The notes under the pieces: model-generated
Database searches by the model: none
Told to the model about the DNA's origin: nothing
The model's input: only the letters and a program-made list of their open reading frames with translations
From: Ceratorhiza oryzae-sativae
Lineage: Eukaryota > Basidiomycota > Agaricomycetes > Cantharellales > Ceratobasidiaceae
Length of the DNA: 64,000 nucleotides
Reading direction: 5' to 3'
Assembly (NCBI GenBank): GCA_030998015.1
Contig: JARWMV010000237.1
Coordinates: forward strand, 248,001-312,000
Program-made: the position numbers and the translations under genes
Shown: positions 1 to 64,000 of the stretch, piece by piece
How the letters are laid out: every line of letters begins with the position of its first letter
Numbering within the stretch: position 1 is the stretch's first letter

Positions 1-330
1 TCCCATATTGATTTTGATTATTCTATCATGCATGTATTCAGGGGACAAAACATCTTCCAAGTGCCTTGCATCATGTTTTAGCTATATCTCTGCTGTTTGT
101 TGACCAAACACCATGTATTCATATTTGTTATGTAGCCTATTCACTATGCTCTTGATCAATGTTATTCATATGCATCTGTGTGCATCTGATCCAAAGTTAT
201 GGGTGTTTCAAGTGTGAGCCAACTTTTTTGGGGGATGTTTTGTCTCATACTGTAAATCACAAGGGCAATCAGTGAAGCACATTGGGCTTGATGTTGAAAA
301 GGCATTTTTTTCACATGGCCAATTTTAGGT
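1..330. other. AT-rich non-coding flank, no gene seen
   Basis: No reading frame or repeat boundary that I recognise. CpG is almost absent, as in the solo LTR next to it, which suggests old, deaminated repeat DNA. Confidence 0.4.
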
Positions 331-967
331 TGTTATGACCTGCACAGACAGCCATAACATAATGAGGGAATTAGCCTATAGTTTATAGCATTTTCTCCTC
401 AGTCAAACAAACTTTAAACATAATCATGTGACCTTGGTGCTTATCCTGGTGCTTACAGTGGTTATCTAACTTGCTCCTGCAATTCTCTCTATTGTAACTT
501 GGAGTGAGGAGCATGTTGTCACATGACCCTTGCACTTAATCCATCACATGACCTTGGCACTTATGGTGGCTGCCTAACTTGCTCCTGCAATTCTCTCCAT
601 TTTAACTTGGAGCAAGGAGCAAGTTATCACATGACCTCAGCACTTAAATCACATGACCCTTGGACCTCTTGCAGCTCTATAAGATTCAGAGCCACAACAA
701 CACCAAGGGCAACTTGCTTAATAATTGTTTACACCACATGTAACCTATAGCATACTGTGGACTACAGAACAGTCTGACTCATACCTTGAAGGGTATATAA
801 CTCATTGAAAGCAAGCCTGTGGACCCCAGCTTGCTTTATCTTGTCAACCACAGGGATCATCTGTACATACTACATAAATACTATCAATATACATTGCAAA
901 TTACCACTGACAACATAGCCACTACTTAAGGAATCAATAGAGACAAGGAGACAGAGGGGTCTCAACA
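331..967 (+). repeat. Old solo LTR related to the 1235-12970 element
   Basis: The segment starts TGTTATGACCTGC and ends GTCTCAACA, and it follows the LTRs at 1235 and 12094 motif by motif: the CACRTGA repeats, the GCTCC..GGAGC arms, CTCTATAAGATTC, AAGCAAG and the CACTACTTAAG tail. Nearly every CpG of the younger LTR appears here as TpG or CpA; for example CACGTGATCTCGGCGCTTA corresponds to CACATGACCTTGGCACTTA. The flanking pentamers TAGGT (326-330) and TATGT (968-972) match at 4 of 5 positions and may be a decayed target duplication. No internal region remains, so it is a solo LTR. Confidence 0.8.
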
Positions 968-1234
968 TATGTTGCTTTGTCAAGGTGCACTGCTGAACAT
1001 TGCATCAAGATATGGAATGCTAATTAGGCTCCACAAACAAAAAATCCAGTATACAAGTCCATCCTGTAGCAGTTGCTCTTTAAGAAATCTTCCTGTGTCT
1101 ATTTTTTCTACCAGCTATTTCATTGATGTTAAATGTTGAGTTGGCTGTTGAGAAAAATGCTGAGCACATAGTGCACTCAGCATAGCCCACATCTATAGCT
1201 TTTATTTCTAAGCAAAAAAGAAGCTGAGCCTAAG

Positions 1235-2012
1235 TGTTATGACCCGCCTAGCAGACATAACCTAACAACCGAATATTGTACAGATTTATGGCATTTTTCC
1301 CGAAGCGGAACAAACCATAAACAGGATCACGTGATCTCGGCGCTTACCCAACGATTAAGCGCCGGTGGTTACCCTGAACTTGCTCCAGCGTTTCTCTCCC
1401 ATGTTACCTGGAGCGAGGAGCAAGTTGTCACGTGATCTCGGCGCTTACCCAACAATTAAGTGCCGGTGGTTACCCTGAACTCGCTCCAGCGTTTCTCTCC
1501 CATGTTACCTGGAGCAAGGAGCGAGTTGTCACGTGATCTCGGCGCTTACCCAACGATTAAGCGCCGGTGGTTACCCTGAACTCGCTCCAGCGTTTCTCTC
1601 CCATGTTACCTGGAGCGAGGAGCGAGTTGTCACGTGATCTCGGCGCTTACCCAACGATTAAGCGCCGGGTGCTTAAGTCCAAAGTCACATGACCCTCGGA
1701 CCTCGCGCGGCTCTATAAGATTCGGAGCTGCACAAACTTAAGACAAACAATTACCTAACCCATAGTACTGTACATAACCTACACCTACTGTGGAGTGTGC
1801 TTAGATAATACATCCGCAGCCACCGCAGCCACAGGTGTATATAAGAAGGATAAAGCAAGACTGGACACCTCAGCTTGCTTTATCTCATCAACCACCATAG
1901 ACCATAGCAAAAAACTGTAACTAGAACACTCAATACATACTGCATAGCACCAAACCGTCAACGCAGCCACTACTTAAGTGCTCCACAAGGGAGCCTCCAG
2001 AGGGTCACGACA
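1235..2012 (+). repeat. 5' LTR of chromovirus
   Basis: 778 bp, TG..CA bounded. The U3 part holds three full 101-bp tandem units. A TATA-like GTATATAAG lies near 1834-1842. The tail CCAGAGGGTCACGACA ends the LTR. A possible primer-binding site starting TGGCGAAC lies 28 bp downstream at 2041, but it is not at the usual position and I am not sure of it. Confidence 0.92.
1328..1674 (+). repeat. 101-bp tandem repeats in LTR U3 (3 full units plus part)
   Basis: Units start with CACGTGATCTCGGCGCTTA at 1328, 1429, 1530 and 1631 (the last partial), so the period is exactly 101 bp. Each unit contains two potential hairpins: GGCGCTTA..TAAGCGCC, and CTTGCTCC..GGAGCAAG with weaker inner pairing. CACGTGA at the start of each unit is an E-box-like site. 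The 3' LTR has four full units (12187-12588), which accounts for its extra 99 bp. These are probably U3 enhancer units; that role is inferred. Confidence 0.88.
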
Positions 2013-2133
2013 TTATAAAGCAAGCTCTTAACTTAACTAGTGGCGAACATAAGTATACTGCACAGATACTAAGGGCTGAGTACACAAGAAAACCAGCTAA
2101 CTCCTGTGATACATAAGAGAACACAAAGAAACT

Positions 2134-3965
2134 ATGTCACAGAGACCACAAACTCGATCTCAAAGCAGAGTGGCAAATAGTAGGCCACCATCACCCAAAC
2201 CCATTGCTTCCCCAGAGGCAGAAGGTAACCCAGATGAGACCCTCCAAGGAATGCCAGGGGGGTTGCCACAAAACCCACAACCAGTGGCTCAACCCAACCC
2301 CACTCGGGCCCCCATCCTGGGAGGGGAAATAGGGGGAATACCACTCCACAGCCCTCAACCGCCAATTCACCTGATAAATCCAGACCCAGAAGACATCTCA
2401 AATCCAGAGAGGGATGAGGTAGAAGATATGACCCGAACCATATACGAACAAGGCACAGCCTTGGCGGAAGAGGCAAGGACACAACCCCAGCCAGGTCCCG
2501 GAACCATAGCCACTGCCAACCCTATTCACACCATTGCCACGGCCATCAGGGCGGGGCTCAAGGAACTTAGAGACAATAACCATAGGAACTAGAAAAGGCA
2601 ATCACGGGTATAAATCAGTGTCAAATATCACTAACCCGACAAGAAGGAAACGTGGATTGGATGGTAAGGTCAATGGAAACATCCAACAAAAATGTCCTCT
2701 ATGTGGCAAAGAACCAGGACGACCTAAAAGCAGAAATGGGGAACCTGATAAAAGAATTAAGGGACATCTCCATGGAAATAAACCGGGTACTGGGAATGCA
2801 AGAGCGAAAGCTCGAAAGCTTAGAGAAGAAAACCGAAAACACAGGGGAGATCCTAATCGCACTAGAACAATGGGTAACCAATCTAGGAAATGAGCTCCGG
2901 AAAACAACCAAGGCAGGAAGGCCAAGGGAAAGGACAGAAGAAACCAGGGGAAGAACTAGGGTGGTCATAGGAAGCCCCTCACAATCCCCCTCAGCCTCCC
3001 CAGTACGAACACCCTTTCTGGGAAGAACCTTCCAGGCTGAATCCACAATAAGACCCCGAACAGAACCTCCATCCCAAGCAAACCAACCTACCCTTGCTGC
3101 AAACCACACTCCTAAGGAGGGGCGAGACTAGGGAGACCCAGCAAATTTAATGGAAAAAGGGGAAGGAAGCAGAGAACTTCATAATCAGCATGGAACTTTT
3201 CTTTGCTGACTATGACGAATCAGCCTTTGATGACCGAAAAAAGATATCTGCTGTGCTAATGAACATGGAGGATGGGAAGCAGCAAACTGGGCACAACCTT
3301 ACCGCCGGAAACTACTAGCAGGCGAACACACAGGTATTCTTGCATCCTGGAAGGATTTCAGGAAGGGATTCCTGGATGCTTTTAATGACCCAGTCATAAA
3401 GGAAAAGACCATCTGGAAACTAAGGAAATTAACACAGACCAAGAGTGCATTGGATTATGCTACCCAATTCCGGATCCTGATCCAAGAGGTAGACTGGAAC
3501 CAGGAAGCCCTCAAGGACCAATTCAGGGAAGGGTTAAAACCAGAAGTACGACAAGAGATCTTAAGGATTGAAGTACTGGCAAATGAGGCTGAAGGTCCAT
3601 CATATACCTTAGATCAATTAATTGACTTTGCCTGCAAAATGGACGACATGCAGTTTGCAAACCAGAAAATGAATACAAGGACCAGCAACTCATCAAATTC
3701 AACCTGGGCACCAGCGAAATACAAACAAGGGGGGAACAAGCCTTTAGGGACCAGCGGCAAACAGGGGAATACCCAAACCAACAACATGGTAAGGATACCA
3801 AACAGTGAAAAGGACAGGCGAAGGAAAGAAGGACTCTGTATCAAATGCGGTAAATCAGAGCATGTCCTGAAGGAGTGCTGAGGCCAGTGGACCTACAACA
3901 AAGCTAAGATACAAGGGAAGGCCAGCAGACAAGTTGAGGAAGAAAGCAGCTCTGAGTTGGAAAAC
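2134..3965 (+). pseudogene. gag of chromovirus, frameshifted
   Basis: Structural protein gene of the retrotransposon. The Pro-rich N-terminus reads from ATG 2134 to a frameshift near 2590. It continues in another frame through a Lys/Glu-rich, coiled-coil-like stretch (2652-3131). It shifts again into a retrotransposon gag (capsid-like) core, with typical NWAQPY and AFNDP motifs at about 3280-3400, and then runs from 3450 to 3881. A CX2CX4HX4C zinc knuckle (CIKCGKSEHVLKEC) lies at about 3838-3879 and is followed at once by an in-frame TGA. At least three breaks make it non-functional as read. The frames are easily followed, so the decay is recent or partly due to sequence errors. Confidence 0.82.
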
Positions 3966-3985
3966 TAATTGGTCCTACCACTTCC

Positions 3986-6900
3986 ATGTTGGAGGACCCC
4001 AATATAACCCCTACCGCAGATGTATGTTACCTCAAGAAGTCTAGTAATCAATCAATAATATACACTACAGTAGAGGGAATCATGGAACCAGCTAAAACGC
4101 TGATTGACTCAGGATCTTCAACCAACTTCATCGATAAGGCCTATTCGAGGGAAAAAGGGATTCCAACCACTCCCCTCAAACACAAGAAATCAATTGTGGC
4201 CATTGATGGAAATGAAATCAAGGATGCCATAGAAGAAAGGGCAGAACTAAACATCGAAGTGGAAGGGAAGACACTAAAATGCTCCCTTTATGTAATGACC
4301 CTAGGTGACACAGACATAGTCCTAGGGAAAGAATGGCTTGAAGAAGCAGAACCTATCATAGATTGGAAAGACCTTACCATCTCATACCCCGACGAAATCA
4401 AGGCAAGGGCAGCAAGTGAAAGCCTACAAATCCCAGAAGAATTTAGGGATTTTGAAGACCTATTTGGGGAAGAAGGTTTCCAGGAACTTCCACCCCACCA
4501 AGGTAACCTAGACTTCAAAATGGACCTGATCGAGGGAGCAGAGCTGCCAAAGCCTGCAAAGAGGTACAGTATGTTGCCAGCAGAAACAAAGGCGCTCAGG
4601 GAGTACCTAGAGGAGGAACTAAGAAACGGGAAAATAAGGCCCAGCCAGTCAGTTGTAGCTGCACCCTGTTTCTATGTGAACAAAGCAGATGGAGGGCTTA
4701 GGTTGGTAGTTGACTACCGTAAGATGAATGACATCACCAAGCCAGACAGGTTTCCACTTCCAATCCAAATAGAATTGATTGAGAGACTGAAGGATGCAAC
4801 CATCTATTCAAAAATGGATGTTCGATGGGGGTTCAACAACATCAGGGTAAAAGAGGGAGACAAATGGAAAACAGCTTTCAGGACAGGAGAAGGCCAGTTT
4901 GAATGCTTGGTCATGCCATTTGGAGTAAAAGAAGGACCAAGAACCTTTACCAGGTTCATGATGGAAAAATTCCGTGATATAATAGATGATTATGTGGTAA
5001 TCTACATGGACGATGTACTAGTGTTTTCCAGAAACAGGGAAGAGCATGTACAACATGTCAGGGAAGTGTTAAGAAGAATGAGGGAAAACCACCTCTTCCT
5101 CAAACCACACAAGTGTCAGTTCTTTGTGAAGGAGGTAAGCTTCATTGGAATTGTCATATCCCCAGAAGGGATATCGATGGAAAAGGAAAAGGTAAAAGCA
5201 GTTCTAGAATGGCCAGAACCTAACACAATAAAAGAAGTCCAAGCCTTCCTAGGCTTTGTGGGGTTCTATAGAAGGTGGATAGAGAAGTTTAGTACCTTAG
5301 CCAAACCCCTCACAGATCTCACCCAAAAAGATTTCAAATTCCTGTGGGAAAGAAAACAACAGGAAGCATTTGAAGCTATCAAAGAAGCAGTAGCAAAGAG
5401 AACCGGTCCTGATCCACCCAAAACCGAACAGGCCATACATACTGGAAACCGACGCCTCAGGAGTGGCCATGGGGGCAGTACTAAGCCAAAAGGGTGATGA
5501 CAACTGATTGCATCCAATTGCCTTCTGTCAGAGCTACAACCTGAACAGTAACGTCAAACACCTAAGTTGTCATGGCCTAGACCATGACGCAGATTTTATT
5601 ATGATTTTTGTATATTTTATAAAATCTCTCCTTTTCATATTTTTGGACAAGTCCTGTTTAATCGGATATATGCATAGAATTACTTACATGATCACGTGAC
5701 CTTGTTGTTGTTTACGTTCTGTTTGTACCTTCTGGAATATTCCGTTACATGGCACCATTCTCACATCATACGATAGTTGTCTCGCACCATATGTGTATTT
5801 GATATAGCTCATCATATGAATATATAAGGGAGAGTCTGAGAGCCTTAAGCCTCAGAACTCGACCTCCTGTCGTACCCCTTCTACTACCTGTGTGACTTAC
5901 CAGTCCATAGTCCCTGCCCAGTCCTCTTAAGGACAAGTGCACCTACTACCCTACTTCCTTGTGCCTTATCGCACCTTCACTGCACGTCCCACCTTAGACG
6001 TTGTCAGTAAAGCCTCCGGCATCGCTGCCCATAGGCTTGTCATCACCACTTATGTCAGGGCTACGACCTGAACAGGAACGTCAAACACCTAAGTGGTGAT
6101 GACAAGCCTATGGGCAGCAATGCCGGAGGCTTTACTGACAACGTCTAAGGTGGGACGTGCAGTGAGGGTGCGATAAGACGCAAGGAGGTAGGGTAGTAGG
6201 TGCACTTGTCCTTAAGAGGACTGGGCAGGGACTATGGACTGGTAAGTCACACAGGTAGTAGAAGGGGTACGACAGGAGGTCGAGTTCTGAGGCTTAAGGC
6301 TCTCAGACTCTCCCTTATATATTCATGGCCGAGGCAGTACAAATCAAATACCAGGACCAATAAGAAGCTAACAGTGCCATGTCACTACAGAACATTCCGG
6401 TAACACCAAACATTGAGTCAACAACAACAGGGTCACGTGACATGAAGGTAAATAAACCGCATATATCTGAATAAACGGGACTTGTCCAGAGTATCGTAAA
6501 AGGAAGTTATAAAATATAGAAAATTCATAATAAAATCGTGCTCATGGTCTAGGCCATGACACTTCCTATCGAAGAGTTTCACCCCACCAGAGAAAAATTA
6601 TGACACCTACGACAAGGAGTTGCTTGCAATTGTTAGGTCCTTAGAGCACTGGAGGTTATACTTAGAAGGGACAGAGGAACCTATTGTGATATACACTGAC
6701 CATAGGAACCTCCAGTACTGGCAAAATGCCCAGATGTGGAATAGAAGGCATGCCAGATGGTATCTCACTCTGGCACCCTTCAATTTTCAGATTGTGTATA
6801 GACCAGGGAAACTCTCACAGAAGCCAGATGCCCTTTCCAGAAGGAGCGACCATGGGGATACCCCTATGGAACCACAGATCATGATTCCAGAAGAAAGGTT

Positions 6901-8439
6901 CATAGGTTTCATGGCAGAAGTACAGGGGAATTTCTGGGAAGAGCTTAAAGAAGCTCAGGAAGAAGACGAATCTATCAGATCCTTAAGGCTGAGTGTGGCA
7001 AATAAAGAACAACTACCACCCTCAGTACAGAAGGAATTTAGACGGTATGAAATGAAGGAGGGCCTATTAAGGTATGACGATAGGCTCTACATCCCGGATG
7101 ACAAGGACTTGAGGTTGAGTCTCCTTGAGGAGTGCCATGACGCCCCAGTGGCAGGTCATCAGGGACAAGCCTGAACACTAGAATTACTATCAAGGGATTA
7201 CTATTGGCCAGGAATGAAGGCCCAAGTAAACCGATACGTGGAATCTTGTGAAACGTGTCAAAGAAGCAAAGGACACAAACAAGGCACTCCCCTGAAGTCC
7301 TTACCAATCCCATGGAAACCATGGGCAGATGTCGCATATGATTTCATTGTCAAATTACCTGTCTCAAAGGGGTACGACAGTATCTTGACAGTTGTAGATT
7401 GCTTCTCCCAGCAGGCCCATTTTGTACCATGTCTGGAGAGCACCAATGCAGAAGAACTGGCAGAAATATTCATAAGGGAAGTATGGAGACATCACGGGAC
7501 CCCAGAAACCACTGTCTCAGACCGAGGGCCAACCTTTAACAGCCAATTCCTAAAAGCCCTATACAAAGGAATTGGGACAAAGCCCAGATTCTCCACTGCT
7601 TTCCATCCAGAAACAGATGGTCTGTCGGAAAGGACAAATCAATGGGTAGAAGGGTTCTTAAGAACCTTCTGCAATTATAGACAAGATGATTGGGTAAAAT
7701 GGTTACCCATTGCTGAATTCTGCCATAACAACCACGTAAATGCTACAACAGGACAAACCCCATTTGAAACAGTATATGGAAAAAACCCAAGATGGGTTGT
7801 CCGAGAGGAGAAGAACCGTCTGAGGCACCCGCTGCAGACAACATGCGTAATCAAATGGAAAAGGTATGGGATGAGGCAAGAGCCTCAATGGAATTACACC
7901 AACAAATGGAAAAGAAAGGGAGGGAATTCAAGGTAGGAGACAAGGTTTGGCTGCTCCTAACAAACCTCTTGTCCAAGAGACCCTCCAAGAAACTGGACAA
8001 CCGAAAAGGGGGGCCCTTTGAAATCACAGAAAAGATCTCATCCCATGCATATCGCCTGGACCTACCTAAAACCATACGTGTACACAATGTATTCCATGTA
8101 AATCTCCTCTCGCCATTCACAGAAGATAAAGACTTCCAAAGAAGGCAGGCCAAACCACCACCAATCATAACGGAAAAAGGAGAGGAGGAATACAAGGTGG
8201 ACCACATTGCAAATTATGAATGGCGGAATGGCGAGTTGTTTTACCAAATCAGATGGAAGGGCTACGACCCAATAGAAGACACAATGGAACGTGCCAGCAA
8301 GTTTGCTGACATGAAAGAGGTTCTAAATGACTTGCAAAGGCACTTACCAGACGCACCAATGCCAGTCAAGACAAGTCAGCACTCAGGTGACTCGAAAGGC
8401 AGGCCAAAGAGAACCAAACGAGGATCTGGAAAGCTTTAA
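3986..8439 (+). pseudogene. pol of chromovirus: PR-RT-RNase H-INT-chromodomain, broken
   Basis: Polyprotein for reverse transcription and integration. The aspartic protease has LIDSGSSTNF near 4095-4130. RT runs from about 4540, with LVVDYRKMN and an intact catalytic YMDD at 5001-5012. The frame shifts near 5395, just before the RNase H start. RNase H is then split after HPIAF by the 5526-6561 insertion and resumes at 6566 with SKSFTPPEKNYD and YTDHRNLQYW. The integrase zinc region ends in an in-frame TGA (7172-7174) and reads on from 7214 with CETCQRSK. The catalytic region shows YDFIVKLP, SDRGP and SERTN, the D,D,E positions. A further frameshift lies near 7795. The chromodomain (about 8185-8350) has the aromatic FYQIRWKGYD core. 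The insertion, a stop and two shifts make it inactive. Confidence 0.92.
5526..6561. mobile_element. Inverted-repeat (fold-back) LTR derivative inserted in RNase H
   Basis: This 1036-bp insertion is flanked by CTTC at 5522-5525 and 6562-6565, a 4-bp target duplication; removing it reconnects the RNase H frame. The right part (6053-6561) is a full 509-bp solo LTR in minus orientation, TGTCAGGG..CCATGACA on the plus strand. The left part starts with a 41-bp copy of that LTR's plus-strand left end (5526-5566) and continues as the reverse complement of the rest of it (5568-6052). The result is two arms of about 485 bp and a 37-bp centre. It has no coding capacity. The TATA-like TATATAAGGGAG of the LTR appears near 5820 and, inverted, near 6315. 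A rearranged LTR or TRIM-like fold-back fits. Confidence 0.85.
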
Positions 8440-8526
8440 AAGGAGCCATCCAGGATACCTAAGAGAGTCCAGAGCCTGCTCTACTACCTCACTTGCACCA
8501 CAACACACCTGCGAAACCCCAAAAGC

Positions 8527-9345
8527 ATGCCTTTCGTCACTCACCCAATCGCACATCCCAACCATTACACCCCACTTGCCGAAAATCAGGTGGCCCCACT
8601 TTGGCAGCCACCCACCACCAGGCGGCCAGCACCCTACCCTGGCAGGGAAAATCGTCCTAAACCAGGGATGTACTGCTCCAGTGTGGAAGACGCCCAGAGG
8701 TATGCCGAACGACTGTTGCCAGGGGCTAACCTACTGTACATCCCAAAGAAGTTAAGGGATGAAAGGAACTGGATTGACGATGACAAGTACCTGGATCCCA
8801 GGTTAGGGGTCCTGACATGGCATGGAAGCCGGAAGCCAACGACGAGAAACGCCTTGTTAAGAACACCAATGTATGTCGTCGACAATATTGTGGGACCAAC
8901 AGTCGATGTGGTGACCAAGGCAGCAAGGCAACAGAGGAGGGCCACAGGCCAAATACCAGATGGAGGGGACTGGGAGGTGGAGCGCCGGGCAAAGGCACTG
9001 TTGGAGCAGTGGAAGCTGGCACCGGTGGCACCGTATGTGGGACTGCTTGAGGCCACTACCACTGATGAAATGTTTACTGCCATCAGGTTGAAGGAAGCAA
9101 ACTTGGCCGACTTCCGTAACTGGGTGAAGGTACGCCCAAACCTGCACGGTTACGACACAGATATGTCGAGCCTCACGGCAAGCCTGGAGTCCCTGGTGGT
9201 GAAGGAGGAGGAGCCGAGAGTAACGATAAAGGAACCAACCCCGGACCTGGCCCAAGAGGGAGTCCAAACGGATTGGGCCAAATGGGAGGATGAGCTGGCG
9301 GGCGCCTTGGAGGAAGTGCCCCTGCTGGCCCCGGAGCCCCTGTGA
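8527..9345 (+). CDS. Hypothetical protein, 272 aa, retrotransposon cargo ORF
   Basis: I do not recognise the family. The frame is open from ATG 8527 to the TGA ending at 9345; a second ATG at 8668 may be the true start, because the first 47 residues are Pro/His-rich and low in complexity. The body is soluble, with charged and aromatic stretches such as WIDDDKYLDPRLGVLTWHG, and ends in an acidic tail. I see no signal peptide and no membrane segment, which argues against an envelope protein. It lies 87 bp after pol, is visibly GC-richer than pol, and converges with the antisense ORF at 9426-9967. It could be part of the same acquired module as Rep, for example a structural or accessory protein. 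That is inference. Confidence 0.55.
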   Translation: MPFVTHPIAHPNHYTPLAENQVAPLWQPPTTRRPAPYPGRENRPKPGMYCSSVEDAQRYAERLLPGANLLYIPKKLRDERNWIDDDKYLDPRLGVLTWHGSRKPTTRNALLRTPMYVVDNIVGPTVDVVTKAARQQRRATGQIPDGGDWEVERRAKALLEQWKLAPVAPYVGLLEATTTDEMFTAIRLKEANLADFRNWVKVRPNLHGYDTDMSSLTASLESLVVKEEEPRVTIKEPTPDLAQEGVQTDWAKWEDELAGALEEVPLLAPEPL

Positions 9346-9425
9346 TTATTGGGCCTATCACACGTCTTTTGGAATGTCTTAAGAATAATTTTCATAATCA
9401 TATAATAATACATTTCAAAATGTTT

Positions 9426-9967
9426 CTATTTTTTCTTGCCCTTGAGGGGCCGGGTATAGGGTTTTTTTGCCTTCTTATCCTTCCTAGTAGTGCGGGCCGC
9501 AGAACCACCGGCCCGGTTCTCAGGCAACAGCCAGGGGGCCTCCCCCCCTGGGAGATTGGCCATATAGTTCTGGAAACATCCAGAACCAGAAGCTGCAAAG
9601 GGTGAGGCCTTGTCGAACAAAGGGGCCGAGCCCTCCTCAAAAAACTCAGCAAGGGCAGCCTGGTGTTGCCGCTCCTCAAATAACCGGCAGTCCTGATCAA
9701 CGAGCGCCCAGACACGCTCAAGGGTGGCCTCATGGGCCCGACCATCAAGGAGGATGCGCTCTTCTACAGAACAAGTTAGCCACATGAGAACGACGAAGAA
9801 CGAACACACATACTGGGCACCCCACAGAAGAACCAGTCCCCAACACCTCGATAGAAGTCTTCAAGGGAGGCGTCGCACACAGCATCACAGTAGGTGCAGT
9901 ACTCCCCCTCAGGGAGAGACCAGCAGGTGCAGTCAAGGGGATTGTAGTTAAGGGAAATAACACGCAT
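9426..9967 (-). pseudogene. Antisense Cys-rich ORF, probably one gene with a frameshift
   Basis: On the minus strand an ATG at 9967 opens 63 codons with a cysteine cluster (DCTCWSLPEGEYCTYC, then further Cys). Close to 9810 the neighbouring frame takes over and stays open to 9426, another 127 codons including an acidic middle (RLFEERQHQAALAEFFEEG) and a Lys/Arg-rich tail. The two blocks overlap, so one frameshift would make a product of about 180 residues; this may be decay or a sequence error. I recognise no family. The gene is divergent from Rep across a 540-bp intergenic region and convergent with the 8527-9345 ORF, resembling an ambisense layout. The basic tail could bind nucleic acid; this is inference. 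Confidence 0.4.
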
Positions 9968-10506
9968 AGTAAAGACAGGATGAGGAAGGAAAACAACAAA
10001 ACCACGAACATTAAAAAATCACAGTGCAACACAATAACGTGCACAAACATCAAAACAAGGTCTGGTCAGGTGACACCAACAGACATGTGACCATCTGCCA
10101 GAAAACAAACAACAAAGCACAGGAATCACATGACCTAGCCTAGTCACGTGACCACCTGCCAGAAAAACAAACAACAAAGCACAGGAATCACATGACCTAG
10201 CCTAGTCACGTGAATATACGCTATCCCCTAACTACCGGAGGGGTCGGAGAGGGGGCACCGACCGAAGTGGGGGAGCGGAGGCCCCGAGCGTAGCGAGGAT
10301 CAAGGCCGACGCGGAGGAACGGATGGAAGGGCACCCCTCGGAGATGCGTCATCACCGGAATAAGGTCATGTGATCACAACAAATGCAAGACGGAGTCATG
10401 TGACGATCAAAACGGACCTTGCAGCTTATATAGACAAGCACAAGGCCCGAGATAACCCGCACTCTCATGCTCTCCTCCCAGTCCCCAAATATCTCTAAAA
10501 CCGTAA
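9968..10506. promoter_or_regulatory. Divergent intergenic region with repeats, hairpins and TATA box
   Basis: Lies between the 5' ends of the antisense ORF and Rep. From left to right it holds the 61/62-bp tandem duplication (10087-10209) and two overlapping potential hairpins. The first is CCCCT (10225-10229) with AGGGG (10239-10243) and a 9-nt loop. The second is GGTCGG (10242-10247) with CCGACC (10258-10263) and a 10-nt loop. A TATA-like TTATATAG lies at 10426-10433, about 75 bp before the Rep ATG. I do not see the TAATATTAC-type nonanucleotide of known CRESS viruses. Use as a replication origin is a hypothesis; use as a promoter is more likely. Confidence 0.45.
10087..10209 (+). repeat. 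61/62-bp tandem duplication
   Basis: Two nearly identical copies start with GTGACCAYCTGCCAGAAAA at 10087 and 10148, and a third GTGA begins at 10210. They differ by one C/T change and one extra A. Each ends with CACATGACCTAGCCTAGTCA. The second and third boundaries carry CACGTGA, the same E-box-like site found in the LTR repeats. Confidence 0.85.
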
Positions 10507-11796
10507 ATGATGCTAAGCGGAAATGGATCGAACGCGGCAACACCCCAGCCAAGCGGATCAAGCGAAGGGCAGAGGTCGGCGTCGCCATTGCCAGCGCCCT
10601 TGGTATCAAGCCGAGCCCCCTCACCCGCTTCTATGCGGCCTACGCCGATGGATCAAGGGTCCGAAGAGCTGACCGAAACCGTGCCAGCCCCTCGGTTCCG
10701 TGTCCAGACCAGGGCGGTGCTGCTGACCTGGTTGAAGCTACACGATCAGCCCTCAAGTGGGCTCGTCGCCCAATACAAGGCGTTCTGCTGCCAACGGCCA
10801 AATCATTGGGCGACTTTGGCAGTGGTGGAACGCCACAACCCTGAGGAACCAAACTACGACCCGGCCTGGCCCCTCCATGTCCACGCCCTCTCCATCAGTC
10901 AGGAGCGGAAGGGCGGCTGGAACACCCAGAACACCCGGTTCTGGGACTTCGAGGGGCAACACCCCAACATCCTGCCAAAGGACCTCAAGGACGGACCAGG
11001 AGGCAACCCTGCAAGGGAGGCTTTCAACTACCTCTGGAAGGATGTCGGAGCTAACGGCAAGGAGGTAGAGGAGCTGATGGCGGGGGACCTGACCTTGGAA
11101 AGGTTGGAGGAAATCCTGGTGAAGGGGAAGGGCAGGAAAAGGTCGAGGGCAGAGGCGGACCTGGAGGACGGGGCAGAGATTGTTGCCTCAGCGACAAAAA
11201 AAGACTACTACCAGGCATTCAAGCGCCTGCGCCCCCTCCAGATGGTGACGACGTGGAACTTGGTACGAGCATATGCTGAGTACACATATAAGGAGGACCG
11301 GGGATGCATGCCTGCAATCCTGGTGGAGTTGGAAGTCCCAGAAGACCAGGCGCACATCGACAGGGCGGACCGATGGTTTGCGGAAGAGGCTGAGAAGAGA
11401 GGGAGGGGCGTGCGCCATCGCATCCTGGTGATCGAAGGCGAAACAGGAACTGGGAAGACGGCGTATGCGTGATCCAAGGGCTCCCATAGCCGGATGTGCA
11501 ACGTCTGGAACGTGGGGAATCTGTCGGAGGACGCCAACATCTGGATCCTGGATGACATGGTCCAGTCAAACGGGAAGTACTCGCTCAAAGCCCTGAGCCA
11601 GTACGAAGCAGACTTCACAGGCAGATATGCTCATGTGAAGTCAATGAAGGTACGGCCAACGGTGATCCTGGGGAATAGCCGGTCAGCCATAATGAAGTGT
11701 TGGACGGACATAGAGGGGGAAGAAGGGGACTTATGGGTATCCAAAAACGTAGACTGGGTATACTCAGGAGGGAAGCCATTTTTTATTTTTCCTTAA
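10507..11796 (+). pseudogene. Rolling-circle replication initiator (CRESS-DNA/geminivirus-like Rep), one in-frame stop
   Basis: Rep proteins nick and join single-stranded DNA at an origin and unwind it during rolling-circle replication. In the 321-codon first part I see motif I VLLTW (71-75), the HUH motif LHVHAL (123-128), the catalytic Tyr motif YLWK (175-178) and Walker A GETGTGKT (311-318). Three codons later a TGA (11470-11472) stops the frame. The same frame continues without further stops to 11796 and shows Walker B ILDDM (about 11545-11559) and motif C VILGN with the sensor Asn. That is the complete endonuclease plus superfamily 3 helicase order. The first about 65 residues are Ser/Pro-rich and unlike the core. 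The gene is GC-richer than pol, has its own TATA box, and lies between chromodomain and 3' LTR, where fungal Ty3 elements normally have nothing. Acquisition from a CRESS virus or plasmid is inferred. Confidence 0.85.
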
Positions 11797-11896
11797 AAAA
11801 TAAAAATAAATTATCTTTGTATAAGCTGTTTTATTCACAGACCATGTGTCGAGAAGTAAGCTTAAACAAGGAAATAAGCAAGGAGAAAGTAATCTC

Positions 11897-12021
11897 ATGT
11901 AGCGTAGAGGTTAAGGGGTCTAGCCTGACTCATCATCTCCTAGCTAATCAATCACACATCGAACAGAAGGTCGTTGGTTCGAGTCCAGCGCCCTTAACCT
12001 CCTCGATATATGAGATACCTT
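11897..12021 (+). other. tRNA-like pol III unit (box A, box B, T-run)
   Basis: TAGCGTAGAGG at 11900-11910 fits box A, and GGTTCGAGTCC at 11976-11986 fits box B almost perfectly; a TTTT run at about 12018 could terminate transcription. The T arm GTTGG-TTCGAGT-CCAGC folds well. The rest does not make a standard cloverleaf: an 11-bp perfect inverted repeat (GAGGTTAAGGG at 11907-11917, CCCTTAACCTC at 11991-12001) competes with the acceptor stem, and the 70-bp box spacing would need an intron. It is probably a tRNA-derived relic or SINE-like piece, not a working tRNA. Confidence 0.35.
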
Positions 12022-12079
12022 TTAGAAACTTTTAGAACCCAGAAAAGAAACATGCCTCGAGATCCCCCAAGACATGTCC

Positions 12080-12093
12080 AAAGGGGGGGATAA
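12080..12093 (+). other. Polypurine tract of chromovirus
   Basis: The run AAAGGGGGGGATAA directly precedes the 3' LTR, the expected place of the plus-strand primer for reverse transcription. Confidence 0.8.
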
Positions 12094-12970
12094 TGTTATG
12101 ACCCGCCTAGCAGACATAACCTAACAACCGAATATTGTACAGATTTATGGCATTTTTCCCGAAGTGGAACAAACCATAAACAGGATCACGTGATCTCGGC
12201 GCTTACCCAACGATTAAGCGCCAGTGGTTACCCTGAACTTGCTCCAGCGTTTCTCTCCCATGTTACCTGGAGCGAGGAGCAAGTTGTCACGTGATCTCGG
12301 CGCTTACCAATGACTAAGCGCCAGTGGTTACCCTGAACTTGCTCCAGCGTTTCTCTCCCATGTTACCTGGAGCGAGGAGCAAGTTGTCACGTGATCTCGG
12401 CGCTTACCAACGACTAAGCGCTGGTGGTTACCCTGAACTTGCTCCAGCGTTTCTCTCCCATGTTACCTGGAGCAAGGAGCGAGTTGTCACGTGATCTCGG
12501 CGCTTACCCAACGATTAAGCACCAGTGGTTACCCTGAACTCGCTCCAGCGTTTCTCTCCCATGTTACCTGGAGCGAGGAGCGAGTTGTCACGTGATCTCG
12601 GCGCTTACCCAACGATTAAGCGCCGGGTGCTTAAGTCCAAAGTCACATGACCCTCGGACCTCGCGCGGCTCTATAAGATTCGGAGCCGCACAAACTTAAG
12701 ACAAACAATTACCTAACCCATAGTACTGTACATAACCTACACCTACTGCGGAGTGTGCTTAGATAATACATCTGCAGCCACCGCAGCCACAGGTGTATAT
12801 AAGAAGGATAAAGCAAGACTGGACACCTCAGCTTGCTTTATCTCATCAACCACCATAGACCATAGCAAAAAACTGTAACTAGAACACTCAATACATACTG
12901 CATAGCACCAAACCGTCAACGCAGCCACTACTTAAGTGCTCCACAAGGGAGCCTCCAGAGGGTCATGACA
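12094..12970 (+). repeat. 3' LTR of chromovirus
   Basis: 877 bp, otherwise nearly identical to 1235-2012. It carries four full 100/101-bp U3 units starting at 12187, 12288, 12388 and 12488, plus a partial one at 12589; the 5' LTR has three. It ends GGTCATGACA and is followed by the duplicated CTAAG. Confidence 0.92.
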
Positions 12971-12975
12971 CTAAG

Positions 12976-15179
12976 CATGTGATGTGGAAGACTTGCCAAA
13001 ATTCAGCACTGGCATGCCAGATTTTGGCACTTTTGAACATGTTTTCATCCTGCACTTGCTCCTGCATGCCAGAAGCCAGAATTTCTGTGGCATTCCCACA
13101 CATGCAGGAACTTCCTGCATTTCACAGGAAGGTGGAAAGGTGGGCATGATTGCAGGAAGGCAAGCATAGTTGGAGCAGGAATGCAAGCACATGGGAGCAG
13201 GAACTTATGTGGGCAGGTGGAAAGGTGGAAAGCAGTCAGTAAAATAGGCTTGTACAGAATGCACAGCACACAATTTGCACAAGTGATCTATCTGCATGTT
13301 TTCACACTATTAGATGTAGGAGGCATTGTTATTAATATATTGACATTGAATCTGCTCAGGCTCAGTAGCTACATTGTATGGAATTCTAACAGTAATTGAT
13401 ATCACCATGATAAAACATCAGGTAAACATAGTTAGAGCAAGTAGGGAAAAGTGTTCATTATAGTTGGATGGGAGTCAGAAATGGAGTTAAGAAGCTGGAA
13501 GCCACAGCACAGAGAGGTGGGATGAATGAACAAACCTGATCCTCCAGCATAGCATTTCTTCACCAACTTAACAAGCATCAGCAAGCATCCAGTAAGCAGG
13601 CAGTAGTGTAGACATACCTGGCTAGCAGCTGAAACCTTTGCCTTCCTTGCAAAGGCCAAGATCTGAGGATGATGAGGAGAGGTTTAGGTTGCAAGGAAGC
13701 AAGGGGTTCAGATTTCCAGCATGCAAGGAAGGATTGAAGTAGAGTGACCAGGATGGGTTTAGGTCAAATGCCAAGGATGGATTTATGTTGCAGAAAAGCC
13801 ATGGTGAGCCCACCTCTGTCTCCCAAGGTGTGCTGAACAGAGAAACTGTGTCTTGAGGTGGCAAGTTTGGGCTACAGGTTGCCCTAGAAAATGATGTTAG
13901 CACCTTTTTTACACAGTGTATCAATACATCTTGTAGCACAGAATGCAACTTACACATGGTGGCTGATGAATATCTCAATACCTTGCTCCGCAAGCAACTG
14001 AGAGAGTTGGCAACAATGGCTGTTGAATTGGCTAAGACCTTGTCCTCCCTGCATTTTAATCTGCTTGCAAGGCATGCCCATGCTGGAGTATCCAATAATG
14101 TCAGTTGGTTCCAGCTAGAGTGGGTGCTTGAGCTTACCAGGTGAGGTTGTGGTTCAACAACCAAGAATGTGTAAGTGCTGGGCATTCCTCATCAGCCAGA
14201 CAACGCAAGGCAGGCATGCTAGTGCAATGTTTGGGACATGTAGAACATGATGAGTACCTGAACAAATACTGTGTATCTACATACCTGCAGGGCAGAATAC
14301 AATGTCAAGATACTTACAAAAAGCAGAGTTTGAGCCTGCATTGAGCAAAAGTCAGGCATTGTCATAGGTACCAACCATAAACAATCTTCAGAAACACAAC
14401 AACATGTCCATGTTGCAGTGTGCAGCAGGTAAAACAAATTAGGTGATTCAGCTACCTATATGCAGACTTACCTTTTTTTTTCTTGCAGCCTGACCAAACT
14501 TCAACTTGCCTGTCACTAGTGCATTAAATTCATATAAATGCAACTTTCTGATGTGCAGCAACTCCCAGAGTCAGCCTGTGCAGCTGCCATTCTAGATTGG
14601 ATACATACTATATCTCAGCATCCCCCTGATCTCACAAGTACAATGTTGTCTTTGATGCACAATGTTTGTGCCCTCAGCTCTGATGACAATGATTGCATCA
14701 TCTCCAAGCAGCCACCTGCAATTGCTGGGAGCAGCAACCAACCAATGAAACATGCAAGAGCTGATAGCAATCTCAGCCCTCTTGTTGGTACATTTCACAC
14801 CATTTATTGTTCACTGAACCTCAACTTACCTGACTAGATCAGGTGTTGCAAGTGTGACCAGACAATCCACAAGACAATAACACCAGCACCTGCCCATCAA
14901 GTCCTTCCCAATCTGAGAGGGAAACAGGATTGCTCACACCTTCTCAAAGCAATGGAGCCAATACTAGCACACCAAAGATTAAGGATAAGTGGCATGACCA
15001 GACCTGGCTCAGGCAAGCCAAGGGAGACATTGAAATCAAGCTAGGTAAGAGTACATTTAGTGGATTGCAATGACCCACCGCCTACATGATAATTTTTATG
15101 ATTTAGCTGTATGCCACAAGCAAGTAGTGGAATCCTGTTTGGATACATACAAGGGATTCAAGCTCCTGATAATCATGTG
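12976..15179. other. CpG-poor non-coding or decayed repeat DNA
   Basis: Only short frames without recognisable domains. CpG is very rare. The segment continues into the hAT relic at 15180 and may hold its decayed 5' part. Gene-like pieces around 13960-14140 and 14538-14840 show no family I know. Confidence 0.4.
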
Positions 15180-15873
15180 GAAACCCAACAGAACAGCCAT
15201 GCATTATGGCTACAAGTGCAATGTGTATGTATCATTTTAACTTGTTGTATTTGCATGGTAATAAATACAGGCTCATAGGTGCAAGACTGGGTTCATTGCT
15301 TGCCAGCATATTGGCTCCACTGAGACTGGTTTGCTCCAGTCACACAAGGAGTGTTGCACTGGGCAGGATTCATCAGCAAAGACACTTGTGGAATTTGGCA
15401 TTACTGGGGGCACTGGTTGATTAATGCACAAGGAAGTCTGTGAATATGTTGCTCTCTGGATGGCAGAGAGCACCTGCCTGTTTTTGATGATTGAGGATCA
15501 CTACATATGTTATCACTTGAAATACTGAGCTACTGCTAATTGTGACTTTAGTTGCTCAAACTTCTTCACCAGGATGCCAAGAAGTACTTACCAAGCCAAG
15601 GCACAATATTGAAAGATATTCAACATCTTTACAAGCTCCAACAAGAGGATATTATTGCCAAACTCAAGGTTCACTGTGTCCAAACAGTCTGAGTAGATAC
15701 TTAACTAACACATGTACACACTGATCACCTGTATATTAGACACATGTTGGAGTGTTCCATGTTGTGCTTGATTTATTTCAGAGCAGCAATGGATTTGATT
15801 TTCTTGGCCTCATACTGTTTCAGCTCTCACAGGTTGTGCCCAGTCAACCAGTTGAAATTGAGTGGTTTGTGCT

Positions 15874-16257
15874 TGTTGACAATGACAAGTCAGGTGACAA
15901 GGAAAATAGTAAGAAAAGAAAGAACTTGTATTCAACGAGAGGTCAAGTTCTTGAGGAGTCATCTGCAAACTTGACCTGGTTTATATACATGCTATGAGCC
16001 ACATCATAACAAACAAGTCTGTACAGTGAGTCACAACTGATAAGAGATAGAAGCAATAGAAGCAATAGAAGTGACTGCGGAACTGCAGAATTTCACATCA
16101 AAGTTGAAATTCATCTTGGTTATTGGTCCAGAACATTCCCTGAATCACATGACACAGATATACCATAAAAGGCAAGTATGTTTTGAACATGATCTCATAA
16201 AATGTAATAAATCAAGAAAATATTATAGAGTGGATATGTGCATGTCAGTTTGTGACA
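15874..16257 (-). repeat. 3' LTR of minus-strand element
   Basis: 384 bp; on the minus strand it begins TGTCACAAACTGACATG and ends TTGTCAACA (TG..CA). The polypurine tract GAAGGGGGGAAG read on the minus strand (16258-16269) abuts it. Confidence 0.9.
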
Positions 16258-19200
16258 CTTCCCCCCTTCAAGGCACAAGGGTCATGGGGTGCCTTTGGAT
16301 GTGACTTGACATAGTCAGCCATGAGTTCTGGTGTGTTTACCAGGTCATTGTAAGTTAACCATTGTTGTTCGTCATAACTGAGCCATTTGACATAGTATTC
16401 AAAGATATTAGACCTTTTGTTGTATTGCAACTTTATGATCTGTTCCACTTCAAATTCTTCTTCCCCTTCAGGAGTTACCACTGGTGGTGATGGGGGAACC
16501 TGACACCCATAGGGGTCATCTTTATATTTGGTCAGGAGTGAAACATGAAATACTGGGTGTATTTTCATGGTTATTGGCAAGTCCAGTTTGAAGGTGTGGG
16601 TGCCGTGTTGTGCTATCACCTTGAATGGTCCAACTCTCTTGTGGGCCAGTTTCCTGGAGGCTTGTTGTGTCTGTATGTTCTTGGTGTCAAGCCAGACCTT
16701 GTCCCCAGCCTTGATGGCTTCTGGGGTCTGATGTTTTTGGTCATAGTATTCTTTGATCCTCTGGTTTGATATCTCCAGAGCAGCCTTCAGTTCATTGTGA
16801 CCTTTTTGAAGCCATTCTGCATGGTTGTCTGCTAAGGGGAGCTCTTGTCCCTCCCTGTCCCCAACTGCCAATCTTGGGTGGAACCCATAGTTTGCAAAGA
16901 ATGGTGATTTGCCAGTTGAGGCATTGACACTGTTGTTGTAGGCAAATTCAGCCAATGGTAAAAGAGAGACCCAGTTGTCCTGCCAGTCTGATACATAATG
17001 TCTGATGTATCCTTCTACTACTTGGTTAGCCCTTTCAGATTGGCCATCCATTTGAGGGTGGTATGCTGTAGAGTAGGAGGGTTTTATATCCAGCTGTTTG
17101 TACAAGTGCCTTAAAAATTTGGATGCAAAGTTGGGGCCATGGTCTGAAATGGTTTTTTGTGGTAACCTGTGAAGTTTCCATACATAGGTTAGGAACAGGT
17201 TGGCACAATCCATAGCACTGGCTTCTGATTGACATGGAATAAAGTGGACCATTTTTGTCAGGCAGTTGACAACTGTAAATATGGCATCAAACCCTTCCGA
17301 CAGGGGTAGCCCAGTGATCAGGTCATAGGTAATTTCCTCCCAAGGCTTTTCCAGTGCTGGTATTTGGTTTAGTAATCCTGGGGGAACTTGGTTGCTGTGC
17401 TTGTTCCTGATACAGGATTTGCAATGTGTAATGTATTTGTTGACTGATTTTTTCATTGATGACCATGTGTATTTGCAGCTTAACAATTTGTATGTTCTGA
17501 ACTGCCCAGGGTGTCCTGCTGCAGGGTTATCATGATGACTTTCAATGACCAGCTTGCAAAGTTCTTTGTTATTTGGGACATAGATTTGGCCCTTGTATTG
17601 TAAAAGTCCTTCATCCCACTCCCAATTTTTGACCTTCTCATTATTGTCTAGGGCTTTCAGCACTTTTGATAGGTGCTCATCCCCTGGAATTGCATCCCTA
17701 ATGAGTTGTTCCAGATCATGGTCCAGTGTGATTGCTTGTAGCCACAGCGATTTTAATTCCAAAAATTGATTTTGTGCAAGCAGAGCTTGGCTCTCACTCC
17801 CCTCTTTAGGGATGTGCCTTGATAGCCTAGAGAGTATGTCTGCCTGGCCATTCTTTGCCCCTTCAATGTATAGGATTTTGAATTCAAACTGGGATAGGAA
17901 TTCATGCCATTGTGTTACTCAGCCATTCAGTGGCCAGTTTGTTTTCCAGTACTCTAAGTTTTTGTGATCACAAACAATGTTTACTGGGTGTTCAGCCCCT
18001 TCTAGCAAGTGACACCAGTGTTTGAGGGCTTTTATGATTGCCAGCATTTCTTTGTTGTAGATATCATAGTTCCTTTCTGCCAGAACCATAGCTTTAGAGT
18101 AGTAGGAGATTGGGTGGAGCAATCCATCTTCTCTGTATTGCAATAGTACAGCACCTGTGGCATAGCCTGAGGTGTCTGTTTCCAGAATGAATGGTTTGCT
18201 GGGTTCTGGCTGAATTAGGAGGGGGGCTTCCTTTAATTTCTGCTTCAGCAAGTTCCATGTCCAATCCCTTTCTTCTGTCCATTCCCACTTTACATCCTTC
18301 TTGACAAGTTCATAAAGGAATTTTGTGATTTTTGAAAAGTCCTTTATGAAGTGCCTTAACCAGTTTGCAAACCCCAGCCCTTCCAGGACTTCAGTTGGGT
18401 TGGTAGGGGTTGGCCATTCAACAGCTTTTTCAACCTTGGCTGGGTCTACTTTAATTCCCTGGGGAGTCACTACTATTCCCAGGTAGTCCACTTTGGTGAC
18501 ATCAAAAACACATTTCTCCAGGGTGCAGTATAGGCCAGCCTTTTGGAGACAACGCAAGACTTCTCTGACATGTTCGTCATGTTCTTCTTGGTTTTTTGAG
18601 AATACTAATATGTTGTCCATGTAAATTATGACATAAATGCCTTCAATGTCCTGGAATTCCTCTTGGATCATAGCCATGAAGGTTCCTGGTGCATTCTTTT
18701 GGCCAAATTGCATGACTAAGGGCTCATACAGCCTGTATTTGGTCTTAAAAGCAGCCTTCCATTCATCTCCTTCCTGAATTTGTATAAGGTTGAAGCCCCA
18801 CTTTAGATCAAACTTGGTGAATATCTTTGCCCCATGCAAAGTCTCCACAATATCATTGATGCGTGGGAGTGGGTACACATTGGAGACAGTCATTTCATTT
18901 AGCCACTGGTAGTCAATGCACATGTGCAGCTTCCCATTCTTCTTTTTAACAAATATGACTGGGGATGCCATTGGTGACCTTGAGGGTCTGATATGCCCTG
19001 CTTTCAGTTGGCAGTCCAAGGTCTTGTGCAATTCCACATCTTCCTTGACACCCACACTATATATAGGGCCATGCCTTGGCTTAGCATCTGGTTTTAGATC
19101 TATTTCCATGTCCCACTTCCTATGGGGTGGTAATGGCTGGACATTGTCTTCTTCACCAAATATTTTCTTGAACTCTCTATATTTTGCTGGGAGTGAGTCT

Positions 19201-19775
19201 AAGGAGTCCAACTGGAGCTCCTTGGGTTTGTTTGCTCACACATGTAAGGGTTTTGTGATGCAGTGCTTCAAACATATTGGCAAGTTGAACTTCATGTCTT
19301 TTCCATCCCAATCAATGTTGGGATTATGGAATTTGAGCCATGACATGCCCAGGACTAAATCATTTTTGCCAACGTTCACTATGTAAGCACTGAGAATTTC
19401 TTGGTGCTCCTGAATGCACAACTCAAAGGTGCAATAATGGGTAACAGACCCAGAGTCAATCTCCCTTCCATTGATTACTCATAGTCTTTTTGGTGTTTTT
19501 AGGGAGACAGTAGGAATATGGTATTGTTTAACCAGATATTCATGTATAAATACTGATGTGGCCCCTGAATCAATCATGGCCCATCTGTTGAATTTTTTCA
19601 TATTATATGCAGACTTGTGTTCAGGGGTTATGTGCAGAGGGAATGCATGAAAGAAAAATTGAAGTTGTGATTGGTTTCCTAACAACATACATTCCATTTC
19701 CATACTTTTATTTTCATTCTGCACATTTTGTAACATAGCACCCAAGACCGCCCCCCTGGCATGGTTTGAGCTCAT
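16245..19775 (-). pseudogene. pol of minus-strand element: PR, RT-RNase H, INT-chromodomain
   Basis: The protease lies in 19236-19775, with the active-site motif MIDSGATSVF. RT-RNase H is open from 19211 to 17919 with PRINDIVETL and a YMDN in place of the catalytic YMDD (around 18616-18627), a change that abolishes a metal-binding aspartate. The frame stops at about 17920 inside RNase H. The integrase frame (17762-16245, 505 codons) has an HHCC finger (HCKSCIRNKH region), the catalytic D,D,E positions YDLITGLP, SDHGPNF and QSERANQ, and a C-terminal chromodomain-like FEYYVKWLSYDEQQW. The reading stop lies just inside the LTR. Together the stops and YMDN make it inactive. Confidence 0.9.
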
Positions 19776-21008
19776 TCTTTTACCAACTCATTGTCAGTTG
19801 TTTCTACATCCTCTACAACCACCTTGTAACCTGACATCTTGGCTGAGGGACATTTGGCAGCAATGTGGCTGCGCCCCCCACAGTTGTAACAGGTGTTTGT
19901 CCCTTTTCCTTTTCCTGCGCTGTCCAGGTCCATTGTGTCTGGATCTTTTGCCTTGGGGGCTGCTGGCAGGTGGTTATCCTTCTTTATGTCCTTAAAGGAC
20001 TCTTGTATGTTGGAGTTGCTGCCATCATACCAGATGGTAGGAACCGTGAAACCCTTGGCGTTGGGCCCAATGGCAATAATTTGCCCTTTTACTGCCCTGC
20101 CATCCTTGATCTTGTATATTTGTTCCCCATTCCTAAACTTTTCCTTTTGGGGGCTGCTTTGGGAGGTGGTTGTTGGCTTGCTGGACAAGGCATTATTGCT
20201 ACTAGATTTGTTGCCTCCATGGGTCATCCTTTTGCTACTGAATGAGATAAGGTGACAGTCAATTTCCAGGGCCTGCTGTGTTAGCTGGGCAAATGTCTTT
20301 GTGCAGGGATCATAATTTTGGGCCACTATGCTGTCTGTTACATCAGATGACAGGCCATCATAGAACTGATCATGCATGGCTGCATTGTTGTAATTGAGCC
20401 CAGTCAAGTATTGGTTGAACAGAGTGAGGTAGTCTTGGACCATCTTGGATTGTTTCAGTTTCCACCATTTATCACAGTTATTTTCAGTATGGTTCAAGTC
20501 CCCATAATGAGTGGTGAATTCCTGCCAAAACAGGTTGGCATTGTGAAGCCATGGCATTGCAGTTCCTGGGTTTGGGATTTCAAATTCTTCATAGGAATTG
20601 ACCCATTTGGCTGCAGACCCTTCAAGATAAGATGTAATAAAGGCAACCACTTGATCAGCCAAATGCCCACTCATGTTTGTATTGATGTATCAGGCACATG
20701 CGATTCTGAATGAAATAGCATCTTCATGCTTTGTGCCATTGAATTTTTGTGGGGCAGCCATTTTGACCTTTGCAGTTGATCTGCTTGCAGGACTGGTGGT
20801 TGCTGGTTTGTAGCTGGGTCATGCTGGAGGAAGGTTGTACTTGGGCAACTCCTGTGCCCCCCAAGGAGGTATTGATTTGTGCTTCAATGCGCATGATGGT
20901 GGTTTGAAGGATTGCTAACATGCTGACTAGGTTGTTAATGTTGGTAGCCAACCTGGCCACATCAGCATCTATTTTTGTTTGATTTGTTGTGAGCTTTGCT
21001 TCAAGCAA
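19772..21008 (-). pseudogene. gag of minus-strand element
   Basis: The N-terminal coiled-coil-like part (21008-20724; repeated Thr/Leu/Ile heptads such as NINNLVSMLAILQTTI) is separated by a short break from the gag core (20674-19772). The core has the retrotransposon gag motifs AAKWVNSYEEF and FWQEFTTHYGD and a C-terminal CX2CX4HX4C knuckle, CYNCGGRSHIAAKC. The gag end overlaps the start of the protease frame by four bases, as expected for adjoining gag and pol. It probably forms the particle; this copy is broken. Confidence 0.83.
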
Positions 21009-21375
21009 GTCTGTGTAGGTTTTGTTGTTGTGTTTGACATCTCCAATATCATTTTGGAGATTGTTGGATCATTCTTGCAGTTCATCCATTTACTGGAGCA
21101 TATAGATCACTTTTTCACCATTGGACATATTTGCCCAAGCAGGGGCTGGGGTTTGGGATGCCATTTTCAAGGGGGACTCAAGTAAATTCTAAGTGCAATG
21201 GAGGCGATAGGGAATTACAGGAAACTGCAGGTTGTTTTGATAATAGAAGATTTCTGTACCCCACACTAGTCTATAAATTTCAAAGTGTTCAATCCCCCCA
21301 AATCTCAGCCATCTATCATCCAAGTCCCAGCTCTTTGTGTCCTGGCAGCAATAAGGCAATTCTTCCCTCTTCAGT

Positions 21376-21921
21376 TTAGTTTGATCCCAAAGGAGTGCTT
21401 CCTTGGGGAGGATTGATTTGGGCTGCCAGAAGGGGTGCTTCTTCCTGAATTGGCAAGCCTGTGCCACTTAGAAAAGTAGGGTGAGGAAGGTCTGACAGTG
21501 TTGAGAAGATGGGGAAGGTGTACTTGTGTGGTGTGGTGGTTTCTTGGACTAGTGCTTCTAGTCTGAGATGGTTGTGGAGGAGGGATAGATAGTCCTCCTG
21601 ATGTTCATGCAAATGCTCAGTTAGGTATGCACAACAAGCCTTGGCTTTGTGAAGTTTTTCACAAGTTTCTTTGTACTTATTTTGGTAATAGCAATACCTG
21701 TCTTGGAAGTTTTTGATGGTATTTAACAGGTGATGAAGGAGTTGTTGGCTGAGGTTCTCCAGCTTATAGCTGGTTACAGGGGATGGTGTAGTAGTATATG
21801 AATTTGTCCTTCTTAGGACAGTAGGGGCAGTGTGCAGGGGAGGTGGCTCTGTTTGCTTGATGGCAAATTTTGCACTCAGGGGCACCCAGCTTGGTAACAA
21901 AGGCTTGTTGGGCTTGTCCAA
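21376..21921 (-). CDS. Extra ORF upstream of gag, 181 aa, coiled-coil-like
   Basis: An uninterrupted frame lies in the leader between the 5' LTR and gag, where Ty3 elements normally have no gene. The first about 55 residues are Pro/Thr-rich, residues about 55-115 are helical and rich in Leu, Gln, Lys and Tyr (SQQLLHHLLNTIKNFQDRY), and the tail is Pro-rich. I know no family for it. It survives intact while gag and pol are broken, which may be chance given its length. Alternatives are a detached N-terminal part of gag or a spurious frame. Confidence 0.4.
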   Translation of the reverse strand: MDKPNKPLLPSWVPLSAKFAIKQTEPPPLHTAPTVLRRTNSYTTTPSPVTSYKLENLSQQLLHHLLNTIKNFQDRYCYYQNKYKETCEKLHKAKACCAYLTEHLHEHQEDYLSLLHNHLRLEALVQETTTPHKYTFPIFSTLSDLPHPTFLSGTGLPIQEEAPLLAAQINPPQGSTPLGSN

Positions 21922-22509
21922 CTTTCTGGGGGTGGACTTTGATGATTACCACTCAGTTAAAATTGATGTGCCCAGCCTCTTCAAGGATATCTTCAACCAA
22001 ATTGAGGGTGAAGCAATGGATAGACAGGTGTCTGAACCACCCACACAAAGGGCAGTGCTGGTCTTCTGTAAAAGGTTGTGCCACTTGAGGGCTGGGTGTT
22101 CTGTCAGAGATGTACTTGAGCAGGAACAAGATAAAACAAGAAAAATAGACCCTTTCCCAAGTCTATTGGAATAGGAAGGTGACCTCTGTTGCTCAACTAC
22201 TTAAGGGCAATGAGCAACCCCACCTCTTGTTGATGAAAGAGATTAGAGAACCAAAGCTTGTTATGACATGTGAGGGACCCAACCCTTGGTCAGTGAGCAG
22301 CTGTGTCTGTGAAGACTAGTAGTGCTTCAACTGATATAGGTATGCAAGGTTTCACAGAGGCACATATAGGGCAACAATGTCTTGTGGCTGTTGATAGGTG
22401 GAGTGGGATTGGGGAAGGCAACAAGGAATTATCTTGAGATGATGCCAACAGCATTCCAGACATATCCCAGACAACACTGAGACTTACAATTGAGAAGAAC
22501 TTGACCTCA

Positions 22510-22893
22510 TGTCAACAATGACAAGTCAGGCAACAAGGAAAATAGTAAGAAAGAAAAGAACTTGTATTCAACAAGAGGTCAAGTTCGCAGAGGACTCCTC
22601 AAGAACTTGACCTGGTTTATATACATGCTATGAGTCACATCATAACAAACAAGTCTGTACAGTGAGTCACAACTGATAAGAGATAGAAGTGATAGAAGTG
22701 ATAGAAGTGACTGCAGAACTGTGGAATTTCACATCAAAGTTGAAATTCATCTTGGTTATTGGTCCAGAATATTCCCTGAATCACATGACACAGATATACC
22801 ATATAAGGCAAGTATGTTTTGAAGATGATCTCATAAAATGTAATAAATCAAGAAAATATTATAGAGTGGATATGTGTATGTCAGTTTGTGACA
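22510..22893 (-). repeat. 5' LTR of minus-strand element
   Basis: 384 bp with the same ends as the copy at 15874-16257. On the minus strand it is the upstream LTR, followed by about 590 bp of leader before the extra ORF. The two LTRs differ by scattered substitutions, so insertion is not recent. Confidence 0.9.
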
Positions 22894-23891
22894 GTGCTCA
22901 AGTGTCTTAGGTGATTTATCTCTTGTTTGTATTCACAAAATGTAAACATACATTCTCAGCTTTGCGGAGTTGCATACCAGCAGCAATCTTGCCAAGACCA
23001 TATATCTGGTCTTGTGCAAATTCCACATCAAGCACTGAGTGAGTTGGGTGTCAGTCTCTCTTACATAAGTACTTATTCTGGTACTAGGTTTGGGGTGTTG
23101 TGTGCAACAATGCCTCAAATAATGCAGTGATGATGGACCAACTTGCAAAAATGGGCCTCCTGCAACTGCATGAGGCATTGTGTTGGCTGATGTGCATTTT
23201 GCATATCTATAATCTTGCTGCAAAGGTGCATGTACAATTTGTTTGTTCGTGTACATCACAGCTGACAAATCACATCAAATCCTGTATCAGTCTGCAACAC
23301 TTCCCTTCCATGTTCAGTGTACCCAACTTGATATGGCAGCAAAGGCAGGCCACAACAACAGTGGCAAGTCTGAAGACAACAAGATTGCAGACTTACCTGC
23401 AGATGACATGAGTAGTGTGAATGGTGGAGAATACATTTAGGCTTACCCTGTTGTCACAGGATGATCCTGACAATGATGGATTGTCCCCATTGGCAAACCT
23501 GGAGTGGGTTGGTGATGAAGAGGAGGAGCTCCCCAACATTGTGCCAGAATCCCTGGAGGATGAGGAATATCAGCAGGTCACAAAGGCACTCTGGAAGGTG
23601 AGTCTGGACCTTTTACCTCACATTATGTATCACACCACTCACCTATTTTGGCAGTCAGCAAGGGAGGTTTGACACCTGTGATTCACCCCTGGCACATGTT
23701 GTGTGTTCAAGAAGGAGTGCAACCTGACAAACACCCCAAAGCCACACAGCATCTGCCAAGATGTCCAGACATGCTGGAACTCAACAGAGCTGATGCTTGA
23801 AGATGTTGATTGCACATGGCCCAGTTTGTACATATCTAATCCAACCAAATTGTGTTCCCCTCATGTTTGCTAACAGGCTATATAGGACAAG

Positions 23892-25312
23892 TAGAGAAGC
23901 TGTGCCAGAATTTTGCAGGACTCCTGCGCTTTTTGGCCATTCTGGCACTGGCACTGGCACTGGCTCGCCAGTTGCCGGAGTCCGTGCCAGAATTCTGGCA
24001 GGTGCAGGAGCATGCCAGAATCCCGGGACTCCTGCAACTGGCTATGGTCAGAACTCACCACATCAAGTTGTGTAATAGCTCATTAGATGCGCAGAAGAGA
24101 GAGCATTCCAATGATATAGAGCACGTTTCATACGAAATTCATTCTGGCAAATTTTACGCAGTTCTTTTGTTCGGGTCTTTGTGGCCAACATTTCCAGGGC
24201 CATAAACCTCACCACAATCTCTCGCAAAGTAGCTCATTAAATGCGCAAAAATCAGGAGATCACAGATATGTCATTTGCTCTGCGCAAAAAATTCGATAAC
24301 GCATAGTTCGCTCCAAATTGATGCTCAGGAAATATTCTGGGAAATGCGCACATGCTATTTCACCACAAAGAAAGCTGTTTGAAGCTTATCCGACCAGCTA
24401 GCCTTTCTCCTGAGCTTGAAAAACCCCTACTGACATTATATCTAGTAAATACATTGACTGGATAACTATGAACCGGGGTGTGTGCAGGCAACCTCACTGT
24501 CAACCCAGCAGAATCACTGCACATGGTCGGAAATTTATGTTATAAGCTTGTTCCAGATGTTTCAGGTACCTGAGATAGGGCAATAAGCATCCCTGAATCT
24601 GTCTGTGATACTAAGAAAGCCAGAACAGCACTGTGTGGGTGTCCATGGCGCATTTCAGGGGGTTTTCAGCATCAGGGGCGCTGTTCCCCCAGTTTCACCA
24701 GCTAAAACACCTTCAATCAGGCTGGTTTTTGGTATATAGAGTCCTTATGATAATGCGCATCGACTCCACGCAAGGGAGCGAGGTTTGCACGGCTGGTTTC
24801 ACTAGCGCTTGTGGCGCTGTTCAGGGGTTTCCCCCTTTATATCGCTGATAACTTTCGATAAAAGCGTTCGTTTATTATGAAAATATGTGCATTCGATTCC
24901 TCTCAGTGAGACGAGTCGATTAGTATGTATATCGCCCCAATTAGAGCTCAGGATAGCGAGCTTGAACATCTGCGCATCCCCCTGAATATTTTTCTTAGAC
25001 GATTCTGCGCCGATACTGCTCATTTCTTAACCGTTTGTAATCAAGTAAAGTACAATTTGATCCGCTGAATTTTGCGCATTTTATGAGTGCTTAATACATG
25101 CAATCCGTGGTGGTCGTGTACAGGTGACAATGTGCCAGTATTCAGGTATGCAGGTATGCAGGTATGCCAGTACTGCAGGACTCCGCCTAGGACTCTGGCA
25201 CCCTTGAGGCTATTCTGGCACCTGCACTGGCAACTGGCATGCTGGAATTCGCTGGAATTTTAGCCAGAATTCTGGCAAGTTCTGGCTGCAGGAGCCTGGC
25301 ACAGCACCTCTA
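23892..25312. mobile_element. Non-autonomous hAT element (MITE-like) with 8-bp target duplication
   Basis: The 1421-bp segment is flanked by AGGACAAG at 23884-23891 and again at 25313-25320. Its ends are inverted: TAGAGAAGCTGTGCCAG at 23892-23908, and at the right end the complement reads TAGAGGTGCTGTGCCAG (25296-25312), 15 of 17 identical. An 8-bp duplication and TAGNG termini are hAT hallmarks. The subterminal 130-170 bp on each side are packed with CTGGCA/TGCCAG and GAATTC-like motifs, typical of transposase-binding repeats. There is no transposase frame inside. CpG is common here, unlike the host DNA, so it arrived later. Confidence 0.88.
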
Positions 25313-25917
25313 AGGACAAGCTATCAGCAGAACAAGAAATTCACCCCCTGCAAGGAGCGGTTGCTGCCAAAGGACTGTGATGCCATTTGCAGGCTACTGA
25401 CTGTTCTTCAAGTAAGTCTCACACTCATTCCTACTCTGGGCTTCTGTGTTAATGCTATACACCACATCAGCCACTATGCCTTGCCACCAAGGCCATGTCC
25501 AAGGTGTCTGTTCCCCTTCTTGCTGATGTTATTGTGTTATAAAATGTTCTTAATGAACAATATGGCTGACTTTGCCCCAACACTTCCCTTCCACTCTATC
25601 TTTGCCATGCTGTTGACTGTGTCCAGAAAGTCTTGAACACATATTATCAGAAATCCAACAAATCTGCACTCTACCAGCTCTCAATCTGTGAGTAACACAC
25701 ATTGTTTCATTGGGTACTAGCTAATAATACATGTGTTAAGTGCTCCATCCTTCAATGCAAGCACACTACATGAAGATCACAGAGTGGGAGAAGGAGTGGA
25801 TCAAGGTTGCTGTTGCACTCCTTGAAGACACCTGGCAGAAGTTCTACTGGCCAGCTGGAGACAGCTGTTACAGGTCAGGGTACACTTGAATATCTAGAGC
25901 TTAAGCAAATGTAGATA

Positions 25918-27172
25918 TGTTAGTATACACTAATCGTACCCAATACTTCTTAGACTAGAGTAAGAAGGCTCAAAATAGTTGCAATGCGATCAAGTAACAC
26001 TCAAGGTAGTCTTAATCTTTCACAGTGTAAACTGACTAATTTATAGGTATAAAGAGCAAGACTACTATGGTCAGGTTCCCTTAGATATCTTAAATGTAGT
26101 TCAGCCCTAGTCGCTTGGACTAACTGATACTAATCTTAATACTAGGCTTAAGTGATAGCTTATAGGATAGATGGTGGGCTGCCTAATGCATGTACTTCCT
26201 CAGCTACAGGTACTTAGATTTCCTCTAATAGCTGGTACTTAATGTCACGCTCAATCAGGCAATATTGTATCCTTATATATCTCTGTATATAAGATACAAT
26301 GACTCAGACAGTATATAACTAATATGGTACTTTATTCCTCAGTACTAGTTATATAAGAAATCACACACAGACAAGAGAAATAGAAAGAGAAAAGAAACCA
26401 ATAACCGGTCTGGGTTGAGTAGAGGAGTGAAGGTGGTCTGGAAGGGCCTCAGAGGAGGTCCTTTTATACCCTGAGGAGGGCATTCCAGAGCCAAATAGAT
26501 ACATGCATGCCAGTGCAATCATCAAAAGAGGGTACTGCTATACTTGGGGTACACCCTAGCCCAGTATAGGATAAAAGAGTAAAGACAGGGTGTGGATCGA
26601 AGGCATTGATGCATCTGAGACCTGCTATTGGCTTGTAGATCATATTATCATAGTATATACATGTAATGAACGGAGGCTACATCTCAGTGAGTCATAAAGT
26701 GAGTCAGAGAAGCTTCTGGATCAATTTGGGAAGCTCTCCTGACTCACTGGAGTCATTAGATCTTGATTGATGGTCCAGTAAGATTCTAATGATCTTCGGG
26801 CCATTCCGGCGCGAGGATCCGGTGGATCGCGACGATCTTCGGGCAGCAGATACCGCCGAAGATTGGCTATCGATAGAGCACAAGATCGCTTTGATAGCGT
26901 AAGCGGTTGCCGAGATATGAGCGGTGCGATGTTGTAATCAATATCTCCTGATAAGAGGAAATATTGCAACCTCTGTATCTCTCTGAGATCTTATCGTAAA
27001 AACTTAATAAAATATGCGTTGGAGAGCGGGAAATTTGTACTATTTAATGAAACAGAAAATAGTACAATTCAGAGCGCATACAAATTCAAGTATTTCACAA
27101 TTTAATTACAGAGGCATCGCTGGAGGTTGGCAGAGCAGACTAAAATAATAGAAAATGTTAGTGATCCATAAC
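25918..27172. other. Segment of distinct composition, possibly an LTR-type insertion
   Basis: It begins TGTTAGTATACACTAATC within the hAT tail and may end at ..GATCCATAACA. On the minus strand it would read TG..CA, with a TATA-like stretch near 26350 and an AATAAA near 26330. CpG is present from about 26760 on (GGCGCGAGGATCCGG), in contrast to its surroundings. I could not find a target duplication, so the limits and identity are uncertain. No coding frame is recognised. Confidence 0.25.
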
Positions 27173-27519
27173 ACAGTGCTAGTACTAGTGTTGTTATTTA
27201 ATGTTTGGGCTTGCTAACCAAGTTCCACTCAAATTCCAAAGGCTAACCATCACCATCAAACTCCTGGTCACTTTTTGTATGCACACAAAGATGAATGTCT
27301 GTGCACTGTTTATTACTCATATTTGGCTTGGATCTATTGTTCATGTGAGTTGAACAATAAAACCTATTGTATATGCAAAGTCTGACACATGATAACAATC
27401 AGTTTGGATGTAGTCATGTATAGCAAATTTCTGTGTATATAAACCATCCAATACTTGGAATTCAATCACAGGATCTAATTTCTAGACTGTTATTCTGTGA
27501 TTAGCACCTATCTCACTCC

Positions 27520-30500
27520 ATGCTCCATTGTAACCTTTCTGCAGTCTGTATATGTGGTGCTACTCAAAGGCAACTTGGGAAGCACTGGCTGTACCATACA
27601 GCTATGTGCCAAGACTGGAAAGATGACCATGCTCACCTTTTTGCCCCAGTGTTGGTGGACTTGTCAGAAGTGTCTGCACCAGCTCTACCTGAGGCTGTGC
27701 CCAGTAGTATGGCTGGTCAGATACAAACCATATTGGTAAGTCAGATACCAAGATGTTGGGCAGCATGTCTCTGATGCACCCTTGCCAATACATCACAATA
27801 GCCTGTTGGCAGTTCAAGTAATTCATCAGACAACTTGCTCCACATTCTGCTAGCCTCAGTAAAATTTTGTTGATTTGCTAGGGTGATGCAATTATACTAA
27901 TGCTGCTGCTTCTAGGCTGGGTATGCTGATAGCACTCCTGCTTCTCCCAAGAGCCTCCCACACCTGAATGCACTCATCTGGCAGACTTGCCAACCACATC
28001 CAGTTGCAGACATACTCCCAGATGCCACACCATCTCCCATGACTATAGAACAAACTGTGGAGGATGAAGGTCCAACAGATAGTTCTACAACATGCTGCAC
28101 AATTCACTTGCTAGTCTGGCACAAAACACCTGCAGACATTTTTGGAATTTATCAGAAGTATCAACACCCACCTGATTCAACAAACCTTCTTACTGAGGTT
28201 AACAGCCATGCAGCATCTGTCAAACTAGATGGTGACACACTTGCTTCAATGATTCAAAACATCATTTTGCCATTTCCAAACCTGACAACATTTTGCTTGG
28301 CTCACTGGTTCTTCACAGGGGGCATAACAAAGTCCTTACCAGAGTGTGATTGGCTGGTAAACTCAGTTATTTTAGCTCCTGGATTTTTGCCCAAGCACCT
28401 AGAAACCTGCAGTCTTGCTGCTTTTGACAGAGTGCTTGATCAGCTTTGGGATGAAAGTGCTAAGGATTTACTAGGCATAAATGCTCAAGACAACTGGGTG
28501 ACCAAAGATATTACTATCAGTATCCCACAAGTGGCTTCTTGTGGTTGTCAAAATATATCAACAGCAAGATCCAAAACATACAGCAAACTTGGGCACCAGG
28601 TTTGCATTCTGGGTTTCCTACACTGGAGCCTGGTCAAGGTCATACTTTCTCAATTCACATCACCATCCAACAGTCAACACTCATTTCAGTACATCCCATA
28701 TTGCAAATTCTGGCAGCCAGCAAACAGCTTGCCTGAAGAGCACATATATGACAAGCTTTATACCTCAGACACATGGCTGGAGGAGCATACAGTGATTCAG
28801 CACCTGCCACCAATCAATGGATGTGCCTGTGAGCATGCAATTGCAGCACTCATGTTTTCATCTGATGCAACACATCTAGTGCAGCTTGGTAACACAAGTC
28901 TTTGGCCAGTGTATCTGACTTTCAGCAACATCTCAAAGTACAATTGCTGTAAGGTCTCAAACCAACTTATAGAGCATGTGGCTTACCTAGTCAAGGCAAG
29001 TGCAGTTTGTTCTTACTGTTGTTGTACACCAATATATACATAGTTAAGCAGCTTGGCAAAATTGCAGATCAAAACTCCACTTGGGAACAAACCAATTAGT
29101 ACATCACTGGCACCTCACATCAAGTGTGAAATATGGCATGCTTGCTGGACACAGTTACTCAATGATGTTTATATTGGCATATAAGAATGGCATTCCTATT
29201 GTCTGTGCTGATGGGGTAGATCAGCACATTTATCCTTGTATTTTCACATATTCAGTAGATTACCCTGAAAGGTATTCCTTCCCACTATTATTCAGTAGAA
29301 TAACTTAAAGGCTAAAATTCTTCAACTTAGGGTCATTGCATGCAGCTTGAGGGACTTTGGCAATCATCCAGCTGTGCTTGATCTTGTCACTAAGAAGGAC
29401 TTGCATAAACTTGGAATGTCAGAAGACCAAAGAATTCAAGTTGAACAACCTTGTATAGATGATATTGCAACCTGAAGACTTGTATTTGAAGTGCACCACA
29501 AGATATATGCAGAATGCTATACAATCAATAGTCAACAAGTAGAATTGCTCCTCAAACCAACCTCACTAGTTCCAACAATGGTGAGTAACTATAGATGAAA
29601 CTTCCTGAGATGATAGAGCCTTTTTCATCCTAGAATGCTTTCTCCAAGTGTTTAGAGGAGTTCCCAACCTTTGATGTATATAAGATGCTTGTTCCTGACC
29701 TGTTGCACAAATGTGAACTTGGCACATGGAAAGGAACTTATGCACACTTGGTTTGGATGCTAATTACCCAAGGTCCTGCTACTGTAGTCACTTTCAATCA
29801 AAGGTACAATGATAACATGCTTGATTTATATCTATGAAACCCCATAAAAAAATGCAGGTGTTGACTGATTCCAACATTTCCTCCAGCCAAAATCCATAAC
29901 TTCAGCCAGGACATGTCTGAAATGTGCCAAATGGCAGTGTGTGATTATGAAGATATACTCCAAGTTTTTTCTTCTGATTACTGTACCCCCATTTTATGCC
30001 TAACCAGTTGTTTGTCATGCACAATACCATGTTTTGAAGGGATCTTTCCAGGAGATCATGACATCAATGTGCAGGTAGTAATTTTCACCATGGCTCACTG
30101 GCATGTGCTTGCCAAACTCAGGATGCATACATCAACAACTATCAAGGCACTCAACAATCAGACAACTGTACTAGGTTGACATATGTGCAGATTTCAGAAA
30201 TCCACAGCCAAGGAATTTTGAACACTCAAAACAAATCAAGAGTTTGAGGCCCAGAAGTGACAACATGAGTGATCAGTGCTGGCCAGTGGATCTACATAAG
30301 TGTTGACACTAGAGCAAAAATTCAAGACTCTGAGTTTGAATACTTTCAAGTTTCATTCTCACAGTGACTACTCACCCACAATACCTTGACTGGGAACAAC
30401 TGATAACTGGACAACTCAGAACATAAGTGCAACCTATCTATTGTGGCATATACTTAATATCCTACACACAGACTAAACTTGAACATTGACAGGGTAAGAT

Positions 30501-32379
30501 GTATGCACATCATACCAATCAAATTCAAGTTGCAGAGGGAGTTGCAAAACTGGAACAGCATGCAGCTAAACTCAACACACGATACAAGGTACTGCAATTG
30601 CTTAATAACAAGGATTTTAACAAGCATCAGTCAGCAACAAGCTTGGTGGGCAACAAAGCTACTACTGGAAACACACACTATCATATTGGGATCCATGGCA
30701 CAATGACCTGATTTATTTCTTTCTTTCATACTCACCAGGGTATCCCTGCAGTCAAAGTAAGTTGAATTCAATGTTTGATTCAGGTTTGCTAAATTTTTGT
30801 CAACTAATGGCTCATTACCAGAATTTTATGGTGGACTTACAGAATCACATACTTGATTGGCTGAACAATCCCACTAGTGTTGGAATATGCAATTTGAATT
30901 TCAGCAACGCTGACTGCTGAGCAGTGACATTTACATCAGGGGCAATGTACAGTCATGCAACTTTCCACATTGAATACACATGATACAATATTTGGCACTC
31001 ATATAACACTATCAACCCTTGATTTAAGCATTCCTTTGTCATGATGCTGAGTGGCAATGATGCCCCTGACCATCCATTCTGGTATGCTGAAGTACTTGGC
31101 ATTTTTCATGTCAATGTGCTTTGGTACACTCAGGGATCACCAACAATGTGTAGGGCTGACTTCCTCTGGGTTTGATGGATGCACCTTGTGCAACCTGGAA
31201 GTTGGGATCAATGCACTCTAGATTGGGTTGAGTATGTGCCCCCCAACTCTTATAGAGATCCATATGGCTTTCTCAATCCCACTTGTGTCATGAGCCACAA
31301 TCAAAGGTCTTGTGGCTAACCATTATTTTTCCCTTTGTTCACTGTTTTTTGTCTTGTGGCTTGACCACTTTCCTTTCATGAGTAAGCACCTCCACCTGCT
31401 TACTGAGCCTTGGCCTCTTCTTAGTGACTTGCTTACTGATCACTGCCATTCACCTTACTCATGCTACTATTATTAGCTACTTGCTGACTGATGGACATAC
31501 TATTATTAGTTATTGGCTTACTGATCACTGCCATTCACTCTTACTCATCCTGCATGTATGCTTTGTCATTCACCTGGTTAGAATAGTATAAAAGCAAGGA
31601 GAGCAAGCCAGTCTACCCCAGCTTGCTCTACCTTGTCAATTACACTCTAAAGCACCCAGTGTGAAGAACAGTCCCTAGCTGACTTATTAACTTAAGTAAC
31701 AGCTAGAAGGGTCTTGAGTCAAGACCACATTGCAAGTCCCAGCATGAAGTGTCTGACTTAGCCACTGTCCACAGTTGCTAATTCAGTGATGGGTGTCCAT
31801 CAGCTACAAGCACATAAGTGCATATGGTGTCAAGCCACAAGACAGTAGACACACACAAAGCATCAAGCTGAGACAAGCCACACATCAGCAGTAGTCAGGA
31901 CATAGTCCAGACCTATCAGAGGCATTAGCCACTTGTAAAGCAAGTCCAACAACTGCTTTCAGAGGTTGCAACAACTTGTGTGGTTCAAGCTTGCCACATG
32001 ATTCCAGCTTTTCATTTTGGCCAGTCCTCTACTTCAACCCCCAAGGAGAATGACAAGTGGAAGTCATATTATGTGAACAGGTAGGTTTCAACATACCATA
32101 TTACTCTTCCATACCTAATGTGGTAGAGAAAGATTTGTCAATTGCAACATGTTTATGCAATACCAAGGAGGTGGCATTGGGCATGGAGATGCAGGTAGCA
32201 ATATTGATGATATTAGTTTGGGGGTAGACAACATTGATCTTGAGGACAAAGACAACAAGAGTATGTATGAAGAAGAAGTTAGGGATATATTATCACTTGA
32301 ATTGACACTGCCAGTGTCCAATGGCAAATATTATGGGGAGGATCCAAATGAGCTGGAAGAGTTAGAAGGTTCATCCTGA
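27520..32379 (+). pseudogene. Plavaka-type transposase, decayed, split by a solo LTR
   Basis: Plavaka transposases are CACTA-related proteins common in Agaricomycetes. The N-terminus shows a zinc-finger-like CICGATQRQLGKHW..C (about 27545-27630). The longest frame (28039-29043) has family signatures PFPNLTTFCLAHWFFTGG, CDWLVNSVILAPGF, YTSDTWLEEH and SLWPVYLTFSNISKY. Further pieces follow with introns and breaks: CADGVDQHIYPCIFTYSVDYPE (29210-29275), the VPDLLHKCELGTWK segment (29690-29740), IPCFEGIFPGDHD (30027-30065) and AHWHVLAKLRMH. Near the end are HPFWYAEVLGIFHVNV (31070-31120), then CHMIPAFHFGQ (about 31990-32020) and the terminal FMQYQGGGIGH (32153-32185). The solo LTR at 31286-31973 interrupts the last block. 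Frame breaks make it inactive. Confidence 0.85.
31286..31973 (+). repeat. Solo LTR inside the Plavaka relic
   Basis: 688 bp, TGTCATGAGCC..GTTGCAACA. The perfect 5-bp duplication ACTTG stands at 31281-31285 and 31974-31978, and removal rejoins the Plavaka frame across TCVVQACHMIPAF. The inner part GTATAAAAGCAAGGAGAGCAAGCC..CCAGCTTGCTCTACCTTGTCAA resembles the solo LTR at 331-967 and the chromovirus LTR, so it is a third, diverged member of that LTR superfamily. CpG is virtually absent. Confidence 0.85.
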
Positions 32380-33470
32380 TATCCCATGGTCACCCACTTC
32401 TTGTATGAAATTTGACATAAATACTAAGGAAGAATGCCCTCTATCATGCAATCTCCAGGATAACAAAATGGTAGATCTATGGCCAACTCTGTATGCTGGG
32501 AACATCCAAAGTTTTTGGATGCACAACATCGATGTTTTGACCATTTCCTACTGTCTGTCCAGCTTGATTTTGTGAATATTCTATCCCAATCACTCAAAAA
32601 TTAGACAAAATGTGCATTTTCAATATGTTTGTATCAAGGTCATAATGATCTAGAATACACTTGTTTTCACACAGTGCTGCACCTCTTAAGTATCTAGCAG
32701 CCAAAATGTCATCAAAAATGTTCAAAATGGACATACTGCACTTTTTTTTTTAACTTGTCCCAAAAAATTGGATGTCTGGGGTGTGAAGAGCAAAACTATA
32801 TATTAGCTTTATTGCATAAATCTAGAGCAGCGACACATGACAACAGCATCACAAGGCCAACAGATCAGACAAGCAAATATAAAAATAAGATGTTTGACAT
32901 TCCCACACAAGAGGTTTATAAGTGCGTTGTAAGATCATTCAATTTACACATGATTTGGCAGCAAGCCCAAGACGGGGAGAAAGCGCTGATGACTGGAGCT
33001 GCTCTGGCCACAGGCAAATCAGTCATGGACACTCTGGATGCTCTCAGAGCTCTTCCAGAACACAGCACTGACTGCCAATGTTGCAAGACTCAAAATACAT
33101 GCACTTTGTATGTCAGGCCTGCCACAGGCACTTGCAAAGACATATTGGAGAGCTTGCAAGCTGCGTGCCTTTGCTAGTCAATTACTAGATTGTCCTATAG
33201 TGAGGAATTCAGAATTAATAGCTATAGAAGCATCATGTATTGAGTAGTATAACACAGAATATAATAGAACATACCAGAATGTAATTGAGTCAAGTAAAGA
33301 GAAATAGTACCGTACTTCAAGAATGACTCGATCCATACATCAGGGTATAAGTAAGGCTGAGCGAGCAAGCCTGCAGGCCATCTTTCTTACTCTCGATCCC
33401 ACTCTTTTATTGAAGCTAGTTTACATAGTTTAATATGTACGTTTGATTTCTACAATAGCTATTCTTGTGA
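32380..33470. other. Intergenic, boundary between repeats and host genes
   Basis: AT-rich, with a T-run near 32743. A 140-codon frame at 32755-33177 is open but matches no family I know and has no clear promoter; I do not call it a gene. From about 33420 the composition changes to that of the host genes. Confidence 0.4.
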
Positions 33471-35672
33471 TTACAAGGATGCAGTCGACGTAGCGCTAGT
33501 CGTTGCGCCTGCGCTAACCCGAGATGTTGCGGTCGCAGCTCTGGTCGTAGAGGTTGAAGTGCCGGTTGCACTGCTGGCGGGCGCGGAGCTAGTTGGAGCA
33601 GGTGTAGCAAGTTCGGCACGCCACAATTTCACGCCATGCGCAGGGATCATAATGCCCTTGAAGGTTCCTTGATAAACGCCGACATCTTTGCCCCAGTTGG
33701 TCGAGCGGGCAAGAATATTCTGTAGGGTTGAGTTTGAAGCACCAGCTGAATTTGCAAATGAAGGGAATTGAGACGAGACGGAGGACCAGGAAGGTGCTTG
33801 GTTCGTTTTTTGGGCCCAGAGGTCATAGAGCCTGTAGGAGGCTTTACGCGCAGCGGGGGGCTAGCAAAGATGATTCATGAATATGAGAAGCGGCACAGGC
33901 CGAACGAGAGCTCACATAATCTTCAAAAGCGTCTGAGAAGAGCAAGTCTACCCTTTGAGACTTGGATGCAGTGTTCACCAGAGCGATGGCCGTAGAGCTA
34001 AGATATAACGCTTGAGCGACCAAGAATATATCTAATTCAAGCGATTACATACCCGTTAACCAGGCTAGATACCCAAAGCTGAATATCGCCATCTCCAACT
34101 GGCTTTTTCCAAATACGGTTGGCAGGGGATCCACGCGGATCTTGAGAAACCGCTATGACTGCCTTATTCGTAATAATCTCAAGGGTTTCTTCTGTCTACA
34201 CCTGTATGTGAGACTCAGGGAGCCAAAAGGAATGGTGAGGAACGTACCATAGCCGTGACATCGTTACCCAGAATCAACGGACTCTTTACGGCCCCCACAT
34301 TGAGAAATGAGTAACTAGAGAGGTAATCAGAGATGATAATCCTTAGCAATGAGACATAATCACTATATTCATCGTAGGTCATGCCGCCATTCCCCACTTC
34401 CAACATATCCAAATCGTTCCAACGTCCAGGACCAGCTTTCTGGCCTAACGGGGCGGCGAAGTCAAGAATTCGAGAGGCCGCACAGTCTTCACGTCATTGG
34501 GTCATTAATGGATCAGAGCTGACGAGTCCCCAACTCACGATATCCAGAAAGCTTGCAGTCGACCATCGAGGTACATGGGCACCGATCATCATACCCCGCA
34601 AACGTCTACCACGCATATCGATCAGTTTTCCACAACAAAAGGTACCTGTGAGTGCCTACATCTTTAATGTCGCCGCTCATACGCCAACTGTTTGCTATTT
34701 CGGTTGCCCAGTTCCAAGTACCGTCTTCACCCCAATTGCACATCGAGTACAAGATAGGACGACCAGTCGCATTCAAAGCGCGGGACATGTTAGCGTAGCG
34801 TTCGAACGACACAAGAGGAGTACCGGCTCGGCCCTGGTTGTAGCAGTTGTCATATTCTGTCGTTTGGTAGAGCTCATGAGAACGTGTGGTCTATAGACGC
34901 CTTCAGACTTACTGAGGTAGTCAATCTCCCACTCTGCGTACGTCTGGGCATCTATTTCTTCATGATCCAGGGAGCCAAACCTTCGGCCGCAAGTCATCCT
35001 ATGAATACCCTCATCCAGTTAGTGCAGAGAAATTTATGTTGCGTACGTCGAACTTACGTCCCAGCTGAACTATAGATTCCCATCTGCGGGTGAGCGTAGG
35101 TTTTTATCAACTCTTGCACTCGTAAATGTCATGGACAGACCTTGAGGCCCAAATTGTGGACATTGTCACTAAGGTGCTTGATTCCATTAGGGAAACGTAA
35201 AGCATCTGCGACGGGCTTGTTGGTTCCACTTTCGCGACTAGGTGCTTGCCAGCCTAGAAGAACACGCATGAGCTCGACAAACGAAGACGAACCATAGAAA
35301 ACTTACAATCATCCACTACGACATCTATCAAAAGGGCGAGTTTATTCTTGCCATATGCATGAACGGGATGACTTTACATTCGTAGCCAAGATCCTTTAGT
35401 CCAGTGTTCACAATTGCGTCGGCTGCGGAGAGGATGAGGTCCTCGGAGATGTCACAGGCGAACTTGTTCCACGTATTCTATCCTATCCGATTCAGTTTCG
35501 AGTACACATGAAAATTAGAGAGACCGCACCCAGCCCATTTGAGGGGTGCGGGCCTATCGATAATTTCGGTTAGTATCTGTGGAATGGCAAGCTAACAAGA
35601 TGAACTCACTAGCCCGTTCTCTGCCGCCTTGACCAAGCCGACCACACCAAGGATAGATATCACAGGGATCAT
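33471..35672 (-). CDS. Secreted GH27 alpha-galactosidase
   Basis: Hydrolyses terminal alpha-1,6-galactose from oligosaccharides and galactomannan outside the cell. The minus-strand ATG at 35672 opens a signal peptide ([20 protein letters not shown]). After several short introns the mature enzyme starts [20 protein letters not shown], the GH27 hallmark. Further exons give [35 protein letters not shown], then [11 protein letters not shown] with the nucleophile Asp (codon at 34849-34851, just after an intron). The acid/base Asp is expected in [11 protein letters not shown] near 34675. [16 protein letters not shown] and SPLILGNDV follow. The C-terminus is a Ser/Thr/Ala-rich tail ending at TAA 33471. 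All catalytic parts are present and I see no frame break. The exon limits are my reading of GT..AG signals. Confidence 0.9.
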
Positions 35673-38057
35673 ATTCAATGTTTCGTGGCTCGTAAGAGTG
35701 GGGGATAGCGGAACTGAGAGCCGAGGATCCACCTGGAGGTGTTGGTATTTTATATAGCCGGTTGACGTCGATGGGAAGAGGAAACCTGCACAGAAGTCAA
35801 ATATTGACGGGAATGGTATCGCAAATTCGAACTGGAATAGCAATCCAGACCTTGGCATGAGTGGGATTCAATCGTGTAAAGTTTCTATATAGGGTCGATT
35901 GTCCGATGCTTCCATTTCGCATAGAAAGGTCAGCCGACGAGTCGGGGCTTCGCTTCGTAAATCGTGTGGAGGTAGAAGATTCGGTCACTCGATATAATGA
36001 GCTTGGTTGATGATCTACCTCCTGGCGATTCCGCCCCGATCGTGTGGCGCGCCGGTGTTAAGGTCGGCTGCGCGAGGCTGGGCAACGTTCGTGACCAAGT
36101 CCCACGCTAAGCGCTACTCTCCAGCATAAGGGTCTTGGCACCCATCGCTAAGGCTACCGCGGTTTCTTTAACATTTCACAAAGACATCTAGAGTGATATG
36201 AAATTTCCAGTTCGTGTAGCGTTCGCATAAAATGCCTACTTATTCCTCGTACTACATATGCCAGTTGCCAAGGTCGACACAGTGATTCTCAGCCAAAGGT
36301 CGAAAGTCTAGCTAGCGCGAAGTAGATTTAGACTAAGCCCTTTAGCCCCACTAGATCATGGCACAGGCTACCGGCGCTACCAGGACCTGGTAGGCGCTAA
36401 AAAGCTTAGTTAGACAGTGGGGTATTAGTGGGCACTAGTCGGATTTTCGGCATTTTGCTGAGTTGCTCATGATGTAGCGAGCAATTGAAGTATAGGTGAG
36501 TGTTGCTTGGATGGTAGTGGGGCTGAAAGAGCTAATTAGCCTACTTGGATTTTAACAGTTTGGGAAATGGTCAGAGCCTCACGCTCACACCCTGGCACAG
36601 GGCTAGCCAAGTTGTAAGTACACATATAGCAGATTTGACGCCCTTGTATCAACACATGTGCCATTTTTATGACAGGAGCTCCGTACAAGGGGCAGTGAAC
36701 GCTTAGTATTAAGCGAGTAGTGCGAGTATAATTTTGAATTCTTGCTCGATAGCAGCCGTAGCAAACATTTGGTGGGTGCCGAATTTTAACTATAGCATAC
36801 AAGTTGACGCCATGTCTGCCCTGCAGGAAGATCCTGCAAAATCTAGAGTTATAAGAACATCTGTGCGATTTCATGCCCTAAAGGTATCTTGTTTCCAACC
36901 CTCCACTGGATCCTCAGAATTTTGCCTTTGGGTTCGATCGAAAGCGAGTAAATATAGCTCTCCTATTTGCTGCCAGAAGTCCTGATACCCCCTTGACGCA
37001 GATTTTGTCCAGGCATTCACAATGCGCAGCAGTCGATCTGGCTTTCCATTAGATAATGGGACTTATCGCTATAAGTACGCAGGATAATCAAACCTGCTAA
37101 CAACAAGGCACTCGCCAACTTTCCAATCTGGAAAGCAACAGACGGAAATGTATGAAGACGACTACAGGAGAACGTTACAGTATAAAGATACAATCTCAAT
37201 GGTCGTATCCGACATTTATGATTATTATGTGCATATGGTCCCCCACTTCCCTTCCAGTGCACCATCATTCCCAGGAAAGGGCTGGAAGAATGACCACGAG
37301 ACCCAAACGTGTGAAACGGTTGCATTGAAGGTATGATCAGCGTATGGCATTTATTTTGTCCACGCTGTTCGATAGCAGAGCATGGTTCGTCGCACTAAAT
37401 AAACGAACCGTTTCTTGCACTTCGATCCTTGAACGAAAAACAGATTTTCAAGGCAAAAACCCAATAGCTGGAGCTTGGGGTATGGATGACCGCCAACGGA
37501 GAAGTTCCGTCGGGTTACAACTAACTGAAGGATTTGGGTAGGGCAAGACCCGTGATAAAGGTTGATAATGGCTAATTATTTCTCTAGCTCTACCCGCGGT
37601 GAACTTACTCGGCTGCATCGCGGCTGTGCTGAAGCGGTAATAAGCAACCCAGACAACGAGTAAAGATATCACCAAACATCGATAGTGTGGAACGGAATGA
37701 CCGTTTTCGGGGTCAAACCCTAGGGAGACGGCAGTTGCGCCTACGTGTTGCTCGACATGCCTTATCCCATAGTACTGCATCTAGGCTCTTAGGGGTCCTC
37801 TAACTAGTATCCTCCTTATCGCTGGTTCCCACTAGGGCGAGACGAGCCTCACCTTACATTGAGCGCCGACCTCTGAATTCGCGACGTTGACGATGGTCCA
37901 AGATCGAAACACTCCAAGCAGACGATCATTTTGGGCCAATTTCTTAAACCCATCACAGCAGAGGTTGCTGGGATGTTTTCGTCGAACACTCGTCTCAAGA
38001 TTTTCAACCACGGTAATTCAAGCGAATCTTCAATTAGTATATCATCCTAGAGCCATT
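35673..38057. other. Intergenic, no gene recognised
   Basis: 2.4 kb with only short frames on either strand and no domain I recognise. It holds the 5' flank of the alpha-galactosidase and the 3' flank of the carnitine acetyltransferase. Confidence 0.45.
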
Positions 38058-40514
38058 CTAATTCTTGTCCTTGGCAGCAAGAGCCTTGGCAGCCCGGTCC
38101 ATCATCTGCTTCGTCTCGGTTGCAGCTTCGGCGAGGTAATGCTTCAACGTGGCAGTGTCCCTCTTCAGACTCGTCACGGTCCATCGAATGTAATCATTTC
38201 CAATCGAATACTATCAATTTCATTAGTCCTCGTCATTTCCGCGAAAAGACCCAAGCAGGCGACATACCGAAAGCCCATATCCATCCGGAACAACTTCTCC
38301 ATAACCCCACCCGTCTAGATACTCGCTCGACAGCTGACTCGTACTCAGTTCCCAGTGGCTCGACCTGCCGAAGCTCGGGTCGGTGTAGATTCCAGGAGTC
38401 GGCTCGCCCTCTCGAAGCAGCTTCTTGAGACCGAACAGGTGTCGGTCGACGCCTTGCCCGTCAGCCGCCCAGGCGGCGTACGTGAGGTGTTGTTTGATGG
38501 CCGCGCGGAACAAGTCATGGCGCGTGATATCCTGTAACCCCGCGTCAATCAGAACAGGATACACAGGAGGAAAGAGAAAAGGACCACATACATCCACGTT
38601 ACGATCCAACATCGCCCTCGCCCAATTGCCGCTCTGCACAGTCGCACTCCTAATCACCTCGGTCCGGCCGCGCTTGTACTTTCGCGTCTGGCAGCTCTCG
38701 TAGCACACGCCCGGTCGATCGAACATCTTGTGGAACGCGAGCTGCTTGACGAGTTGGGCCCAGGCGTCGGGCGAGGCCTTGTATTGTTTGATGGTGTTTT
38801 TGCCGTAGCCCTCGTAGTGGAGCACGTGGAGATCGTGTTGAGAGACGAGCGAGTCGAAGTTTTGGGTCGCGGTTTGGATGTGCGATTTGGACTGTTTCGC
38901 GGGTTAAAAGACAAAAAGACAAAAAGAGGATTGGAGAAACGTACAGTGTTGTCGAGCTCAAATGTGATCTCCTTGGGCGCTGGAAGGTCAGAGCGTGCGC
39001 TTGGCGAGCCGTGATCGATCTTTCCGTGTGTGAGAGCGGCCATCATGAATTCGTTCAGCCTGAGAGTCGGTGTTCCTGTGATAGACAACAGTCATTTCAG
39101 GAAGCTTCGTTTTGATCGAAATGTACAAACCATCCATACAGCTGTGCTCGCCTGGGACGCCAGAATCAGAAACCGACATCGCCCCAACGAATCGAGGCAA
39201 ACGCACCCAAGAATCCAGACTTTCCGTTCTCAAACACGATGACTGGCCATCGGTTAGGACCAGGTTGACAGCGAACAAGGCTTGGTACTCACACTGGTGC
39301 TTGTCGTACCACCTGTTTTTACCGTCTCCGACCCAGCATCCCCAGCTCACGTCTTCGCGTGTGACAGGCTTGGTGTCGTCCAACGCGACAACGACGATGG
39401 CCGACTCGATGCGCTTCAGTGATTCGGCATTTTTAGGATTCTGAACGAGATGTTGTCTCGCCTGTCCAGTCATATCGAGAATCTAACCAGTCCTTGATGT
39501 CGACATGAACAGACTTACATCAGCCCAAGTGTCCCGATTTTCGCTCGTCAACGCTCCCACAGGATGCGCGGCTGCTTCCGGTCCCGCGGTGTCGATGATA
39601 CGTTGGATTTGGGACGTGAGGTCGGCGGTGCTGAGCCCGGTGACGTCAAACTCAAAGAACCGATTCTTTCGAGCGAACACAATGTGGTTGTTTGCTGCTG
39701 GATCAAACTTGTCTGCGGTGTCGGATGGCTTGACAGGGTATCGTGATGCGTTGAAGCTATCACGCCGTGAGACGAGGGCAAGCGGAGATTTGGAGAGATC
39801 ACGACATACAGCCATTTGTATGAGCTCATGTCCAGGGGTGTAGTGCGCACTTTTTCGGGCTCTAATTGCCCACTTTCATCCAAAAAAAATATAATACAGT
39901 ATTAACACTCTAATCTACACAAACGCAAGCGGCTGGTTGACCACTGACCTCTCCGTCATGTCTCTAAACGGCAACAGACTCTTCACCAGCCTCGCTGCGC
40001 GTTCAGCCTGAGATCGTCGGCCACCTTCATCGACGTGGACGTAAAAGTAGCTGACGAACACGACAACGGGGTCGCGGTAGCCCATGTACGCCACGTCGTT
40101 CCACCAGTCGGCCAGCCAGTTTTCGATCCCGGGTGTCGACGCTCGGTCCTTGAGTCGCTTTTGCAATTCGGCCGCCTGGGGCGAGGAGACAAACTCGTCG
40201 ACGGCGGCCTTGGTCTGGGCAAACTCGGCGTCGGAGGTGAGTGCGCGTACGCTGTCGAGGTACTTTTTGGCGGTCGAGGCGAGGTCGGGGACGGGCAGTT
40301 CGGGGAGGTGCGCTTGGTACCGGAGCATCGGCGGCTGGGACATGTCTGCCTGCGGCTCGGTGTTCTTGCGCGGGGCAGACGTGCGGAGGGAGCGTGTCGT
40401 CGTCGGCATCGTCAGCGAGCGGGCAATCTACAGCGAGTTCAGAGACCAGTGAGGGCGAGGGCAACAAGGCAAACGTACCTGGTTGGTAGTCCGGAGCGAG
40501 ACACGGCGATGCAT
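38058..40514 (-). CDS. CAT2: Carnitine O-acetyltransferase (choline/carnitine acyltransferase family)
   Basis: Transfers acetyl groups between CoA and carnitine to move acetyl units between peroxisome, cytosol and mitochondrion. From ATG 40514 (minus) a short first exon (MHRRVSLRTTNQ) and an intron precede an Arg/Thr/Ser-rich presequence, likely a mitochondrial signal. Then comes PPMLRYQAHLPELPVPDLA, the family N-terminal motif. WWNDVAYMGYRDPV, WGCWVGDGKNRW and GEHSCMDGTP follow, with the catalytic His at 39144-39146. Later exons give WARAMLDRNV, the STSQLSSEYLDGWGYGEV motif of the carnitine site, and a Lys-ending tail AAKDKN before TAG at 38058. There are at least nine exons, all with short introns. 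I saw no damaging change. The C-terminal KN is not a clear peroxisomal signal. The symbol follows the yeast orthologue type. Confidence 0.9.
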
Positions 40515-41428
40515 GGCGGGACGACGTTATGTATGACTAGCGACATATGTAAATCCGTCAGTCTCAGCGCTCCGGCAAATCCGTCCCGGTAGAGCCGGTG
40601 GCTTACATCACGTGTTTCTCAGCAGCTGTGGGGAGTGCGGGGAGAATAGGAATGGGGGAGAACGAGGGGAAATGGGGAATTGGCGAAGACTACTGGGGGA
40701 TGCGACATATATATATCCAGCATTGGTGTGTGATTCCGGGATCGCCCTGGGCAGGTCACGACCGTCGTCTATCGGGTGCATTCGCCGACAAGGCTGAAAT
40801 AGAACTTGATTGTTCGCACCCTTCGACTTCAGCAGTGGCAGGCCTTGGCTCCTTGGCTAGAACTGAACGGGCTGCAAACGAGCTATCTCCGTACATCGGT
40901 GTCAGCAATCTGGGACAAGCGATCTTGGCGCTTGCACTGTGGGAAGTGTCAGAGCCTGGGCACAGGCGCATACACCCGCCCCATGGGGTTCTTCCGAAGT
41001 CCGATCGTCGGTATTCCAGCGGTTCGAACCATTATGCGGATAAGCTAGTCTTATGAAACCAACTGGCCGAGCCGTTTCACGTGCTCATGACCTCATATTC
41101 GATGACAAACAAGTCCGGTCCAGTCGACACTAATGCCGGACATAAGACTGCAGCCCGACATAACGACCTCTTTCAAGCCTACGCTTGAACCAAGATTTTG
41201 ACATAAACATGTCGAAAAATATCACTCTGCATAGCCCGGAGACCAGCTTCGCATTTCGAGGTCGGGGGCCACCATTCGGGCTGCCTCACGGTAATACTTG
41301 GGGGATAGATAAAGGGGAGGCGGGTGGCCTCCGAGGTAGCAGCTGATATCGTCGAGATCATTTCAAGATAAGTATAGATGAGAGTATCCAGCTTGCTTGA
41401 CGAGTCGTTAGCATCGGTTTCGAGGCTC
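40515..41428. other. Intergenic, CAT2 promoter side
   Basis: A TATA-like ATATATATAT stretch at about 40708-40718 lies near 200 bp upstream of the carnitine acetyltransferase ATG in its orientation. Otherwise no gene is recognised; the frame at 40598-41056 has no known domain. Confidence 0.4.
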
Positions 41429-41442
41429 ATTCCAAGCCAATT

Positions 41443-42356
41443 AGGGCAACAGAGAGACACGGACAGGCAAGAATCGAAGCAAGATGGGTCACGGGACACA
41501 AAGGGGTGGTTGGAAACGAAAAGGCAGACGAGGCGGCAAGAGACGCGGGGCAAGGCGGCAGAAGTCAACGCGAACTACTCCCAAGACACCTCAGAGAACG
41601 CATGCCCATCAACCCCAAGGCAGCCATACGAATGTTCCGGAAACTACTGCTACGCCGATGGAAGGGAGAAGTCGAGGATACTATGAGAAAAGACAGACTA
41701 CAGAACCTCGACCCGACTTTCCCATCGCTGAACTTCTTCAAGACGGCCGAAAACCTTCCACGTCGCGACTTTGCGGTATTGGTCCAACTACGACTCGAGC
41801 ACTTCCCAGTAGCGGCATATCTCAGCCGATTCAAAATCATTGACTCCCCAACGTGCCCGAACTGCGAACTGCAAGACCAGACGGTTTTCCATGTACTGAT
41901 GACCTGCCCAGCGCACAAGGCGGAACGAGCATTGAGAACACGCGAGCTGGGGGATGCGTCAAGGTCGTTCAGGACTTTTCTGGAACCGGGAAAGACGACG
42001 AAGCATCTGATGCGGTATCTGGAGCGTATAGGACTATTATGAATGACGAAAGAGCACATACACACCAGGGACACACAACGAGGAGGAGAGAGAAGCGAGC
42101 CGAAAGACTCCCTAAGGGGATAACTATGCCGCAATTGCAGACTTGAGGCGCTCTGGGACACTAAAACGACCGAAGGGGTCGGACGGCAGGGGGGCGTAGG
42201 CTCGTCTGTCGGGCATTGCTCGGAGTATTAGGATTCAGGCTCAGGGGCCGACGATTGGGCGGAGTAGAAGGCGGTCTCCTATACCACAAACTGTTGTAAC
42301 TGTCTTACATAGCTGCGGGCTGAGCGGACGGAATAAACTGGATTCCAAAAAAAAAA
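41443..42356 (+). mobile_element. 5'-truncated LINE (non-LTR) retrotransposon, 3' end
   Basis: The 914-bp copy starts inside the RNase H domain (RWVTGHKGVVGNEKADEAA) and continues in one frame to 42042. That frame includes a C-terminal CX2CX8HX4C zinc finger (CPNCELQDQTVFHVLMTC), usual in fungal LINEs with RNase H. A 310-bp 3' UTR and an A-run (about 42347-42356) follow. The duplicated target ATTCCAAGCSAATT stands at 41429-41442 and 42357-42370, identical at 13 of 14 positions. These are the marks of target-primed reverse transcription with 5' truncation. The remaining frame is open, so insertion is fairly recent. The endonuclease and RT domains are missing, so the copy is dead. Confidence 0.88.
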
Positions 42357-42370
42357 ATTCCAAGCGAATT

Positions 42371-42751
42371 GTAAGCCTTCGAACTCGGTGGCTGTGCCAT
42401 GCGTTTGTGGCTGGCCACCGAACGTGCACGCAACCGGAGCCTCGCATATGCATTTGAGAATTTTTTTGGTTCATGTTACTATGTAATTTTGTATTGCGAG
42501 GTCCGAACGCGTAGGTTACTCGTGGTGATCTGCCACAAATTTGTTTTCTATATCATTCCTCTAGAGTATATGCGGTCTCGCTAGAAAACATATTGCGCAT
42601 ACAACATACGCGGTCTACCTGAGGTCTAATGATATTTCTCAATATTCATATATTTATATCAATTAAGTAGATTGGGTTTACCCAAATTGCATCAGCGCAG
42701 GACATTGTTTAGCATATACACATTCCCTATCACGACATATTAGTCTAAGAA
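42371..42751. other. Intergenic
   Basis: About 380 bp of AT-rich DNA between the LINE and the convergent end of the TPR-CHAT gene; no gene seen. Confidence 0.5.
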
Positions 42752-45700
42752 CTACGAGCCCATATGAATAAAAGGTGCCCATCGCCCAACCGCCTCCACC
42801 CCAACCTTTTCACGTAGTGCCGCGACTGCCTTGTGAAGTGCCCTCGCGGTCTGCGTGTGATCCATCCTCCCGTCCTTGGTAAGCTCCGCGTACACACCCT
42901 CCGCTATCCTTGGCGCATCTTCGTCTTTGATCGACCACATCGTGGCGATGACACTCCGATATCCCGCTGTAAGCATACCGGCTGCTAAATGAGTCGATTC
43001 TCCTGGTAGCTTTGAATCTCCAGTGGCGGTCTGGCACGCAGATAAAAAGGCGAGACCCTTGTTCTTGAATGCTCGCTTGGCTATTTCGTCCAGGGTGAGC
43101 TTCCCATCGTGTAGATGGAAAGCGCTTTGGCGAGGGTTCAAGGTGTCCTGACTCCCATGGCACGCGAAATGCACCCAGTCATTCTCTTCCATGGCCTCAA
43201 GCGTAGACTGGATGGTTGCGGACGAGCCAGTGAGCTCGCAATAGTTATTTGGTTCGATATGCTGCTTGATAATATTGAGTTCTGTTACGGTTTGTGGCAG
43301 CGGAGCTTGCCCGGGTGACGCAGCTTGTCCAACTGCCAATAGCCCACACTGGGGCTGGATCGACGGTGGGGTGGGCGAGAGTAATGCGCCGATGGTTGGC
43401 GTGTAAGAGGAAACGACGAGGTCAAAAGCGTTTGGCGATCGGCCATCGTATCGTCCTGCGGCATGAAGAGGCAACAATAATAATGCCCCGCTAGCGCACC
43501 ATGTGACGTGAGGGAGCACGTCCGAAGTATCTTTATTCTAGAAGTTATTGGTGAGATAATTAGAAATTTGGATCCGTAGAGGGCCATGCTTACGATTCCC
43601 AAAATTGCATCTAAAACTGGACCCACCACATCTGACCAGAGCGATTTGAAGATTTGTAGAGGGTCTTCGGATTTACGCGTGAATCCACGAGCCAAGTGAC
43701 TCTGCTCGCCGCTACGATAGAGGCTGTTGCTCTGCGCAAGTAGATGTCCGCATTTCGCTGAGGAAAATCCTGGTAGCGGCACATGAACCATATCCTCCAC
43801 CCCTGGCATGATGATAAGAGCGTCGCAACGTACGTCATGAGTGTTGATCAACACAACTGGACCATCTCGAGCGGCCGTTCGAAGGATCTTTGCCTTTGTT
43901 GGTAATAAAAATTCTTCAAACCCAGGAAGCTGGCGAGCTTCCGCGACAAGTTTCTCCCAACGACCCGCGAGTTTATGGTGGCGTTGGGTCAGAGACTCAG
44001 TGTTTACCATGTTCTCGGGGGTTAATTCGACTGTGTAAGAAGAGGAGGAGATCGCGTCCAGCTGAGAGGCGGTGTCTTTCAGATTGTTGGCTAGCTCAGC
44101 GCTCACTTCGGCAAGATCATCGAATGGCGTCCGGAGCTGTAACGTCTGTTTCCAAATGACTGAGCAGCCTTGTTCGAGCCACTCTAGAGCAATGTCACGT
44201 AAGTTGGTGGAAAATGCCCAAGCAGCAGCTTCCGGCACAAACTCGCTGATGGTAGTCAAGATGGAGTATCGTGCTTGGGCAGTTTGTCCCAACCAGATCA
44301 ACTTGGGCAAAAGCGCAAATGAAGTACTATAAGCTTCAAGTGGAGAAAACTCAAGTAGAGATAATGTGTCTGCCCATCGCCGAGCACAATCAAACTGAAC
44401 GCGAGGTTGGCCAACCAATGATCTCGCACCCCGCCCGAATACAACAGAAGCGGTCTCAAGATCTTGGGAATCCTTGGACACGATATATCGAATCCGATAA
44501 CTATTGCCGAGGTTGTCAGGCAGTAGGCCAGTCTGGATACCTTCTGAAGTGAGATTGACTGCGTGCACTTGACATGCGAGCGCATTGTCCAAGTCGGTCA
44601 TGTCGCCCAGTCGCTCAAATCGACGACGCTGTGTGATCCCAAGGTTGTTCAGACAAGTAGGCTTGTCTGGATGGCCGCCTGGAGTGAGATTGACTGCGTG
44701 CACTTGACATGCGAGCGCATTGTCCAAGTCGGTCATGTCGCCCAGTCGCTCAAATCGACGAAACCATGCGTTTCCAAGGTTGTTCAAATAACCAGCCTTA
44801 CCGGCGGCCATATGGAGTCAGTTCTACGCTTGCGCTAGATATGCGAGCGCATTGTCCAAGTCGGTCATGTCGCCCAGTCGCTCAAATCGACAACACCATG
44901 CGCTTCCAAGGTTGTTCAGGCGACTAGGCTTGTCTGGATGGCCGTCTGGAGTGAGATTGACTGCGTGCACTTGACATGCGAGCGCATTGTCCAAGTCGGT
45001 CATGTCGCCCAGTCGCTCAAATCGACAACACCATGCGTTTCCAAGGTTGTTCAAATAACCAGCCTTACCTCGGCGGCCATATGGAGTCAGTTCTACCGCT
45101 TGCGCTAGATATGCGAGCGCATTGTCCAAGTCGGTCATGTCGCCCAGTCGCTCAAATCGACAACACCATGCGTTTCCAAGGTTGTTCAGGCGACTAGGCT
45201 TGTCTGGATGGCCGTCTGGAGTGAGATTGACTGCGTGCACTTGACATGCGAGCGCATTGTCCAAGTCGGTCATGTCGCCCAGTCGCTCAAATCGACAACG
45301 CTGTGTGATCCCAAGGTTGTTCAGGCGACTAGGCTTGTCTGGATGGCCGTCTGGAGTGAGATTGACTGCGTACACTTGACATGCGAGCGCATTGTCCAAG
45401 TCGGTCATGTCGCCCAGTCGCTCAAATCGACGAAACCATGCGTTTCCAAGGCTGTTCAGGCGACTAGGCTTGTCTGGATGGCCGTCTGGAGTGAGATTGA
45501 CTGCGTGCACTTGACATGCGAGCGCATTGTCCAAGTCGGTCATGTCGCCCAGTCGCTCAAATCGACAACGCTGTGTGATCCCAAGGTTGTTCAGGCGACT
45601 AGGCTTGTCTGGATGGCCGTCTGGAGTGAGATTGACTGCGTACACTTGACATGCGAGCGCATTGTCCAAGTCGGTCATGTCGCCCAGTCGCTCAAATCGA

Positions 45701-46980
45701 CGAAACCATGCGTTTCCAAGGTTGTTCAAATAACCAGCCTTACCTCGGCGGCCATATGGAGTCAGTTCTACCGCTTGCGCTAGATATGCGAGCGCATTGT
45801 CCAAGTCGGTCATGTCGCCCAGTCGCTCAAATCGACGACACCATGCGTTTCCAAGGTTGTTCAGGCGACTAGGCTTGTCTGGATGGCCGTCTGGAGTGAG
45901 ATTGACTGCGTGCACTTGACATGCGAGCGCATTGTCCAAGTCGGTCATGTCGCCCAGTCGCTCAAATCGACAACACCATGCGTTTCCAAGGTTGTTCAGG
46001 CAACTAGGCTTGTCTGGATGGCCGTCTGGAGTGAGATTGACTGCGTGCACTTGACATGCGAGCGCATTGTCCAAGTCGGTCATGTCGCCCAGTCGCTCAA
46101 ATCGACAACACCATGCGTTTCCAAGGTTGTTCAGGCGACTAGGCTTGTCTAGATGGCCGTCTGGAGTGAGATTGACTGCGTGCACTTGACATGCGAGCGC
46201 ATTGTCCAAGTCGGTCATGTCGCCCAGTCGCTCAAATCGACGAAACCATGCGTTTCCAAGGCTGTTCAGGCGACTAGGCTTGTCTGGATGGCCGTCTGGA
46301 GTGAGATTGACTGCGTGCACTTGACATGCGAGCGCATTGTCCAAGTCGGTCATGTCGCCCAGTCGCTCAAATCGACAACGCTGTGTGATCCCAAGGTTGT
46401 TCAGGCGACTAGGCTTGTCTGGATGGCCGTCTGGAGTGAGATTGACTGCGTGCACTTGACATGCGAGCGCATTGTCCAAGTCGGTCATGTCGCCCAGTCG
46501 CTCAAATCGACAATGCTGTGTGATCCCAAGGTTGTTCAGGCAACTAGGCTTGTCTGGATGGCCGTCTGGAGTGAGATTGACTGCGTGCACTTGACATGCG
46601 AGCGCATTGTCCAAGTCGGTCATGTCGCCCAGTCGCTCAAATCGACAACACCATGCGTTTCCAAGGTTGTTCAAATAACCAGCCTTACCTCGGCGGCCAT
46701 ATGGAGTCAGTTCTACCGCTTGCGCTAGATATGCGATTGCCGTTTCCAGGCTCGCAAATTCCCCTGCTCGTTCATAGTGAAGGAGCCAAAAGGTCCCAAA
46801 TGTGCCCAGGTATTCCGAGTAGTCTTGGCTGTCAGCCGGATTCTCATCAATTCTTGGGCGTATGACGGAGCATGAGTCGCGCTGCTCATGTTTCACACCA
46901 GTCACTCGCTGGGAATTGGCTCGTGTGTCCGTCATAGGTTGTGCAGCATCATCTCTCCGTCGTCTTTTTGACATTGGCAC
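42752..46980 (-). CDS. TPR-CHAT protein (tandem repeats plus caspase-like CHAT domain), one local break
   Basis: CHAT domains are caspase/separase-fold cysteine proteases usually joined to TPR repeats. The minus-strand ATG at 46980 starts a basic N-terminus (MPMSKRRRRDDAAQ), then about sixteen near-identical 45-residue repeats, each with RFERLGDMTDLDNAL and LNNLG motifs (helix-turn-helix, TPR type). A helical middle region follows. An intron (43538-43593) separates the middle from the CHAT end. The CHAT domain ends at TAG 42752 and keeps the dyad: His in VHFACHG (codon about 43157-43159) and Cys in FLSACQTA (about 43034-43036). Near 44806-44828 a 1-bp and a 2-bp deletion relative to sister repeats create a TAG between them, and the frame returns afterwards. 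This may be a sequence error or a real null. Substrate and partner are unknown; a role in self/non-self reaction or cell death is inference. Confidence 0.85.
44545..46735 (-). repeat. 135-bp coding minisatellite (about 16 units) in the TPR-CHAT gene
   Basis: The unit is exactly 135 bp (45 codons), so copy-number change keeps the frame. On the plus strand each unit contains GAGCGCATTGTCCAAGTCGG and CATGTCGCCCAGTCGCTCAA, nearly unchanged. Variation is confined to a few short patches, giving mosaic unit types (for example CQVHAVNLTPDGHPDKPSR versus YLAQAVELTPYGRRGKAGY; NAWCC, NAWFR, ITQRC). Unit types recur in blocks, which indicates recent duplication and homogenisation. Confidence 0.92.
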
Positions 46981-49655
46981 GGGCCCGTTAGTTTGACCAT
47001 AGTTTGCGGCTTAACCACGTACCTTTTCAAGTCATGCATGGTCGTTCTTCCTTTCTTCTATCTGACTGGCCTACGCAGATATTTCTATCGTCTCCATCTC
47101 TTCTGCTAGCAAGTTTATATTCTTCCTCAGGCTGGCGAACCAGCAACTCTTTCCGCTACAGAACGGCGGATTCTAGACGTTTTGCTCATCTAACACAGGA
47201 CTGATTAGTGCCGCGGTCACCTCAATCGGCCAAAACGAGACACGCAACCGCCACAATCTCGACATGCTTATACTTGGGTAAGGAAGTCTTCCCCAAAATA
47301 GCAAAATGAATGATCATCACGCATCAAGGCTGTTCCCCTGCCGTGCGATTGCCACGTTGGATTGGTGTTTGACGGAGTCCTGCCGTCTTTCTGGTCTGGG
47401 GTCTCGCTCATCCTCCTTCACAATCGTAATTCAATCCAGCTGACTGTCACAACCGTTTCTCCGTTGGGCGAACTGATCTTCACTTTCACACTTTAATTTC
47501 CTAATTTTAATTTTCTAGGGTTAATTTCACAATGCCTCTTGCTCCTCTGGGCAGCGTGAATGGTGTGAATCCTTTGATGAGTGAAAAATCTGCCTTGGAC
47601 TCCGTGGGTGCTTCTAGCATAGCGTGCGCAGTCCAAAGTACGATAAATGCGCATCTTGTAGCTCGCTTCTCTATTATCAACAATCGAGGCGCCTTAACTC
47701 ATAAGATGGCGTCAGTTACGGCAATTTGAGTGAGTCTGTACTCAGCGGACACAAGCGAAGCATAGTGATCATATTCGGTATGATGTACATGTTTGCCATC
47801 GATCCGTAAGGTGCTTCACTAAAGTATTGAGAACTCCCGTCGAGGATATAAGCCGGACTCTAGAGACGTTGTATCATCACGTAACCTCTCATTCAAGTTG
47901 AGTTCACTTGAAGTTTCCCTCGGCGATTTCACACGTGTGTTGCGAAGATACTCCTGTTCACCGATAGGTTCGACCAGTCGCAATTAGCCATATTTGTTTT
48001 GCCGATTTTCATTGCGAACCACCCCAAACTTACCTGCGCAAGGGGACAGGCCTATGATACCATACTGCAACTTCAACGCAGATATATGTCAGTAAGTTTG
48101 AAATCGAATGAGGTGGGCATGTTATGCCGTGGTAATGTCGGTGCTGTTCTCCTGGACCAAAGCGCCATGATCAGTGATCGTACTTGGAATAATTTTTGAA
48201 CACGGCCTATACATAGGCATTACCGCGCCTTCATGGAAGTATAGCGATGACCTCCTATAGGCCGGTGAATTGCGGCGATGCGCGTCCTGGTTTCCACTAC
48301 ACATATCTTCGTCAGGACGGGCACTTATTTGATCAGAATTTATATCGACAAAGGCGGGCCGCCTGAGACGGTGTGTGCGTGGCTGTAATCGGCCACGGAT
48401 CATGCCAATGCACTTAGGTGGCGACAGTTTGCCCTGTGGGTATTTTTCCGTTATGCGTTGAGTCACCCGAGTGATACGAAACGCCCCACTCGTTCCAGAT
48501 CTTGATGAAAATCGCAAAAGCCTACCCGCACGACCACAAGGTAGCCATCAAAGAGTAGCTTCGAGTAGACAGTAGTCACAAACCATTACAACTGTTGTGC
48601 GGGTTAACCTGATATTATCACTCGGTTTCCGACTTGCCAACATTTGGGTCGGTCGAATCTGTCCAAGCAGAGAGATAGCGAGCACCTGCGTTTGTGATCC
48701 AATATGTCACGGGCCAGCTCCGTGATGGTAGCTCAATATTGGCAAAGGCGTCCTACGAGCACTGAGCTTTTCTTCTGCTGGTCCTCCTCTGGTGGTCCGA
48801 CTTTCCATGTGATCATGGCTACACTCTCCACCCGCCACAGAATTACACTCTGCCAAGATGCCGACGCAAGCAGTATGTCCATAGCCAGTCGTGTGGGGTT
48901 TGAATGCTGATGCACATGATCACCTCCAAGGCATACAGGGATGCATACGGCTACTGGGTTTCCTTGTACCATGAAGCAAAGGCAAGAAACATCGACCTCC
49001 GAAACCATAAAGCTCTAGATCACCCCCCTTCTCTCTTTACTCCAAACTTATCAACAATTCTTCCCTGACCATCGAAACGGTCGTGAGTCGTGATATTACT
49101 GGGGAGGATCCAAGTGCAGCCGATGACGAGGATGGGGTTATTATTGGGATCGGTATTGGGATCAACAAGAAAGTGCTCGATGTTCAGCGACGAAGAGGGG
49201 CGAAGGTGTTGGAGGTGACGAACGAGGCGCTCGTATGCCGTACGACGGAGAAACTGCGCTGGCTTGGGAGGGGCGTGTGTGGTGAGGCGTGGGCGTCCCT
49301 GACTGGATGGCTGTGCTCTCCTCGTGCTCGGCGGTGGGACCGTGATTGCGCATCCATCAGCTCATCGCTTGCTCTGCCTGGTGTTTTCCTTTGCCCAGGC
49401 TGGCCGCGTGTTCTCTGCCAATCATGCTATAGCTGACAGCCTTCTACAACGGCGTCATGCGCGCCAAACGCGTTCATGAAAAGACATTCGAAAACGCGGG
49501 TCGATTACAGGGACCGAGAGACAAAGCGCCTGTCGCTGTGCCCCCGAAAAAAGTGCACGGTGACTGCCGCTATATGCGAAAGGCTTGATCGAGACCCCGG
49601 GCAAGCTTATTCCAAATCGACTACAAGCCTTTTGCTGACGCCCTCTCAAATCTAG
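46981..49655. other. Intergenic or unresolved, no gene recognised
   Basis: 2.7 kb with scattered short frames (for example 47532-47729, 48704-48910, 49083-49436) and no domains I know. The last 200 bp before 49656 may contain the first exon of the DDHD gene; I could not choose it. Confidence 0.4.
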
Positions 49656-52600
49656 GCCAAAAAGACTAAATCAGCTGGGTTTTTCACACGTCCGGAGTTG
49701 GTCATCCATGACGTCGCGTTGATCACCCTGCCAAACGTGACATCAACCAACGCGGCCCCTATTCCTTCGCCCCTCGCCCCGCTCGTATCTCCATTGTACC
49801 CTTCAAATTGGCATATGGAAGTTGACGCTCCGCCTAGTGTCTTTGTTCAATGGTACCACGCTGGCCCCGCTGAGCTCTTGTCCTCGGCGCCCGTCTCCCT
49901 TGGTCCAAACGTGGTGTGGCAGACACTCACGCGCGAAGAGTCGATTGCGTGCGAGGCTGCTTGGAACAGCATGACTGACGAGGAGAAGCAGACTGCTAAT
50001 GACTATGTTGAAGAGGTCAAGGAGGTTCCTGCGCTCGAGGACGAGGACGAGGACGGGTTCCTGGGCGTTCCGGTGAATCTGGATAAACTGTTTGAGATTA
50101 ATGTCAAAACCATGCGGGTGTGTTTTTCGTTTTACGTTGAGAGAACCAACGCTATTAACGAGGGAACGATAGCTGTACCCTGTGTTTTGGAGATCCCCTT
50201 CTCCGCCGATCAGAGTTCGACGCTGTGTATGGATGTACGACGAGGTTCGTTTACTCTGCTAGTTTTGGGGACGATCTCAAATAATTAGAAAATCCAAAGT
50301 CGCGAGCAGTCGAGCCAGTCCTGTCGCGAGAACTCGAACGAGCGTACCAGTACGTCTTTCTCCTTAATTATTTGCCGTGTCCATCAAGCCAACTTTTCTT
50401 TGCAGCGTAGTGAAACCGTACCTCTCGTCATACCCAGACGAGGTCCAAGCAGCTCTCTCAATCGGCACACTCGAAGCACAGGATAAACTTAAAACCATCC
50501 TCCCTCAATCCGATTACAGTGTCGTGTTCCAGGACGCGTCATCTGCCCGTATTTTCCAGGGCACGACGCCACCCTCGGCTGGATTCTTCCGGTTCTGGGG
50601 AACCAGCAATGGGGATATCCTGGCAGGCGCAACTCCCGTGTATCGCGGAATCGAGAGTGCCAGAGCGGCCGGCGCTAGTACGAGCGCGGGGCAAATAGAG
50701 GAAGGCAGGAGGATGAGCGTTTCTTCACTCGAAGAGACGAGCGCGAAGCGTCAGAAGCTCGAGGTCACCGCCGATGCGAGCCGGACTCGCAGGCCGGGCG
50801 TACACCCTCCTGAATCGAACTCGCGTCCGTCGAGCATCAAGAGCGAAGGCGGTGTGCCGAGTCGCAAAAATCTGAAGGCTGCGCCGAACAAGAAGCCCTC
50901 GACCGAGGTTGCTGTCGAGGATGTGCCGCCGAGGATAGAGGACACAGTCGTCACGGATCTCGTCCTGGTCATGCATGGGATTGGGCAAGGGGTAATCTCA
51001 GCCTCGTTTTACCTTCAAGATGCAAGGCTGATGGACGGCTGGGGACTAGTATACCGCTCAGTACGAAGCTTGGGATTTCACGTATGCCACAAACTTGTTC
51101 AGGGACATCGCAGTACGTCTCTTTCTCCTTTTTCTTTGATTTATCTAAATTTAGTTTCCGACCAGAGAAAACAATCACAGTCTCCAGCCCTAGCTAGTAT
51201 AATGCGCTCTCGCCGGGCCCAGTTTCTACCTGTTCCGTGGCGAGCGAGCATGAAACTTGCCTTGGACGAAGAGGTCGAGAGGGTGAGAGATGGGCTAGAT
51301 AACCGATTCACACTTTCGGGTTGGGTTTCTTCGTTTGAAATGCGATATGGGACTAATGTTGGATTGTTAGACATTACACCAAAGAAAGCCATACCGTAAG
51401 CTTCTGTTTCAACTATGGCAAAGTATGAAATTCAAAATGGCTGGGCATTCTGGCAATAGATACGTCCGGGAGCTGACGAATAATGTTCTGTGAGTGGCTC
51501 CACGACAGTTACATATCGGTCACTGAGCTGGAAGGCAGCATCGATATACCCTATTTTATGAGGTATGTTGCTTTTCATTGACCTAGAGGAAACAGTATCC
51601 TCAGGCATTCGGCTGTGCCAGTCAACATAGAGACAGGATGATAGAATCAGTTTGCTTGACGGCGTAAGCTGCACCGATATCGGATGCTTCTGGGACATCA
51701 ACCAACAAAATATTCTCAGAAATCGCGCATATAGACTGTGGTGCGCAAGAAACCCGGATTTCGAGAGCCACGGACGAGTGGTGAGCAATTTGTCGACTCG
51801 GAGTGGTTCGCGTCCGCTGAGCATGCACCCGCACAGCATATCATAGGCCACTCGCTTGGTTCCGCACTCGCCGCACATGTTCTTTCAGCCCAACCAACGA
51901 TCCAACGGTCCCTCTCTGAGTTTACACACGAAGAACTATCAGGGATGTCTCGGCATTTCTTGTTCAACACAAGGTACAAATCTCGCTTGTTTTTTTTTAG
52001 CTGGATGTTCTGATGGATGCGTTAGCCATTTATTCATGATTGGGAGTCCTTTGGGTGTGTTTATGCACATCAACCAAGCGCAACTCATAGCTCGCAAGGT
52101 ACGCCATTAACACCTCTGAATAGCCTGTAGGTTAACGATTTGAAGGGGCGAGCAAGAACCATGGACGCTCAATCAGATGAAGCAGTGAGCATCAATCTGT
52201 ATTCGATTGTGTGAAGCCTATTCATATCTTTTTTAGCTGGATCGTGTTGGTAGATTCGGATGTCTCGCTGTCGATGCGGTATACAACATTTTCTATCCTT
52301 CAGATCCTATTGCGTGAGTCCAATCATTCTAGCCTCATTATCTATGCTGATTCATGCGAAACAGGTACTTACTGAATCCTTGCGTCGATTCCGAGTAGGT
52401 TCTCATGATGTCTCGAGTCGTGTTGGGTGCCTAAGCCTCATATGCTAGGCACGCTAAAACCATGAACCAAGTCACCATTCCCTCGGTTGGAACAACTGTC
52501 CTGACCACCATTGGCTCGCGTATTACACGCATGCTTGATGGGCTTTCCCTCCCATTTCGTCGCCTACCTCGCGGTCGAATAGCCCAGTTCCTAAGACGAG

Positions 52601-53079
52601 GTCAAGAGCCAAGGCGAGCGCTAGTGCGCTAAATGGGGATGGAGACCAAGATAATGATGTGATGGGTGATATGATGAACCTGGGCGAGGCTGACAAGGAG
52701 CAACAGGGAGATAGTCGGGCGGAGAGAAGGTACGTGTGCATAGCCGGAGTTAGAAACGAGGGTGCTACAGTATAATTAGGTTCCGAGCCTTGAATCCTCA
52801 TGGGAACATCGATTTCGCGCTGCCCGGCGAGGGTACGATTAGCGATTATGTCGGTAAGCTGTTTTGTCGTTCGCGTTCCGCTATCATTGCTCACCAGGGT
52901 CAATCCATAAAGATATGATCACCGTAAGTTCAAATTAGATTTAGTATCAAATCCTGCTGATCCGCTGCTAGGCCCATGGGGATTATTGGTCCGATATCAA
53001 TTTTGCTTCGTTTGTCCTGACAGAGATCTTTGCGAGCAAGGAAGACCTGTTGAGGACTGGGATGGGGTTAAAGGTTTAG
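49656..53079 (+). CDS. DDHD-domain phospholipase (intracellular PA-PLA1 family)
   Basis: Intracellular phospholipase A1-type lipid hydrolase, likely membrane-associated. The first exon I can support starts after the acceptor at 49651-49655 (SAGFFTRPELVIHDVALI); the true start lies upstream and is unresolved. The N-terminal region is followed by a Ser/Lys-rich linker (50650-50900). Then come DLVLVMHGIGQG (50961-50996), RRAQFLPVPWRASMKL, and the lipase elbow IIGHSLGSAL with the catalytic Ser at 51852-51854. The DDHD region follows: MIGSPLGVFMHINQ, YPSDPIAYLLNP, and, near the end, ITAHGDYWSDINFASFVLTE with the HxD pair. TAG is at 53077. There are many short introns, and one linker (about 52560-52730) is low in complexity. 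I saw no frame break. In yeast and fission yeast such proteins act in lipid homeostasis; the exact substrate is unknown here. Confidence 0.85.
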
Positions 53080-54817
53080 ACAGATGCGTTGCGTCTTAGT
53101 CACTTGACACTCAAATTGGTCGTGTATCTTGGGACAGACCGATATATGTAATTAATCTCTACTAAATAAGATATAATATACGAATTTGAGCTTGACCATG
53201 GAGGTAAGGCGATGTCTGCCCATCGACCGTTCTCTAGGTTGGTTGTTTACTGTATACGTTGGCTTTAATACAACCTCACTCGTATGAAAGCCGGTACTGG
53301 CCTCTATTTTTAGTCCACGGATATATTCTACTTGTCCTTCCAGCGAGCTGACCCCGTGGGGGTAGGTGCCATAGGCTGGTTTCCGTCATGGACAGACCGA
53401 GTCTAGCGCGAATCCTTGTAGCATTTAAGGGTGAGCATCTTCTCGGGTATCACGGCAGTGCCCCATCATTCTATGCTGGTTAATACTGAGACCATTTGAA
53501 TGTTGACGCCCAGGTGATTTAAGTTCTCGGGGATATGCGCGCCTAGCTGGATTTTGCAACAGGTATGGTAAAGGCCGTTGCATTGCCTGTGAAGGCAACG
53601 ATGGCCAAAGGGGAAATATTCAACTCAGCATAGCTCGGGTATGCGGCCCTGGGTAACGCATACAGCCTTGACTGAATACCTCTGTGATTAAAGAGGCTTC
53701 AAAGTCACTCAAAAGAACATGTACTGGGTATACAACTCTGGACGCGACAGCAGACAAGCCTGAGACGTAAAATCAGAGTCAAAACTACATTTCTTCCTCG
53801 AGAAAAATGGCAATAGAATGGTCATCTTTCTAACAGCTTTGCTGTCGCGCAATAACCATGTCACACTCTCGCCAATCGTGGTTAGTTAGCGAATGGGTTC
53901 AGTTCTGGGTAATCCCCTTTAATTATGGTCAGGTGTTGTGCAGGTGAGTTCAGGATCCCGCAGGATCTATCTACCTTCTCCCCGGTCACTGATTTATCCC
54001 TCTATCCACATCTTCGCGCATCCATCGATATTCCCTTCCATGCCATTAGCGTGTTGATAGCGGCACGGGCCCTACCCGTTGCACCTGCTGATTTCGGGCC
54101 GGCTATCCTAGAACACCGGCAATTTGATGCCAAATACAACCAACAACTTGTCACTGAGCCGCGCAACATCCATCACCAGAGTCTATCACACCTCTCGTGG
54201 AAAATCAGGGCTGGCTGCGCGAAAAGTTTCTTGCTATACAATACTTTATTTCGACTTCCCTTGTGAACTCTTGTGGTATCGAGCATCGAGAAATCGTTCC
54301 TGCTGCTTATTTCATTGTGCTTAAGGAGAATCGACTATTCGCGCTACAATGCAGCCATTAGCTTAGAGCGTCCATTGCTACTTATATGGTATACTAATGA
54401 TGCTCCCACGTCTTTCACGATTGTTAGGGGTGCATTTTCATCCGCGTATTCGATGGCTTCGTTTCCCGTCCTTTGATCTATAATCTCTGACGCGTGGATT
54501 AGCGGCCTACGAGACGCGGGCCCGCGGCCGCTGCGATGTCTGATCTGCATCAATCAGTGCACTTGAATGGATTCCCCAATTTAGTTGTGAGCCTTCAGTC
54601 CTGAGCGTCGCCGGCATTTGATCTCACCGACTAGCGGGAACGAGTGCACTCAATGGCCGTGTGTCCAAATGGGTATCATCACCCCTGTGAATCGTTGGTG
54701 AGATATAATATTGGTGCGTGGAATATATATACCCGCTCGATCGCGACCGCTTATCCTCAACTCAAAGTCCTTGACAATCTCTTGAGTTTGAGTTTGCTCT
54801 TTCGCTAGTTCAATACG
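53080..54817. other. Intergenic, promoter side of the P450 gene
   Basis: 1.7 kb without a recognised gene. A TATA-like ATATATATAC at about 54723-54732 lies near 90 bp upstream of the ATG at 54818. Short frames at 53925-54266 and around 54273 have no domain I know. Confidence 0.45.
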
Positions 54818-57800
54818 ATGACCACGCCGATACCGCAACCACCGACCATTCCCTTCATTGGTAATGTCAAATCAGTTGATGGTGAGTCGTCCTTTGAAAT
54901 ATAGGTTTTATGACTCACTTTTCTCACACAATACCGAATCTTGCAGCGACGCTTCCTATCAATTCCTATATGCTTATGACGAAGCAATATGGAGAAATCT
55001 ACAAATTGGACATGCTTGGTACTAGAACAACCTCAATCTCGCGTGTTACTTACCTATCCGTGAAACCAGGGCAGGAAGTCGTAGTTGTCACCAGCGTAGC
55101 TTTGGCTCAAGAAGTGTTAGACGAGAAGCGGTTTCACAAGACGCTCAGTCCTCCGGTGCTAGAAGTCGATAATCTGGGAACTGGGTTGTTTACTGCGAAA
55201 CACGGAGATCCCCGTTGGGGCATAGCTCGTAAGTACTTATAGCCTTTGATTATATGCATATGAAAATACTTTTGTAGATCGTATCTTAATGCCCATATTT
55301 GGACCACTCTCGATCCGGAACATGTTTGACGATATGTACGACATCCTCTCTCAAATGTGCCTCAAGTGGGAAAGGTTCGGCCCAATGCACGCTATAGAAG
55401 CCTCCAGCGATTTTAGTAGACTTACTTTCGATACTATGTGAGTCGGAATAATTTGTGTCGGGGTTGTACTAAACATGATGCGCCTTTGATTCAAGTTCAC
55501 TGTGCGCTTATAACTACCGTTTGAACAACTTTTACTCTCTGGAAGACCCTCCCTTTGTCAAAGCCATGGGCGAATATTTGGTTGAATGCCTCATGCGCTC
55601 TCGGCGACCGGCTATTGTTCAAGCGGTGTCTTATGGTGCCAAAGCCAAGTATGCTGAAGATATGGCTGTGATGCAAAAGGTCCGCAGGTATTCAATGTAT
55701 ATGCAGAATCTCTCATTTTCGATTCAGCTAGCAGACGAAATCATTGAGGACCGAAAAAAGCACCCGATAGAGAAGAATGACCTTTTAAACGCCATGCTAC
55801 ACGCAAAAGATCCCCAGACAGGTGCGTTCTTTTCATTCGAACGCTTTAAACTGCCAATGATGTAACTATGCCCACAGGCGAAGGACTTACCGACGAAGAA
55901 ATTCGAGCGCAGATGTTAACGTTCCTGATTGCTGGACATGAGACAACATCTGGAATGCTCGCGTTCGCTATGACTCACATATTGGATAACCCCGATGTTT
56001 ATGGAAGGATTCGACATGAAGTCGACACAGTTCTCGGCAAGGAGCCTATGAAGCCTGAACATCTGAGCAAGCTTCCGTACATTACTGGTTAGTCACATTT
56101 CGTTGACATCAGTGTTGCTTGCTGAAGGCCTGTCTCGATTTATAGCCGTACTTCGAGAGTCTCTTCGTGTGACTCCAAGCATCGCTCAGTTTACGGTCGG
56201 ACCGTACAAAGACGAGATTATTGGAAATGGGAAATATCTCATCAAGAAGGGCGCGATAGTCAATGTGTTGGCTGCGGCTATAGGGAAAGATCCCGCAGTA
56301 TGGGGTGAAGACGTGAGTCAAAATACTTCTGCAAGTTTTAGTTACTGAGCCCAAAATTTGTAGGCCGAGGTCTTCAACTGATCGAATGCTGGATGGAAAG
56401 TTTGAAGCAATGCCAGTATGTTTTGAGCCTGATGGCCGGTTGCCTTGACCCCTTTTGACTACACTACGCTAGCCCAAATCCTGGATTCCTTTTGGCAATG
56501 GCGCTCGAGCTTGTATTGTGCGCCATCCGCCAAACTGTCCTGATCGAGGCTAACATTTTTTCTTCCTTCCAGGGACGACCTTTGGCGTGGCAAGAGGCAA
56601 TTATGTGCTTGGCAACAATGTTCCAGAAGTTCGACTTTACCCCAGGAGATCCATCATATTCACTTCATCTTGTTCAGACGTTGACTCTAAAGCCCAAGGA
56701 CTTCACTTTCCATGCTATCCCCCGCAAGGGTGCACTAAAATTCTCCGTGGCGTCGGCTGGGGTGCAGTCGAGCGGCGCAAAGCCCGGAAAGGACATTGTC
56801 AGCAATATAACTAAAAACAGCAAACCCCTCTATGTGCTATACGGTAGCAACACGGGGTCATGCGAGAGCTTTGCGCAGAGCATCGCTTCTGCGGGTGCAG
56901 CAAAAGGTGCGCGCAGGGCAATATATAATTTTCCTGCTGACCATTTGGTACTCAATAGGGTTCCGCGTGACTATTGGAACTCTCAATAGCGCTACTGGTC
57001 ATATTCCCAAGGATGGTCCAGTCGTCATAATCACAGCGTCGTTTGAAGGTCAGTCGTTTTGCCATTTTAACGCATATAGTCAACTAACTCTGGATGGGAT
57101 GCAGGGGAACCCGCCGACAATGCTAGACAGTTTGTTGAAGTCCTGACCGCAAACCCGACGCTTGATCTTAAGGGCGTATCATATGCGGTCTTTGGTGCAG
57201 GGAATCATGATTGGGTTCATACTTACCAGCGGATCCCGAAACTCATAGACACAACGATGGAGCAAAAGGGAGCCAAGCGCCTCTTAGAACGTGGCGAAGG
57301 AGATGCAGCAGGCGATAGATTTATCCCGAGCTTCGAAGACTGGGAGGATCAACTGTGGAAAGTGCTTTCAAAGGTTTGGATCATGTTCGGCAGTTCTCAG
57401 GCGTCTGCTGACTCCCGAGTATTCTCACCAGACCTATGGGTTTGACGGACCTGAGGACGCCAGTGCCTCCAAAGTTGAAATAGAGCTGGTTGGGACTCCC
57501 ATAGAACGCTCCGCTACTCTCCGTCAGCCGGACTCTAAACTCGGCACCGTGGTCGAAAACCGGCTCCTTACAGGTGAAGGAGCACCCGCTAAGCGTCATA
57601 TTGGTATGTGATTCCAAGCTTACAATTTCATTTATCCATTAAAAGCCACCACTAGAGATCGAACTGCCAGGCGGTGCATCATACCAAGCGGGCGACTACC
57701 TAGCCGTGTGAGTCCTAAGCGGATTCAACCACTAGACTCTTGCTTAGCATTTTTGCATACAGTCTCCCATTGAACCCTCCGGAATACGTCCGTCGAGTTC

Positions 57801-59009
57801 TCGCTCGATTCAAGATATCCCCAGAGCAAGAGGTAAAATTTTGTTACGGGCTAATAGATGCTGCGATCCTGCCCCTGACACACAGCATGGTCATAGATCA
57901 TAATAAAGGTCGCTGGACCGACGACGCTGCCAACTGATAAGCCAATCAGCGTCACAGAGCTATTGTCAGGTGAGCTCATAGAATAACCACAGATGTATGC
58001 AGAGGCAAATCGCTCACTTCTTGCTTAGGCTTCGTCGAAATCGGACAACCTGCAACCCAGCGGAATATTTCCGCACTCATACAGTACACTAAAGACGCTA
58101 CTACGCGTGCCGCCTTGGATGCTATTCTTTCGGGCTGCAAAAGCGGCCAACCCATTACCACCAGCCTCCTCGAACTGCTCGAGAAGTATGAAGACATCGA
58201 TCTTCCACTCGGTACCTTCCTCGCCTCGCTTCAATCCATGCGCCTACGCCAGTACTCTATTTCTTCATCCCCCCTTTGGAATGCTTCACACGTTACTCTC
58301 ACTGTCGGCGTTGTATCACATGACCAGTTCCTCGGTGTTGCTTCCAACTACCTGGCTAGCTTGAGAAAAGGTGATCGAGTGCAACTCTCCGTACGGCCGT
58401 CCAGCAAAGGATTCCACCCGCCGTCGGATCCGGCAGTGCCCGTCGTGATGTTTGCTGCGGGGTCTGGGATGGCACCGTTCCGTGGATTTGTGCAAGAACG
58501 AGCAACGCAGGCCAGGCAGGACGACAGGTCGGAAAGTGTATGCTGTTTTTCGGATGCAGGAGCCCCGAGGAAGATTATCTATATAGCGACCGAGAGCTGA
58601 AAGAGTGGGCTGAGCTGGGAGTAGTCGATGTTCGGCCCACATTTTCACGCGCGCCTGAGAAATCAAACGGGCACAAGTACATCCAAGAGTGAGTGTCGAG
58701 TTTAGTCGTTTCCGAACGAGTAGTTGACATGATTATGATAGCCGTATTTGGGGAGATCGCGATCATGTCCGCGAATATTACACCAATGGTGCAAAGGCAG
58801 GTTACCTTCCTTTAAACTCTGTGTGTCATTTGATTAATACTCCGGTCTCATTCTAGTTCTATACATGCGGCGGGAGTCATATCGCTACGGCCGTGCGTGA
58901 GGTATGCATGAAGATAATCTCGGAGGGCAAAGGAGGGGACGAAACTGCTGTTGCAGAAATATGGAAGAGTATCCAGGCCGAGCGCTATGCCACCGATGTC
59001 TTTGGTTAA
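54818..59009 (+). CDS. CYP505-type P450/P450-reductase fusion (fatty-acid hydroxylase-like), with small indels
   Basis: Self-sufficient P450s of the P450foxy/BM3 type hydroxylate fatty acids with electrons from a fused FAD/FMN reductase. ATG 54818 starts MTTPIPQPPTIPFIGNVKSV. P450 motifs: AGHETTS on the I helix (about 55936-55956), ExxR in VLRESLR (about 56146-56166), and the heme loop FGNGARACIG with Cys at 56512-56514, split by an intron (56518-56572). The reductase has the flavodoxin part LYVLYGSNTGSCESFAQ (56832-56885), the FAD part RQYSISSSP, the NADPH part GSGMAPFRGFVQER and YTCGGSHIATAVRE, ending RYATDVFG before TAA 59007. Odd: after AEVFN a TGA at 56379-56381 arises from a missing 2 bp, and similar shifts lie near 57425 and 58538. 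Either recent decay or assembly errors. No obvious cluster partners. Confidence 0.85.
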
Positions 59010-59360
59010 ATTACCGCCCTATCAATGTCACTATAGTCACTGTCGATAACGAAATGTATCCCATGCGTCAATTCATTTGCGTGCGTCTCACCAGCACCCA
59101 TACACTCTCAGACAATGTCAGGCCTAGCCGACGAGGGCGAGGCTCGTCGTTATGATTCCAGATAACGCCAGAACTCATATGGGTCGGTCCAGCTCTGGGC
59201 CACCCCCTTAATTTAGTCATGCAATGTAAAATCCAGCTTGGTCGGTGGTGGATGCGTAATTCCCGACCAACGTGCAGGGCCCTGACTGATTGGGCGCATG
59301 TATAGGATTGGGGTAGAATCCAAGCGTTCGTCCGTGGCACCCTTTGCTCGCTTTCGCATT

Positions 59361-60614
59361 ATGGCATCAACAACACTGCCGTGGCTTTCAACGAAGTTCC
59401 AAATGGATATCCAGTTGCTAAGAGAACAATCATCACAAAATCAGAAACCATCAACTTCGAGTTCGTTCCTCCCGATGGCGGGGCCCTGGTTAAAACTTTA
59501 TGCTTGTCAATCAGGCCATACCTCCGAGGCATGATGCCAGACTCCTCAATTAAGTACTATAACTCTGCCTGCAAGATAGCTAAACCGTAGGCGTGCATCT
59601 ACAGGCTGCTTGGTTAGGGATTAATCAGCAGTTTACCATCATGGTGTGGGGATGGGCCTTAGTCTCGATTCTAATATCCGAGGTACCAGGCGTAGGCCCA
59701 GGAGATATTCGCATGGTGGAAAACCGCCGCGAGTCACGAAGGCTGTGGCTCTCAGACTACTTTTGCTAAGCACTCCACTCGTCTAATTTGGCATTCCAAT
59801 ATTATAACTTCTTACCAATAGATCACGTATTGCTAGCAGTACCAAAAGATTCAAAAATTCCATTGACAATATATCTTAGCGTTCTTAGAATGCCAGGTCG
59901 GTTCTCCGAGCAGGACTGGGCATTGACAGCTTACCAGGGTCTTGTTGTTTAGGAATGACGGCCGTTTGCGGACTTGAAATGGTGAGGAAACCGCAGAAAG
60001 TCAAAAAAAAAAAAAAACACATATTTTTCCTTCAGCGCAAACGCGGTGGGATCGTGAGCATGGATTGTAAGCGAAAAACTGGCCAATACCTAACGCAAAC
60101 ATGAAGTCTTGTTGCGCAATTGTGCAAAGCGAAAGGGTTGCATTTTATTGGAACTGCTGGTTCAGACGATAAATTAAGGCTTATGGAGGGTATTGGTGTC
60201 AACGCCGCCTTCAACTATAAGACACAAGATGTGGCGGACTTGCTAGCGGCGGATGGGCCTATTGGTGTCTGCTGGGATAATGTCGACGGCCCCACTCTTG
60301 AGGTACGCACCTTGGGTTTTCACCATGAACCAACAGGAGCACAGGAGCATGATTACAAGCCGCAATCACCGCTTGCAGGTTCAACGGGCGAGTGGCAATT
60401 TGCGGAGCAATTTCCGAGTACAATAATACCAGAGAAACTTATGGCATCAAGGTGCTTATCGACCAATCGGGGCGTATCCCCCAGAATTGATTCATTTATT
60501 TTCGTAGACTACTCGCAAATCTTGGTCAAAAAGCTTACAGTTCAAGGCTTCGCAGTGTTCGTGTCCGAGCCTCGGTGTGAGGGAACATACGATAATCCCG
60601 TGAAGTTCCTTTAG
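59361..60614 (+). pseudogene. Medium-chain NADP-dependent reductase (MDR), decayed
   Basis: The N-terminal fragment (59370-59590) reads NGYPVAKRTIITKSETINFEF, then LVKTLCLSIRPYLRGMM, as in leukotriene-B4-dehydrogenase/alkenal-reductase-like MDR enzymes. The middle (about 59600-60100) has lost its frame and contains a poly-A run near 60004. A C-terminal fragment (60120-60614) gives CKAKGLHFIGTAGSDDKLRL, FNYKTQDVADLL, WDNVDGPTLE and LVKKLTVQGFAVF, the NADP-binding and closing parts. Both ends lie in the same order as a normal 340-residue enzyme, but stretches between them are unreadable even allowing for introns, so I call it a pseudogene. It follows the P450 gene by 350 bp in the same direction; a shared function is not shown. 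Confidence 0.65.
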
Positions 60615-60866
60615 GGACTGGCGCCTTTGGTTTAGTCTGGCCCAGTGAAATGGTGCGAGCAGGTGTTTAAGGGTATCAATGAAATGGTAGAAAGAGTGGC
60701 TGCCGTCCAGACCGGAACAGCACCGCAGAGGTCAATGTCAAGGTTACTGATTTGTAATGCGCAAATGCTTATGAATGCATGTGGTCGCCACCGCTAAGCG
60801 CCCATCTGACTGATTGTTATGGGTGTTACACGTGACTTGGAGGCGTTTTAAAACAAGCACACCGAG

Positions 60867-60872
60867 ACGCGT
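60867..60872 (+). promoter_or_regulatory. MCB-like ACGCGT in the RNR1 promoter
   Basis: ACGCGT lies 203 bp upstream of the RNR1 start. In yeasts this MluI cell-cycle box binds MBF and drives S-phase expression of ribonucleotide reductase; conservation here is inference. Confidence 0.45.
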
Positions 60873-61074
60873 CGTTATCTTCCAACCACCACGCATCGAG
60901 ATTCGCGCGTTGAACCCGGTCTTCTTGCAAACCTGCTATACCCTCTGTTGGATCTGTGCTGTCTAGCTCCTGGATTGTCTGTATCACTATGGCTTACGTC
61001 TTTAAGAGGGGTAAGCTCTCCCGGAGAATACATCTCCAACTGTGGCGCTGATGCTCGCATTCTGCTCCTTGCGC

Positions 61075-64000
61075 ATGAACTTCATCCGGTGTCTAGACGG
61101 GTAAGCCCTGTCGTTCCCCGACCAGATTTATCGTGTCATATGCTAACCCTGAATCCAGACGCAAAGAACGAGTTGCGTTTGACAAAATCACCGCGCGTAT
61201 AACCAAACTATGTTATGGTCTGGACCGCAATCATGTAGATCCAATCGAGGTTACCAAGAAGGTCATTGCTGGCGTGTATGCTGGCGTAACGACTGTTGAG
61301 CTAGACAACCTCGCGTCGGAAACGGCGGCGTATCTGACCACAAAACATCCGGACTATGCTATTTTGGCTGCGCGTATTGCTATTAGCAACCTTCACAAGG
61401 AAACCAAAAAGAGTTTCAGCTCTGTGATCGCAGATTTGCACAATTATGGTGAGCATAATTTTTAGCGTGATGTTCTGGTGACTAAGTGTATCGCAGTCAA
61501 CCCCAAGAATGGTCGCCCAGCGGGAATGATCAGCAAAGAAATCTTTGAGGTTGTCCAAGAGAACGCAGCCTTGCTCGATTCAGCAATGATATACGAGCGT
61601 GACTTCCATTATAATTTGTGGGTGCGATCTACTCGCAACCATCTGCATATAACTAACATAATTTGTAGCTTTGGTTTTAAAACTCTCGAACGATCCTATC
61701 TTCTCCGTATCGATGGCCGAGTTGCCGAACGCCCTCAGCACATGTTGATGCGTGTCGCTGTTGGCATTCATGGTCGAAACATTGAGAAGGCAATCGAGAC
61801 GTACAACCTTATGAGCGAACGGTGAGCATCTAGCGTACATTGCATACATTCGTTATCGACATGTTCTCTCAGATACTTTACACATGCATCGCCAACCCTG
61901 TTCAACGCTGGCACACCTCATCCACAGCTCTCCTCGTGTTTCCTCGTCGCGATGAAAGATGATAGCATTGACGGAATTTACGATACACTTAAAACGTGTG
62001 CCATGATTAGCAAGGTTAGTGGCTATTACCAAGCCTCGGCCTTTGATATTAATCGGGTTTATAGACGGCTGGCGGAATCGGCCTTCACATCCACAACATC
62101 CGTGCCACCGGATCCTATATTGCAGGTACTAACGGGTACAGCAATGGTATTGTACCCATGCTGCGCGCATACGATGCCACTGCTCGTTACGTGGACCAAG
62201 GCGGTAACAAGCGGCCTGGCGCGTTTGCCATTTACCTTGAGCCCTGGCATTCGGACATCTTTGAGTTCTTAGACCTGCGCAAGAACCACGGCAAAGAGGA
62301 AGTTCGCGCCCGCGATTTGTTCTACGCACTTTGGATTCCGGACCTGTTGTATGTACACTCTGAACGCGACCGCTTTCAAAAACTGAATCAATGTCTAGTA
62401 TGCAGCGTGTTGAGCAAGACGGTGATTGGTCCCTGTTTTGCCCGAATGAGGCGCCAGGGCTCGCCGACGTTCATAGCGCCGAGTTCGTCACCCTCTATGC
62501 AAAATACGAAGCAGAAGGCCGAGCTCGCAAGACCATCAAGGCTCAGAAGTTGTGGTATGCAATTCTCGATGCACAAATTGAGACGGGTGGTCCATTCATG
62601 CTCTACAAAGACGCGGCAAATGGTCAGTCTAAACTTCCTTGGAAAGTGTCCCCGGCTAACGATCATCAAAGCCAAATCTAACCAACAAAACCTCGGCACT
62701 ATTAAATCCTCTAATCTTTGCACCGAAATTATTGAGTATTCTGCACCGGATGAAGTGGCTGTTTGCAACCTTGCGTCGATCGCTCTTCCTACTTTTATCG
62801 TCAACGACCCATCCGCACCGCATGGAAAGCGCTACGACTTCCAGAAGTTACACGATGTGACCAAGGTCGTCACTAACAACTTGAATGCCATCATTGATGT
62901 CAACTACTATCCTGTTCCCGAAGCTCGTAACTCGAACATGCGACACCGCCCCATTGGAATCGGCGTCCAGGGTTTGGCCGACGCATTTATGTGTCTCAAG
63001 ATGCCATTTGATTCTCCCGAGGCGCGCGAGCTCAATTTGCTTATTTTCGAGACTATCTACCATGCCGCGGTCGAGGCTAGTGCGGAGCTAGCTGAATCCC
63101 AGGGAGCATACTCGACCTTCCCCGGGTCGCCAGCGAGTCAAGGCAAACTGCAATTCGATTTGTGGGGCATCACGCCGACCGGATTGTGGGAATGGGAGGA
63201 TCTTAAAGCAAAGGTTGTGCGCACTGGACTCAGGAATTCGCTTTTGCTGGCGCCCATGCCCACGGCTAGCACCAGCCAAATTTTGGGCTTCAACGAGTGC
63301 TTCGAACCTTATACGAGGTAAGCACTTTTGCTACATGTAGGTTAATGTGGTCCCATAGCTCTTCGGTTCGTAGCAATATCTACACCCGTCGCGTGTTGGC
63401 TGGAGAATTCCAGGTCGTGTGTCCTTGGTTGCTCAAAGACCTGGTGACCCTGGGATTGTGGAACGATGACATGAAGAATATGATCATTGCCTCGGGTGGT
63501 ATGTTGCCATCCTCCAAGTCAAACCCAGTTAATAACATCCTCGGCACCTAGGCTCTATTCAGAATATTTCTGGAATCCCCGACGACATCAAAGCAATTTA
63601 CAAGACGGTGTGGGAGATCAGTCAGAAGACGGTGTTGAACTTGGCTGCAGACCGAGGTGCCTTTATCTGCCAAAGCCAGAGCTTAAACGTCCATCTTCAA
63701 AGCCCAACCCATCGCCAACTGGTGAGTTTAATTCCGGTAATATCGTATGCATAACTAATCGTCGGCTCAGACCAGTATGCATTTCTACGGTTGGAAGAAG
63801 GGCCTCAAAACCGGCATGTAGTACGTGAAATGTGTATCGCAACTGCTAGGCCATTGATTAACATTGTGTCTAGCTACTTGCGCACCCGCCCTGCTGCCCA
63901 AGCCATTCAGTTCACGGTGGACCAGAGCGTCATCAAGCAAGCGAACGCAGCCAAGGCTGCAGCGATCACGCCAGCAACTCTCGTCAAGCGAGAAATTAAA
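61075..64000 (+). CDS. RNR1: Ribonucleoside-diphosphate reductase large subunit, 3' truncated by window end
   Basis: Reduces ribonucleotides to deoxyribonucleotides for DNA synthesis. The short first exon from ATG 61075 (MNFIRCLDG) and intron 61101-61158 join the ATP-cone ([20 protein letters not shown]). Further exons give [32 protein letters not shown] and [14 protein letters not shown] (active-site Cys). [56 protein letters not shown] and [12 protein letters not shown] (second catalytic Cys, with the NxCxE site) follow. [38 protein letters not shown], and [15 protein letters not shown] complete the body up to the window end, where the reading frame is still open (TLVKREIK). The C-terminal CxxC tail lies outside. 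There are at least ten introns of 45-75 bp, all consistent. No frame break was seen; it is probably functional. Confidence 0.93.

Follow-up and report, generated by a model that had tools for sequence, protein, structure and literature searches.

A Ty3/chromovirus LTR retrotransposon occupies positions 1235-12970 of the window, by which we mean the whole 64,000-nucleotide stretch of Ceratorhiza oryzae-sativae DNA analysed here, and is bounded on both sides by the target-site duplication (TSD) CTAAG (Table 1). Its domains run in the order gag, PR-RT-RH-IN and, past the integrase, a chromodomain, which fits a Ty3/Gypsy chromovirus. Across 777 aligned bases, the two LTRs show 13 differences; both hold tandem repeats of ~101 bp with the string CACGTGA, and the 3′ LTR is the longer by ~100 bp. 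The primer-binding region pairs with what is presumably the 5′ end of the RNA made from the element itself, which suggests that Tf1-like self-priming, a recognised mechanism, may be used here in place of a tRNA primer. The ~1 kb insertion in pol of the window copy carries long inverted repeats (240 bp, 98%). An initial annotation of this DNA had described intact LTRs with a target duplication; the LTR pair and the CTAAG duplication stand, with the correction that pol of this copy is broken by the insertion.

The element shares gag, PR-RT-RH-IN, SH3, chromodomain, LTRs, a 5-bp TSD and apparent self-priming with the Ty3/Gypsy chromoviruses (Metaviridae). Unlike them, it adds at its 3′ side a module of ~3.3 kb that comprises ORF1, an antisense ORF2 and a Rep-like gene. 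Elsewhere in the window, a second, different Ty3-like element with pol-like frames (seen by eye) lies on the minus strand at 16245-20689, where no Rep frame was seen, and long repetitive frames at 42752-47010 resemble tetratricopeptide repeats with a CHAT-like end, again as recognised by eye.

Table 1 Features of the retrotransposon and its 3′ module, in window positions
Feature	Position	Strand	Details
5′ copy of TSD CTAAG	1230-1234		Same string at 12971-12975
5′ LTR	1235-2012	+	TG...CA, 778 bp
Primer-binding region	2013-2030	+	12 nt complementary to LTR 1872-1883, ~30 bp past a TATATAA box
gag, capsid part and start of CCHC	3234-3881	+	Retrotrans_gag 1.6e-11
Protease and reverse transcriptase	3956-5497	+	RVP_2 1.3e-9, RVT_1 6.4e-34
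~1 kb insertion in pol of the window copy	5526-6561		Long inverted repeats; absent from copies L032 and L033
RNase H and integrase	6560-7936	+	RT_RNaseH 1.5e-21; Integrase_H2C2 1.6e-12 (above cut-off); rve 2.3e-6 (28.2 bits, below cut-off 32.6)
Integrase C-terminal SH3 and chromodomain	7768-8439	+	SH3_Tf2-1 1.8e-20 (above cut-off); Chromo 1.5e-5 (25.2 bits vs cut-off 25.1)
ORF1, accessory protein, no known family	8527-9345	+	dN/dS 0.22-0.23 in two comparisons
ORF2, antisense spliced gene model, 163 aa	9426-9967	-	50-nt intron 9764-9813
Intergenic region, ORF2 and Rep diverging	9968-10506		50-bp direct repeat at 10102 and 10164; TATATA at 10427
Rep-like gene	10507-11796	+	429-codon frame in relatives; one internal TGA in this copy, 11470-11472
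HUH-endonuclease-type motifs I, II, GRS and III	10720-11040	+	By motif positions; motif tables in the consulted parts of PMC8703526 and PMC8621823
SF3-helicase-type Walker A, Walker B and motif C	11437-11676	+	TGA falls between A and B
Conserved imperfect hairpin with tRNA-like A-box and B-box strings	11892-12018	+	Boxes recognised by eye
Polypurine tract	12080-12089	+	Read from sequence
3′ LTR	12094-12970	+	877 bp, one additional internal repeat of ~100 bp
3′ copy of TSD CTAAG	12971-12975		Read from sequence

The 3′ accessory module

Family searches with ORF1 and with the unspliced ORF2 frame revealed no resemblance to a known family. The tail of ORF1 taken alone gives a weaker signal of constraint (34 synonymous changes of 64, p 0.002). 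Outside the window copy, 32 loci span the ORF2 intron; all of them retain its GT..AG ends, and 30 retain a CTAAY branch-point string. Among the seven most divergent copies of each exon, dN/dS is 0.14-0.22 for exon 2 and 0.05-0.37 for exon 1; the group-level counts, made on the unspliced frame, are weaker (synonymous, non-synonymous and stop changes of 20, 15 and 2; 14, 6 and 1; 6, 7 and 1). Putative purifying selection on ORF1 and ORF2 is less strongly tested than that on Rep.

The divergent layout of ORF2 and Rep recalls the ambisense arrangement of CRESS genomes. A search of 8300-12200 for the CRESS nonanucleotide found none, and the intergenic region holds no perfect stem of at least 8 bp. 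Between Rep and the polypurine tract, the outer stem of the imperfect hairpin is kept in both of the main Rep subfamilies (A and B, below) and the central part differs; over 35 sequences and 34 pairs, 12 of 1190 cells are broken and two pairs show two-sided changes. A tRNA gene at this site was considered and rejected: ARAGORN predicted none in the window and none at ordinary intron settings, and a very permissive setting produced hundreds of low-quality predictions. Rfam at gathering thresholds gave nothing in the window.

The Rep-like gene and its copies

In the window copy, the Rep-like frame consists of 10507-11472 plus 11473-11796, split by a single in-frame TGA. Motif positions were read from a gap-free relative and then checked on the window sequence, which places LLTW at 10720, LHVHA at 10873, the HPNI-type GRS motif at 10936 and YLWK at 11029, followed in the helicase half by GETGTGKT at 11437, ILDDM at 11545 and VILGN at 11662. 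Walker A and Walker B are of SF3 type and motif C ends in Asn. Five aligned Rep copies, chosen for being open, show no variation in the Tyr motif, the HUH motif, Walker A, Walker B or motif C. The initial annotation had read motif I and these five motifs in order, in one frame save for the TGA, with no word of the GRS motif, and had placed the gene between the chromodomain and the polypurine tract; every motif was recovered, and the position is correct.

When the protein of a naturally open copy was shuffled 200,000 times, no shuffle matched a relaxed ordered-motif pattern that had been drawn up with the sequence already in view. The pattern also matched none of the 23 window ORFs of at least 200 aa, among which counts the window's own interrupted Rep frame, itself unable to match. 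According to the consulted parts of PMC8703526 and PMC8621823, the GRS motif was originally described in geminiviruses and, in genomovirus Reps, falls after motif II and before motif III. When scored with a table built from eight published genomovirus GRS strings, the GRS site of the Rep-like frame ranks first of 66,423 six-frame window positions (31.9 versus 18.8 for the next), and the best score in 20 shuffled windows is 20.5.

Sequence searches of Pfam, PHROGs, NCBIfam and the PDB returned no significant Rep match. Gemini_AL1_M matched below threshold in four of the nine full-length natural Rep proteins scanned, with E values of 0.053, 0.12, 0.17 and 0.21 at which unrelated families score equally well or better; these four alignments span nearly the entire profile, and the best reaches 14.1 bits against a cut-off of 24. 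Whole-genome runs gave three weak matches for Gemini_AL1_M and 19 for RNA_helicase, none at the listed Rep loci, and the Gemini_AL1 and Viral_Rep profiles gave no match in this genome but also none in 14 control genomes. Two of the weak Gemini_AL1_M matches away from the listed loci lie in 111-aa frames (G000:C242:160346-160474, 15.7 bits; C68:68292-68420, 15.1 bits), possibly another Rep-like family or chance. Single-sequence structure models of Rep were of too low confidence (pLDDT 38.8 and 52.9) to judge an HUH fold, and a fold search with the latter gave no significant match. No relatives were found in IMG/VR by exact peptide patterns or in phage and plasmid records by tblastn, collections that may contain few eukaryotic CRESS viruses; nine IMG/VR loci retrieved by a generic P-loop pattern were judged by eye not to be Reps. 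The full geminivirus/circovirus-like Rep architecture proposed in the initial annotation is thus borne out in its motif order and finds no significant counterpart in the profile searches, an outcome which that annotation had itself named as counting against it. Rep is still the best assignment for this protein, one that rests on the ordered motifs and on the GRS motif above all, and we call the gene Rep-like by its motifs and not by profile.

We then surveyed the genome (48.8 Mb in 253 contigs) and found at least 40 close Rep copies at 94-100% DNA identity (182 candidates, 40 of them scored). In each of the 30 loci fetched, that of the window among them, Rep adjoins the 3′ LTR of the element. 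Starting from reverse transcriptase, Rep lies downstream of pol in 37 of the best 40 of 276 candidates: 16 by comparison of lists, four by fetched DNA (L031-L034) and 17 of 19 further slices. The 16 list-based pairs are separated by 3.9 to 12.6 kb, five of them by more than 4.3 kb, so that nested insertions or a neighbouring copy are possible in these. The other three loci were undecided (a slice that ended just upstream of Rep, a slice occupied by other DNA and a contig end), and none of the best 40 was shown to be without Rep. Of these 30 fetched loci, half (15) retain an uninterrupted frame that is 420 codons or longer.

The copies fall into subfamily A (window-like, 33 copies clustered), subfamily B (13 copies, ~88-90% DNA identity) and a third group, C, with ~84% identity. 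Group C (L047, L052 and L061) is our own designation, the clustering having held L052 and L061 apart and omitted L047 for coverage. A one-off insertion of Rep is ruled out, the block being multi-copy and common to element copies. The proposal that Rep travels with the retroelement agrees with the genome at large, where the gene recurs in other copies and is open in half of the fetched loci; the alternative that all other copies lack the block is excluded for those examined.

Selection and mosaic structure

The sites that separate A (33 copies) from B (13 copies) comprise 65 synonymous and 16 non-synonymous changes (p about 5e-18), measured against a neutral expectation of 33% synonymous that was derived from the copies' own private changes. 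These private changes fit neutrality, with 32 synonymous, 54 non-synonymous and 1 stop in A and 32, 52 and 2 in B. A count with fewer B copies gave 72 synonymous to 17 non-synonymous. Because the changes between subfamilies are strongly synonymous and those private to single copies look neutral, Rep was under purifying selection while the element multiplied.

When the most divergent copies are compared with the window copy, the constraint is unevenly distributed along the gene. From motif III on (11029-11793), dN/dS is 0.05-0.08 at a dS of 0.79-0.94 (seven most divergent of 46 copies); values for the seven most divergent copies are 0.10-0.15 over the whole frame (of 47) and 0.25-0.92 before motif III (of 51). 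Since no diagnostic site separates A from B in 10468-10950, the endonuclease region (10701 to 11060) was tested between A and C, which gave 24 synonymous, 12 non-synonymous and 2 stop changes (p 1.6e-4), C being represented by three decayed copies only. The Ser/Pro-rich N-terminus before 10701 shows little constraint. The helicase half bears most of the selection signal, and the N-terminal part is less constrained.

An overlapping frame at 10434-10844 starts at the first ATG past the TATATA box. Among the 43 copies that carry no indel in 10516-10842, 27 keep this frame open. Dual coding at the N-terminal end of Rep was considered and is not supported: the overlapping frame looked constrained in some pairwise A/B counts, but it lacks both diagnostic A/B differences in 10468-10950 and an excess between A and C. 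From 10701 on, the constraint lies in the Rep frame only.

Divergence between element copies varies along their length. Between the window copy and L032 and L033, it is 0-4% from ~6800 to 8900, 18-36% from ~8950 to 9550, 3-6% from ~9850 to 10750 and 13-31% from ~11050 into the 3′ non-coding sequence. At the 3′ side, L031, L034 and L035 differ from the window copy to a similar degree (12-32%), and L034 is window-like (1-4%) at 9292-9892. Overall, A and B diverge by about 1-4% in pol and by 12-36% in parts of the 3′ third, and the LTRs of B copies match at ~84-87% over the longer alignments. This mosaic points to recombination between old retroelement lineages. As the A/B divergence extends into the 3′ non-coding sequence and the LTR, the synonymous changes of Rep most likely accumulated inside the retroelement lineage and not in a free virus.

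Possible roles and related systems

These data support a Rep-like gene that is maintained by the retrotransposon. The explanation that we prefer, tentatively and with slightly less than even confidence, is a Ty3/chromovirus element of several subfamilies that carries, past pol and ahead of the polypurine tract, a stable accessory module: ORF1, the antisense spliced ORF2 and a geminivirus/genomovirus-type Rep, the last made from its own promoter and copying element DNA. Following reverse transcription, Rep would act in the nucleus on unintegrated circular or double-stranded cDNA, which it would nick and copy by a rolling-circle route, and the outcome would be more substrate for the integrase. 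The likeliest action of Rep would be directed at unintegrated forms of the element's DNA in the nucleus, through nicking or rolling-circle copying, and an RNA-based mobile element may in this way be using the replication enzyme of a DNA virus. A further-reaching version seems doubtful to us: a hybrid replicator, in which an LTR lineage permanently adopted a single-stranded DNA virus module (Rep, the intergenic region and the divergent partner gene) and now multiplies in two ways, by way of RNA and by a DNA copying of its own circles that Rep drives.

The chief rival reading, which we regard as unlikely, is that Rep interferes with other replicons. It would here serve in defence by binding to origins or to Rep complexes and blocking them, whether they belong to a rival element or to related single-stranded DNA viruses of fungi, and an element without an obvious origin is what would be expected if Rep targets other DNA; purifying selection, for its part, is compatible with any beneficial function. 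A pure inhibitor, however, would need fewer motifs than the Tyr, HUH, Walker A, Walker B and motif C sites that are all invariant in the five aligned copies (picked as open), and a benefit to the host does not by itself account for Rep in so many copies of the element. Selection might instead have acted outside the retroelement, on a free Rep-bearing replicon that was captured repeatedly and imported its divergence. The contrast between pol and parts of the 3′ third in A and B (about 1-4% against 12-36%) would suit such captures, which we nonetheless hold to be improbable: the divergence continues through the 3′ non-coding sequence into the LTR, and in A, B and C copies alike Rep occupies the same position or keeps the distance from reverse transcriptase that one would expect, in line with recombination among lineages of the retroelement.

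There is likewise little probability that the protein is not a Rep but an unrelated P-loop protein with coincidental N-terminal motifs and another role for the element. Seven motifs in an order that 200,000 shuffles failed to reproduce, together with a GRS site far above all other sites in the window, argue against this, and the want of a significant match in Pfam, PHROGs, NCBIfam, the PDB or the genome-wide profile runs is what speaks for it. The initial annotation had left room for Rep as passive cargo, a viral gene captured once that hitch-hikes without function. Rep is indeed broken in the window copy and in half of the 30 copies fetched, but the comparison between copies disfavours this option, and the 65 synonymous to 16 non-synonymous changes between subfamilies, beside private changes that look neutral, make it very improbable.

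The Rep-like gene resembles the Reps of Geminiviridae and Genomoviridae (Repensiviricetes) in its motif order, in the GRS motif and in a partner gene that diverges from a common intergenic region, as far as the consulted parts of PMC8703526 and PMC8621823 describe them. It departs from them in having no significant profile score and no nonanucleotide found, in being housed in a retroelement, and in its motif III (YLWK) and motif C (ILGN), which differ from the examples tabulated in those parts. The nearest case in the open-licence literature searched is a geminivirus-like transposon of the terminal inverted repeat (TIR) type in the truffle Tuber melanosporum, where 42 Rep genes or remnants are counted (Liu et al. 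2011, PMC3198968). That transposon has 37-bp TIRs; its two transposase ORFs are damaged, its Rep frame is interrupted and no TSD is obvious. Both are multi-copy fungal mobile elements with a geminivirus-like Rep, whereas the element here is an LTR retrotransposon with gag-pol and a TSD, in which Rep is open in many copies and is under selection. The truffle paper also reports that several endogenous viral sequences reside within host genes or transposons, and the terms "LTR" and "retrotransposon" occur nowhere in the text consulted (Liu et al. 2011, PMC3198968). In the open-licence PMC literature we found no Rep inside an LTR retrotransposon, which is no proof of absence in print.

A more distant comparison is with the Helitrons. 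These eukaryotic mobile elements possess an HUH protein and in this resemble the element described here, whose Rep carries HUH-type motifs; they differ in that their Rep-Hel is a large fusion with a helicase of a different type and in that they have no LTRs.

Retroelements are customarily set apart from DNA replicons that copy themselves by a rolling circle. Purifying selection on a Rep-like gene within an LTR retrotransposon shows that a class I element can maintain a protein of the DNA-replicase type as a functioning accessory gene, and the multiplication of such elements as DNA, besides RNA, becomes testable. The gene would also offer a tangible path by which single-stranded DNA viruses and retroelements could exchange material.
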